Part shown: positions 1 to 64,000 of the stretch, piece after piece
Layout: each line of letters begins with the position of its first letter
How positions within the stretch are numbered: the first letter of the stretch is position 1
NCBI GenBank assembly: GCA_950295325.1
Contig: OX485804.1
Span: 3,534,001-3,598,000 of the forward strand
Source of the DNA: Polytrichum commune
Taxonomy: Eukaryota; Streptophyta; Polytrichopsida; Polytrichales; Polytrichaceae
Reading direction: 5' to 3'
Length of the DNA: 64,000 nucleotides
Position numbers and translations under genes: made by a program
Notes under the pieces: generated by a model
The model's database searches: none
Seen by the model: only the letters and a program-made list of their open reading frames with translations
What the model was told of the DNA's origin: nothing

Positions 1-9
1 GATCTATCT

Positions 10-247
10 ATTCATTGAGAGTTGTCTAACTCCAATGAATAGCATTCATCTTTCCAAATTTGGAGTGGTCTAACTCTACTGCGCCTCATCGAGAGTTGTC
101 TAACTCATGTGCACATGTTCTCACTATGGAATGGTCTAATTCCAATGCACTAAACGCGGAGCTGTCTAACTCTAGTGCACATGTTGTCAATTTGGAGTTG
201 TCTAACTCCAATCCATCCATCTTCAACTGGGAGGTGTCTAGCTCCCA
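10..247. repeat. Array of seven short hairpins, loop GTCT(A)
   Basis: Seven short palindromes are centred near 25, 69, 99, 135, 166, 201 and 237, mostly 30 or 36 bases apart. Each has the form GGAGTT-GTCT-AACTCC or a variant. The first (10-40) has a 13-bp stem with one bulged base. The sixth (192-211) has a perfect 8-bp stem. The fourth (127-144) is TGGAAT/ATTCCA and the seventh (228-247) TGGGAG/CTCCCA, so base changes on one arm are matched on the other. Part of the array is open in one frame and would encode an E-L/W-S-N-S peptide repeat, but unit 1 is out of that frame. The array may continue past the left edge. Confidence 0.75.
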
Positions 248-675
248 TCATCCTCTACTTACACACTATCAATTATGGTTAGAATATTTAATCATCCATC
301 AATATTTCTAGTTACCTTACACTCAACCAAGGAAAAACTTTAGCAACACCAAATATGACACTATTATTTAGCATCGCTACTTAGCAACACAAAACCCACA
401 CAACCATGTAGTTCACCAAGAGCATCACGACGACGGCAGGGAGGCAAGCCACATCGGCATAGTAGAAGAGAGCAGGGGAAAGTTGTAAGCTCAAGAATAG
501 CACGGTCCAATTTACGTTGCTTTCACAAGCATAGGCAAAGTGACATGAGAAACATGGTAATCATGAAGGAAAGGGGAATAAGCTTAAGTGGGGTGATAAA
601 TGTAGGCATGGATGTGAGATATGTGACTGATTCGGGAGCTAGGTTGTGTTAGACACCTAACACATGCATTCCTTA

Positions 676-1114
676 GGGCCGCTTTACACCTAGAGGTCGG
701 GCTGATTTGGTGGTATGAATTTTTAAATTAAAACATGCATGGTATGACATGGTCCGAGCTCATTGAATCGGGTGCACTCAAAATGGAAGGTCAATTCTTG
801 ACCTTAGGGTGCATGTCAAATTTCAATAAAAAAACTTTCTTAAAAAAAGATTTTTTTAGCGAACCATATCCATTGGATTATGTGGAAATATGAACGGCTC
901 TATGCTAGATTATGCTAGATCCGTTGGATTATGCTAGATTTATTGAATCAACCTAGCTTCTTGGCCCTAAGGCCTTTACATATGGGAAAATTGGCCCCCA
1001 TTATAATCTTATTATAATGTGTAGTTGAGGCCGGTCTCCAACCCAAAAGGGGCTGAAATTTCATGCAATCAACCTCAAAGGGAATTGGCATGGGCTCTAG
1101 GTGTAAAGTGGCCC
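676..1114. mobile_element. MITE, PIF/Harbinger (Tourist)-like, TTA target duplication
   Basis: The ends are inverted repeats: GGGCCGCTTTACACCTAGAG at the left matches, in reverse complement, the right end at about 1095-1114 with one mismatch. TTA flanks both sides (673-675 and 1115-1117). No ORF is present. A 3-bp TTA/TAA duplication with GC-rich ends and a length of 439 bp is typical of non-autonomous PIF/Harbinger elements; the superfamily call is inferred from this. Confidence 0.8.
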
Positions 1115-1670
1115 TTAGGAGACCAATGGGTATTCACCATGGCACGGTGTCACTACACAATGGTCTTCCAAGATGCCACAAGTTATGCAACCTCTCGGCA
1201 ATAAGGTGTCACTAGAATTCAATCTTCTACTACATTGATTATTATCCCAATCATAGAGGGACAACTACTAGTGAGTGTGGGAAATTCGTGAAGGTGATAA
1301 TAAATTTTGATAAGCTATGAAATTCGTGCCACAAAAAGATCTAGGAAGCATTGTCCATCCCAATACTATTTATTACTCACTTTTGTATGTAAATTTTTTT
1401 ACCACTCTACAAACACTTTAGAGATTTGTTTATTTATTTTTATTTATTTTTGGTTGAAACGTATGGTAAATGAACATGTATTCATGAATTTAGTTTCACT
1501 CGGTAAAAAGTTCAACCCCTCACTAATTTGAAAATTTGGAAAATAATGTTTTGGGAATAGAAACCACACACACTGATTGGGATGATCACGGTGGTATGAG
1601 TTATCCGCACCAATTAGTGTTGAAACATGTGGAGCTAAGTGGTGTCGTTTCCTCTAGTGTCTCACACTAA

Positions 1671-2197
1671 GGGCCTGTTTAGACTTGGGGCCAAGGCCAA
1701 TAAGAACGAAGGCCAATATGTCCCATGTGGCATGCAAATGGGCCCCCAACGCCATTAATAAGAAAGTAACCTAACTCCATTCATTGCTTTCATGTGTAAA
1801 CCTATTTAGGTGGGGTTGGGGCCATTTGGAAGCTGCAATTATGAGAGGTTTATCCACGTACCAATGTACTCATGAATTATTCTATGGATAATGATTAAAG
1901 TATAATAAATTTATAATTTCTCCCCTCCTATTCAATGCTCAAAGAATAAACTACTACAAGCAAATAAAAGCTCTGACAATAGCCTCAACTAGAGGGAAAT
2001 AGTCCACAAGGTTGGGAGCTCTCTTTTCCAAGGCTTGAGGCCATTATCATGATGAATAAAATAATTTATTTGTTAATTGGCCCCAACTCATGGTGTAAAC
2101 TTGAAGAGGCGAGTCCCAACCTCTCTACCAATGAGAGGAGTGGATTTCTTGCACCCCAACCCATTTTTGAGCCTTGACTTCAAGTCTAAACCCGCCC
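1671..2197. mobile_element. MITE, PIF/Harbinger (Tourist)-like, TAA target duplication
   Basis: The left end GGGCCTGTTTAGACTTG pairs with the right end (2176-2197, CAAGTCTAAACCCGCCC) apart from a few mismatches. TAA flanks both sides (1668-1670 and 2198-2200). It is 527 bp long and non-coding. Both this element and the one at 676-1114 start with GGGCC and use a TTA/TAA site, so they are probably related families mobilised by the same kind of transposase. Confidence 0.8.
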
Positions 2198-2727
2198 TAA
2201 TTGCGTGTTTCATATTCTAGGAGACGGGGATGCAGAGAGAAGAATACCCAATATACACATGCCTTTCTTGGTAGTGCAGTAATTTAGAGGAATTATTTAT
2301 ATTGCACAGATTATCTCAAGTTTAAGGCTTTTGCCACGAGTCATTGCACGTTTGAGATTGGTCACATACTTTGATGCCATAGAGATTAGTGACGCTTCAT
2401 GTCTTTTAAATTTCATTAGGTGACATGTCGAGACAGGCAGAAGTTTTTATCACAATGTTCAAGTGCCACAGAAACATCTTTCACTGGTCAAATAACTGAT
2501 TCTATTGTGTATGCACAGACATATGTTTGTTGTGACCCTTGTAGGATTTCCTTCTGCTCTTGGATGTAGAAACAAGTGATTTATCATTGTCTTTGATCCC
2601 CAATGTTATTCAAGACCACGTTGTGGTTTCCAACTCAGGGGTCCTACCCCCCCCCCTAAGCTCATGGTTGGGGGGTCCTTTTTGTGAAGAAATATAACAC
2701 AAAAAATTGGTTTGGGAGTGGAGGATT

Positions 2728-2810
2728 TATTGGAATCAATAGGAGATAAGATTGCACAAGCATAGACATCTATACAAAGCCATATGAATAATGCTTGAAG
2801 TGAGATGGTC
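2728..2810 (+). repeat. 83-bp direct repeat, copy 1
   Basis: This starts TATTGGAATCAATAGGAG and recurs at 4095-4177 at the same length with about ten mismatches. The pair brackets 1.3 kb of repeat-rich DNA. It may be a remnant of terminal repeats or a dispersed repeat; no terminal TG/CA or target duplication was found. Confidence 0.8.
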
Positions 2811-2960
2811 TCATATCGTATGCTCATTTATACGCTTAAAACATTCAAACAATATATTTCTCACCCTAAATGCCTTACACTTTCAAATATATCAAGTTAG
2901 ACCTTCTACACATCGAAAGAATTTATAAGGTACTCAAATAAGATATTATTCACCTCTGTC

Positions 2961-3517
2961 GCAACCCTCGCTAGCTCCCCTTAACTAATTTGGTCAATTT
3001 TATTTCTAGCAATGGTCACGAACGCTAATCCTTCACATTCCGCCATGCTAATGGTTAGCTCCCCATACCGCAGACCTTAGTTCATAGGAGGGAAACTAAC
3101 CATCTTACTTTGCTCTTGGGACTCACCCCTTAATCGGTAACCAATTCTTAGATGTGGACTTTCATCCATGGAAGTCTAATCTTATGTTGATCATTGCGTT
3201 GCCGGAGCAACATTACAACAACCCGAATCATACTAGACAACTATGCCCTCACATTGGGCCAAAGCCCATGAAGGCTGTGCCGTTTGGCCTCGGGTGGGTT
3301 TGACCATACCACCTCACCCATACAAGCCTCTAGGATTTTTAGTAGGGCCCCTACCCCACCGTCAATAAACCTTTTGTCTCTCTACCAAGAGTTGGGCCAA
3401 ATAAACATTCTACTTTAGCCGTTGGGCCTATAAGTCCCCAACAGCTTCAAAATACCATAAGTTCCTTGTATGATATATGATACTAACAAACGACCATTCC
3501 ATCGTCATCTACGCTTT
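2961..3517 (+). repeat. Dispersed repeat R, copy R1
   Basis: About 555 bp beginning CCCTCGCTAGCTCC and ending near CATCTACGCTT. It matches 17888-18432 (R2) along its whole length and 18903-19038 (R3) over its first 135 bp, all in the same orientation. No coding capacity was seen. Unlike R2 and R3, R1 is not preceded by the short tandem units found at 17.6-18.9 kb. It is probably part of an unclassified mobile element. Confidence 0.8.
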
Positions 3518-3559
3518 ACTCAAATCACTCAAATGAGATCTTTTCAATTCAACTGCGTC

Positions 3560-3910
3560 TGACATTCTTGAACTCTCAAAATATTCAAGTTAAATGCTTT
3601 AAAATTTAAACACCTCCAAATCTCTTAAATAAAATTCTCAATACTCAAGTCTCTCAAGTTATATGCTATTGGAGTCTAAAGACCTTCAAAACTCTCAAAA
3701 AAACTCGCGAACGCTCAAAACATTCAAGTCAAATGCTTTAAAGTTTAAACACATTCAAACCTTTCAAATAAGTTTCTTAACATTTGAATCTAAATACTTT
3801 CAAAGCTTTCAAAGAAACCCTTGAACACTCAAAATAGTCAAGTCAAATGCTTGAAGTATACATACCTCCAAACCTCTCAAATAAACCTCTCAACACTCAA
3901 GAAATTCAAA
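3560..3910 (+). repeat. Degenerate tandem array rich in CTCAAA
   Basis: Three decayed units share the order TCAAGTCAAATGCTT, AAACACxTxCAAAxCTxTxAAATAA and CTCAAxACTCAAG, starting near 3585, 3726 and 3838. Spacing is irregular at about 140 and 112 bp. The strand is nearly free of G. The array sits between repeat R1 and the second 83-bp repeat. ORFs over it look like by-products of the composition. Confidence 0.55.
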
Positions 3911-4094
3911 TCACATGCTACTGCATTAAACATACATTTAAGCAAAAACAAAAAAATAAAGAAATACTTACAACAACAAAATGTGTTCTCGGGCACCTCC
4001 AACACTATGAAGCGCCAACTTCTCAAGATCCACTCTGCAAATTCAAATCCAATCAAATCTCTAGGCACTTCAATTGCAAGGTGGGCCCATGTCC

Positions 4095-4177
4095 TATTGG
4101 AATCAATAGGAGATAAGATTGTACAAGGATAGACAACTATACAAGGACATATGAATAATGCTTGGAATGAGATGGTC
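4095..4177 (+). repeat. 83-bp direct repeat, copy 2
   Basis: Partner of the repeat at 2728-2810, same orientation and length. Confidence 0.8.
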
Positions 4178-4179
4178 AC

Positions 4180-5608
4180 ATGCTTTCCTTGGTTTGCCTT
4201 TTATTGTTTTTCTTCTCTTCATTGGTTGACACAAACAATATGGGATAACTTGTATCCCTCTTCGGACTAGAATGATAGCCTTATTCTAACCTTATTCTTT
4301 CTCATGTATCTTCATTTGTATAATTGTTTACTATGAATAATTTGATGTTCTATCTTCTACATGATTGTGCAAGATTAATTTTGGAATAATGTTTTGAAAA
4401 GTGGATTTTGATTTATCATATGATTTGTGATTTTCCATTGAACTCATGACTAGTAATCTCCCAATTGATGAACACACTTTTCTTAACGGAATCACTATTC
4501 ATGAAAATCTCTCTCTCTCTCTCTCCAAAATAGAGTTGTTGGCATTTGGGCTACTTTTATCCGTTCACACAAAAAATCCAAAATACCTAAATGTTAATTA
4601 TCAAAGGATTAAATTGAAATATTTCATAAGAAATGCAAATTGTAGTATCAATTTTGATATTTAACTCACCAAGATGATTAGATATGTTGAATAAGAAGAT
4701 AAAACCACAACATCATCTTTGATGAACATCACGATAGGTTTTTGAAGTTTAGAAACAAGTTTTTAATGTTGTTCACACTTTATACATATGATCATAGTCC
4801 CACGTATGTACTATTTGAAAACATGATGGCTTAAGTCTTCATAACATGAATGCCATATCTTCAAAATATCTAGGCAAGCTAATGTCATCTACATTCTATG
4901 AAGTTTCTCTAATATTTTTGCTTACATGAAGCTCATGACTAGGCTTATATAGAAGGTCCAACCATACAAATGTGCTCTTCAACTTTACGTCAGATTTTGC
5001 TTATGATTATGTCAGAAAGCAAGCTTCCAAATCTCACTTGATCACAAAAATTACACAAAACCCTAGGGATGATCAGGCCTAAACCATTTCTAAGAAGCAT
5101 TATTTGGGAGCATTAAATTTTAAATTATAAACACTTTTAGGAATAGGACTCTAAAAACATCTTCAAACATTTTCTTTGTCAATTGAAACTAAACACCTAG
5201 GGAGTTGGACAATGATCCAATATTTTAATATTAACAATAATAAAACATTTAAAAGTGCTTCTAAACGATTCTAAAAATAGCATATGAAAGTGCAAACTTT
5301 CCGAATTCCAACACAAAGTAAACCAATAGATTCCTCCCAAACTGCCCCCTTTTGTGAAAGAAGCAACTTTCTCCTCCTTTGTGAAAGCACAAATCATAAA
5401 TCATCAATCCATTTGGAAGGATTACAAGTGATATAGAAACACCTGTTCTAAAAGGGAGAGCTGCCAGCGCGTGATTGACAATCCCTCCAGTAATGCTACC
5501 AGTTTTTCTTTATGTTATTCCTGTGTCGACAGAATCATTGATGTCTGATATTACCAGCTGCCCTGTTGCCAGCCTCCGCTTTTGCTGTCCGGTTTGGGAA
5601 TGCTGCAA
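4180..5608. other. Intergenic, no gene seen
   Basis: AT-rich DNA between the direct repeat and the 3' end of the polyketide synthase gene. It contains a CT dinucleotide run near 4508-4526. I found no convincing coding region. The 3' UTR of the minus-strand gene should lie in the last few hundred bases before 5608. Confidence 0.5.
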
Positions 5609-7564
5609 TCAGGCGGCGGTGGGTGGGAGGGGGACGCTCCGGAGCAGCAACACCTCCAGAGTGAGGCCAGGCCCGAAGCCGATCAGGAATCCGTAGTCGC
5701 TGCCCTCGCTGGTGGTGGAGGCGCCCATCTGGAGCGACCGATGTCTGATTCGGTCCAACACGAACATGACGGTGGAGCTGGACATGATGCCATATTCCGA
5801 CAGCACGTCGCGGCTCCCTTGCAGCTTGTCGTTGGCGAGCTTGAGCTTGGCCTCCACCTGGTCCAAGATGGCCGGGCCTCCCGGATGCGCGGCCCAGAAC
5901 ATGTCGTTCCATTGGGGGGAGGCGGCCGCCTTCCTGGCCTCGTTCAGGAATTTCTCGATGTTCTTGGAGATGAGGCCGGGGACATCCTTCATGAGATGGT
6001 AGATGAGGCCCGCCTCCGTGAGGCGGCCGTGGATTGCTCCCTCGCTCTCCGGCAGGATGGTCTCCCCGGCCCAGTGAATCTCGAACAATGGCTTCTCCGA
6101 CTCGGGCTTGGGGTCCGATCCCACGACGTAGACGGCCGCACCGTCGCCGAGCAGGGCAGAGCCGACCAGCCCGTCCAGGTGGTTCTCGTCGGGCGCGCGG
6201 TACGTGACCGCGGTGACCTCGCTGCACACCGCCAGCACGCGCGCGCCCTTGTTGTCCTCGGCGAGGTCCTTGACCACCCGCAGCACGGACGCCCCTCCGA
6301 AGCATCCCGTCTGGTACATCATGACTCGCTTCACCGTGGGCTTCAGCCCCAGGAGCTTGGCCAAGGCGTGGTCCGCCCCGGGCATGTTCACTCCGCTGGT
6401 GGTGGCGAACAGGATGTGCGTGATCTCGGACTTGGGGCGCCCCCACTCCTTGATGGCCTTCACGGCGGCTTCCGCGGCCAATTTCGGTACTTGGACGACG
6501 ACGATGTCGTGGCGCACGTTGAGAGAAGGCTCCATGTAGGTGCAGATGCCCGGGTTGGCCTTGAGCACTTCCTCCGTCAAGAACATGTGACGCTTCCGGA
6601 TGCCCGACTTGTCACCTGCATGCCGCCGCAAGATCACACGTGAGTTCCAACGCAGGAGGCCTGCTCACACCGACCCCGGAACCGAGGTCATTCATCCGTC
6701 GCGCGAAACGGGCATAGAATGCAACACGGTTGAGCTGTATAAACGGCTCGAACCGAATGCGATATTGAGGTGCAAGAACTGCAACTGGGTTCCAGGCTCA
6801 TGAATTATCACCTAAGCATCTAGGGTCTCTCGAAATCTGTATCCCACATGATTGAACGGGAAATGGCAATCAAGTAAGAAGAATCGTAGAAACGAGGTGC
6901 CCAGTTTCTGTACTCGAGGCTGCTGGAATTGGTAACGAAAACGAAATTTCGCGCTATATTAATTGTGACGATTACCCACAATGCTCACCACAATGTCGGG
7001 GTTGAATCTCGAGTTCAGGTTTTCCACCTGATTACGCAATGCGTAAATACCAGAAATACCTCATAAACTTCCGATGGAGAACAGCGTACAACGGTCATGA
7101 ATGAGTATTTGACCATTCGATTAATGGCACGCAATTATTGTGTATAGCCTGGGGGTTGGAGCTCATATACATCACTTTCATAGACCAATGTGAGTTGGAG
7201 ATCATATACATCACTTTCATAGACCAATGTGAGTTGGAGATCATATACATCAATCTCATAGACCAATGTGAGTCGTTCACTCATGTATGAGTGTACATCG
7301 GAAATGAGCATCGAGAGATCAGATTAACCACTTACAGATGCGCTTGAATTTGACCTTGAGATTCTCCTTATCGCCGCAGTTGGTGATGTTGAAGAAGAGA
7401 TCTGGGTACTCGCTCTGCAGAAACTCCGCAGGCGGCACTGCAGTGCCGACGCCCAACACTGACGCTGGCCCCTCAGCTCTCGGCTGACCCCGTGGCATCG
7501 GCACCGCGGGAATCATGGCAACCTGCTTCGATCCGTTCAGCTCCTCGCTGGCGGGAGGTGCCAT
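5609..7564 (-). CDS. CHS: Type III polyketide synthase (chalcone synthase family), copy A; catalytic Asn replaced
   Basis: Exons are 7564-7336 and 6615-5609, giving 411 aa. The 720-bp intron splits a Cys codon (residue 77, the conserved CHS intron site). The family condenses a CoA starter with malonyl-CoA units in the cytosol, for example p-coumaroyl-CoA to naringenin chalcone. The nucleophile Cys181 (alfalfa Cys164, in YQTGCFGG) and His320 (His303, in [10 protein letters not shown]) are present, as are the equivalents of Thr197, Gly256 and Ser338. Asn336 is Ile353 ([10 protein letters not shown], codon 5786-5788 ATC), and both gatekeepers differ: Phe215 is Leu232 and Phe265 is Tyr282. Asn336 is required for malonyl-CoA decarboxylation, so normal activity is unlikely. 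The N-terminus is about 17 residues longer than alfalfa CHS. The start is the ATG conserved in copy B. The family call is firm; true chalcone synthase function is doubtful. Confidence 0.92.
7179..7277. repeat. 39-bp tandem repeat in the copy A intron
   Basis: Three units starting CATAGACCAATGTGAG lie at 7179, 7218 and 7257. The intron of copy B has only two units (about 21100-21170). This accounts for most of the 34-bp difference in intron length (720 versus 686 bp), with a few other small indels. One unit gained or lost since duplication is the simplest reading. Confidence 0.9.
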
Positions 7565-9750
7565 GATGCCGTTACAAGGTACCCTGTTACTGATTAGTCG
7601 CCTCTTGCAATGTAAGATAATTCACAACCTGCCGGGAGGAAGTGTCTGTGGAGGAAACAGAGAATTGAGGATAAAAGAAGTGATGACAATTCAGGGTCAA
7701 GAGTTAAAGGAATTGAGTAAAGAAACTGCACAAGTTTAGAATCTGCAATAATAGTGATAAGGAATTTGAGTCTTCAAGTACGGTGCTACTGAGACTGAAG
7801 GATGTGATGAATGGAGCATAATAGAGCAATTCCTCTTATGCACACAGGACCTACACAGCTTGCATCTGTTGTAACCATGAAGCTAGAAGTTGGTGTTTTT
7901 AGTCAAGCTCTCAGGCCTCCACACCGATGTTTGACGAAGTTGACAAAGTCTCTTCGGCCATATGCAGCACGTGACCGCTATTGATGGACGTAAAGCATTA
8001 TTCATTTTTCCCTGTACGTATCCTGGTACATGAAATTTCTTTTCCTTGAGTGGAAAAAGTGTCGTGTGCTTTTGCACGAGCTCTAAATTGAAACGAATTC
8101 ACCGAAGATGAAAAAATTCAGTGAGGGATGTGTGGCCCTATTGTGTGCAATCCCAACTCGTAAGGCAACTTTGGCTGGTGGGTCGCATTGGGGAATGTGT
8201 CATTCAGTTAGCAATTGCTAATTACAAAAATTTGTCATTTCAAAATTTCAGAAGTGGAGTTAAGATGCAAAGGTTCTAACTTTGAAGTGAAAGTGAAGAT
8301 TCTGTCTCTTTAAACAATCACAAAACCCTCCCCATTATCATAAGGATTAAATTTAGAATGTTTAATGTTCCCTAAACACATAGACTGTCCAACTATCTTA
8401 CTGTAACATGTTTTTTCCTTACGTCCATTTAAAACCACTCAAAAATATATGTGTCCAATCAAAACAAGTGACCATGTAGACCTGAGGCCCACGTACATTA
8501 GATCCACATTGTTGCCAAATGGTTGTGTAATAATATATTAGAGAGTTGTTTTAATAGAGGACTTCAAAATAGAAGATACATTGAAAATGCTTGTATATTC
8601 TACTATAATATTAAAATTTCTATTAAAACATCTTATTATAATTATTAATCAGATGAATAAAATTTCCAAGGTTAGGACTAGGATCCCATTATATAAAAAA
8701 ATATTTTATACAACTTAAACCATTATATTTAATATTATAACTTGTCTATTTATATAAATTTTGGTACCATTGGATTCTTCTTGACTTTCTCTTTATCAAC
8801 ATATAAAAATTGCTCAACTCATACTCATATTGATCCCTTTATGAAGTGATCTAAAAATTAATACTTTGTATTATAATCCCAGTTGTTACCACCCTGAAAT
8901 CAATGAATATGCATACTTATCTTACCCCATTTGCTGCTTAACATGGAGTGGGTTCTTACTAATCATCTTGTGTTCCTCGTTTACCTCAACCTCCTTAGGA
9001 ATATTCAAATTCAACTTAAAGTTTGTTTATTTGACAAATTGATGAATGAAATTCAAACCTAATTCAAACCCAATTCAAGAAGCTACTACATCCATTTTCC
9101 TTATAAAGTGTGTATTTTTGTGACTATCTTCAAGAAATTTGGAAATCACTAAATATTCTTATATTCTTAAAATCATGTACTAGAATATATGATTTATCTA
9201 CAATTTCACAAATTAGATCTTTCAATTGGTGACTCACTAGGGTAAGCGGGCTAAAATTGGTTACTTACCTTATCAGACTCCTATAAATGAGCGGTATGTG
9301 GTTAGGTCTGGATATAAGAACAGACATGAGGAAGATATGTGTTGAAAAAAGAATTGGACTACATGTTCAAAATTTGTTAACCATTCTAAGTTTCATAGTT
9401 AGCATAATTGGGAGGGAGGGGGGCCGGGGACGACCACATATTTTTCAATAAGAAAGCTTTAGAATCTTCAATTTGATAATGATTAAGATATTCATATGAG
9501 TTTTGAAAAACATTTATGGCCGTGATTTGGATTTGGTAATCATCACACACTAAAGGAAGCTAAGATATGAGCGATGAGCAGTGAGCATTGAGTGGTGAGT
9601 GGTAACACATGAGCAGTGAGCACACATGAGCAGTGAGCGGTAACATGTGAGTGATGATGACATATTTAGTAATTATGCATGATTTTAGGGTCCATGATCT
9701 AAATTTGGTAATATTTTTATTGCAAATTTTAATTGTAAAATTCTAATATT
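7565..9750. other. Intergenic upstream of copy A, no gene seen
   Basis: The first few hundred bases must hold the promoter and 5' UTR of copy A but share no visible similarity with the copy B promoter. From about 8200 the DNA is strongly AT-rich. A minisatellite-like run of GAGCAGTGAG variants lies at about 9570-9660. Confidence 0.5.
7968..7973. promoter_or_regulatory. G-box upstream of copy A
   Basis: CACGTG lies 404 bp upstream of the copy A start codon. G-boxes bind bZIP/bHLH factors and are classic light and stress elements of CHS promoters. A single six-base site can occur by chance, and I saw no TATA box close to this gene. A further CACGTG lies inside the intron of both copies (6637-6642 in copy A). 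Confidence 0.3.
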
Positions 9751-9910
9751 TTGAATGAACAACATTGAAGGGAGGCCTATTACCATGGATACTTTAAAAA
9801 ACTATCAGTCCATTATTGATTCTTATTATAACATTCCACACCAATACATGTCACTTATTGATATTTTCAAGCATGCGGTTGAGCACAACACTTGGAACAT
9901 TACTCACACT

Positions 9911-12900
9911 TTACAACACCGGCAAGTTCAAGTAGTCGTATGACCTCGTTGTAGGCATACGTTGGAACATGTATAAACTTATCATTGTCGTAATCCACCT
10001 TGCATAGAATTCTAAACACATAATAAAGATGTTTGCAGTGCACCTATTTCCCTTTCTTTCCCAAAGCATGAGATGACATTTTTGTGAAGTCCGGGCATGT
10101 GTATTGCGGGATGTCGCCAATTATGATACGGTATGAAATATCCTCCTTCAAGTTGGAGATGATGTTGATTATCACTCCAAATTCCGGATATGGAATGGCA
10201 GTCACTCCAACAACATAGTAACTGTCCATGAGTCCGGCGCTCTCCCATTTGTTTTTGTGATCTGCTGTGGGTGTTGTTGGATTGCGACGCACTATCTTCG
10301 AGAATCTAGTAGTTGGGTGGGTGTCCAAGTTTGGGGACACACAAAAATGTGACCGAGGGATTGGGAGTGTCAGAATTGTTGAAAGCATGTGACGTGGAGA
10401 AAGGGATTCCCTTTGCTGCAATTGGAACCTAGCATCTTCAAGCGCCAACACCTCATTCCTTGCGAGATTGGTACCTATCTTCACCGGCCATGTGTTGGGG
10501 ACTATAGGCCAGTCCATAACGTTTTATTTTTTATTTTTTATTTTACCACTCACACAACGTTTAATGTCGTTGGGGCAAAACCAAAACTCGTGCTCCGCAT
10601 TGTTGGTGGAATGAAACTCCTTCTTCAGCCTTTTGTAAGTTGGAGCAGGAGTGCCATGTTTTCCTATGTTGATTTTTGCATTGCAAAAAGAACATGTATT
10701 GGCTTGCATTGCCCAACATCTTTTGGCCGAGCTTGGGGGCAATCTAGCAATGTGGCACTAAGAAGCAAGGCAATTAGTCTCTAACATGGATGTGGTATGA
10801 GCCACACCATGCTCTCTAGAATCAAGGAATCCTCTATGCATGTTCTTTTAGCTGGACGAGTGTTAGGGCAAGGAATAGAATAGTTAATTTTATCGGGTCA
10901 ATGTGAGTCACAATCGGCTTCGGGTGGCAAGTCAAGCTTCTGTTTGGTGGACCTAAACAACTTCAAGCCTTCCAAAGCACAATCCCTAGTGTTAAGATCT
11001 TCTATCTCCGGATAAGACTTCATGGCATCTGCTAGCAGTTTGGAATCTTCACATTTGCCAACAACCTTCAATTTCAAGGATGCTGAATGAGGGCCTTTAC
11101 CAATGGAACCCCATTTCAATCATGATCTATAATTTGCAATATGCATGAATGCACAAATCAAACCGTCCACTGTTGCTTCGTAGAGTCAAGTTATCTTGTT
11201 GCCGGACTATTGGAGCCACTTGTTGTGCACCGTCTCTGCAAGGTTACATGTTAGCGTTTCCGCATGTTCATCTATTGTTATATCCAGCGAACACCACAAT
11301 TATAAATTATAATAGATTATATATATTTCTTAGATGTTCAAAATAAAATAACACTCAAGAGTATAATTTAGCAATGCACTTACAATAAGCATATGACCAC
11401 CCCATGGCTTGTAACGGAAGTGCCAAAATGCCAACCACTCAAAAAGATCGAAAATACCTTCTTCTGTGGCAGCTCCGGACGACAACCACCGTGAACAAAA
11501 CACATGATATTTAGTCTCAACTTCGTTCATTGTCTTCGCGGCCTTCTAATCCTTGCATACTTACTTATACTGAAATTGTAAGGATGGTTTAATATACTTC
11601 TGCGTCACCTTATTCAAATTTGCAGACCAATAGGAAAGACATGTGCGCTCACGATTAACCATGGGTAGACGTGGGTCACCGTCCCCATAGACTTTCTCAC
11701 TGCACTCCAATTAATTTAAGCATTGTCTGCCACGTAACCCTTGAAGTTTACATTTGGCACTCCATTCTCCGCCTAGACAGAATTCAAGTTTATCCATAAG
11801 ATTGTTTGTGTTCTACCATCTTCTGATTGCATGTCACAACATGTAATCGTCAACATCTTACAATATTTGCTATCATACACATGGCACGCCATACACATGG
11901 CACGCCAAGGTGGTCCAATCCTTCAAACGTTTGATATAGTCAAACATTATTTATGAATTCTCCATGTCCCCTCCGACTTGCATATGCTTTACAAGGTCCA
12001 CACCACTCCTTGGAAGATCTGCTAATATCTTGAAAACAAACACTTTGTCTTTGGATTACCTTGGGAACTTACTACCATGGAATGTATTTGAAACCTGAAT
12101 GGTCTTTGAGTGCCATTATACTATCCATCGTACTCATTCCACTATGAATAAAACGCTTCGAACCTGACACAAAATTACGACAATTTGAAGAGGCAAGAGT
12201 ACTAAATTTATCCATAACCACCTTTAATGATGAAACTACCAAGTGATGACCGTATGATGGAGATTTAAGAAAGTTGTCTGCCAAGAATTGTTTGTTCATT
12301 GCTATTACTATAGTAGAGTTCTTAGCAGTGGGTGTTTTCATGACCTCTTGAGCAATGCACTTGTAAGTCATGTCCAATTACTCACGACACGCCCTTTGTA
12401 TGTGGAGTGAACGTATATTATGCAAGTATGACACAATGCAATGTACACAGATGGCGACCGGAATACCTTACACTCTATTGTTGATTTTCAGGGACCATAA
12501 TTCTCACATAGAATGAAATAGAAGTTGATCCCATCTATTCGCTGTTGTTGCAAACCCCTCCATTGCGATACATTTAATCACAATAATCATTTGGACACTA
12601 GAGATGATTAGCACAAGAAGGACGTCTGAATGATAATCAAAAATCGTTTTGGATATTAGTTGTTTTTGTTGTGCACCAAGGATGTCCGTCACACATCTTG
12701 TCAATGTCATCCATAAAACGGCCATACGCCCTTGGAACTCCCATTGCCATAGGGGGCAACACAAAAAACGTCACCATTAAAAGATGGTGACAAGTACTTG
12801 ACATTACGAACATCAATGTTATCAAAGTCAATAGTTGTAAGATCAAATTTAGATTTTTCCTTAGATTTTGTTAGTTTCAATACCTCGACAATATTCAAAC

Positions 12901-13650
12901 TTGAAGATGATATATAAGGGTGCAAAGATGGACGTTGAGATGGAGTTCCATGGCGAACCAACCTCATATAAAGTGGACTAGAAGGGGTTTTATTAATATC
13001 CACTGAGACTTTGGAAGGAGTTGGAGTTATATTTCTAATAGGAAAAGATGACGTGTTAGAAAGAACAACTGCCAGACAAAATTCGTTATTAGAATCAAAC
13101 AATACAAAAAATTATCTTCAATAGGTTCTAATTTAACAATGCCGACTCTTGGAATTTGGACCGTCGATGTGACTAACTTGTTCGTTAAAATGACAATAGA
13201 AGTTTGCAATTGGAAATCAAAAAGTCCTATAATTCTAAATGTTCCCAGACCCAAAATCCATACATGACCATCCTCACTCCGGTTCTTTTGCATCAATATT
13301 GTTTCTGATATATTACCATCCACAATGTACATCTCTTGCTCCATGTACATGGTTCCTATCTGGAGATTGAACTTCAAACCAAGTAAATCCTCTGAGACAC
13401 TCACATGATCATCATCCTCAAGAGGCAAAGTAAAGGGCACAAATGATCCACGAGCGTAGATAGTAGCCATAATTAAAGAAGGAATGAGATGCACGTCACA
13501 ATGTGGACAAATGCACTTATTTGTACTAAATGTCATATAGTGAAATACATATTTAATTGGGAACCTAGCCACCTCCTCTGACACATGGCACATGGGTAGG
13601 TTAAAATGACAGTTCTTATAGTCATAAAATATTCTAGAGGGGATGAACAT
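9911..13650 (-). pseudogene. Decayed coding block with a SWIM-like zinc finger end
   Basis: A series of minus-strand ORF pieces lies in consistent order: 13650-13027 (207 aa, with CICPHC), 13102-12707, 12377-12072, 11530-11330, 11119-10898, 10742-10524 (CSFC) and 10517-9911. The last piece reads YTCPDF, then CKHLYYV after about 20 residues. That resembles a SWIM zinc finger (CxC...CxH), but the first Cys is Tyr and a TAG at 10044-10046 stands where Trp would be expected before VHCKH. SWIM fingers close many MULE-type transposases and related plant proteins. I see no catalytic transposase core, so this may be a dead mobile element or a broken lineage-specific gene. Exon boundaries were not resolved. 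Confidence 0.5.
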
Positions 13651-14217
13651 AGAAATTGGCAGGCCCTAAATCACCAAAACCCTAAACTCATAAGACACAA
13701 ATTCAAATAAATGAAATACAATAAATCGTGTGCTTCATTTTGGGAAATGATGATATTTAATAACAATGTCCAAAGTAACAAAAATTGAGAGCACATCATG
13801 TGAACGAACAACATCAAAAAAAAAAAAAAAATCTTATTTTTGGTTCTGTACCAAGAAACAACTAAGGAAGTCGAGGATGGGCAAGCGTCTATCACGAGAA
13901 GGGGAAGGCAATGTCGTAGACAGAACAAGGACTTTACCATTTGAAGGAGGGTTAACATTGTGCACTGAACAAGCGGACCGGGAAAAACTCCATATTTTTG
14001 CAGACATGGTCATCGATTCAAATTCCAACTCCAATAATGAGACACATGTTCACAACTTGTTACTTTGCTTGTAATCGGTCTTTAGAAGACGCATCGGTCA
14101 TCGGTACTTTGCTTGTAATCGTAGCGTATAGCTAGAAGTTCTAGTTGAATGTCTCATGGTTGATGAAGAGTCATATAGGACCTTCAAAGTTGGCAAAAAT
14201 TATATCTTTAATTTTCC

Positions 14218-14312
14218 TAAACCCCTAGCTAAACCCCAACTAGCACAACCAACCCACCTAATTAACCTTACACCCTAACCCCTAGCTAACACCCGGCTAA
14301 ACCCTAACTAGG
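14218..14312. repeat. Degenerate CCCTAA-like stretch
   Basis: Repeated variants of CTAACCC and CTAAACCC resemble the plant telomere repeat (CCCTAAA). No two perfect units are adjacent. It could be an old interstitial telomere patch or a coincidence. Confidence 0.35.
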
Positions 14313-14458
14313 AGTGAGTTCGGAGCACAAATATTGGAGGTCGGAGGTTGGAAGGAGGACAACGAGTTTTTGTGGGCTGCAACATCAAGATGCAAGCTAC
14401 GAGCCAGCAACCATGAGCCTATAGATGCAAATGGAGAACTTCGAGCCCTGGATATAAT

Positions 14459-14701
14459 ATGGAAGGACAACAACAGAAGGTAGGCGCGATGGCGCGAGGA
14501 AGGGGACGTGGGAAGGGAGGCAAGCGAGGGGGGAGAACCAAAGAGCAAAAAGTAGAGGCAACAAGCCAAGAGCTTGAAGAACGGACCCAAAATCCCAAAT
14601 CGCAAACTCAATCTGAAGAGGGGAGGAACGATGAGAGAGGAGCCAAAAGTGAAGAACTTCGAGTGAGCAACCCAATGTCTTCACCAAATCTAGTGACCAA
14701 G
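14459..14701 (+). CDS. Possible first exon of a basic RG-rich protein
   Basis: An ATG opens 81 codons ending at a good donor (AAG|GTATGT at 14701). The peptide has a very basic RGRGRGKGGKRGGR stretch followed by a hydrophilic E/K/Q-rich tail. The local GC content is clearly above the flanks. I found no downstream exon with confidence, and the following DNA is TG/CA microsatellite and low-complexity sequence. It could equally be an orphan open stretch or the remnant of a gene. Confidence 0.22.
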
Positions 14702-17550
14702 GTATGTTTATGTTTGTGTGTGTCTGTGTCTGTGAGATAGAAAGATTGTGTGCATATGTGTGTATACATGTGCGCATGTGTGATTGAAGTTAGATTCAAC
14801 ATTAAACCTCACACACACACACACACTCACATCCATACAACTTTGAACATGTGTATGCATATTTTGGAAGTCTCAAATGTGGGCGTGTATGAATCTCAAT
14901 GTTCATTTTTGAGATCTTGGAATTCAACTTTGATAAATGCTTTCAATTTGGGCTTCCTTTTTTGAAATGTGTGTGTAAGGGTTTGTGGGATTGTGGAAAA
15001 TTTATGGGGGTGGGGGGGGGGGATAGAAATCTTATTTCAAAGTGACCTCTTGGATCCCCTCTACAAGTATTTATATTCAACAACACATGTGCCCTCAATT
15101 TTCTATAGTCAAATGTATGTTGATGTGACAAAATATCGGATATTTTTGAAATTTTCTCAAAATTCATTGGAATTATCTGTAAACATTTCTAGAAAGGGGA
15201 TGGATGTTGAATTTCAAGGTGTCATTTTGGATGTACCCCCAAGACAAATCAACAAAGAAATGATTCAAAACAAAATTAAAAAAAATTCACAAATTTGTCC
15301 TCGCACATGAATGGTGAGCTCAATAGCTTTAGATTTTGTGTTTTTTTTTTTGGAATTTTCTTAGAATAGTTTGTGAAAATTTCTAGACAAGGGGGATAGT
15401 TTTTTTTAAGTGCCATCTTGGATCCGAGATACCACTTAAAAAAAACAATGATCCCCCCCCCCTCCCGGAAAGTTTCATAGCTGATTCCAAAAAATTCAAA
15501 AAACTTCCAAAAAATTCTCTCAAATTCAAAACAAAATATTCACACAAAAATTCAATAGTCTTAGATTTTTTTCTTTTTTTTTGAAAATTTTAAATTTTTT
15601 TTGTAAAACTTTACGGCAAGTAGATGGTTTTAAGAAAAAATTGTCGTATCTTGGATCCGAAATGCCACTTTCAAAAGAATAAATGATCCCTTTTTTTTTC
15701 TTAAAAAAAAACTAACGTCTCGGATCCAAGATGCCACTTTCAAAAGAATAAATGACATCCCTTGCCCGGAAAGTTTCATAAATAATTTGGAAAAATTCCA
15801 CAAAATTCACAAATTTGTCTGTACATGTCAGTTCAATAATTTTGGATTTTTTTGGAATTGTTTACAACATGTCTAATAACAATAATATCTTGTAAGCATT
15901 ATAGTTGTCCACGCTAAAATGTACATCTTGAGAGTGCCCTCAGAAGTATGTCAACCACAAAACACGATCATGACCGCATGGATTTTCCTTCATGTCAACT
16001 TTGACAATATACATTTTATTGCCGAGCTGCTCTCTTTCCACCACCTTTGTTTGCTACTATTTAGACACCTTTCGTCTTCGATTCTATTGATAAAATATAT
16101 GGCTCCGCAGCAATACATCCTTCTCCGCATTGCATTTGGAAACAATTGACCTTGCTGTCCACTTTGTCTACGTAAAAGGGCTCATTTTGCAATTAAAAGC
16201 TCCACCTCTAGCTCTGGTATTTGCACGTGCAAGGGCTTCGTCTCACCCTCGCCTAGATCATTGTCGGCTTCAGTTCTAAGGTCGTTAATATTTGAAGACG
16301 GATTCATTAGCTCGCCCATGTCAACATCCTTCTCTAAGTAGTCATAGTTGGATCCGTCATCGTGCCATGACTCCTCCAACATTCTAATCAACTTCTAGGA
16401 TTCTATTATATTCAGTGTTTGGAGAAAAGATTTGGGGACCTTAAACCATGAAGGGATTGCCGATACTGTCTATGGTCACTGGTCATCTTCTTACCTCTCA
16501 TATTTGAGGCTTTAATGTTTGGTGTTTTTCTTCCATACATGGGTGTCTCACAAGTGAGTACACAACCACCAATGATGACTAACTAAATGACAAGCCATAG
16601 TATTGTTTTTTCTAGACTAATGACTATAATTAGTAATAGCCATGACTTAGATGACTAGTTTTGTTTCGTATACAAATAACTAGTCTTAGTCTTATTGTTT
16701 AAATTAGTGACTAGTTTTAGTCATATTCTTTAAGGGTTTAAGATTTAGGGTTTAGGGTAACGCACCTTTGCTGCGAGTCATAGACTTCGTAGTGATGTAC
16801 ACTGTTGCAACTCTTGCTATCCCACCTTAACTTATTTTCGCCATTTCGCAACTCTGGCATGTGTTATGAGCACTAGCCTTGTAATCACACACATCTCCAT
16901 GAGGAATGCCTTCAACACCATGAACACAAGGGGGACCCCGGAGTGACACCCGAGACATGTGGTGCCTAGGTGAGAGGGCCTAAGTGGTTCTAGTATGGGT
17001 CAGGGCCCCGGGCGTTGAAAACATCTTCCACCTACAAGGACTAGGAGTCACGGGGATAAGGCCGTAAGCATTGGATAGCTTATGGCGTCCGAATTCTAGA
17101 ATGCTTAAGAACTCTCCAATCAGAGGTGTGAACTAGAAAATATAGCAATTTAAGTGGTGTGTTGCCTAGGGACAACACCCAACACTCCAGAGGGCGTTGT
17201 GATGAGACAACAATGACCTGGTAATGGTACCCAAGACTGCCGAGGTTTGGACAATCATAACTCCCTCAATACTTGCCCAAATGAGCCAAGTGAGGAGTCT
17301 ATCGTCATTTGCACATAAATTATTTTTGATGGAGTGGCCGATTGTCATATTCAAAGGCCAAACAAAGGAGTTATGAAAGTTTGAAGCTGATGAGGGACTG
17401 CACCTCCAATGGCTAAGGAAAAACGACTATCTGGTCCAACTATTAGGAGAGAAACAAAATGCTACTTGGTAGTAGAATAAGGGCCTTACCCAAAGGATTA
17501 GCACTTGTGACACTTGTTAGAATTGAGAACCGGTAAAAATAAATTAAGGA
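14702..17550. other. Low-complexity and degenerate repeats, no gene
   Basis: This holds TG and CA microsatellites (14705-14825), poly-G and poly-C runs, and several degenerate direct copies around CTTGGATCCGAGATGCCACTT at about 15415, 15650 and 15720. Two TTTAGGG units sit at about 16747-16760. A minus-strand acidic ORF (16391-16182, 69 aa) has no family I recognise. Confidence 0.4.
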
Positions 17551-17559
17551 GTGCTAGCA

Positions 17560-19038
17560 AGGGTTGCGACACCTGCACAATTCATACATGCGCATGGAAG
17601 CAAACTTCTAACATTTCGTCCGTGAAACAGACATGATTTTGCTTCATCCGCAATGCCAACTTTTATCATTCCGTGTGCGGTACAAATATGAATTGGTTTG
17701 GTACCACAAAGGCAATTTCTAATATTTTGTCCGACGAAACGAACATGATTTGCCTTAGTAACATAAAGTCACATTTCAACGTTCCATCCGCGGCATAAGC
17801 ATGACTAGCTTTCATAGCACAAAGCCACCTTTCAACATTCCATCCGCGGCACAAGCATGACTAGCTTTCATAGCACAAAGCCACCTTTCAACCCTCGCTA
17901 GCTCCTTTTAACCATCTTAACGATTTTCATTTATAGCAGGGGTCACAAGCGCTAACCCTTCGCATTCTGCCATGCTAATGCTTAGCTCCTAATACCCCTT
18001 ATCTTAGAGTTGATAAGAAGGGAACCAACCTTCATACTTTGCTTTCGGGACTCATCCCTTAATCGGTATCCAATTCTTAGATGTGGACTTCCATTCATGA
18101 AAGTCCAATCTTATGTTGATTATCGCGTTGCCGGAGCAACACTACAACAACCCGAACCATACTACACAGCTATGCCCTCACATTAGGCCAATGCCCATCA
18201 AGGCCGTACCGTGCAGCCACACCACCTCACCCGTTTAAGCCTCTAGAACTTTTGGCAGGGCCCCTACACCATCGTCAAAAAAAATTTCTCACTCTACCAA
18301 GAGTTGGGACCAAGTAAACATTTTCCCTTAGCCACTGGGCCTAGAAACCCTCATAAGCTTTTGAACACCATAAGTTCTTTGTATGATGTCTGATGCTAAC
18401 AAGCGACCACTCCATTGTCATCTACGCTTCACGTAGATGTCGATGGAATCCTTCTTAACATTTTGTCTGTGACACAAATATGATTTGGTTTGGTACTACC
18501 AACCCAATTTCTAACATTTCATCCGCAGTATAAACATGATTTTGCTTAGTACCATAAAACCGACTTATAATATTCCGTCCGCGGCATAAACATAATTTTG
18601 CTTGGTACCACAAAGCCAACTTCTAATATTTTGTCCGCGAAACATACATGATTTTGCTTCATTTGCAAAACCAACTTTTATTATTCCGTGGGCGGTACAA
18701 ATATGAATTGGTTTGGTACCACAAAGATAATTTCTAATATTTTGTCCAACGGAAAGAACATGATTTGCCTTGGTAACACAAAGTCACCTTTCAATGTTCC
18801 ATCCTCGGCATGAGCATGACTAGCTTTCATAGCACAAAGCCACCTTTCAACATTCCCCCCGCGACACGAGCATGACTAGCTTTCGTAGCACAAAGCCACC
18901 TTTCAACCCTCGCTAGCTCCCCTTAACCATCTTAACAATTTCCATTTCTAGCAAGGGTTACGAGCGCTAACCCTTCGCATTCCGCCATGCTAATGGTTAG
19001 TTCTTAATACCCCGGACCTTAGTTGATAAGAGGGAAAC
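17560..19038 (+). repeat. Composite tandem repeat, period about 1015 bp
   Basis: Short units of about 55-60 bp (core ATTCCATCCGCGGCAxAAGC and GACTAGCTTTCATAGCACAA) run from 17560 to 17890 and again from 18455 to 18905. Each array is followed by repeat R: the complete R2 (17888-18432), then the first 135 bp of R3 (18903-19038). Matching bases at 17891 and 18906 give a period of 1015 bp. The array plus R together form the duplicated unit, so this looks like the start of a local satellite. The second unit is truncated at about 19038. Confidence 0.8.
17888..18432 (+). repeat. Dispersed repeat R, copy R2
   Basis: Full-length match to R1 (2961-3517) in the same orientation, with scattered substitutions and small indels. 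It contains the shared CGTTGCCGGAGCAACA block. Confidence 0.8.
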
Positions 19039-19436
19039 ACTGCCGTATTTTCCCTACCTTCGAAACCTCTCTTGCTTATTGCTAAACTAGTCTCCTAGTT
19101 TTGGTATTGCTCCCTCCACCACTGAAGTGGTTGAACTTCTCTTTGTTGCAGAGTTTTTCTTTTGTTTCATATACACTACAAATACCACTAGCCGTCATGA
19201 AGATGGCCTCTCCTGAAACCACATTTTTGTAGGACTTTAGTAACAAGCTGGGATAAATTAGCACTTGGGGGAGAGCTTTAAGCTCAACAATTCAATTGAA
19301 CCAAGATCAACCTCTTCATCTGCATAAAAGAGGGTCTAATTGAATTTAAGGTGACCCAACATACAGTGAGGAACTTGATGAGACAACGCCTCCTTGAATC
19401 CAACATATGAGCTAGTTGAGCTAGCTTTTTAGGTCA

Positions 19437-19577
19437 GCTAGCCCAACTATGGCTAGATCAAGGCGTGAAAAATATGGGCTAGCCCAACTATGGCTAGATC
19501 AAGGCCTGAAAATAATGAGCTAGCCTAGCTCTGGCTAAATCAAGGCCTAAAAAAACATGGGCTAGCCCAACTAGCTA
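19437..19577 (+). repeat. 41-bp tandem repeat
   Basis: Units start GCTAGCCCAACTATGGCTAG at 19437, 19478, 19519 (diverged) and 19561 (partial). The core is itself partly palindromic (GCTAGC and GGCTAGCC). Nothing coding overlaps it convincingly. Confidence 0.85.
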
Positions 19578-19599
19578 ATGGGCTATAAAAGGTTTGTTC

Positions 19600-20240
19600 A
19601 TAAAGCCCACATTGAATGCCTTGGCAGCCCAAATGTGTCCCTCCTACACCCAAAGTTTCCATAGCTTCATTTAACCCAAAATCAAGATCATCCGGTTGCC
19701 CACCCACCAAAGAACCTAACCAATTCTCATCATCTCCAAAGTTTTGTAGATCCATAATTGTATCATTCTCCCCACCACCCTCTTCATAATCTTCCCGATG
19801 TGCTCCATGTTGGGGTCTTGCACCAATGTCCTATACAAAGTGTTTCTCAACTTCTTGGATTGCCCGATCGTACAAAAACTTTGCACATGTATGCAACTTT
19901 GGGAGATTATCCATGTTCCAAGTATGAAATCATCAATTTCAATAATACAATGTTCCACTAATTCTCTATTGTCACGCATCCATGTTAACACTGCATAACT
20001 TAGTAATATCACATGTAATGTGGTTGCCACAAGTGTGATACTACGGAGTTTAGAGTGTATACTGGACGAATGATGGTTGGTTGCAAATGGATGAAAATAA
20101 ATCTCCAGTTTCAAGGTCCCATAGTCACCAGTTGAGGGAATACGAACTGTTGGGCCCACAAGCAACAGTGGATGTCACTCCAGCCCAGGAAGAATTCAAG
20201 TCAATTCACAACAAACGCCTTGAAAACCCTAAAGGTGAAG
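19600..20240. other. Unassigned, no gene recognised
   Basis: A 149-aa minus-strand ORF (20165-19716) and overlapping plus-strand ORFs of 66-67 aa are present. None shows a motif I recognise, and the frames compete with each other. Confidence 0.35.
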
Positions 20241-20376
20241 AAAGCCCTTGAGAGGCTGCGGTTTCATAAAGGTGGAGACCTTCTTCTTTAACACTCCCGG
20301 GCTCCCTTTCGGCGTAGTCAGACCTACTGTAGAAAGCTCTATTTCATCTTTACTACATAGTGCCGGAGTGGAGATT

Positions 20377-20520
20377 CCACGTGGGATTAGACGGGGTGCC
20401 ATCCACTGTGAGGTTGACGCGTGGATAAATCAATCATATTTTCCCTGGAATATAGTCTAGCCCTCCACGTGATCATCGATTGGTAAACCACGTGACCTGA
20501 CTATAGACTGGATGTATATA
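20377..20520 (+). promoter_or_regulatory. Promoter of polyketide synthase copy B: three G-boxes and a TATA box
   Basis: CACGTG occurs at 20378-20383 (within palindromic CCACGTGG), 20466-20471 and 20489-20494. TATATA follows at 20515-20520. Transcription would then start near 20545-20550, leaving a leader of about 250 bases before the ATG at 20802. G-box clusters near a TATA box are characteristic of light- and UV-responsive CHS promoters. The transcription start is inferred from spacing only. Confidence 0.65.
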
Positions 20521-20550
20521 GGAGCTGCGGACCTCACTTTTCCTCAACCC

Positions 20551-20689
20551 CAATTGTGCAACCATCTAGTGGACCTTGGAGTCGATCGATCTCCTCACAG
20601 TTCATAGAATTCGCAATTCTCCACAACCGCAATTGTGCAAAAACCTAGGCTGTTACACCTTGGAATCGACCGATCTCCTAACAGTTCAT
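20551..20689 (+). repeat. Imperfect leader duplication
   Basis: Two segments (20551-20605 and 20630-20689) share CAATTGTGCAA, then CCTTGGAxTCGAxCGATCTCCT and ACAGTTCAT. They lie in the presumed 5' leader of copy B. The copy A upstream region shows no such pair. Confidence 0.75.
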
Positions 20690-20801
20690 TTACTTCTGTA
20701 GTACTACCTTCTGCTAAGTAATTTGTTCACAAATTTTTGCTGTACGATCCATTGAGGTTGTGATCAACTTGGCTTCATATTTTCCCAATTCTACTAGACA
20801 T

Positions 20802-23057
20802 ATGGCACCTCCCGCCAGCGAGGAGCTGAACGGATCGAAGCAGATTGCCATGATTCCCGCGGTGCCGATGCCACGGGGTCAGCCGAGAGCTGAGGGGCCA
20901 GCGTCAGTGTTGGGCGTCGGCACTGCAGTGCCGCCTGCGGAGTTTCTGCAGAGCGAGTACCCAGATTTCTTCTTCAACATCACCACCTGCGGCGACGAGG
21001 AGAATCTCTAGGTCAAATTCAAGCGCATCTGTAAGTGGTTAATCCGATCTCTCGATGCTCATTTCCGATGTACACTCCTACATGAGTGAACGACTCACAT
21101 TGGTCTATGAGAGTGATGTATATGATCTCCAACTCACATTGGTCTATGAAAGTGATGTATATGATCTCCAATCCCCAGGCTATACACAATAATTGCGTGC
21201 CATTAATCGAATGGTCAAATACTCATTCATGACCGTTGTACGCTGTTCTCCATCGGAAGTTTATGAGGTATTTCTGGTATTTACGCATTGCGTAATCAGG
21301 TGGAAAACCTGAACTCGAGATTCAACCCAGACCATTGTGGTGAGCATTGTGGGTAATCGTCACAATATAGCGCGACATTTCGTTTTCGTTACCAATTCCA
21401 GCAGCCTCGAGTACAGAAACTTGGCACCTCGTTTCTACGATTCTTCTTACTTGATTGCCATTTCCCGTTCAATCATGTGGGATACAGATTTCGAGAGACC
21501 CTAGATGCTTAGGTGATAATTCATGAGCCTGGAACCCAGTTGCAGTTCTTGCACCTCCACGCGACCGTATCGTATTCGGTTCGAGCCGTTTATACAGCTG
21601 AACCGTGTTGCATTCCATGCCCGTTTCGCGCGATGGATGAATGACCTCGGTTCCGGGATCGGTGTGAGCAGGCCTCCTGCGTTGGAACTCACGTGTGATC
21701 TTGCGGCGGCATGCAGGTGACAAGTCGGGCATCCGGAAGCGTCACATGTTCTTGACGGAGGAAGTGCTCAAGGCCAACCCGGGCATCTGCACCTACATGG
21801 AGCCTTCTCTCAACGTGCGCCACGACATCGTCGTCGTCCAAGTCCCGAAATTGGCAGCGGAAGCCGCCGTGAAGGCCATCAAGGAGTGGGGGCGCCCCAA
21901 GTCCGAGATCACGCACATCGTGTTCGCCACCACCAGCGGAGTGAACATGCCCGGGGCGGACCACGCCTTGGCCAAGCTCCTGGGGCTGAAGCCCACGGTG
22001 AAGCGAGTCATGATGTACCAGACGGGATGCTTCGGAGGGGCGTCCGTGCTGCGGGTGGCCAAGGACCTCGCCGATGTTAGATGATGAATGAATTCTGTTA
22101 CGTTCATTAGTCATTCTAACGGATGAAACTTACTCAGAATATTCTAGAGTAGCTAGTTCTAGAAACTTCGTTTCCCAATATGATCTAGTTAGCAGTAGTT
22201 TTCATTTGTCTTTGCAGGTAGAGCATCAGGAGTTAAATAAGCTTGTAGATGTCTGCTAGGCAGCTTAGATCATACATCAGGCACAAGGATGATTCACTGT
22301 AATGTTCTGTAGGATGTATTAGGATACAGGAGGAATAAAAAATTTCTTTACACCAGAAGTGTTTCAGCACAGATACTTGTGCATTCATATTGTATTTCTA
22401 TCAGCCGAGAACAACAAGGGCGCGCGCGTGCTGGCGGTGTACAGCGAGGTCACCGCGGTCACGTACCGCGCGCCCGACGAGAACCACCTGGACGGGCTGG
22501 TCGGCTCTGCCCTGCTCGGCGACGGTGCGGCCGTCTACGTCGTGGGGTCGGACCCCAAGCCCGAGTCGGAGAAGCCATTGTTCGAGATTCACTGGGCCGG
22601 GGAGACCATCCTGCCGGAGAGCGACGGAGCAATCCACGGCCGCCTCACGGAGGCGGGCCTCATCTACCACCTCGTGAAGGATGTCCCCGGCCTCATCTCC
22701 AAGAACATCGAGAAATTCCTGAACGAGGCCAGGAAGGCGGCGGCCTCCCCGCAATGGAACGACATGTTCTGGGCCGTGCATCCGGGAGGCCCGGCCATCT
22801 TGGACCAGGTGGAGGCCAAGCTCAAGCTCACCAACGACAAGCTGCAAGGGAGCCGCGACGTGCTGTCGGAGTATGGCAACATGTCCGCCTCCACCGTCAT
22901 GTTCGTGTTGGATCGAATCAGACATCGGTCGCTCCAGATGGGCGCCTCCACCACCAGCGAGGGCAGCGACTACGGATTCCTGATCGGCTTCGGGCCTGGC
23001 CTCACTCTGGAGGTGTTGCTGCTCCGGAGCGTCCCCCTCCCACCCACCGCCGCCTGA
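20802..23057 (+). pseudogene. CHS: Type III polyketide synthase (CHS family), copy B; nonsense codon plus solo-LTR insertion
   Basis: Exon 1 is 20802-21030, the intron 21031-21716 and exon 2 21717-23057. Without the 334 bp of insertion and target duplication, the exons have exactly the lengths of copy A (229 and 1007 bp). Two lesions disable it. TAG at 21009-21011 replaces the AAG (Lys) of copy A, ending translation after 69 codons. A 329-bp LTR-like insertion (22075-22403) interrupts exon 2, and removing it as a GT-AG intron (22076-22404) would leave a 5-bp frameshift. Catalytic Cys, His and Asn336 ([10 protein letters not shown]) are all encoded, and Phe215-to-Leu and Phe265-to-Tyr are shared with copy A. 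Cys190 of alfalfa CHS is Tyr here (AVYSEV). It has a well-formed promoter, so it may still be transcribed. Confidence 0.95.
22075..22403. mobile_element. Solo LTR inserted in CHS copy B exon 2
   Basis: The insertion begins TGTTAG and ends CTATCA, the TG...CA ends of LTR elements. It is flanked by the 5-bp direct repeat GCCGA (22070-22074 and 22404-22408), which occurs once in the uninterrupted copy A. It is 329 bp long, has no ORF, and carries an AATAAA signal at 22334-22339. These are the marks of one LTR left after recombination between the two LTRs of an inserted retrotransposon. Confidence 0.9.
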
Positions 23058-23059
23058 TT

Positions 23060-23895
23060 GCAGCGTTATTATAACAGCTTTTCACATAAATTCATGGACA
23101 TTATATCAAATTTGATAATCATCAAACTTCTTCGTGACGTGAAACTCAGTCAGGAGAATGAATACCCAGTCCTTACGTGGTCGTGTAGCCAGCGTCCAAT
23201 TCGAACATCAACTAAATAGGTGTCCCGATTCTTCATGCGCAGTCTCAAAGAAATTAAGTTAGTAGAACATCTAAGCGGCAAGATTTGGGAAAGTGAACTA
23301 CCTGTGTGCAAATATTGACAAATTGAGATTATCATAATTGAATCATAACTTCAATTCAGTACACCGGTATCTCAGAATGTATTTTGTCTGTGCATGCATG
23401 GCAGCCCTTTAGCAAGGGGCGCTAAACTATATTTTGTATTAGGCAAATAGAAGTATTTTGTAAGCCCTAGTTGGCAAGGGCCCCATGCTTTATTATTTTA
23501 CCGCTTTAGTAAATAAGCACCGTAACACAGATTAGGGCTTGGATGAAGCTCGTAAGGAGGGAGGATAGTCTTTCTGTGGGCAAGTGATTTTGCTGTTAAG
23601 GCCGCTCAACAGTGAACTGCAGCATGTATATACCCATAGATCATAGTGTTCTGTGGCTCAAACTGAATCATTTTTAGGTTTCCCATGGTGAGCATCCTGA
23701 TGCTTCCAACATATTGTAAACATATACAAAAGATGAGCATATATGTAATTGTTCGTAGGAATTTCAGTGCATAAGATTACATGGTTATACAATCAAGACA
23801 ACATTTAATGTGTGCAGCGTATAGAAAGCATAGGCGAAGTTGGAAAGCCACCTCTTTTGAGGAGGTCATTTTCATTCCGCCCTATGTGAGGATAG
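23060..23895. other. Intergenic, 3' of copy B, no gene seen
   Basis: Similarity to copy A stops within about 10 bases after the stop codon. The stretch is AT-rich, with no coding region I can support. Confidence 0.45.
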
Positions 23896-23901
23896 TCTTA
23901 A

Positions 23902-24233
23902 GAGCGTCACCAACAATTACTGTAAAGTTAGTCTCTCAAAAATTGGCTCTTTATTTGTTTTTGGAGCGAAGGTGCTTGTCCCACCCACCAAGCCCAACGG
24001 TTGTCCAAAAATTTATTGCCCAACCATTATTGATAGAGGCAAACCTCTACCCACCCTTAAAAATGGAGTAACCGAGAAATCTGGAGGGTTGCCTCTTTCA
24101 TTATACAGTGGCCAATGAAGATTTATGATGTACATGGCCTGTGGTGGTGGGAAGTGTATGGAGCTTCACTCCAAAAAAACCTAGAAAGGCAATTATTGAG
24201 AGAATAATGCTACAGGGATTGTTGGAGTTGCTC
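23902..24233. mobile_element. MITE with GAGC...CCAACA inverted ends
   Basis: The left end GAGCGTCACCAACAATTACT and the right end (24200-24233) pair over about 36 bases at roughly 75% identity. GAGC(A)xCxCCAACA is a very common plant MITE terminus. It is 332 bp with no functional ORF. The target duplication could not be settled, so the superfamily is left open. It lies just beyond the 3' end of the WD40 gene. Confidence 0.6.
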
Positions 24234-24649
24234 CTATCTCGGTCCTCTCGTCAACTGACTACCGGAAGCCAGTACCAGTGGAAGCATCAAAATAACACCC
24301 TGGACAGTAAATTAGGCATGGGAAGTCAGCTGAACAGTACGTTACAGCTTGTAGCTGTTACATATAAGGAGGATCTTACCTTCACTTGCATTATGTGGAA
24401 AACTGTTCCGTATGCACAAAACGTGCATAAACTAAATGCAAGGTGGTCCTAGCCCTCCAATTACCAGAAACCTGCTGCTGGAGTCCCCTTAAACCTACAT
24501 CAATTCTTTTGTTGGATGTAAGGACCTGCAATATACCACTCACATTCTATATTAAATCAAATCTAAATTAATTGATCCAGAGAGCCCTGAGAAAGAGGCT
24601 ACACTATGGATCCAGATGACTAGATTTGGCCGGAGTCCTCTTGACACCT

Positions 24650-27600
24650 TTATTCCGAAGGTTGGGAAGGAAGTGATTTCTGGACCAAGGCAAGTACCTC
24701 GTTCGCCAGGGTCTGAGAGTATCGTGAGATGAAGCTTTCTACATTAACAGATGAAATTAGGGAGTCGAAAGACGCTGCACTGGTCCTCGGCCACGACTGT
24801 GGTCCATTGTCCCCTGTAATGATGAAAAAGAGGGGGAATCAGTCTTTCCAAGTCATACTCCGAAGATGTTCAAATTAAACACTCAACAGCATAAATTATA
24901 GTACACAACACACTGCAAATCAGGTCAGTTGCAATAAAGGGAAGAGAAGCAACAAAGTAATTGAGGTATGCGAAGCATGTGAAAGACTTACCAAAATTGT
25001 TGCTTCTCTGTTGGAATGGGAAGGTACTCAGCTTAGCATCATGAGGCTTCCCAGTTTCTAAATAATCTGGAGAGAATACAGGTGTAGATACTTTATCTGA
25101 AAGTCTCTGGACCAACTGTAGACTCTCCGGAACTAGTCTCTGATATATTTTGCCAGCAAGTATCACATCTGGTGGCAGACTTGCAGACATTGCACTAGAA
25201 CTGGTGGGTTCCAACAAAGAGCTCCTCTGACATGAAAACTGGACTTCACTAAAGAGCTCAGTTGCCTTCCTTGCTGCATTGATTAGCTCCTCTAAAGCTT
25301 TCTCATACTCCTCTGCTGGACGTGGTAGTAAATGTGATGGTTGAAAAGACCCTTCTACAACAATGCCAAGGCAATCAACATGAGGGCAAAACAATGTGTA
25401 CACTGAAGCCAAAACCGTTTTCTTAACTTCATCCCCATATGAAGTGGAAGTAGCATAATCAGAGCATAATAACTACAATCAGAATATGAGCACATGCACA
25501 ATAGACACATGAAGAAATGAGGTAGACAATGCTAAAACCGTCACTATAAGCACCGAGTATAGCTACTACTATTAGATTGGTAAAATTTTAAGAATTTCTC
25601 GTTAGCAATTGAAAGGGGATTCCGACGCACTAAAGCATGCCCTCTTACCCAAATGCAAAAGTTATGAGGGTCTAACATTTTATCGATAGATGACCCAAAA
25701 CCAACAAGGCAGTGTGATGTTAAGGTGGTGGACTTTATACCTATATGTACTTGTTGTGCAAAATTTTAGGGTGTTGGTTTTGGTTGGGGTATTGGTTATA
25801 GCATGCTCTACCATAATATAAACAGTGTAAAGAAACATCAAAGAGCCAAAACCAGTTTGAATCTGCACACCTGTTGCTGAAACAAAGACCTCCAATTCAT
25901 TGCCTTCTCCAAGATGCTCACACCCTTTCTCCACCTCAAGGTGCTTACCAAATGGCTGAGGATCTTGCTTAGGGTCAATGTCTACAAGTGTGTTCAAACC
26001 CTCTTTAGTAATCCCACTTTGACCCAGGTTTGTGGCAGCCACAGGATGCTGGCTTGAGGAAGGTAGGCAGCTCACTGACATCACACCCAGATTGTCGTGA
26101 GTGTGAATGGTTGTTTCACTTTTTGTTCCATCGGGAACAGATATCTGACTTACTTTATCACAAATTGCCCATCCACTCAATTTGAGGCTATTCAATTCTG
26201 TGCCTTCGAGAACAGGCAGAGCCAAGATTGTTTTTTTAGCAGAGAATGTGAATGGTACAGGAGAAGCACTTTGGAATCTTGGGAGCTGAGCCCCTTTCCT
26301 CTCCTGTGTCAGCTGAGGGCTTCTAGTGAATAAGAGGTCTGGGGTTTGTGGAGACCCTGAGCATTGCAAAACACTCCAACTTTCTTTGATGCCACTCTTC
26401 CTTGCACCATTTGCTTCATCAAAAGTCCTAAAAGCTCTGACAACCTGACCCTCCGTGGTTGTCTGCTGCATATCTGGAACCTCGCTTATGTGTTCCTCCT
26501 GTAAATTCAGCATAAGAGGTGTTAAATAATTTCCTGACAACCACTTCGACGAATAGCGAAAGTAGACTAACCTTGATAAATGTAAGGAGAGTATAAGCCA
26601 CATCCTCTCAAGCATGCCAAAACAGTCCATAACTGCTCAATATCAACCTGTTGTGTTTGAGGTTCGCAGTGGTTTTTCTGATCATCGACGAGCAGCTGCC
26701 CTCGAGTTGTTGCTGTGTCAAGATTGTCCAGCAGCAATGCTCGAGTGCCTTTATTAATAGACACTGTGCTTCCAGGAGGAGAAGATTGAAAGAGCGCCAA
26801 GCGAGATAGCTGTGAATTAGATCGTGCAAAGTAGCGGGCGGAAAAGCTGCTCCTTGTGGATCCCCTCAGCTGAACAAATGACAATTTTCCCTGAGTGATC
26901 TTCTGGAATTATGATGCCAAAAATGCAGCTCATAGCTGCTACGTCCTTCCTATCCTAAACCTTAAACCCTCATATCATCTTTTGAAGCACTTGCATATCG
27001 ATGGCATATCCCAACCAGCCAGCAGTCGTGCATAACTTTGGACTGTAATCAACAACGATTACTTATTTATGCCAAGGTAGTGAAATATTTCAAAATGCCT
27101 TAAAGCCAGCAGTTAGTCAACTGACACTTTAAATTTTCTTATGGCCAAGAAACATACCTTCAATTCAGTTGCCAATTTGTCGAAGTGTGCACTGAAAAGA
27201 TCTCGACAAGGGCTACTAAACACATCATCGTCAACCCCGTCATCATCTTCACTTTCTACTGAAAGCTTGTCATTATTGAATCCTAACGTCAAATTTTGGC
27301 CATTACAATGACCATCACCAACTCTCTTTGTGCTGTTGTCCACTGTAACATTTTTCATTTTGGATAAAACATTAAAAGCCACATCCTCTCCAACTCTCCT
27401 TTTCATATGTGACCCAGGAGTATAAAACATCATGTCATCTTCCTTGAGAACTTCTGTTTCTCCATCTGATAGGCCTACCTCTACATGATCCAAATCTTCT
27501 CCATCATGCTTCCCTTGGTTTTTTCGCCCCACTCTCGGAGGCATACTTTCTCGAAATACCTCGACTTGATCAGCATCTGAAACCTGGTTACTATCGTGAG

Positions 27601-30600
27601 GGATAGAATTGTGGGAATCGTCATGCTCAGAATCGTCTGTAATCACATTGTGAACAGCAGTCCATAGTCTCTCCTTCCTGCACTCAAGGAGTAAGTATAA
27701 CAGTAAGTATTCTTTGAACTACTGGTGGACATATTTTCCTTCCTATTAAACATTAGTGCCTCAAATTGGCAACTCATTATATAGAAAATGCACATTATTG
27801 TGACATCACAACCATCAGATCATGGCATTAGTTGTTGCAGATTTGTAGATTCGGACACATTTCCTATTTACAACCAGGTATTAGGAAAGGGTGTCTAGGG
27901 TATTCAAATGGAGTGTTTCAATTTTGGAAAAGACCTTCATCATTATCAAAAGACTTCTGCCCTTCATATTTACCTTACCATTGACTCGTACAAAATTTTA
28001 AAAACTGTCAGAGAGACTTCTCAATAGTGCAAGTCTGAATGTAGTCTAATTGTCTAATATGACATTACCTAGTCAAATATTTCGAAGCTAGTTTTGCTTC
28101 CCTTCCCTTCTGCCCAATCAGTGTGCACAGGTAGCATGTTCAAGAGGGTCCCTTCCTGAACAAAAAAAATCCTGAGAAACCTTGGGGAGCACATTTGTTC
28201 ACTTGAATTAACACTTGCAACCTTTATAACGACAGACTTACCTTATCTGTTCACAGGACATGAATCTACTCTGGTGGTAAACGGAAGCACTTTCAGGATC
28301 ACTATCCAAATTATCTGCCACGCCATCTCTTCTGTTTGCAACAAATCGACTTGCCCGCATATTCGCAGGAGGTGTGACTTCTTCCATAAACTCAGAAAAT
28401 AGCTTATACCCCTCACGACCTAATCTCTGCAAGGTTCATCCAGGAAATTAAATAGTCACTGATCAAGTAGAGAAGCATCTCACAAAACTTCATCTAGCAG
28501 GTCAGATGAGCAAATTCCTGTCTCAGATACATCACTACCAGCCGATCATAATTTGTAGCACAAACAAGATATTGAGCAATATTGCACTCAGTGGTAATTT
28601 GATTCAAAATGCTAATTCACCTCTGCCCACCGTGACTCAAAAGAGTGATTGGCATTGCCCTTTACAGAAGGTTGCCTCTTGCTACCCGAGGAATTGGTTT
28701 TTTCAAGTCCAAGTTTGGCTTGTGCCCATGGGGGCAACCTTGATACACTAAATTTGAAAGCTGCGGGGGTCTCATCTTCTGCAACCTTGCACATTGTGAA
28801 TCAAAAAATACTTTCAGCCAATCTTCAACAATGTGGCATATAGTACACTTGGCCAATAAATATTGAACATATCTTTGAGCGCAGATTTACAATATACTGG
28901 GATGATTCTTTTGTTTATAAACAGTAGGTCTGGTTGATCTCAAGTACCTCACTGTATGGAGTCTGGGTTACAGCTTCATTATCCACCACAACTTTGTATT
29001 CATTACCCTCAATTGGACATTCTTTCTTACTATATTCCAATGGTGCTGAAAACACTGACTGCCCTTCAATGACTTCTCCTTCCTGCAGCTGACGGACACG
29101 TGCAATCTTGGCCGCTCTGGGAAGGCCGTTTATGCTGGATCGTGGTCCAACCGATTTTAAGGTTTTGAGTGGCTGTCGTGATTCAGCTAATGAACTGCAG
29201 CGCTTGCGCATGGCACGGGATAGTAACACAGGTAATCGCCACACAAAAATGCAGCTATCACCACTTACCTGCAAATTTCATAGACATTGCATTAGTCACA
29301 AACAAATAGTCTAATTTTGTTATGAGTAGCTCTGGAAGACATGATTATTTATCACCAAGTTTACGTTGGTTCAGGATATGATTGCAAAGTACTATGGTGA
29401 AACTCACTGAGATGAGACGTCGACAATCAGGGAGGAAAGCCACTCCAGTGATAACTTCTGCATGCCCTGAGGCCTGAGCTGAAAGTTCCCCCGTCACAGC
29501 ATTGTAAACACGCAAGCATTTGTCTGAGTGTGAACATACTATGTACATGCCACTCGGATCCATTCGTACCTGCATTAATATTGAATATTACCACTGTTAT
29601 ATTTCCACTTTTGCAAAAATAAATAAAGAGACCCATAAAGGTCCTGCATATCGGATGATACAATATGAGCTTCATCTCAACCAGAAATACACTATATGCC
29701 ACCCACCTTGATAGGCTCCCCAGCATCACAATCAGGTTTGAAACATCGCACTGGCTTCCCAGTTGCTAAGCTTAATATGTTCAGTTTCTTTTCCTGGAGT
29801 ACACAAGACACTCTTGTGAGCAAAGAATTTTAGCTACAGAAACAATAACAATAATCACCCACAAGATTGATAGACAAGTCCAACCAATGTGTTTGCCACA
29901 TCCTGTGGAAAAGGGCCAACATTAGACACAGTAGTATACTGTATTGGGTTAGAGGCCCTTAATTAATCAATTGTACAACATCATTAATGCTGCACATATT
30001 TGAGCATGGAGACATCAGCAAAAACCCAACCTGGCCAACTGTAATGACATGATCGTCAGAAGGATCTGTGTCCATGTCATATATGGTTCCTCGGGAAGCT
30101 ATCTCCTGATGGTAACGGGAGGACTTGCATCCAGCAGCACTTATTGCAACATTCCGAAACACAACTGACCTGCACAAAATTTGACTTGAAATCAAGCAAC
30201 CATCTGTGATTGTGCTTGAGCAGCCCAAAGGGTGAGAGGATAACAACTAAAGAGGTTAGCAGCAGTCATTGCAATAATGGCACTTACTTGTCAGCACTAC
30301 AACTGAGTAGCTTGGACCCATTACATGTAAATTTGACTTTTGTTATCGATGCCGTGTGGTCATCCAACGTTTGAATCACATCATAGCCCCTGCAAAAAAT
30401 CTTGCAAAAAGAAACCGTCAGACAAGTTCAAGCGTATATTCAGCAAACTCTCAGCATTAAATTTGTAGGAGTAATAAGATTTGATCAACATCAAGAGCAG
30501 TAAGTATGGACAAGTGTTGGATTGAAGCACAGCAGAACAACATTCAGCCAGCAATTAGAAGCCATTAGTTTCTCCTTATCCATACTAAGAACCATTCATG

Positions 30601-33600
30601 CTTCTTGCTTTGCAGCTCTTATGGAGTAAGAGCGCAAAAACATGAATCAGGTGGCTGAAGTGACACAAGAGAGTATTAGGTGCTACATTCTTGCAAGAAT
30701 CGGGTTCAACAGGAGCTGCAACTGCATGCTTTAGCAAGAACTCACCTGTTAACATCATATATATGAACTAGTCGATCTCGGCCCCCTGAAGCCAAAAGTG
30801 AAACAATTAAGGAATCTGTATCAACCAAATTATCTTCTGCCACGACCACTGATGTAAAATGCAATGAGAGAATTTCCGCATCGTGTGCTTCCTGCCCACA
30901 TCACCACAAAAGGCATTTTAGATCAGTGCTATATATTATACTTCGGTTTATGTTGTAGACAGGCATTGAAAATGTGATTTTGAAGATGCAAGATGCATTC
31001 CTTACATATGTAGAGCACAAGAAAAGTGGGGGCCTGGCAAGTGAAGAACCAAAGCCTCTCCAAGCTAAAGATCAGTAATCTGAACCTGGAAGCTATGAAG
31101 AAGCAGACTTTCTAGGTCATAAATACGAAGGTTCCCACTGCTGTCACCAGATGCCAAATGGTTTCCATCGGGGCTGATGCAGATGGATCGGAATCCAACC
31201 CTAGTATCAGCAATTTCTTCATTTGTTTTCAAAGCCGAGAGTCTTTCTTTTTGCTCTCCCACACAATCTGCAGGAAACATATCTGGAGTCTCTCAGGATG
31301 ATTTATAGACCAAATACAAAGAAGGCAAAAGAGTTTGTTATTTTTACGACATCTCATACTTCATATATTTCATCCTAAACAACTCCTTTCCCAAGTCTTG
31401 CAATTTGGAGGTCAGAACTTTGTCAGGGTGTCTATATAATTCCAAAGTGATATGCCAGAAGGTCATAACTCTTGTGAAGATCCAGGAGATGTCTAGGATA
31501 GCGCAACAGAAAAGCGGCTCTGCAACAATGCATGGGACTTCTGGGATAAGGGTGAGAGACCAAACCTATGTAAAGCACCCCCAATATATCATTGTTGTAT
31601 ACATTAACTGGCCGGTCGTTTTTTGTTGACAAGGTGGGGACAGTCAAAACACGGGACTCCATGTTGAGACCCAGATCAAGGTGCCACAACCGGATAGTTC
31701 CATCTGCAGAACAGGTTGCAAAGCTGCCTTCTGGTAAGGAACTTTTCTTGTTTGATGCTTGAGAAGGTTCAGGCATAATTGCTACATCCCATATGCATGA
31801 ATTGTGAAAAAGGAATGTGCATTTTCTTTCAATCTGCAGGAGACAAAGTACAGTGTGGAAGTTATAAGAGGTGATTTAGTGGGCTTGTTAAGAGGTGAGA
31901 GGTCTCCAGAATACATATATGCAATAAGACTCTTGATAATTATCACATGTGATTGACATTTTGCCTTTCAGCATCATAGATCTAACTTAAAAAATGAGCA
32001 GTAGACCAACAATTAGAAAGAAAATGAAAGAGATGGGTGATCAGAAAGAGACCTTGGAGTGGTTCCGAACATCCCATACATACAGGCTATGATCACTATA
32101 GATAACAGCTGCAATCCAGAATTGCCATGTTTTAGAGGCAGATATGAACACAACATGAGAAAACACACAAAATGTTCGCCAAGCAGTTCAATCATCAGAG
32201 ATCTTCAATATCTATTCCTAATAGTTTCATAACCGTATCTTTTCACTCCCAGCAGGGGAATGTGTCTTGCTTTCAATTATAAAAGGCTTTTCAACTTTAC
32301 CCTATGGGAGGCTGTCAATTATCACTTTTGTGTGTGTATAAAGACCAATGATGTCCACAGCACATGGATATGCTCCATTGATGTAAGGAAGAGAAACTAA
32401 CCAAGACTTCGGCCTTGTTGGAGAAAATTGCAGGCAATAGCATCCGGAAACTTCACGCCTGATGTTACACGATGACCAACTGCTAAGTAAGCACTGACAT
32501 TAGCATCAGTGAGGCCATGATAGCCATGTGGAGCAGGCCGAGGAAGCATGGCAATATACTCAAGGGTATCCTGCCTGAAGATGCGTACTATCCCATCACC
32601 ACAAGCACATACTACATGATCCTCTGAGACTGCTAATGCATAAGCTTGTCGAACCTGTTCATTGCATACAAATTATGTGTCAGTTAAAAGCAGGTAACAA
32701 TTGGAATGTAATTGATTTGGTAACCCTTTTCAATCGATAGGTATCCATTGTGAGCTAATTTAGTGCAAATAATTAAATGCATCCCAAACCAAACAAATAT
32801 CATCTGTTCCCAAGCCTCCAGCACCTGTTACAAAAGGATGGGCACTTTTGTGAACTTCAAAGAATCTCTTGTATGCCTTCCAATTTTTCAGAAACTGAAT
32901 TGTACCTCTAGGTCAACCCATTTTTTGATGGCCAGACCATGATGGAGAAGGCACAGAACGCCTGCAAGTGCATAAATGGTGTTCAGAAGAAGACATGACA
33001 AAACAGATAACATAGTAAAAATACAGCCTTGAAACACAACAGCAACAAGTTCAATTGAGAACCTCACGTTCCACGACTTCCTCCACGATTTCAGAACAGA
33101 TTTTCCAATATCAGTGCTAATCTTAAATTTTTCTCAACAGCCAGGACTCGAATGTTTTTACTTAAACAAGCAACAAAGAGGGGGAAGTAATTACCAACAG
33201 ATGTCAATGCATAAATTGGCTGATGCACTGGAACTCCAGTACTCTGTTCCTTTCTAATGGGTGTGGATGCTATACAAATGAATGAGCTGTCCTTCTGACT
33301 CCCCAGTTTGATAGGTTTTCCATCCATACCCGAATTGATATTCACTCCAGACAGTCTATCTCGCGGCCCACCAATTGTCCAATGCTTGAGATGTTTGGAG
33401 CCACCTGTCACAAAGAAAGTGCCTTCTGTGGAAAATTGAAGAGCAGTCGCTGATAATGGAGATGCTGCCGCCCGTGTCTTCATAAGTAATGATTTATTTT
33501 TCCAATCCCAAAGGCACATGTTACCATCATGAGGAGCGCCAAGGGATACTAAGTGCTTCCCTGTACATGAACCACCCAGTAACTATTACTTTGAGGTGGA

Positions 33601-34793
33601 ATGCAAGCTACAGGTGATGGACATTGTCAGCATGAATACTTGTCAAGTCAATCAAAGGTTCTGGAAGTTCCAAAACAGTTCACATATAGTCCATTTGTAC
33701 ACAATTCAGAGGATTAGGCACGCATAGATGAATGAGGAATTTAAGACCATTTTGTTGCCTTGAGCCCAGCACTGAATGTTTCACACCAAGAAGACTATGG
33801 ATATGAGGCAACCATATGGATAAATTATGCCTGTGAAGAGTGTACTACCTCTGGTTGTCTGTACAGGTTAGGCAAGCAACCACCCTCCCATTTCAATCCC
33901 ATGAGCAGGAACCCTTTCTGTAGAATACTATATAGTGTTTATGGACAAATCCGTGTTGCATTTCATGTACTTCTTGCAAAACAAGCTCACCATTCGGAGA
34001 AAACTGTACACAAGACACTCTGTACTTGTGTGCCTTCAAATCGGCAATGAAGGTTCCAGTAGCCACCTCCCAAATAACAACAGCCGGTTCATGCCCTGAC
34101 TGCAGTTACAAAGACAAAACAATCTGTCACATATAACAATCTTTCTGGGCTAAAAATACCATTGAAAATCTCCAATCCTCACCAACATAGTAGTAATTAA
34201 GAATTAAAAGTGGAATTATCCTAAAACTGCATATTAGTAAAAACATCTGAGTCCTGATGTGCATATGCAAATCCTACCTTTCAATGCTGCGAGAAAGTTT
34301 ATGCTGAAAGGTATATCCTTCAATTGCACAACCTGAAAGGAAGGAACATCAGGTTGCGCAATATCCCTGTCAGTTTAAACCTGATGTTCCTTCCTTTCAG
34401 GCTTAAACAAAGAGGGGGCATTGCACAACCTGATGTTCCTACATTTCAGTACTACAAGCTCAAAGGTCTATGCTGTTTAAGTTGCCAAAAATGGGTTTGA
34501 AGCAGGATAGATGAATTTGGAAACAAATCAGGATTGAAAGTGTCTGTATGACAGACCTCTCCAGCAGCAATAAATTTTCCTCCGTGAGCCGAGTAGGCAA
34601 CACATGCAAAAGCCTTGGGGCTTCTTGGAGCTGTGAGGAAGTGTGTCTGGGAGTTGGTCTTGACATTGTACACCACCACCACGCACCCGGCCAGGTAGGC
34701 CAACTCATCACTCCCAGTGTTGCATGCTAGCCCATTAGCAGTTGTGGTTGTCAGCCCAATGACCCTTTCGAGTTCAAGCTGCATGCACCCCAT
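24650..34793 (-). CDS. WD40-repeat scaffold protein, MABP1/WDR62 family
   Basis: I assembled 21 coding exons, all in phase, giving 1616 aa: 34793-34557, 34099-33991, 33560-33195, 32961-32906, 32654-32402, 32108-32053, 31833-31566, 31267-31086, 30891-30746, 30389-30288, 30169-30031, 29793-29707, 29569-29408, 29268-28948, 28785-28621, 28426-28242, 27677-27158, 26890-26572, 26473-25871, 25402-24992 and 24813-24650. Human MABP1 and WDR62 are about 1515 aa. Family signatures include [13 protein letters not shown] (exon 1), SLYVWDV (exon 6), [16 protein letters not shown] (exon 8) and [12 protein letters not shown] (exon 14). WD40 blades fill residues 1 to about 735. An acidic, Ser-rich, probably disordered region follows, then a helical stretch around [20 protein letters not shown] that matches the C-terminal dimerisation helix of the animal proteins. 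Those proteins scaffold JNK and spindle-pole complexes; the plant role is not shown here. The acceptor of exon 19 (CCAG|AT) was chosen to keep phase, and exon 15 uses an AAG acceptor. An earlier start exon is possible. Confidence 0.9.
34332..34401. repeat. Perfect 23-bp inverted repeat in WD40 intron 1
   Basis: CCTGAAAGGAAGGAACATCA... (34332-34354) and its exact reverse complement (34379-34401) are 24 bases apart. A third, direct and slightly diverged copy of the right arm follows at about 34428-34449. It could be a recent fold-back or a small hairpin RNA locus; nothing here decides. Confidence 0.85.
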
Positions 34794-36130
34794 TCAACTC
34801 AAGAGATCAATAAGGTATCCTTATTGAAATGCGTGCAAGGGTGAAGTAGCACTGTTCTGCCGCGAGTACCGGCTCATAACTGCACATAGAAGATTGATGT
34901 TCCAAATTAAGAACAGTTAGCTTGGCTGGGAACAAATCAGCTGACATACAAAACGAATAATAGGATTTTGGCAAGCCTCCCGAAGGACAAATATATTAGG
35001 ACCGGTGTAAATTCATCAACGACGGAAACAATTAGCTTGGCTGGGAACAAATCAGCGAATATTCAAAACAAAGGATAGGATTTCGGCAAGGCTCCCAGAG
35101 GACAAACAAATACATGAGAGTAGGGTCAGCCTTACTTCCAAGAGTGTATGACGATCCTCACCTTCCCACAAGATTCAACCTTTTTAGGCTTTCGTCTGAT
35201 AAGCCTCATGTTCGAATGAGTAGGTTCTACAGCCAGCCAACCTCAAAAAAATTTGCAGCTACGACTCCAAGTCATCCTACTCTGCCAAAAATCACAGAAT
35301 GTTAAGAGCAGCAGGCATCCAAGGAGGAACTGATCATCTGGGGTTCAAAACTCAAATTGCCACTCCAGCAACCATAGGCAGATGTGGAAATTGGAAATTG
35401 GGGATGTAATTGCAAACCCGTTGATAGCTCCTTCAATTGCACAACCTCATGTGTATATGCGAACATCAACAGTACCAAATCCTCAACAATACAGATGCAG
35501 ATCATAGGCGAATTCGAAATCACTCGATAATGCTTGCCAAATCAGGAGTTGCCACTGGCCTAACCTCCTCAAATGGTATGATATTGGAGAGTTTCAAAAA
35601 CTCAGACCCCATTCTCAACCTAATTCCGAAAATTAGACCAAGCTAAAGGTTAAGAGGATACCATACACAGTCAAAAAAACAATGTGACCACACTCGGGAC
35701 AACTTCAATTCTCCTTCTGTAATCTGAACCTACCTCATGGCTCGGAAATTCTTAAAGCATCTCTCCCATGGCAGAATTTGGATTTTTCCTATATCCAACA
35801 TTTTATTTTTATTTTTCAAAAATCTATCCTTACTCACCTCCCACCGTCATTCTCGTTCCATGCAAGAGACCCGAAGCTGCAAAATCCTCCGAGCAACCAG
35901 GAGACCAACTCCTGGCCGGCTCTTTTGGGCAGATCCAGCTCCCAACGTGAGAATTGTGAAAAAAGTGAGCACCAAGTGTAGATCGGAATTGAAATTGCAA
36001 CCGAGACTGTGGATCCAGGATTTGCAGTTGCGCAAAAGCGATGGCGTATTCCAAATTCTGCAGGCATTTGGTGCATTGAAGGCTGCGAGGTGGAGCTTCA
36101 AACCTTCAAAGCTTCAAAGGAGGATGGGCG
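34794..36130 (-). other. Probable 5' UTR and promoter region of the WD40 gene
   Basis: TGA stands directly before the ATG at 34793 in the same frame, so that ATG is a workable start. About 1 kb upstream, a GC-richer stretch (35840-36130) ends at a strong donor, GAG|GTGAGTAAGG, with exon end at 35838. This fits a non-coding first exon. An alternative is an acceptor at TGCATGCAG just inside the present start, joined to an unseen start exon. A 154-aa plus-strand ORF here (35737-36201) has no recognisable domain and was not called. Confidence 0.4.
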
Positions 36131-36711
36131 GGAATGCAGGCTGCTCTGAAATCTATGTATGGCTTACATTCTACGTCTTCAATAAGTCCCCATTTTCTTG
36201 ACTATGTAAGCGGACCGCACATTTTGTTACGAAATGTAGGTAGTGCTTAGTATGTTCGTCCTGGGTACACCTTCTTGGTTTGGCGATGGGCGTTTGGCCC
36301 TCATGTACGCGACGTGCACATTCTGGGAGGCCTCGTTGGCTCGGTCAAATGGGGCCAAACCAAAGAACACGTGGCAGTTGTGCCTCCTTTACTAAAACTT
36401 TATAATTGATAATAAAGCGATCTATAGAACAATTACTGTAGAGTTTCCAATGTAAGTTATGAACATGATTGCTTTCATCTTGAAAAAGAAAGAACCTCAA
36501 CGTAACTCAACTAAGTACTTTTTGGTTTGAAGTTGAATGCAATGGAATAGATACATACCTAAAGGCCCATCCCCACATGGCTTTACCAAATAACCAAAGT
36601 CTTTCCAAAAAACCAAGTAGTTCTCTCACGGTTATAGCAAAGGCAGCCGGCTATCCCAGTGCACCTACAAGAACTTTTTCTGGAGATTTTCTAGTAGGTT
36701 TTAGTTAAGTA

Positions 36712-36930
36712 CACTAAATATGATATTTTGTGTCACTTGCTATTTGGAGTTACACACTCTTATATATTTTAATCATTAAATGTCATTTTTTACCAAGTAA
36801 AGATGTTGATGTTTTATAATGTTCAAAGAACCAATTCGACCTTTGTTGGTAAAAAAATGAGATGTACAATAAACAATTATAGCGTTGCATAATTCCAAAT
36901 AGCAAGTGACACTAAATATCATATATAGTG
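36712..36930. mobile_element. TA-flanked MITE, copy 1
   Basis: Ends are CACTAAATATGATATTTTGT and, inverted, ACTAAATATCATATATAGTG, with TA on both sides (36710-36711 and 36931-36932). It is 219 bp with no ORF. The inverted ends extend about 45 bp and include GTGTCACTTGCTATTTGGA. TA duplication points to Tc1/mariner mobilisation, although the terminus is not the classical Stowaway CTCCCTCC. Confidence 0.85.
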
Positions 36931-37350
36931 TAGCTTTCACACGTGTTCATTGTTTTATCTATTGAGCAATGACATGTTGGATAGTTTTTGTCCCATTCCC
37001 AAATGTCTTACCACTCATCTATCTTATTATGGGTTTTTGTTAACGAAGCTCCTCGTGCCCTCATAGCTAAGACTAAAAACAACCAATCACAAGGGCCGGA
37101 AGCGGCCCTTCTAAAGGTCCTACATTCTTGCCTCATCTCTAGGTACCAATGGGGGTTGGTGTTTGAGGCTTAAAACCTTCACTTTTAAACCATGCCATGT
37201 CCTTTGCCAACTAGGCTCAGGATTAGATAGCTTCTATGATGTGAAGGCCATGTTTAGAATGAACTTTTGGGCTAAGCTAAAGTTAGGTGGCAAGGGGGCA
37301 TAACTTATTGATCCCATAAATTTCAAACAAACATTGTGCCATATCATAGT

Positions 37351-37381
37351 CTATGGTTCCTATGGTTCCTATGGTTCCTAT
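37351..37381 (+). repeat. 9-bp microsatellite (CTATGGTTC)
   Basis: Three exact units and a partial fourth. Confidence 0.9.
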
Positions 37382-39371
37382 AATGAGCCCACCTAGAAGT
37401 AGGGGAGAGAGGGAATTATCGTATGCAACAATGAATAGGGAGAACCAACCACTGGTCGTAGATGAACCAATTGAATTTGAGAAATAACTAGTTCGAGTTA
37501 AAATCCAAGAATAGTATGCTTTGCAAAGGTTACTTTCTCAAAGTGAATTCAACACCAAAATTAGCTTTAAAGATCCAAATTAGTGTACTCGTGGTCATTT
37601 GAGATGAATTGCAAACAAACCTAATATAGGAGGTCAATATTTTATATTGGATGACTGAGAGGTACATTTGTATACAATAGTTCCCTCTCTCCAAAAGTAG
37701 GCATGAGACCACATGCCCATCGATCCCTCCTTGGGGTTCATGCATGGTGTTAGATGGTTTGATATAATTTACCTCCCCGAAAAATATAGCTTTGGCAATA
37801 TTCATTCTCCAAGTGTTACATTGCAACAATTTTAATAATGCAATGTTATTATGAAGTAATGTTTTGTGTTTTTGTTGAACTTATAGGTTCTCAAAAATAA
37901 AGAAAAACATGAGAGTGTGTTGTGGGGAACATGGCGAGAATCACCAAAATACACTACCACCTTGCTCTTTACTATTATTTTTTGAAAACATGATTCCATC
38001 ATCTCCCTCAAGAAATATTTGATTGGCATGGCCAGGATGGATGTTGGTGTCTAAATGGTGTTCGTTCAAATCCCTCCCCGTATTCATGCACACACAAAAA
38101 CAATAAAATTTTGTTGTCACACAACATTGTCCATTTTCTAAGCACCTCCAACTTTCATTAAAAAAAATGCAACAAGTCCTTTGGTTTTGTGTTCAAAGAA
38201 AATATATTTTAGAATTAAATCATAATAAATCATAGTAATAATCAACCACTAAAATACTAACATAGTCAAACATAGTCACATAGTGAACATGGTAATCAAT
38301 GAATATCAAATTGGGGTTTTTTTTGCCAGTAGCGACCTTGAATATAAAAACATAAAAATATTGTCTTAAAAAATTGAAGTTTTATTGCCGAATTTCCCAA
38401 TATGCATGAAATTGCCAAACTTGCCAATGTTAGAGAGAAAAACGACGGTTGTGATGTTCTATCATAGTAATTTCCATCGGTGGTAAGTTTTGTGTCTACT
38501 TACCCAAGGCGACCATTGGGCTCCTTTCTTGAGCCCACTACCATGGTCACATGGTCACATGATCACTTACCTTGCAATGGTAGTACATTTAATGACTACT
38601 ATGGGAAAACCATGGTAGGGAATTGTAATATTTGGTTTTGTAAATCAATGATTGTTTATCAACATTGAAAGAGCATGGTAGAGCAATAATCAAAATGTTA
38701 TGAATATAAAGATATCATTGCCTAGTATATGGTCGTTTAAGAAGAGAAGTATAATCTTCATTTTGCTTTACATGAAAAAGATATTCATATGAGTTCTTAA
38801 CATTTGAAAGACAATGGCTATGAATACGGTTCGGATTTATCAATTATCTTTTATAAATTGCATGTTTGAAAAATACATTAAAGACCCAAATACGTCAATG
38901 ACCTTAGTATAACCCTAGGAGAAGTGGGCAAAAAGCTAAAAGTGTTCATTGGAGACTCGCTTATCTCATAACATTGGTAAATTCTACATGCCACTTACCC
39001 TAGGCAAGAGAATAAACCAACCAAGGCCCAGGAATAAACATATGATGATTCTAAAAAAACAATTGCTTTAATGTGTTGTGACAAGGTCCGGTTTGCATGG
39101 AATATGACATTTAAAAAAAAAAAATTCAGAATGAGTTAAGGATAACGGGGCTTAGTAGTGTTGTGCTTACTAATATACAATGTTGTGATTAGCAAAATAG
39201 ATTTCCATGAAGTGTTTCAAGCATGTTAAATTTGAGTTTCTCAAAGTGTCCACCATTACCTTTAGGCGATTCTCCCACCTTTATACCTTATCTTGCTCTC
39301 CCCTTTGCCACATTTGGCCACAACACTTCAACATCCAGTTTTCCGCGTCCGTCGTCGCTCAACCTGCAGCT

Positions 39372-41847
39372 ATGGCGTCGTCGTCCCTGCTGGCCCTCCC
39401 GGGGGCATCCTCGCTCGCCTACAACACCCTCCCCACCACGCGCACCGTCTTGGAACCCAAGAAACCAAACTCCTCCTCGTGCCTTAAGGCGAGGTGCAGC
39501 AACAGCAGCCTCGCACAGCCACCCGCGGAACCCAAATCCACCTCAGCACCAGCAGCGACGATCATGTCGTGCTCGCGACGGGAGCTTCTGAGCGCAGCCA
39601 TGGCGGCATTGGGCGGCGCTGTGGTGGCGGCTCCCCCGCAGGCGGAGGCAGCAGCTTCCGGACAGGCAACCTGCGGGACGTACAATGTGAGTCCGTCGGG
39701 GCTGGCGTATTGCGACTCTTCGGTGGGTCAGGGAGTTGCGGCCTCCAAGGGCCTTCTTATCAAGGTGAGAGAGAGAGAGAGAGAGAGATGAGCGGGTCTC
39801 TCTTGTCTAACCAATCTAATTCAGTTCAAGTCAATTTAATTGTGTGTTCGGAGGATGTCTCGACTGGGTGGGGGTGGTGGGGGACAAGGAGATGTGTGTA
39901 ATCTTGGAATTTGTGGAGTAATCTTTGTGGCGAATTGCAATCTTACATGAGGGATATTGTTGTTGCCACCAATTGATCATTTATGACGGTGACATCTTGC
40001 AAGTGATTGGTGGTTTTGAGCTACCCTTGGGCATTGGCGGGGTTGACTTTGTGAATTCTGCTCACAATGCGGGAGTTCCAGTTTCTTGTAGGAAGCATTT
40101 AGTTGGCTGAGGGTGTAGGTAAGTTGGAAATGATGTCTGATGTTTTTGTTGTTGGTTTTATTAATTATATTTCTGGGTGGGGAAAAGGAGAATTGCATTG
40201 GCTGAGAATTGGATAGGATGTTGTATTTTGAGCAGGCTCATTACTCTGGAAGGCTTGAGAATGGCGTGGAGTTTGATAGCAGCTACAAGCGGGGAAAACC
40301 TCTCACTTTCCGTGTCGGTGTTGGAGAGGTACGTTCCAATGTTGGATCGGTATATAGGTGATTGCATTGATATCAATAGTCAACTCAAATAATCAACTCA
40401 AATAAGGGTATCAAAGAACCTACCCTTGGGTATCAAAATTGTGATACCAGTCAAATATCTGGTGGGTATCTCAAGGTTAGAGAATCTTTGTAAACCCGAG
40501 TAAATGTTTGGGTCAATACCTAGGTGTGAAGGTTCTTGCATGGTATATAGACCAGAATAGTATTGAAAATAAAAATATCCTCGAACAATCATACCCTACT
40601 GGTACCAAAAAATGTGAAATCCTCATTATAGATACCCAAGTGGTATCAAGAAATAAGGATACCAGTCCAACACTGGTACGTTACCACTGTAGGAGTTGCT
40701 AAAGTGGGAGTTCCTCCATTTCTACAAAAATGGAGGGGAGAATCTATTCAGGTCTGTTGTTGTTTTTTGCCAGAAAATACAACCTATTGCATCTCTGAGT
40801 TTATGAATTTGTTAGGCTTGTTGAAAATCTGGTGAGACATCCGTCGTTAAGAATTTATCCATAAAAGTAGCTCACGGAAAAGCTTCATTAAGTAGTTATT
40901 GTCTTTCAACTCCTATATAGCAAACATAGATATCTACCTGATCGAATACCTCTTTTACATGTTTCGTAAGAGATAACAACTCCACCTGGAATATCACCTC
41001 ACAGTGTTAAATTCCAGAAATATACTTAATAAGGTGAAGTTCTGGTAGCTCCTGCATGTAATTTATAAGCCCTGAATAACAATGCAATAGCCTCAGCTTC
41101 AGAAACCAAGTTAATTGAAATATACTCCATACATCTTCAGTGTAATTGTCTGGCCTTTTTGGGTGTCCAAAATGCTCACACACAGAAATTTATTAGCTTA
41201 GGTCTGATCTGTTTGTTAAATTTGGTTACTGAGCCGTGAGCCAACAATACTGTAAGAGATTTGTTGCATGGCAGAGCAAAAATATGGTACAAACCAGGGG
41301 AATGCACTTCAACTCAGGAGGCAGAGCCACCATAGCCATTTGATTTAATTTGAAGGACTTTCTTGTGTGATCCTGGATGCAGGTTATTAGAGGATGGGAC
41401 CAAGGCATTTTGGGGACTGAAGGCATACCTCCAATGCAAGCAGGTGACAAGGATTTTCTCATAACTCTTACCTTGCTTTTAGTATTACATTTGGTGGATC
41501 CTCCTAGTAGAAGTAATTTTTAGTGAATGCTGGTGCATTTACTGGAGCTCATTGCTTGTGGCCATGGTATGCAGGTGGAAAAAGAACTCTTAAAATTCCT
41601 GCCAACCTTGGCTATGGCGAAAGGGGAGCTGGCTGCAGATTAGGTGAGCATGTGTGGTTCCTTGGTTGGAGTCATCAACACAATGCCATTGTCTTTCTCC
41701 AAATTGTCTTTTATTGTAATGTGAAATACTCTTACAAGGTGATGTATGGATTTCTCAAGAGTTTGGTGTTTGTGTCTCCCAGGATCATGCCTTATCCCTC
41801 CAAACTCAACTCTCATCTTTGATGTAGAGTTTGTTGGAAAAGCCTGA
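39372..41847 (+). CDS. FKBP13: FKBP13-type peptidyl-prolyl isomerase, thylakoid lumen
   Basis: Exons are 39372-39764, 40236-40328, 41383-41443, 41575-41643 and 41783-41847, all in phase, giving 226 aa. The enzyme isomerises Xaa-Pro bonds; Arabidopsis FKBP13 acts in the thylakoid lumen and interacts with the Rieske protein. A Ser/Ala-rich plastid transit region is followed by a twin-arginine lumenal signal: S-R-R at 68-70, a hydrophobic stretch, then AEA near 93. This implies Tat import. The mature part has the family cysteine pairs, Cys101/Cys114 around VSPSGLAY and Cys203/Cys208 around GAGCRLGSC, which form thioredoxin-sensitive disulfides in the Arabidopsis protein. FKBP pocket residues are visible: Tyr134, Asp145, the VIRGW motif with Trp167, Tyr196 and Phe218. 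The first Cys pair has one more residue between than Arabidopsis FKBP13. A GA microsatellite follows the first donor. Confidence 0.95.
40381..40690. repeat. GGTATC/GATACC-rich segment in FKBP13 intron 2
   Basis: At least four GGTATC and three GATACC motifs occur within 310 bp of the second intron, some as close inverted pairs such as GATACCCAAGTGGTATC. The intron is about 1.05 kb, the longest of this gene. The segment may be an old insertion; no clean ends were found. Confidence 0.4.
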
Positions 41848-44800
41848 AAATTTCAAGCATTTCCATTCCCATCTTAGGCACCCTCCCTCCTTATACTGGT
41901 AAGCAATCAAATTTACAGTCCTTTTAAGTACACGTTCATGTCTGTCCCATTAGATTCCATATCAGAGTTTTACTTTGCATTCTTGATTCAATGGGAGTCT
42001 TTGTTGGGAGTTTTTCCCCTATGAATTTGTATTGGTTGTCTTGCATACAAAATCAATAATTTCTTTCCACTTGTGGTGCATGCTTGGAGGTAGTGTTTGA
42101 ATTTGGGTGAGGATCAACCTATTTTTGTTCATTGAGGGCCAAACTCATTTGAGGGCCTCTTGGCGTACCAAAATGACTTTAACCCTCAATGAACTGATAT
42201 AAAAATGTTCTTTTGTTCAAATCTCCACACTACCTCCAAGGATGCACCAAAAACTTACTGAACATGGAAGGTCTTGTATGCAAAACAATCAATTCCCGGC
42301 CAAAAATCATGTTGAATTTAAGAATCAACTCTAAATAGTGCATTGCACTTGAAGCAATTGAGGATTGTGTTCTAGCAGAGTGCTTTTTATGCACTGTTAT
42401 TGATTGTTGTATGTCTTGGTGATTCTTGCAGGATACCTTGTTGATGTTGGCACTGATCATATTCACCAATCAATAGTGACCTTGATGTGGTGGTGATCAA
42501 ATTCACCACCAAACTCCCAACTCACTTTGTTGGCATAATGTCCAAGTGCGGCTTCTATTCTCGACAGCAATTTAGCTTCAGCCAAGGCTGACTTGTCCTT
42601 CTGCTTATGGATTGAAGAGGCTGTTTATTTTTTTGGTAACAGTGATGAGCCCCTCGAGGGTAATCTGTACCTGTTGCCTCAAACTGATGGATTTCGTGGG
42701 GAGTTGTCATTTTTGAGTGATGGATGATGTCTTCTTTACTTTAATTTACTTTAGTATTGTTTTCTTTTCTTTTTATATCTCAACATCTATGTGCATACCT
42801 CCTGTGAGCTATACATAGGGAAGTCTTGTCAATGCGGAGGTGGGTCCAATTTGTGGAGTGGAAGAATGTAACAAATTGTGGCCAAGTTAGCATTTTTATT
42901 TAATTTTGGTATAATGTGAACACTAGATTGTGTGGAATCATTTAAATCTTGTGTTCAAGGATGTTGATCTCCATCAATACTTTCCCAGGGGAGCCATTCA
43001 GGTGCATTCTTAGGGTGTCATAATAACTTCACATTCAAAGCACGAGCATGTCTTGCCTCCATCATATGCTGAAAAGCATCCAGTATTGTACGAGTCACAA
43101 GGATTAACCCCAAAAGGCTGAAGCAAAATTGCCCCAAAATCGCTTGTTCAGTTCAGTCCTATTCAGAAGCTCACTAATGAAAATCAGCACCTCTTATGGT
43201 AGATCTGACTGCATGGATGGAAGCTTTGTAGAGTCAAGAGTTTTTGTGCAAATTTTCATCCGTCCATGTGTTCGGAAACTAGAAGATAATAATGTAATTG
43301 TGTGCTAGAGTTGTCAGACAGTGGTGATTGCCTGAATGGAAACGTCCGAGTTGATTTCTAGGGGTTAAGGCATCCCACATGCATATTGAAAAGTCAAGGA
43401 TGACATAAATTCAAATGAACTCTCCATCCACACTTCCATTTTGATAAAACCCAAGCACACAAAAAGCATTGTCAGATGTGGCATTGGCTTCACACATGGA
43501 CGATCAACTTCAGATTCCACATCACAAACATTAAAGTAGAAAGCTTTTTATTTAAATAAATAAATAAATTCTATGTCTTTGCAACATGCAAAGCTTCTAA
43601 TGTTAGGTGTGTTTACACACATGCCCAAGGGCCATGAGAAAAACTAATTTAGGATTTTTCATGGTCATGGTCGGCAAACTGAAAACCATGACCAAGAGAA
43701 ATCCACATCACTTCTAAAAGATTTGATCACTTGACATAGTGTAAAGCACACTTAGACCAATGTTTTGAATTAAAAAATGAACCTTTTAAGATGCTCAAAT
43801 ACATTTACTAAATTAAAACTTCTCAAACTTTGATAGAATTTTAGGATCTAAAAATAAGGGTATAAGCATGGGACATGTTTGCACGTAAATGCACTTGGGA
43901 ATTTTTGGGGTGAAAACGTATGAACTCCATGATTCAGATTATGCAATTGTTGAATGTGATTAATGCATGTTTAGTAGGATTCAATCGTAAGGGTATAAGC
44001 TTTTTATAAATCGCATATATATATGTGGCAGTTCATGTGTCATATTCATGTAGATACTGATAGTTTTATAGGAGGTAGCATGAATCATGCAACATTGACA
44101 ACTTGTTTTGGGGAGTAGAAACAATGATAGCTTGCAAATGAGATGAATATATTTTTCAAAAAAGATATGGAGAATCACCTCATTATCTCAATATCAATGC
44201 ACTAGAAAATAATGTCAACAACATACATGAATTTGGTTTTCTTCCGATGCTTGCGAAACCCTAATCCTAAATGTTGTTTCCAATGAGCTTAAACTTTCAA
44301 CTAATTATATGGACACAAAAAAAACACATATTTGGAAAACCTCAATGGTGGATGTTGCTCAAATGTCAATTGGTAGTATCGTTGGTAGTGTACCACGCAA
44401 GGAGTCTCCTAAACAACGATGTTGCAATTCAAAATGAACTTATTCGAGATTGTGCCACAACCTTTGACCTCGGAGTTAAATAAGCAATTTGAATCAAGGA
44501 GGTTGTGAGGACTTCTTCTCCTCACCATGTTGTTAAAATTCTATGTTATCCTTAACCCTTCATCTTCTACAAACTCCTACGTGGTAATATACTCAAACAT
44601 TAATTACTATTACGTATTATAACTTTACAAAACTTAGTAAACATATGCCCTATAGATTTGTTATTGATTCATCTCAAATGACTTTGAGTAGACTACTTCA
44701 GAGTCTTTAAAATCAATTCCAGTATCAAATCAACATGAAAAAAGTAACCTTTGGTCTACATACTATTCCATGGCTTTTATTAATATTGGATGGATGATAG

Positions 44801-47420
44801 ATACGCTTGCATACGATAATTCTCACTCCCCGGTAAACTTCAAGCGTTTTTGGCCAAATTGGTTTAAGTAGAAAATGCATATTGTGCCCACCATATCCAA
44901 CTGTGCAATCATGCATTAAATTTGACCTATTGAGCTTTTAATTAAACTAGAATAAAATAATGAATTTAAACTCGTTAACATGGTGAGATCTCCATCAAAT
45001 CATCACACCCTATATATTGGCCGTGGGATGGAAGTAAAGTGGAAGCTACTAGGACCTCACATTGCCACCCACTTACAATAATTGGTGCTATTTAAGTCTT
45101 CTTATTTTGAGGAAGATTAATTACAACTCTTCCTTAAAACAAGGAGACTTAAAGTGACGTTCATACTCAAAGTGTATGAGAGACTTTCTTGTTCTTTCTA
45201 CACTGATATGATGATGCGCAATTAGGTTGCCTCACTTTAATTTACTATCGACATTCCACACTATTTTGATTATGTAGTATCAAATGATATATAGGATACT
45301 TTATTTTACTGTGGTTGGTTATGGATGACTGGATGAAGTTGTATGTTTTGTGATATGATTGTGACCCAAGGTGATTTGCATGGGTAAAGAGGCGACCTAT
45401 TTGTGAAGGCAATCTTTTTATTGTAATTGCACATGCCAATGTAGCCTTTGGTCGTATTGTATAATAAACTCCATTTGTTGGTTAGTAATGCACGTGTTCT
45501 CTAATTGCGGTTCTTATTTAGAAGAAGTAGAATTTGTTACTAGATGAGTGAGAATTTGTTTCTAGGAGAGTTTAGGTATGTTGTACTTATTTTGATTGTT
45601 TGCAGATGTACATGTCAATACCTCAAAATTGAGCACTTGCATTTAGAGAAAGTTTACTTATAGTTTATCTCTTAACATTCAGGTTAACCGAAAAGCACGG
45701 AGATGATGAATTGGAGGCGAAATTCCCCTAACGGTCCCTTGTTTGAGTGTAATTGAAAAGTCTTGGAGGGTTTTTTTGAGTTTTAGATGCTAACATGTTT
45801 TATATGTAAAATCTCTTAATTTTTGCCATCTATGTGCACATGTATCCCTTTGCTCCTCTCACCACTTGTGTATATCCCAAATAGAATCAAACTCAAAAAC
45901 TAGTTTTTTCCCCCCCCCCCCTTGAAATAGAGAAAAACGACTTCCTTCCCTAGTTTTATTTTAACGTAAATGACACAAATGTTGGAACTGGCGAATATGG
46001 GAGATTGCATCAAAAACTTGAGTGGGTCCTCACTTTTGGTGACTTTACAGTTAACTCCATTATGAAGCCAATGTTTGGGGTTCTAAATTTGAAAACAACT
46101 CCCCATCAAGCTAATTGGGTGAACTTCATGCCTAATTCCACTTGGCTTTAGTGGCCATGGCTCTTATACTCTAAAACGGCCCTTGTTTCTAGGGCTAGGC
46201 CTGTTCACATGGGCGTAGGCTCAATTTTGGATTTCCCCTAGGAGTGGGATTTAAGATCACCTCCCAGGTGTTTTCGCCACGACTGTGCCACATCCCCTCA
46301 CCTAGGATCACACTCAATGTACCTTGTTTGTATGTGAAGTTTTTATCTAACCTCTTTCTTGGTGAACCTTCTTGCTATTGGAGGCCCAACACTCTTCCAC
46401 ACAACTTCTATGTGATTTATATTAGATACCACTCCTTGGTATTCTCTAAGTAGAAACCCAAAAACTCAACTCATACATGATTTGGGAGGTTAGACTTTGG
46501 CACCTGGGGTTTTTAATTTTTTTAATTTTTTGATTTTTGATTAGGTTGGTTTTGTTTTTTATTCCCTCATGCTTGCAAATTCACTCTTGAAGCATGCTAT
46601 CCCAAAAACCTAGCCACCGGATGCCATGTGACTGCTTTTTGGTAGCGGGTTACCTTGTATTCAAATGACAATGCGAAAATCCAAAAGCTCCCTATTTTTT
46701 GCAAAACCTAGTTCTTTAACTGGCAGTTTGTAAACCAAAAAACAACCCTGTAGAATGAATTTTCGTTCCACTCCCAATGCGAAGTGAATCCAACTTGTAA
46801 AACTCTTCGGAAGGTTTCTACTTGAAGCATAAAGTCGGAGACACGAGACAAAGTGCTAGACAATAAACTCTGCAGCTGAAAGAATGCAAGTGATGGGGAG
46901 GCGACTAAACATAAAATTGAGCTCGGGGGAAGAAACCTTACTCAAGGTTGTTGATGTTGAGTAGATGTGTGGATGATTTTTTCAAGCTTGACTGCAACAT
47001 TTTGCAACTACTAGAGTGGTGTTGTTGGGAGGCTACTGGCCATAGTCTTGGCTAGTTGAAAGTAGGCCGTTGGCGCTAAAAATTTGCAAATGTTGTGGTT
47101 TTAAGTTAATGTAGGGTTCAACTTACCATTAGTTAATGACAATGGGTGGCCAATGGGAGTGTTGGGAGTTGTTGGTTTTAGAAATCTAGGCGTTAGCCAA
47201 GGAAGCAAGGATTGTAAAGTGGACTCGTAGGCTTGGAGTTTTAGAACATGGTTTTAATTCTTTCCACATCCTTAGCCAGTTAGGCTCAACACAAGATACC
47301 GACATATGTGAGGCAAGGAGGTAACTAAACTTGTTGGCCCTGCTAAAACTCCAAGAATTAGGATCAGGTGGGATAGGGGCATTAGTAGTTTCCATGTGTA
47401 ATTGCTATTTGTGGGTAAAG
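41848..47420. other. Intergenic, no gene seen
   Basis: AT-rich DNA downstream of FKBP13. It contains a fold-back at 42073-42250, an AATA microsatellite near 43553-43570, a poly-C run near 45910 and scattered ORFs under 80 codons with no recognisable motif. I could not support any gene. Confidence 0.45.
42073..42250. repeat. Imperfect fold-back element
   Basis: The left arm TGCATGCTTGGAGGTAGTGT pairs with the right end CACTACCTCCAAGGATGCACC. The internal blocks GTTCATTGAGGG and CCCTCAATGAAC pair as well, so the arms are roughly 65 bp with mismatches. It is non-coding and about 178 bp, consistent with a fold-back MITE. Confidence 0.65.
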
Positions 47421-47424
47421 GCTA

Positions 47425-47641
47425 CACCATTTATGGCATTTAGTATCACTTACTATTCAAAGTTACCATGTGCTTTAACTTTTCACTCATAGTGAATTTT
47501 TTTAATAAGTTAAGATGTTTATGTTTTATAATGCCTAAGCAGCTTAATTAACCTTTGTTGGTAAATAATGATCTCCACACCAAATAGTTGTAGCATTGCA
47601 TAATTCCTAATAGTAAGTGACATTAAATACCATAAATTGTG
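47425..47641. mobile_element. TA-flanked MITE, copy 2
   Basis: Same family as 36712-36930: ends CACCATTTATGG and CCATAAATTGTG, TA flanks at 47423-47424 and 47642-47643, 217 bp. It lies just before the LINE-like remnant. Confidence 0.85.
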
Positions 47642-47759
47642 TATATTTGTTAGGTTGGGTCCTCTACAATAAGAAAGTTTAAAATTCTAATCTAGGTATT
47701 GTAACTTCATTGGAGAGCCAATACTTTTGTTTTTTTTTGTTTTTTTGTTCTTTGGTGAG

Positions 47760-49370
47760 CAAAGCTTAAATACAAATAAAACAATGACTTTAGCCCAAAC
47801 AACCCAAGACCACTATGCCAACTTGCTATTGTATGCGATGAGTCCTTGCTCTAGCAAATTGAAGTCATCATGCCTAGTTCCCCAAATGAACATTCCGACT
47901 AAATACTACCACCAAAACCACCCCAAATACCACCCACAACAATGCATGTACATGGACGGGTCATTCATCCCCCCAACTAAGAACTCCGAAGGTCAAATCG
48001 AGGGCGACATAGTAGGATCGGGAGTATATAGCCCCAATAAAAATATCCACATATCACAAAGATTACCATGATACCAAAATATACTCATAGCCGAACTAAA
48101 TGCTAGCCATCAAAACCATACAAACTACCCAAACTGACACACACATATTCACAGACAACCTTAATAGCATACACTTAATCAGCAATCACGTACAACACCC
48201 AACCTCACAACACCATCACCCAGACAAAATCCTAATAGTAGCCATAATACACCAAATCTATCTAACACCGCACTTAGTACATATACACAAAGTGAGGGCG
48301 CATATGGGCATCAAAGGAAATGAAATAGCAGACACGCTAGCCAATGAGGGCACAACTAAAGAGAAACCTACTCCCACACCCCAAATACACATAGCACATG
48401 CCACACCTTATTGGCTAGCAAGCTGCCCAACCGCCACACGCAACGGAGCAATCCGAAACTTACACACATTTGTAACAAAAACACACGACCATTAGGAAAC
48501 AAGGATGGCCCAACATAAACATCCATATGTAGATAAATGGCTATCTAACGACCAAATAAACCAAAAACTCTCCAACCACTTCTGGAAAAACAATAAGATA
48601 ACAAATGCCCAAATCACCCAAACTTTAAATTTCCGCTACGCCCAATACATGGGTAATCACAGAAAAAACATCTTTTGGCCCCTCAAATTCCCAAATCCAA
48701 AGTGCACATTATGCCACAAAAATGACAAAGACACATGGCCCCACTTACTATCAATGTGCGAACACCCATACATGAAAGGCCTAAGAATAGCCCGCCACAA
48801 CAAGGCGGTACACTTCATCACTCAGACACTACAAGCCAACAAACACACCAGATACTACACACTAACAAACGCAGGCAATCTCAACAACAACAACCAAGAT
48901 CAAACGGTCCCTGAATGGCTCATAGAATGTACATGCACACAAACAAGATGCCAATGCCACGCCAGACTAAGACCAAACATCCTCTGCATATATACTGGGA
49001 GCCCCAAACCACACCCCAACACCCCTATTACCCTCACACACACATACCATACAATTCATCAAATTCACATACTGCCACGATAGGTTCCCCGAGCAAGCAA
49101 TCACACAAAAGCATGCCAAATACGACCCATTAATTAACGCTATACGAAACAAAGGATGGAAAACAAAGCCCCTTATCACTATTACAGCAGGAGTAAGAGG
49201 AGCTATACATGAACAATCCATTGAAAAACTAGATGACCTCAAAATCCCAAAGTCTAGCATCAAAAGCCTCATGAAAAACCTACATCAGAATGCCATTAAA
49301 TACCTCACCTACCTTGTACTAAACAAAAGAAAACTTGATAATAAACAAAATACCATCGCACCCTCCTAAA
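47760..49370 (+). mobile_element. 5'-truncated non-LTR retrotransposon remnant: RNase H, zinc finger, endonuclease-like end
   Basis: Translation on the plus strand gives an RNase H domain with its acidic residues spread over two frames: MYMDGSF (near 47948), IAELNA (near 48086), TDNLNS (near 48157) and NEIADTLANEG (near 48321). A Cys/His finger follows, CTLCHKN...HLLSMCEH (48703-48768), then a C-terminal part with LRPNILCIY and IKFTYCHDRFPEQA. At least two frameshifts (near 48100 and 49060) and two in-frame stops (TGA near 48069, TAG near 48493) show decay. No reverse transcriptase remains upstream, as expected for 5' truncation. The coding strand is conspicuously poor in G. RNase H plus finger plus restriction-like endonuclease would place it with RLE-type LINEs; that last domain is my inference. 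Confidence 0.7.
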
Positions 49371-49683
49371 AAGGGACCAAACCTCATACCCTATTTGTTA
49401 CTATAATTCTATATATTTTTAAAACTAATAGAGCCCACCTCTCAAAAGAGGCATAACTCGTCATGCTACAACATGGTCCGCCATGTTAAGCATTTGAATA
49501 ACAGGCTCACATTCATGCCGGTACATTGTATGGGCGTAATTTTTCTTTCTTTCTTCTTTCTTCTCCAAAACAAAACAAAACAAAACAAAAAATCAAATTT
49601 ATTTGAGCGGTGGGTGGGTGACTTTTTCCTTGGAAGAGGATGTCATAAGTTACATGCTTTGAAGGCATTCATCATTGTCATAT

Positions 49684-49831
49684 CATTACTAAGCAGTGGG
49701 CATTCGTTCATGTGGGCCCTGAGAATATAATCAGGGGATGCCGCAACTAGTGCAAATTCAGACTAAATATGCGACATCTCACAGTTATATTCTCGGGGTC
49801 CACATGAACGAATGCCCACTGCTTAGTAATG
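49684..49831. repeat. 47-bp inverted repeat with 54-bp spacer
   Basis: Arms 49684-49730 and 49785-49831 are reverse complements at 45 of 47 positions, starting CATTACTAAGCAGTGGGCAT. Weaker pairing continues a little outward. RNA from either strand would fold into a long hairpin. It could be a small fold-back MITE or a young MIRNA-type locus. Confidence 0.9.
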
Positions 49832-50016
49832 TTATGGTCATGTGCAGTAACATGAAGTAACCTTAAATTTCAACATTGAATCTACTGCACCCAAAATACA
49901 TTTAAATGTATTTCCTTTGGGGATTAATTGGGTTCTAGTATGAGCCCACAAAACCGTGAACCACAATTGAATAATGTTATGTACGTTAAGTGACCTTCTC
50001 CAAGACTCCAAGTGGA

Positions 50017-50179
50017 ATCCAAGAGCCATATGTCAAGTGGGATGGGAAGAGGCATCATAAAACCAATTCATTGAAAGAGAAATGTCTGCACACTTTGAAA
50101 TTATTACATTGAACTCGTGGTTTAACAATGGTCATATATGTAGAAAGATTTATCTTTGCATGAGAAAGTGGAGCAACTT
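50017..50179 (+). repeat. Dispersed repeat, copy 1
   Basis: About 160 bp from ATCCAAGAGCCATATG to GTGGAGCAACTT. It recurs diverged at 56987-57141 in the same orientation. Confidence 0.75.
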
Positions 50180-50246
50180 CATATTTATGATCTCAATAAA
50201 TGCAGTTCAATTGAAGAAAGCAGCAAGTTTATTGATCCACACATTA

Positions 50247-50463
50247 CACTATATATGATAATTAGTGTCACTTACTATTTGGACTTACACAGTGCTATAT
50301 CTTTGTACTATTGATGGAACTTTTTAACAAGTAGAGTTGTTAATGTTCCATAATGTCCAAACTACCATTTTGATATTTTTTGATAAAATATGAGATTTAC
50401 ATTAGATAGATATAGCATTTTGTAATTCCAAATAGTAAGTGACACTAAATACCATATTTAGTG
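50247..50463. mobile_element. TA-flanked MITE, copy 3
   Basis: Same family as 36712-36930: ends CACTATATATGATAATTAGT and ACTAAATACCATATTTAGTG, TA flanks at 50245-50246 and 50464-50465, 217 bp. Confidence 0.85.
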
Positions 50464-50469
50464 TAGTTC

Positions 50470-52180
50470 ATTACCTCATGTATATTCTTGTAATTTTCTT
50501 TGTTAAAACCGGGTGCGTATCGGCATCTACAATAAATAGGATATTGTGAACTGAATCAAAGGGGGATAAAAGACACAATAAAATGCATGGAGTTGAAAGT
50601 GGTAAATAGACTGCTTGATAGTTTGTGCCGGTAACCATCTAATACAATAATATAGTGTTAAATTATATGTATTCATGTTATGATATTAATTTCCATACTT
50701 ATAATCATGGTAAGCATATCATAGACCACAAGAAAAAGAAATGGCTGCCAAAATGCTGCAGTGTTTTAATTATGGAATTTTGAAGTTATGGTTTATAGCA
50801 GTTTGCAACTTCTGGTGGTGATTCACAATATAATCACCAATTTTGGTACAATTTTTAGAATTCAGATCTTAAGTCTTTCAACTTGAAAAGTGAAACTGAC
50901 TCTCGGGGGGGTCAGTGTGTTAAAAAGTTAAGGATATAGGTGCGAACAACCACTATTTTATAGGGGGGGGGGTATTACTTTCAATTCTCTTCTTTTTTCA
51001 CATGCTATCATTATGTAATTTTCTACTTTGGGTTAATAGAAAAATGGCTTGCATTACTTATAATTCCAAATTACCTATTATCCATACCCTATAGTACTTT
51101 AAAGATGTCCAATGCCATTTTTGATACCCTATATTACTCTTAAGTCCATTTATAATATTTTGCCCCCATGTTTTTAAAATACCCTATCATTTGTTCACAT
51201 GTATATTGCTACTCCAACAAATCACTTCCCCCCCCGAGAAGTGACTTAGAATATTTGGAATTGAAAGTGACAAAAGAGAGTTTTGGAAATGAATAAAAGG
51301 TGACTAGGTATATAATATGTAGTGCACCTCACCCTTTTGAAAATATGTGTAATCAGGGATTCCATCATAAATGTTTTCTATTTCCTTTTTTTCCAATTGA
51401 TTAGATAAATTTGCAATTTCCACGTCTCGATGACTCAAAAGAATAGTAACTCTCAGATGTATCACTATTTTTGGACAATCATTTGTTCATAATCACTCAA
51501 ACCTTGATCAAATACACACGGAGTACTCTCACATATTTGTATGCAATATTAGTTTTCCCACAAGTAATAATGGCACTAACATGGGGTTTCAACTACATAC
51601 ACTTATTGATCAAAGTAATCCATAAGGAAGTTGATAAGAGAGTGAACTATTTATGGGTCTAAACCTTAGTGATGGTTATTTGACCAAGAATATTACACAT
51701 ATATTGTTCATAATCAAATTACTCATGAAATACCCAAAATCCTAAGAGGACATGGTCTTTATTAGAGTACCTTCATCCACAATAGGTACACAAGTTTCCA
51801 TACTTGCCACAAATTTGTAGCCATTTCCAACAACCACGATTACAACACAAGACAAATCCATTCAACATTCATCCATTTACATTTGAAACTCGTTGGATAC
51901 ATAGTTCATCCATCCTGGCCCTTCTCTCCTTCCAACAGAAGCTGCTAGACTGCCCTGGAGACCGTCTCACATGTACCTCCTCTATACATTCTGAACTAGA
52001 CAGGGCCATATGTTCCGTATAGGTACATCTCGGCTGGTTGGTGTGGGCACGTCGATAGCGTTGCCGCGAGAGCGAGAGAGAGTGAGTTGTCGAGCTCGAC
52101 AGCCGGGAGCCTACTTCTCTCCTTTCCAGACTGCCATTTTGCACTCCGGGAAGATTGTGGAATTCGAATTCTACCAGATG
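50470..52180. other. Intergenic, no gene seen
   Basis: AT-rich DNA with short G or C runs (50905, 50963, 51230). The last few hundred bases are the distal promoter of the following gene. Confidence 0.45.
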
Positions 52181-52185
52181 GTATC

Positions 52186-52193
52186 TATATAAG
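52186..52193 (+). promoter_or_regulatory. TATA box of the 52.8-54.2 kb gene
   Basis: TATATAAG stands alone in a GC-richer region and is followed by a pyrimidine-rich stretch. Transcription would start near 52215-52225. A GAGAGCGAGAGAGAGTGAG run lies about 110 bp upstream (52067-52085). A donor (CTG|GTGAGT, 52318) and acceptor (GCGCAG, 52781) would make a 5' UTR intron just before the start codon. Confidence 0.6.
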
Positions 52194-52796
52194 TTCACCA
52201 ATTCTCACAATCTTTCATTTTTTTCTCTGCTGCATTGCATCAGTTCAAGGCTTTCTCTTGAATTGGCGAAGGCTGCTCGCGGTTCTCACGTTTTGGTTGT
52301 GCATCGGCGCTCACCTGGTGAGTTCTTCTTTTTCACCCCGCCGTGCTGAACTAGGGCTTCGATGTCTGTGAAGTTTTCTTTTCTACGAATTCACCTTGTA
52401 AGGATATTATGGAAGGTTGATGTAGGCCGCATGAACTTGTGATTCGGTTGTCATGCTTTGTCATCCCCTGAGTCAGCTTGTGAGCTCTTCGATCTTTCTC
52501 ACCCGGCCAATATGTTCAAGTAAAGTATAGGCTTGGATGTTTGCGAAGATGAATTTTCTGGTAGTTCACCTTGACATAAGAACCCGGGAGGTTAATGTAG
52601 CAGGATGAACTTGTTCTATTCGAAGGCTTTGTTATGTGCTCCTACTGGACTTCGGTTCTTGGGTGCAGATTCTGTCCGGTTCCAGAAGTTTCGTGACAGA
52701 GAGTCGCTTGGACCTCGTTTGGTTGGTGAAGGCATTCTTTATATCTCATTCTTCTTTTTGCAACCGTATGTATGAGCGCAGGGTAAGCCAGAGTCG

Positions 52797-54170
52797 ATGG
52801 CAGGCGAGCCTTGTGCCGATTCGAGTATGAGTTTAGAGATGGCAGGCCACGAGTATGAGTTTTCGACTAATTCAGGGATGACTTTAGAGAAGGAGGGCGA
52901 GTCTTCTTCAACTCATGATCATTCGAGTACGACCATGCCCTGCAGCTACTGCATGAGACATGGACCAAGTTTTGTGAATCCTCCGTCCGGGTCGCTGTAC
53001 CTCTGCACCTTCGATGTTCCAGAGGAACTGCTTTTCCATCCCCAAGTCGCAATGAGGCTCAACGGAGTGGGTCCACGTGGATTAGCGAGGCGGAAGACAT
53101 TCAACGTTCCTGTGCTGTCAACGAAGGAAGGGAAAGTTAAGAAGCCAGCTCGGAAGCAGTGCCGCAACTGCAGGGCAGCAGCCCCAGGCCCGAACCTGTC
53201 TATAATGAATACGCCTATCGACATTCCTCCGCGAGAACCTGCCCAACAGAATGTCCGTGTAGTTGTGCCGGATGGCATGAGAAGCTGGTATATCACTCTA
53301 CCACCACGTTCGCAGGAATTCGGGGTGCAAAGGCGCCGGGCATGTGGAGATTGCAACGTGAATGGCCAACAACATCTTGTTCGCATACCAGGTGATTGTC
53401 ACGCAACTGAAATTATGGTCATACCGACCAGTCAAGTGCTCCTTCACATGCTGGAAAGATTGCCAGTGGCGATGCATGGTTACCTACTATCTCAAGTGGA
53501 GATGAACGTCAAGGTACAATTACTTTGCAAGTTTGGATGTATATACAAGATCTGGGTCTTTGAATGTATTTGTTCCACATGTACGTACAATGCAGGCGAG
53601 TCTAATTACGTAGCAAACAAGTACTTAGGCGCTCTGTTCATCTCCAAGTAAAATGTTCAGGCTTGAATTGAAAAGTATGAGCACATCATATGTATAAGGC
53701 ACACATTGTGCACGAAGAATTCACTTGTCTGGACCTGTGAATTCATGACTTCTTGTTGATGTTGGTGATTTCAGATGCGGCCATATAATTTGTTATCCCG
53801 GAAAATGTCGGGTTAATTAATTAATCATTGGATAGTTAATGAAAATCTGTTTTTGCAGTGGACTCCTATGGAGTTTCGAGATGAGGAGATGATATCTCAA
53901 CCTGCTGGCGGCTCCGGCACAGATTCAGGGGGTTTATCCTCAGAGAACTTGGAAGGTGGGTTCTATGAAGGATTCACCACATATTTCAAAACCCGGTCCC
54001 AGTGGTCCGGTCGACGGAAGGTGTATCTTGGAGCATTTGATCCAGAAAAGATGTGTGTGTACATTGGGCTGTGGAAAAGTAAGGAAGAAGCTGCAAACGC
54101 AACTGGGTTAGCTGCCATGTTGTCTCTCGTGACTGCCACTCCAGCACAGACTGTGGTGTCCACCGCCTAG
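52797..54170 (+). CDS. Unrecognised protein with three CxxC pairs and an AP2-like C-terminus
   Basis: Exons 52797-53513 and 53859-54170 join in phase 0 to give 342 aa. The donor is AAG|GTACAA and the acceptor TTTTTGCAG. I do not recognise the whole protein. Three CxxC pairs are visible (CSYC, CRNC, CGDC), which might bind zinc. A basic stretch, KVKKPARK, lies before the second pair. The last 65 residues (about 278-329) contain LGAFDPEKMCVYIGLWKSKE, then EEAANATGLAAML. That resembles strands 2-3 and the helix of an AP2/ERF DNA-binding domain. The usual N-terminal AP2 motif YRGVRxR is absent, so this is at best a divergent domain. A TATA box and likely 5' UTR intron lie upstream. GC content is above the flanks, supporting a real gene. 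Confidence 0.75.
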
Positions 54171-57138
54171 GTCGGATGCACCGAAGAAATAGAATATGAA
54201 TTCCTGTTAACCAAATTCATTCGTCAGGCTAGCTTCTACAGTTCTTAGCCTATGTTTCTTGCACCTGAGGAGGTCACCGGAATCATGGTGGCCTCTGTTT
54301 TTCCTTCTTGGTTGCGATGGTGAAGAGACTCATGAATTGGTTTCATGTGAATCTCCATACACGAGGCACTGATTTTTGGGTTGTAGATTCAGGCTCCCCT
54401 CCAAGGGAATTTTGTATGTCAAGACTTGACTTTTTGGGCAATTGAAGAGGATTTGAATTTTCGGGAGATTTGCATTGTATGAAGATTGGAATTTGTGACG
54501 GACCGACCTTTGTTGATCCACACTTGTAAATGCTGCATGATGTACATGGAGTAATCGAACAAGGACTCTGCAGGAAGTGATGTGAGCCGGATATTCCTTC
54601 CATCTGATTGGAAGAATCAACTTCCCAACTTTCCCTGTCATGTATTCTTGTTAAGGACTCTCCTCTCAAACGATCCACACCTCTCCGTCTCAAGCCAACC
54701 AAAAGTGCATCACAAGGTACCTAAGGTGGCGAATTGCCTCAACAATGACATAACCACACCAAATTTTCAATCACTCACTGTGTCTCCACTTGAAGTCAGG
54801 GGTGAAGGTGTGAAATCAAGTATCCAAGTCACTTTGTAGTTTCAAGAAATGAGGGAGGATTTATCTCAAAAAACATCTAACTTAAAAATAGATGATGTTA
54901 GAATCTCCATTTCTTCTATATAAGGGTTGAGAGTTAGGAGGCAAGTTGAGTGTCTATGGTTATAAAGATCTTGAGACTCTCTAGTAGGGTTCCGGGAGGG
55001 GGCTGAAGATACTTGTTGCATATGAGCATACCTCTCATTCAACTATCTTAAATTTCCCCTCTTTGATTTGGGTTACACTAGAAAGAAATAAAGAAAGAAA
55101 GATAACTTCGATGTTGCCACCATCGTGAATTTTGGTGTTGCTTCATTTTCGAGTTGGTCTAAAACTGCATGTAATCCTGAAACGGGCATTATGAGAATTA
55201 GAGGCCCCCTTGACAATTACTGCCCTCCTTCGAAGGTGAACACCTTGAACAGGCACGGACAAGCCGGTTGACACCTATCTCCGCCAATGTGGGCAAGCCC
55301 CTAGGTTCCCACATGGTTGGTTGAAAATACCTAGTTAACCCGGATACCCCCACTATGATTGGATGGTTTGTACATAGGAGGTAAGGTGCACCGAAAATCA
55401 AGTGCTAGGAAGGTCACCCATCCAAGTAATGTCTTGGCCTTAGGTAGCCCTGCCTAGCCTTTGATTTGGAGTCTTTGAATTTAATCTCATTCATACATAC
55501 ATACATACATATATTCACGGGACTACATTGTACTGTATGCATGTGAGCATTAATTATCAATAATTTCTCATTGACGGTAAGTACTAGAGTTGTGAAATAA
55601 ATCTTTGCAAGTCATGGAGAGTTCACTCTTCATACCATGTACAAACTAAAGTGAATGTCCAAAGGGGTACTATTTAAGGCATTAATATACATAATGTACA
55701 TAAGAAGGAGGTATTGTTACTATATTCTCTTTATTGTGTAGAAATCAAATTGCTATTTAGAAATACAAAGCATCTAAGGTTGATGTACAAAAGAAGGTCC
55801 TAAGGTGTAGAAGAAGAATTGACGATAGATACGCTTACCTATGACTTAGTTGATGATACAATGATAAATCTAGATGCTATCATTACCCTACCTCCAATGG
55901 CGTCTGTTGCAAGGTCATATTATCATGAGTTACATCCTATGGTAGAAATTTTTTATTCTAACTTTCTCATTTGAATGGGAAGTAGAATGTAACTGTAACT
56001 AAGGCTTTTTTTTGTGATTTGTTTTGTTTTCATGTAGTTGAGGCAATTAGTTCACATTAAATTGTAAAACTTAATAAATGGCCCACTTTAAATGCATGAG
56101 ACTCTTATATAGCATGCTATTATGTTCCTTTATTTTCTCTATAATTTTCTTTCATATAAGGAGTTTAAATTCATAGTCACGGGCACAAACATCACTTAGA
56201 ATTCTAATGAAGAGTTAACTCCTAGGTTGAAAATCAAATATAGTAAATCCATCTATTCCCAAATATAAATGCACATCGAGATTCAAAATGTGCTCAATTC
56301 AAGCTTGCACTTAGCATGGGGTTAGACACTATGTGCCTAGGGCATGACTTTAAAAACTTTGTAATTGAGCAATCCTATTGGTCCAAAGCAAAAACTTGGA
56401 CCCAAAGAGTTTGGATTAGGAATCCGAGTCCAAATTTGTAGAAATGAAGTGCGCTAATATGACACCACTTTCTCACCAAATCTTGGCAGCCTTGGCTCAA
56501 AAAAACACCCCAATTTTAGGACATAACCTTCACGCTTAAGTCTAATCTTGAGTCTAAGAGGGTCTGAAAGTAAGATTCGTGGACCCGGACCCTTATATAA
56601 CCCCACTCAGGTTGTTGGCAACACCCATACTCATTACTCAAGGTAGGCAAGTCCCAATGCTACATTTACTACCATTTCACTCACACATTTTTATCAAATA
56701 CAAACTCGTACAATGACATAGGTTGAATTTTTCCAAGCTCTTATATCTCCCTTCTTCTTTAAATTTTGCATACACATGGCTGCCACCTATTGGTTGTTTG
56801 CTATTGTAGGCAATAATGTTGTACATGATACATTTGATATTTGAAGATACAAGTATTACGTAAATGCCATAATCTACTATAATTTGGTAACTCACACTCA
56901 TAGTTCCATGTTTATATACATACTGTATCTTTCCCTTTCCAAGAACCCAAGGGTTGTTTTAAATTCTGGAGAAAAGAAAAAGTAGCATCCAAGAGCCATA
57001 TGCTACTTGAGATAGGAAGAGGCATGATGACACCAATTAATTTGAAGAAAAATGTTGGACTTTGAAAAAAGTTACATTCTTTTTATGCAATAGTCATTTA
57101 TCTAGAAAATCATGTCTTTGCATAACAAAGTGGAGCAA
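54171..57138. other. 3' UTR of the preceding gene, then intergenic
   Basis: The first few hundred bases probably contain the 3' UTR of the preceding gene. Further on are a CATA microsatellite (55492-55512), a 5S-like segment (55385-55450) and the dispersed repeat at 56987. Only short ORFs without motifs were found. Confidence 0.45.
55385..55450 (-). repeat. 5S rRNA-like internal promoter segment
   Basis: Read on the minus strand, ATTACTTGGATGGGTGACCT (55440-55421) followed by TCCTAGCACTTG resembles the 3' half of the plant 5S rRNA internal control region, where TAGGATGGGTGACC is the hallmark. The rest of a 5S gene is not present, so this is not a functional rRNA gene. A 5S-derived SINE, or the LTR of a Cassandra-type TRIM element that carries 5S sequence, would explain it. 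Confidence 0.45.
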
Positions 57139-57141
57139 CTT
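56987..57141 (+). repeat. Dispersed repeat, copy 2
   Basis: Partner of 50017-50179. Its right end runs into the left target duplication of the transposon at 57147, suggesting that element inserted in or beside this repeat. Confidence 0.7.
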
Positions 57142-57389
57142 GGGATCTCGGGGGGTGCACCTTTCATTAAAACCTAGAATCACGTGCGTTCACTGCATAC
57201 TCTAAAAAACCCCTATATACAAGTTATTTTTTGTGAAATGAAGTAATACACATACAATTGCAACAATAAATATACAAGTGACAATATGTATACACAAAAA
57301 AACATCCATTCATATATAGTCATTAACATAAGTATACAAATATACTTTTGAACAATAATCAACCCCTATAATATGTATAACAAAATATC

Positions 57390-57997
57390 CTAGCTTTCAT
57401 CAGCAAAGTCGTTGAAAACTTTTTCATCTCCTGGATGTAACTCATAAACATTTGATTCACCAATATATGTCATTGTAGCCAATGCAATTATTGTCTCTAA
57501 GTCTACCATCAAATGATCAGTAAGATCATATGTCCACTTGTTGTTAGCCCCTTTTTGATACCAACATAAACCAATCTCCACGTTTGATGGACGGTCCATC
57601 AAGTCAATTAGATCCCTATACTCCACCCAACGATTACCAAACTTCCTCCGCATCCTATAAACTCTCCCAACAAACCAAACCTTAACTCGAGTAGATTGTT
57701 TTGGCCTACCTCGTTTTTTCACAGTTTTAGCTTCATGTGTGTTCAAAAAACACACACCAAGTCACAACCAAGCTTTAACAAAGTGTCATGGTTTCCAACA
57801 CTCGGGAGTTTAGGCTTCATATATAATATGCCAGATTTAATTCGAGTTAACCGATCTTTAGACAAAGAAGGATTGCCATTCAATTGACTAACAAGTGTAC
57901 TTTTAAAAATTCTAGACTCCCCTACCATTACATAAGCCACAGCTGACTTTGCATTTGATAGAGAGGGAATTTCAGAATGAGGCCATGACAATGTCAA
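57390..57997 (-). pseudogene. Cargo ORF of the transposon, frameshifted, AT-hook-like motif
   Basis: Two overlapping minus-strand frames (57997-57743 and 57755-57390) read as one protein if a single frameshift is assumed at a GTGTGTGTTTTTT tract near 57745-57756. The second part begins KKRGRPKQS, an AT-hook-like motif. It then has charged and aromatic-rich sequence (FGNRWVEYRDLIDLMDRP, WTYDLTDHLMVDLETI) and ends in an acidic tail. I do not recognise the family. No ATG lies in a good context at the start, so splicing or a start in the upstream repeat region is possible. It may be captured host sequence or an element-specific protein. Confidence 0.5.
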
Positions 57998-58103
57998 GAC
58001 TTTCGGTGATTCCCACGGCAGCAGGGACGCTGAGAAGCGTTGGAAGCAACAGGTGAAAGAAGGAAAAGTGAAGCAGTTGTCGGCAAAAGAAGCAGGCTAT
58101 GCG

Positions 58104-58192
58104 AGAAGAGAAAATAAAAACCTTCGGTGCCCGACTAGAAGAGAAAACAAAAACCTTCAGCACCCGACAAAAAGAGAAAACAAAACCTAAGG
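58104..58192 (-). repeat. 33-bp tandem repeat inside the transposon
   Basis: Units start AGAAGAGAAAA at 58104, 58137 and (diverged) 58170. The 33-bp period is 11 codons, so on the minus strand it reads as an 11-residue repeat containing KVFxFSS. Confidence 0.8.
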
Positions 58193-58572
58193 ATGGGAGG
58201 GGAAAAGGGTTCTTGTTACTTTGAGTTGAACGAATCATTTCAAAACCATAATACTGCCTCTTTCCCCGATATTACCTTGACACCTTGTACATGGTTCATA
58301 CTACCCTATAAGGTTGCTAACGAAAATCGTTAATCCTAGTTAATCCTAATTTCATCCAATATGAAAACTTATGATATGTAGTATAATAACAGTACCATAC
58401 AAGTACAATTATTGTATACTTTTTAAAGGCCTTCCATATATGTATGTAACTATAAATTATAACATGTATACCATATGTATATGTAATACGGCAAGGTCCA
58501 AATCAATACCCCTCTTGTGCACTCACGTATACTCGTACATGTTTAGTACTGTGCACCCCCCGAGCTTGGGAT

Positions 58573-59540
58573 CATCATCATTATGATTGAGCAATGTCAA
58601 TTTCAATGTGGATTCGGAATTTGTTGATCCAAATGATAGTTCATTGTGCTCGAAGTACCTACATATTTGGGTGATTTGGTTTATGAAAACATGTGCATAT
58701 CTTCACTAATAATAAAATGATACCATGAAATGAACCATGCTAGTACACACAAATTGATACATGACATCTTGAATTGGTGTGTAGATTGTGTGATTACCAT
58801 TAAATAAGGTAACAAGTGTCAATTATTTATGAAGTTTAGGTTATAAGCAAGGATGTGCAAATGGATGTGACGCAGCCCCCTAACCATCACACTATGTCAA
58901 CACTGATGTGATGTGGTCAAGTCGCATCATGTCGGGACGTGAGGCCTGCATACATGGTAATTTATTTCACTATAATGATGATCTTAGTAGATGTTTTCAA
59001 TTCTTTTGCTAGACTACTCTAATCAATTGCTATTAAAGATTTGTAAAATGTAAAAAAATGTAAAAAAAAAAAATTAAACCATTAAACCTTGTGGGATGTA
59101 AGATTTAATAGTCCAACATTTTTTGGATTTTTTCTTTGTTTTTCTTTGTTTTTGTTTTCTAACTTTTCTTTGAGGTCAACTACAAATTAATAGTTGACTT
59201 AGGAGTTGAACAAATTGTTGATTGGGGGGTTGACCGCGGCAATTTACCCTTGAGTGAACTTTTTGGATTTGCCCCCACACAACATGATGCAATGTGACAG
59301 ATGCTGATGTGAAATCCCTAGTTATAATGTTTCTTTCATCAATTTAAAAATGAAAATAATCACAATTAACCCAATTGTAGAATAACATCTATACACTAAT
59401 CACAATGTTTATGATAAATATTATGGACATATTTTAGTTGAGACTTATCCTTTGTTGCAGTATAGTATGGCCAACATTATGCACCATCGTTGCAAAAGGC
59501 ATTTTTAAAGAGGTGTTTGTAACTATTCTATTGGTGGGCC
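58573..59540. other. Intergenic, no gene seen
   Basis: AT-rich DNA with poly-A near 59058-59077. No coding signal was recognised. Confidence 0.45.
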
Positions 59541-60627
59541 TCACACAATGATATTGATGCATCTTTTGAGCAGTGGAGCATGAAGTTGCATAAGGAGGAT
59601 TTTCCAACAATCCAACTCTTGATGGAGTCGTACATGGATTTGGACAACGTTCCCGTCATCCCACATATGATTGAGGAGGTGTAAGACTCCAAAGCATTCA
59701 TAGAACCATGATATTTTTAGAGTGGAGCTCACCATTTAATTTGGCACACGAAGCCCCAACAATTTTGGTTTTACATGCATAATGATGATATTCTGGCCAT
59801 TCAGTACAAGCTATTGTGCATGACGCAAGATTGGAGGTTCTTCTTGTTTGGTGCGTTGACGAGGAAGGTAAGACGATCTTACTAGATGGGGAGCTCAAAC
59901 CTTGTAAACCAATACCCATGAAGAATGTGGAGGATATTATAAAAGACATATAGTGCTTCATACAATATTGGGAATGTTTGCGTGTAGCGGATGTTGGTGG
60001 ATCGTTACGTCACCAATATGGAATTTTGATAGGCTATTGGACACATATTCGTTCAACTTTGACATACCTTCATAATGATAGCCCCCTTATTTTGGCCACA
60101 AAGCTGTGTGGATGTTCCAACTTCATGATCATGCTTTTGCTTTTGAGGCTATACTTTTTGGGAATGGAGAGGTTTGTGAGGAGTTCAATGAGGATGACCA
60201 TTATGTTGGGCCTACTAGAAATTGTACCCACTGTATTCCGTGTTGCAGTGGATTGTTAGGAAGGTAATATGCTCATTTTGTGTCCTAGAGATGAGACATA
60301 TCTTAATCTGATTTTGGTGGCAAGAGCTTTGTCTCAACCAAATTTTGTAACTTTTAGTCCTCATTTCTAATAGATTTAGGTGGAGTATTATTGACCAACA
60401 TCACAAAGTGAAGATGTGATTTGTTTTGTCATTACACAAGTTGGGATACAAATCATAATATTCATTGGAGGGTGGATCTTGAGCATGATCCAACTTGGAT
60501 AGGCACATATTCCACATTCATAGCATGGAACAATCATAGTGGGTCACCACACATCCCTAAAAAACATATAACATTTGCAAAAGACAACCTTACTCGCCTC
60601 ACGAGTGAATTAGGCCTTATCAACTAA
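59541..60627 (+). pseudogene. Decayed coding-like stretch, family unknown
   Basis: Plus-strand frames switch every 100-200 bases but keep protein-like composition: a segment SFEQWSMKLHKEDFPTIQLL near 59560, EEGKTILLDGELKPCKPIPM near 59855, then 93- and 68-codon ORFs at 59978 and 60421. In-frame stops separate them. I do not recognise the protein. It looks like an old transposon-derived or captured gene reduced by frameshifts. Confidence 0.3.
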
Positions 60628-63600
60628 AATGAGCCAATTGGGCCATTATGAGACAATCCTTTTGTCACAATTGATGAGATCTTCCATATTACAATTGATT
60701 ATTTGCATGGTTTTATAAACATATGTGGGTGTATTGGAATGGTTGAGTTGTATTTTCAGAACCCTCAACAGGTATTCTCTCGTACCAACTAGCAATCATT
60801 ACGTTCCCATCACATTCCATACATTAAATTGAGCGGACCAATTGGCTCATTTTAGTTGAATGAGACTTTCGTAGAAGGTAAGTTGTTTGGTTGTGAATAT
60901 ACACCAATAATATCCAACATTTTCGTACTTGACTGAATATTATATTAGGATATTCTATATTATAGTATCAATACTAGTTTATCTATGTGCATTGTGGGTT
61001 CAATATAATTGGGCTAGAATTTGGGTTTGGATGGATATCCATATATAATATCCAATAAATAAAATATTATTTTTATTATTTTTCTTGGGCAAAATACCTA
61101 TGTTGGAATCAATATGCATTTATTACACTGTGGTTCAATAAGGTGAAGGGTCAAGCTTCATTCTATATACTAAAAAGAGCCTAAGTTCCTTTGGTTTTAT
61201 TGATGAAGTTGGTTTTAAGTGCTCTACCCAATGTGTTTATATTACCCAATATTAACTTTGAGATTGGGTTGATACTATATTTCTTGCCAACATACCATAG
61301 CCTATCTTTAGGGTGACTTCATGTTGATGTCATTCATATATTAATTCAAGACAATGAATGTATGACCGCATATTATTACCCCATTATAACTTTGTTTAGG
61401 GGACCCACAAGATATAGTTGCTTTTTTCCAGGGTCAGTGAAACTGACCCACATGGTTTAATATGTTATGGACTAAATTTGTCTTTGAATTCAAAATTTAA
61501 CTTTTCATAAATCTTTTGAATGTCAATGATCTTTTTCAATTCATATAGAAGACAAATTTCTAAGGTAGGCCAAGTCACCGTCCACTTGGATCCCCTAGTA
61601 TTTGTACACTTCTAAGAATCCTCAAACAATCCTGAAAATGCAATAAATAAATAGTTTTAAAGGATAATAAATAATCCAAAATAGTGATGATTCTTGGCAG
61701 AGGGTTTTATCATATACCAATGTAAGTACCTCTTATTCATTCAACATAAAAGCCTTGGAAAAAGTATGACTATTAAAGTTGCTTTCTAAAGTTGATTTAA
61801 GACCATGATTAGTTCCGACAAACCCAAAATAGTGAAGTTGGTGTCATTTGAGATGAATCAACTGTAAACCTATAGGTGATCAACTTTTGTGTTGGATGAA
61901 TGAGAGGCACATTTGACATATGCATCGATTCCCTATGGACATGCTTATTTAAGGTGTTTTAACAACTTCACAACAATTTCTAAAGATGTTGATCATGTGT
62001 GCGCTACACATACTTGCCATGACAAGGGTCTAGTCAGTGAAAACTTGGCACCACTCCAAAGCTCATGCTCACTTCCCCTTTGTGAAGATGAAATGAAATT
62101 GATATTAAAGTTCAGGAAGCCAAACATTGACAAGAAGACTCCACGTCAACATTAAGAAATTCTAATAAGCACCCATCTCCTAGAACAATCAACTATCAGT
62201 ACTGGAATCCATTGGATTTAATACCATATTCGTTTGTCAACTTTGTGACATTCTTAATTTCAATTGAGAGAAAATGTCGTATTTGTGACATTATTATGCT
62301 TAATAAGTTGACATTAATGCAGTCAAAGCGCATTACTGTATGGTCTCAGTGAGTGTGACCATGGCGGTCACCATAAATGATGAAGATAAAATCACCAGAG
62401 GAGTTGGTTTTGGCAGCCCATAGAAACTGCAACCACTGTGCTATGGGCCTCAGTGGTCTCAATTTCTGAAGCTGGAATATTTGCAGAGTGTCTCATCACA
62501 TGAACATGTATTTTGAGGTGGAGGGCGTTTTCATTTCCCGCACATATCTTGTGTGAAAATATGAAACTCAGTGTACATTTTGGGATCATTCGAAACCTGA
62601 ATTCTGGTTTCCAACTAAATTGGCGGGTGATTTGTGTACCCTGTTTTTACTGCATGCAGCTTTTGCGAAAGGAATTTTAAGTGATGAACTTAGTTTAGGT
62701 GATATGGAATTCGTCACTGGCCTGTGATTTGTTACTCTGGGACATGATCTACAACTTATTTGGAAATTTCAAGATGCATTTTCCGTTGAGATCGGTGCCA
62801 TGTACTTAGGGGAGTGACGACCAAATCAGGGGGGATTAATCTCAGGATATATTATTTAACCATGATCGGCTTCATTAGCATCATGTAAATTAGAAATCCA
62901 CCCACATCCATCTTTGTTTTCCAGCATCTGAAGACTTACCAGATGCTCATTTTGAAGTTGATGGTTACAATTATACCATACTTGAATTGCAATGTGCTCG
63001 AGTCCTACTTGTGTACAATTCCCGGAATTTCAAGGCCACGTACATAAGCATGGAAGGTTTTGGTATGGTAAACATGAAAGCTGAAACGTGCAGGATGTGC
63101 ATTGTAAGTTAGATTGCGATTCAACCCCTTAGAGCAAATTCCTTCAGCTTTGCTACTTACAGCTAGGAGATTTATTGTGACTTAAAGGTCACATGGAATA
63201 ATAACAACCGCAATGTTGAAAATTCCATGCTTGTTATGTATTTAAGCATCCAGGCAGATTCTGACATTCTGCAATAATGTCCGGGGGAGATTTTTGGACA
63301 TAATTGGTCGAGATCCTAGTGTTTCCAAGTCCAACTGGTAACATGTTGACATCTTTTGGTTTACCTTTACAAATTTGAGGAATATTTGCTTTATTCCTCT
63401 AAAATTGATCAGTAATTTTCCTGAAGTCTTGAACTTCAACCGGTTATTTCTCAAACTGAACCGGTTCAGCTGTAACTAGTTGTCAGTTCTCCCTGTTCAG
63501 GGTTCTGCAAGCATTGGTGTTGCACGAGTTAAGCTTTTAGGACTGCAATTCCTGGCACAACATAGGCTTACTGGGAATTATTGCAGAAACTTTTCTATCA

Positions 63601-63908
63601 AAGTCATGCTGAAAAGGCACTGGCAATAAATCTTATCCTTGTTATATAAGCAACCACATTCATGTTGCGAGTGTAAGAAGGAACATGTCGGTTGTCACAG
63701 TTTCTTTATGCTCCTAGAAACTAATCACATGGGCATGTACATAAACAAAGGATAAGGGTAGTAAAGGGTAGTGATTTTTGACAATAAAGAAAACCCAAAA
63801 GATATCAACATGTAACCAGTTGGACTTGGAAACACTAGGATGCTGACTGAATAGGCATGCCCAAATATGTCCTAGACAATTCATGAAGGCTTGGAATTTG
63901 GAAGACTG
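60628..63908. other. Intergenic, no gene seen
   Basis: AT-rich DNA up to the partial MITE. It has one diverged copy of the block also seen near 37590 (61845-61920) and a TTCCAAGTCCAACTGGT motif (63325-63341) whose inverted copy lies at 63817-63833. No supported gene. Confidence 0.4.
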
Positions 63909-63965
63909 CACCATGTATGGTATTTAGTGTCCCATGTGTAATAGTGTCACTTACCCTATTTTGAG
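63909..63965. mobile_element. Partial TA-MITE terminus, copy 4
   Basis: CACCATGTATGGTATTTAGTGTC followed by AGTGTCACTTACCCTATTT matches the terminal 40-50 bp of the three complete copies with a short insertion. The remainder is absent or lies beyond the window. Confidence 0.6.
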
Positions 63966-64000
63966 GCGTATGCTACATTACACTAATGATTAACAACTTC

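Follow-up and report, generated by a model that had tools for sequence, protein, structure and literature searches.

An inverted pair of decaying polyketide synthase genes in Polytrichum commune, probably derived from one copying of the coding unit

The Inverted Synthase Pair

The window analyzed here, a stretch of 64,000 nucleotides (positions 3534001-3598000 of contig C2, in a genome of 408 Mb and 64 contigs that was searched as a whole), contains two near-identical chalcone synthase-like genes in inverted orientation: copy A on the minus strand (arm 5599-7564) and copy B on the plus strand (arm 20802-23067). They are oriented divergently, with 13.2 kb from ATG to ATG. An Rfam scan of the window returned nothing reaching the gathering score.

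Copy A is composed of exon 1 (7336-7564, minus strand, with the ATG at 7564-7562), a 720 bp intron (6616-7335, minus strand, GTAAGT...GCAG) and exon 2, which runs through the stop codon (5609-6615, minus strand; stop at 5611-5609). Its 411 codons contain no internal stop, and exon 2 carries both domains of a type III polyketide synthase, PF00195 (265.1 bits) and PF02797 (195.8 bits), for a cut-off of 27 each. The best matches among solved structures are three chalcone synthases (9kah, 9jl6 and 6dx7), the last of which, PpCHS from the moss P. patens (PMC8580882), is matched with an E value of 1.7e-228 and has the same family domains. A dispersed repeat of about 380 bp (7733-8111) begins 169 bp upstream of copy A.

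Copy B has the same organization, with exon 1 at 20802-21030, a 686 bp intron at 21031-21716 (copy A has one more of a 39-bp unit in its intron) and exon 2, insertion included, at 21717-23057, all on the plus strand. Codon 70 (21009-21011, plus strand), which encodes Lys in copy A and in the relatives on contig C3 described below, is a TAG stop codon in copy B. Exon 2 of this copy is also interrupted by a 329 bp insertion with TG...CA ends (22075-22403, plus strand), flanked by a 5 bp target site duplication, GCCGA (22070-22074 on the left and 22404-22408 on the right). A genome search found a second copy of this insert on contig C3 (99% identity, 292 of the 323 query bases) and nine further, weaker matches, including three same-strand pairs about 5.7 kb apart, a spacing as expected of LTRs, these paired relatives aligning over 117-118 bp only. 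The insertion combines TG...CA ends, a target duplication and other genomic copies with the lack of an internal region, and it is most simply read as a solo LTR.

Catalytic Residues and the Ancestral Enzyme

Residues are numbered after alfalfa chalcone synthase with an offset of 17, anchored on Cys164 and His303. In this numbering, codon 353 corresponds to the Asn336 position. Copy A has ATC (Ile) at this codon (5786-5788, minus strand) and copy B has AAC (Asn), the residue also present in four relatives on contig C3 (L001-L004), which are intact, about 80% identical to A and B in DNA and all endowed with Asn336. With these four genes as reference, the change from Asn to Ile is assigned to the A branch and the stop codon to the B branch. 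The Cys-His-Asn triad is, then, Cys, His and Ile in copy A, whose frame is open with a catalytic residue changed, and copy B encodes all three residues in a frame disabled by the stop and the insertion. The original prediction had described this near-identical inverted pair in the same terms, including the intact 411-aa frame of A with Ile at Asn336 and, in B, the retained Asn336, the nonsense codon in exon 1 and the LTR in exon 2, and our analysis bears it out. In alfalfa, the N336H and N336Q mutations abolish malonyl-CoA decarboxylation, and N336A, N336D and N336K severely impair it (PMC6274091; Ile is not among the mutants listed there). In P. patens the catalytic tetrad has been given as Cys170, Phe221, His309 and Asn342 (PMC3431822).

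The gatekeeper residues Phe215 and Phe265, typical of chalcone synthase proper and conserved in the four relatives, are replaced by Leu215 (in the motif ALLGDG) and Tyr265 in both copies; since they are common to A and B, these changes are older than the split. The ancestral enzyme of the pair is therefore predicted to be a triad-bearing, non-standard type III synthase, and not a standard chalcone synthase. Compared with PpCHS, the copies have exchanged the two gatekeeper Phe residues for Leu and Tyr, copy A lacks the catalytic Asn and copy B is interrupted. The replacement of Phe215 by Leu, held responsible for benzalacetone synthase activity (diketide formation), is shared with the benzalacetone synthase of Rheum palmatum (PMC6274091, PMC5004622). 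In contrast to the rhubarb enzyme, which has Leu125 (equivalent to 132, from the 7-residue offset between Leu208 and Phe215), copy A has Thr at this position, and both A and B have in addition Tyr265. Other sites of copy A are Ser133, Met137, Thr197, Gly256, Ser338 and Pro375. The lost Leu215/Tyr265 enzyme may have had a product profile unlike that of chalcone synthase; the alfalfa F215S, F215W and F215Y mutants are impaired as well (PMC6274091), so Leu215 may mean a weak, not a new, activity.

Divergence of the Two Copies

Aligned along exons and intron, as had been suggested together with the prediction, A and B differ at 6 of 229 bases in exon 1, 13 of 677 aligned bases in the intron (with 52 gap columns) and 19 of 1007 bases in exon 2; in total, the unit has 39 mismatches over 1923 aligned bases (about 2%). 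Divergence is equal in the intron (13/677) and the exons (25/1236), and mismatches are evenly spread (longest identical run, P=0.58; spacing variance, P=0.27), without the patchy identity tracts of ongoing conversion. At a moss rate near 1e-8 per site per year, this 2% would correspond, as a rough guess, to an age on the scale of a million years.

Twenty-four codons differ between the copies, with 14 replacements, 9 silent changes and 1 stop. When these were polarized by comparison with L001-L004, the A branch received 8 replacements and 5 silent changes (codon 268 being placed there by its residue, as its base is unpolarized), the B branch received 5 replacements, 2 silent changes and the stop, and 3 codons were left unpolarized. 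Apart from the named lesions, polarized replacements of residues common to the four relatives number seven in copy A and five in copy B. Because of these further replacements in both copies, it is not clear that swapping the named lesions between the arms, which had been proposed as a way to regenerate a working frame, would bring back the ancestor.

Constraint on the lineage was strong prior to the split (omega about 0.05): in exon 2, omega of A or B against the C3 genes is 0.045-0.049, with silent sites near saturation. Between A and B it is 0.455 in exon 2 and 0.95 in exon 1 (50 comparable codons). The replacement to silent ratio of the pair (14:9) differs from that of the deeper comparison between A and L001 (58:184; Fisher P=0.0004), as do the branches in separate tests (P=0.006 for A and 0.012 for B), and does not depart significantly from the neutral expectation (P=0.36, with only 24 codon differences). 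In exon 2, the 11:8 of A and B contrasts with 4:22 pooled from two intact pairs, L003/L004 and L005/L006 (P=0.004), and with L003/L004 alone (2:15; P=0.006), whose exon 2 dS is twice that of A and B; against L005/L006 alone (2:7), an intact inverted pair with equal exon 2 dS, the difference is not significant (P=0.11). Both copies seem, from these ratios and from the even divergence of exons and intron, to have decayed in a nearly neutral manner since a single copying event.

Weak constraint on copy A remains compatible with an omega of 0.455, below 1, and with as few as 24 codon differences. This value, together with the intact 411-codon frame and the retained Cys164 and His303, could be expected if copy A were a living enzyme of changed mechanism, in which Ile336 on top of Leu215/Tyr265 conferred a new function. 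We consider this unlikely: each of the eight A-branch replacements departs from the residue common to B and the four C3 relatives, the alfalfa substitutions of Asn336 mentioned above abolish or cripple decarboxylation, and the probability that about 13 neutral substitutions on the A branch create no stop is 0.65-0.71, so the frame would probably have survived without selection and its being open is no evidence of function.

It had also been proposed that homogenization keeps the arms alike and that the lesions must be younger than this process or have escaped it. Gene conversion that is still operating would have precedents in the strong homogenization of exon 2 among the intact C3 relatives (see below) and in the concerted evolution suggested for moss tandem genes (PMC3045890). 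For A and B the proposal finds little in its favor and is improbable, since the mismatches are evenly distributed without forming tracts of the kind left by conversion, and replacements have piled up on both branches. Uniform divergence, an intron as diverged as the exons and 14 replacement against 9 silent codons make ongoing homogenization unnecessary, and lesions that are young or have escaped it are not needed either, as one copying followed by near-neutral decay fits the data.

Boundaries, Flanks and Further Copies

Unusually, homology between A and B extends from the ATG to 7-10 bases beyond the stop codon and no further, and yet takes in the intron. In the 300 bp on each side, similarity between their flanks did not exceed 200 shuffles in a comparison of six genes. 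(In the same shuffle test, one 5' pair, L002/L003, lay above all shuffles.) As A and B lie on one contig and have unrelated flanks, it is unlikely that they are collapsed haplotypes of one gene.

The flanks were also compared with the genome. With 1.5 kb queries, where scoring covered the best 40 of 2240, 83, 397 and 981 candidates, the lists were taken up by repeats; the searches were repeated with the parts nearest to the genes, by a program that skips very common words, so that absence of a match is no proof of absence. In these searches the 168 bp upstream of A and the 823 bp downstream of B matched only themselves. The 741 bp upstream of B had 13 other genomic matches, all within 20317-20433 (117 bp or less) and with 73-83% identity. 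Downstream of A, where the best 40 of 273 candidates were scored, there was one other match at 148-348 bp and dispersed repeats from 514 bp onward. None of the flank matches listed is at another synthase locus, and the flank searches yielded neither an empty site nor a donor trace for A or B, so they do not tell conversion from insertion.

A search for a third close copy with the DNA of the whole A unit scored 11 candidates, in which the A-type intron was confined to A and B; the next best were the four C3 genes, 79-80% identical in exon 2. The intact paralog whose search had been advised is therefore not present as a close copy among them. What stands of the earlier interpretation is that A and B are two separate loci with different lesions and no third close copy among those candidates, and what is not supported is the upkeep of their likeness. 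A broader search of the family gave 34 exon-level matches, which we grouped into 16 loci. A and B are separated from the C3 genes by an exon 1 dS of 0.93-2.0, similar to the distances among the C3 genes themselves.

An inverted pair of this kind could also act as a source of small RNAs silencing itself or its relatives, in the style of the soybean I locus, where inverted repeats of related chalcone synthase genes are described as silencing. A and B have 1244 of the 1915 21-mers of A in common. They share at most 11 21-mers with any of 13 other loci examined, however, and, unlike the soybean locus, they belong to a different plant, diverge in direction and are 13.2 kb apart, so that a hairpin would need antisense read-through of A. 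We regard a silencing role as very improbable.

The main rival to an overwriting of resident genes is that A or B arose by plain insertion of a captured gene body, carried by a mobile element or used as filler DNA at a break, an origin which we consider possible but doubtful. The abrupt ends on both sides and the unrelated flanks are in line with it. On the other hand, neither the unit nor its intron recurred elsewhere among the 11 candidates scored, no repeat pair brackets either gene in 2000-30000, and it would take a coincidence to place the ends so close to the start and stop codons.

Homogenization in the Family and Origin of the Pair

Other members of the family provide a model for such coding-bounded exchange. 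In the C3 cluster (L001-L004), dS is 0.066-0.17 in exon 2 versus 0.59-2.2 in exon 1 (P<=1.4e-6 for six of six pairs), and BLAST found no match between the introns of these genes. In the L005/L006 pair on contig C5, silent changes number 7/236 in exon 2 versus 6/42 in exon 1 (P=0.006), and the intron, with 79/451, is also more diverged than the silent sites of exon 2 (P=4e-9). In the two C5 pairs that include L007 the contrast between exons is not significant (P=0.61 and 0.27), and introns (107/446 and 103/440) are higher than exon 2 silent sites (28/236 and 21/236) by counts alone. Homology among the C5 genes has less sharp edges than that of A and B: its start ranges from about 95 bp upstream to 29 bp downstream of the initiation codon, and its end from 9 bp short of the stop to about 110 bp beyond it. 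Homogenization bounded by coding sequence, in the C3 cluster by exon 2 alone, is what these contrasts indicate for the family, and the overwriting of the whole unit at one of two old loci is our leading account of A and B.

We consider it probable that A and B go back to one type III polyketide synthase gene whose coding unit was copied a single time, and that both have since decayed to pseudogenes or nearly so. The copied stretch would have run from the ATG to a few bases beyond the stop and taken in the intron; the most likely mechanism is ectopic conversion or repair synthesis between two loci that already had unrelated flanks, the unit at one of them being overwritten and not inserted anew. 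Afterwards copy A would have acquired Ile336 and other replacements, and copy B the stop codon and the insertion, both proteins presumably being inactive now.

In P. patens, synthases located in small regions are 95-100% alike, a likeness credited to tandem duplication (PMC5004622), and concerted evolution by conversion is what was suggested for moss tandem genes (PMC3045890). Those clustered genes differ from A and B, which look like the outcome of one event spanning the coding unit, have unrelated flanks and are both decaying. Neither moss chalcone synthase pseudogenes nor exon-limited conversion is described in the titles and abstract openings listed, a set to which subscription papers mostly do not belong.

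More generally, and quite tentatively, polyketide synthase genes of this genome might be overwritten by ectopic copying bounded by the coding unit or by one exon, each locus keeping a private promoter and exchanging coding sequence; A and B would then be all that is left of a Leu215/Tyr265 enzyme which had spread in this manner before its loss from the sequenced plant. Should such copying be real, mosses would lend themselves naturally to observing how conversion swaps enzymes between promoters. The pair also marks an unusual polyketide synthase that has probably been lost in one plant, and it warns that an intact frame and high identity of inverted copies are not to be read as function and mutual repair; the intron, used as an internal clock, suggests drift of both copies.

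As to which locus is older, a promoter-like stretch retained upstream of B (20466-20520, plus strand), with CACGTG at 20466 and 20489 and TATATA at 20515, weakly suggests that it is B. The kilobase upstream of A contains one CACGTG and no TATAWA, a motif that is also absent upstream of the intact L001 and L003, so its lack does not show that A is silent. A further CACGTG upstream of B, at 20378, sits in the dispersed repeat fragment at 20317-20433, and this location weakens the promoter argument, on which the probability given to the main account did not rest. Three CACGTG within 117 bp, one of them inside that fragment, occurred in 0 of 10000 resamples. In a retest on the two that are 23 bp apart, two CACGTG within 30 bp were found in 6 of 10000 resamples, and two CACGTG plus a TATA box within 60 bp in 0 of 10000.

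Related type III polyketide synthase loci

Four intact chalcone synthase genes (L001–L004) lie on contig C3 at 8.88–8.89 Mb. Their second exons are near-identical, whereas their first exons are near-saturated and BLAST found no match between their introns, a pattern that points to homogenisation limited to the second exon. A divergent (head-to-head) inverted pair is present in all three clusters examined in the family search: copies A and B on C2, the contig of the window, are spaced ~13.2 kb apart, L001/L002 on C3 ~2.2 kb and L006/L005 on C5 ~7.9 kb. The same search returned another type III synthase match, L010 (C4:32584027), with a TAA within the matched stretch that may mark either a pseudogene or an intron.

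Repeats and other coding stretches

In its intron (window 7150–7273), copy A carries one more copy of a 39-bp unit than copy B does in its own. Upstream of copy B, a fragment at 20317–20433, which includes one CACGTG motif, has 13 other genomic matches (73–83%). Direct repeats at 17598–19038, with a spacing of 1015 bp and a 56-bp tandem unit, are related to window 2962–3283.

Three minus-strand stretches between 31435 and 34793 are WD40 exons resembling MABP1/WDR62; those at 31435–31875 and 33094–33582 were found by domain search, and that at 34455–34793 was recognised by eye. Domain search also identified an RNase H domain on the plus strand (48100–48492), likely a retroelement remnant.
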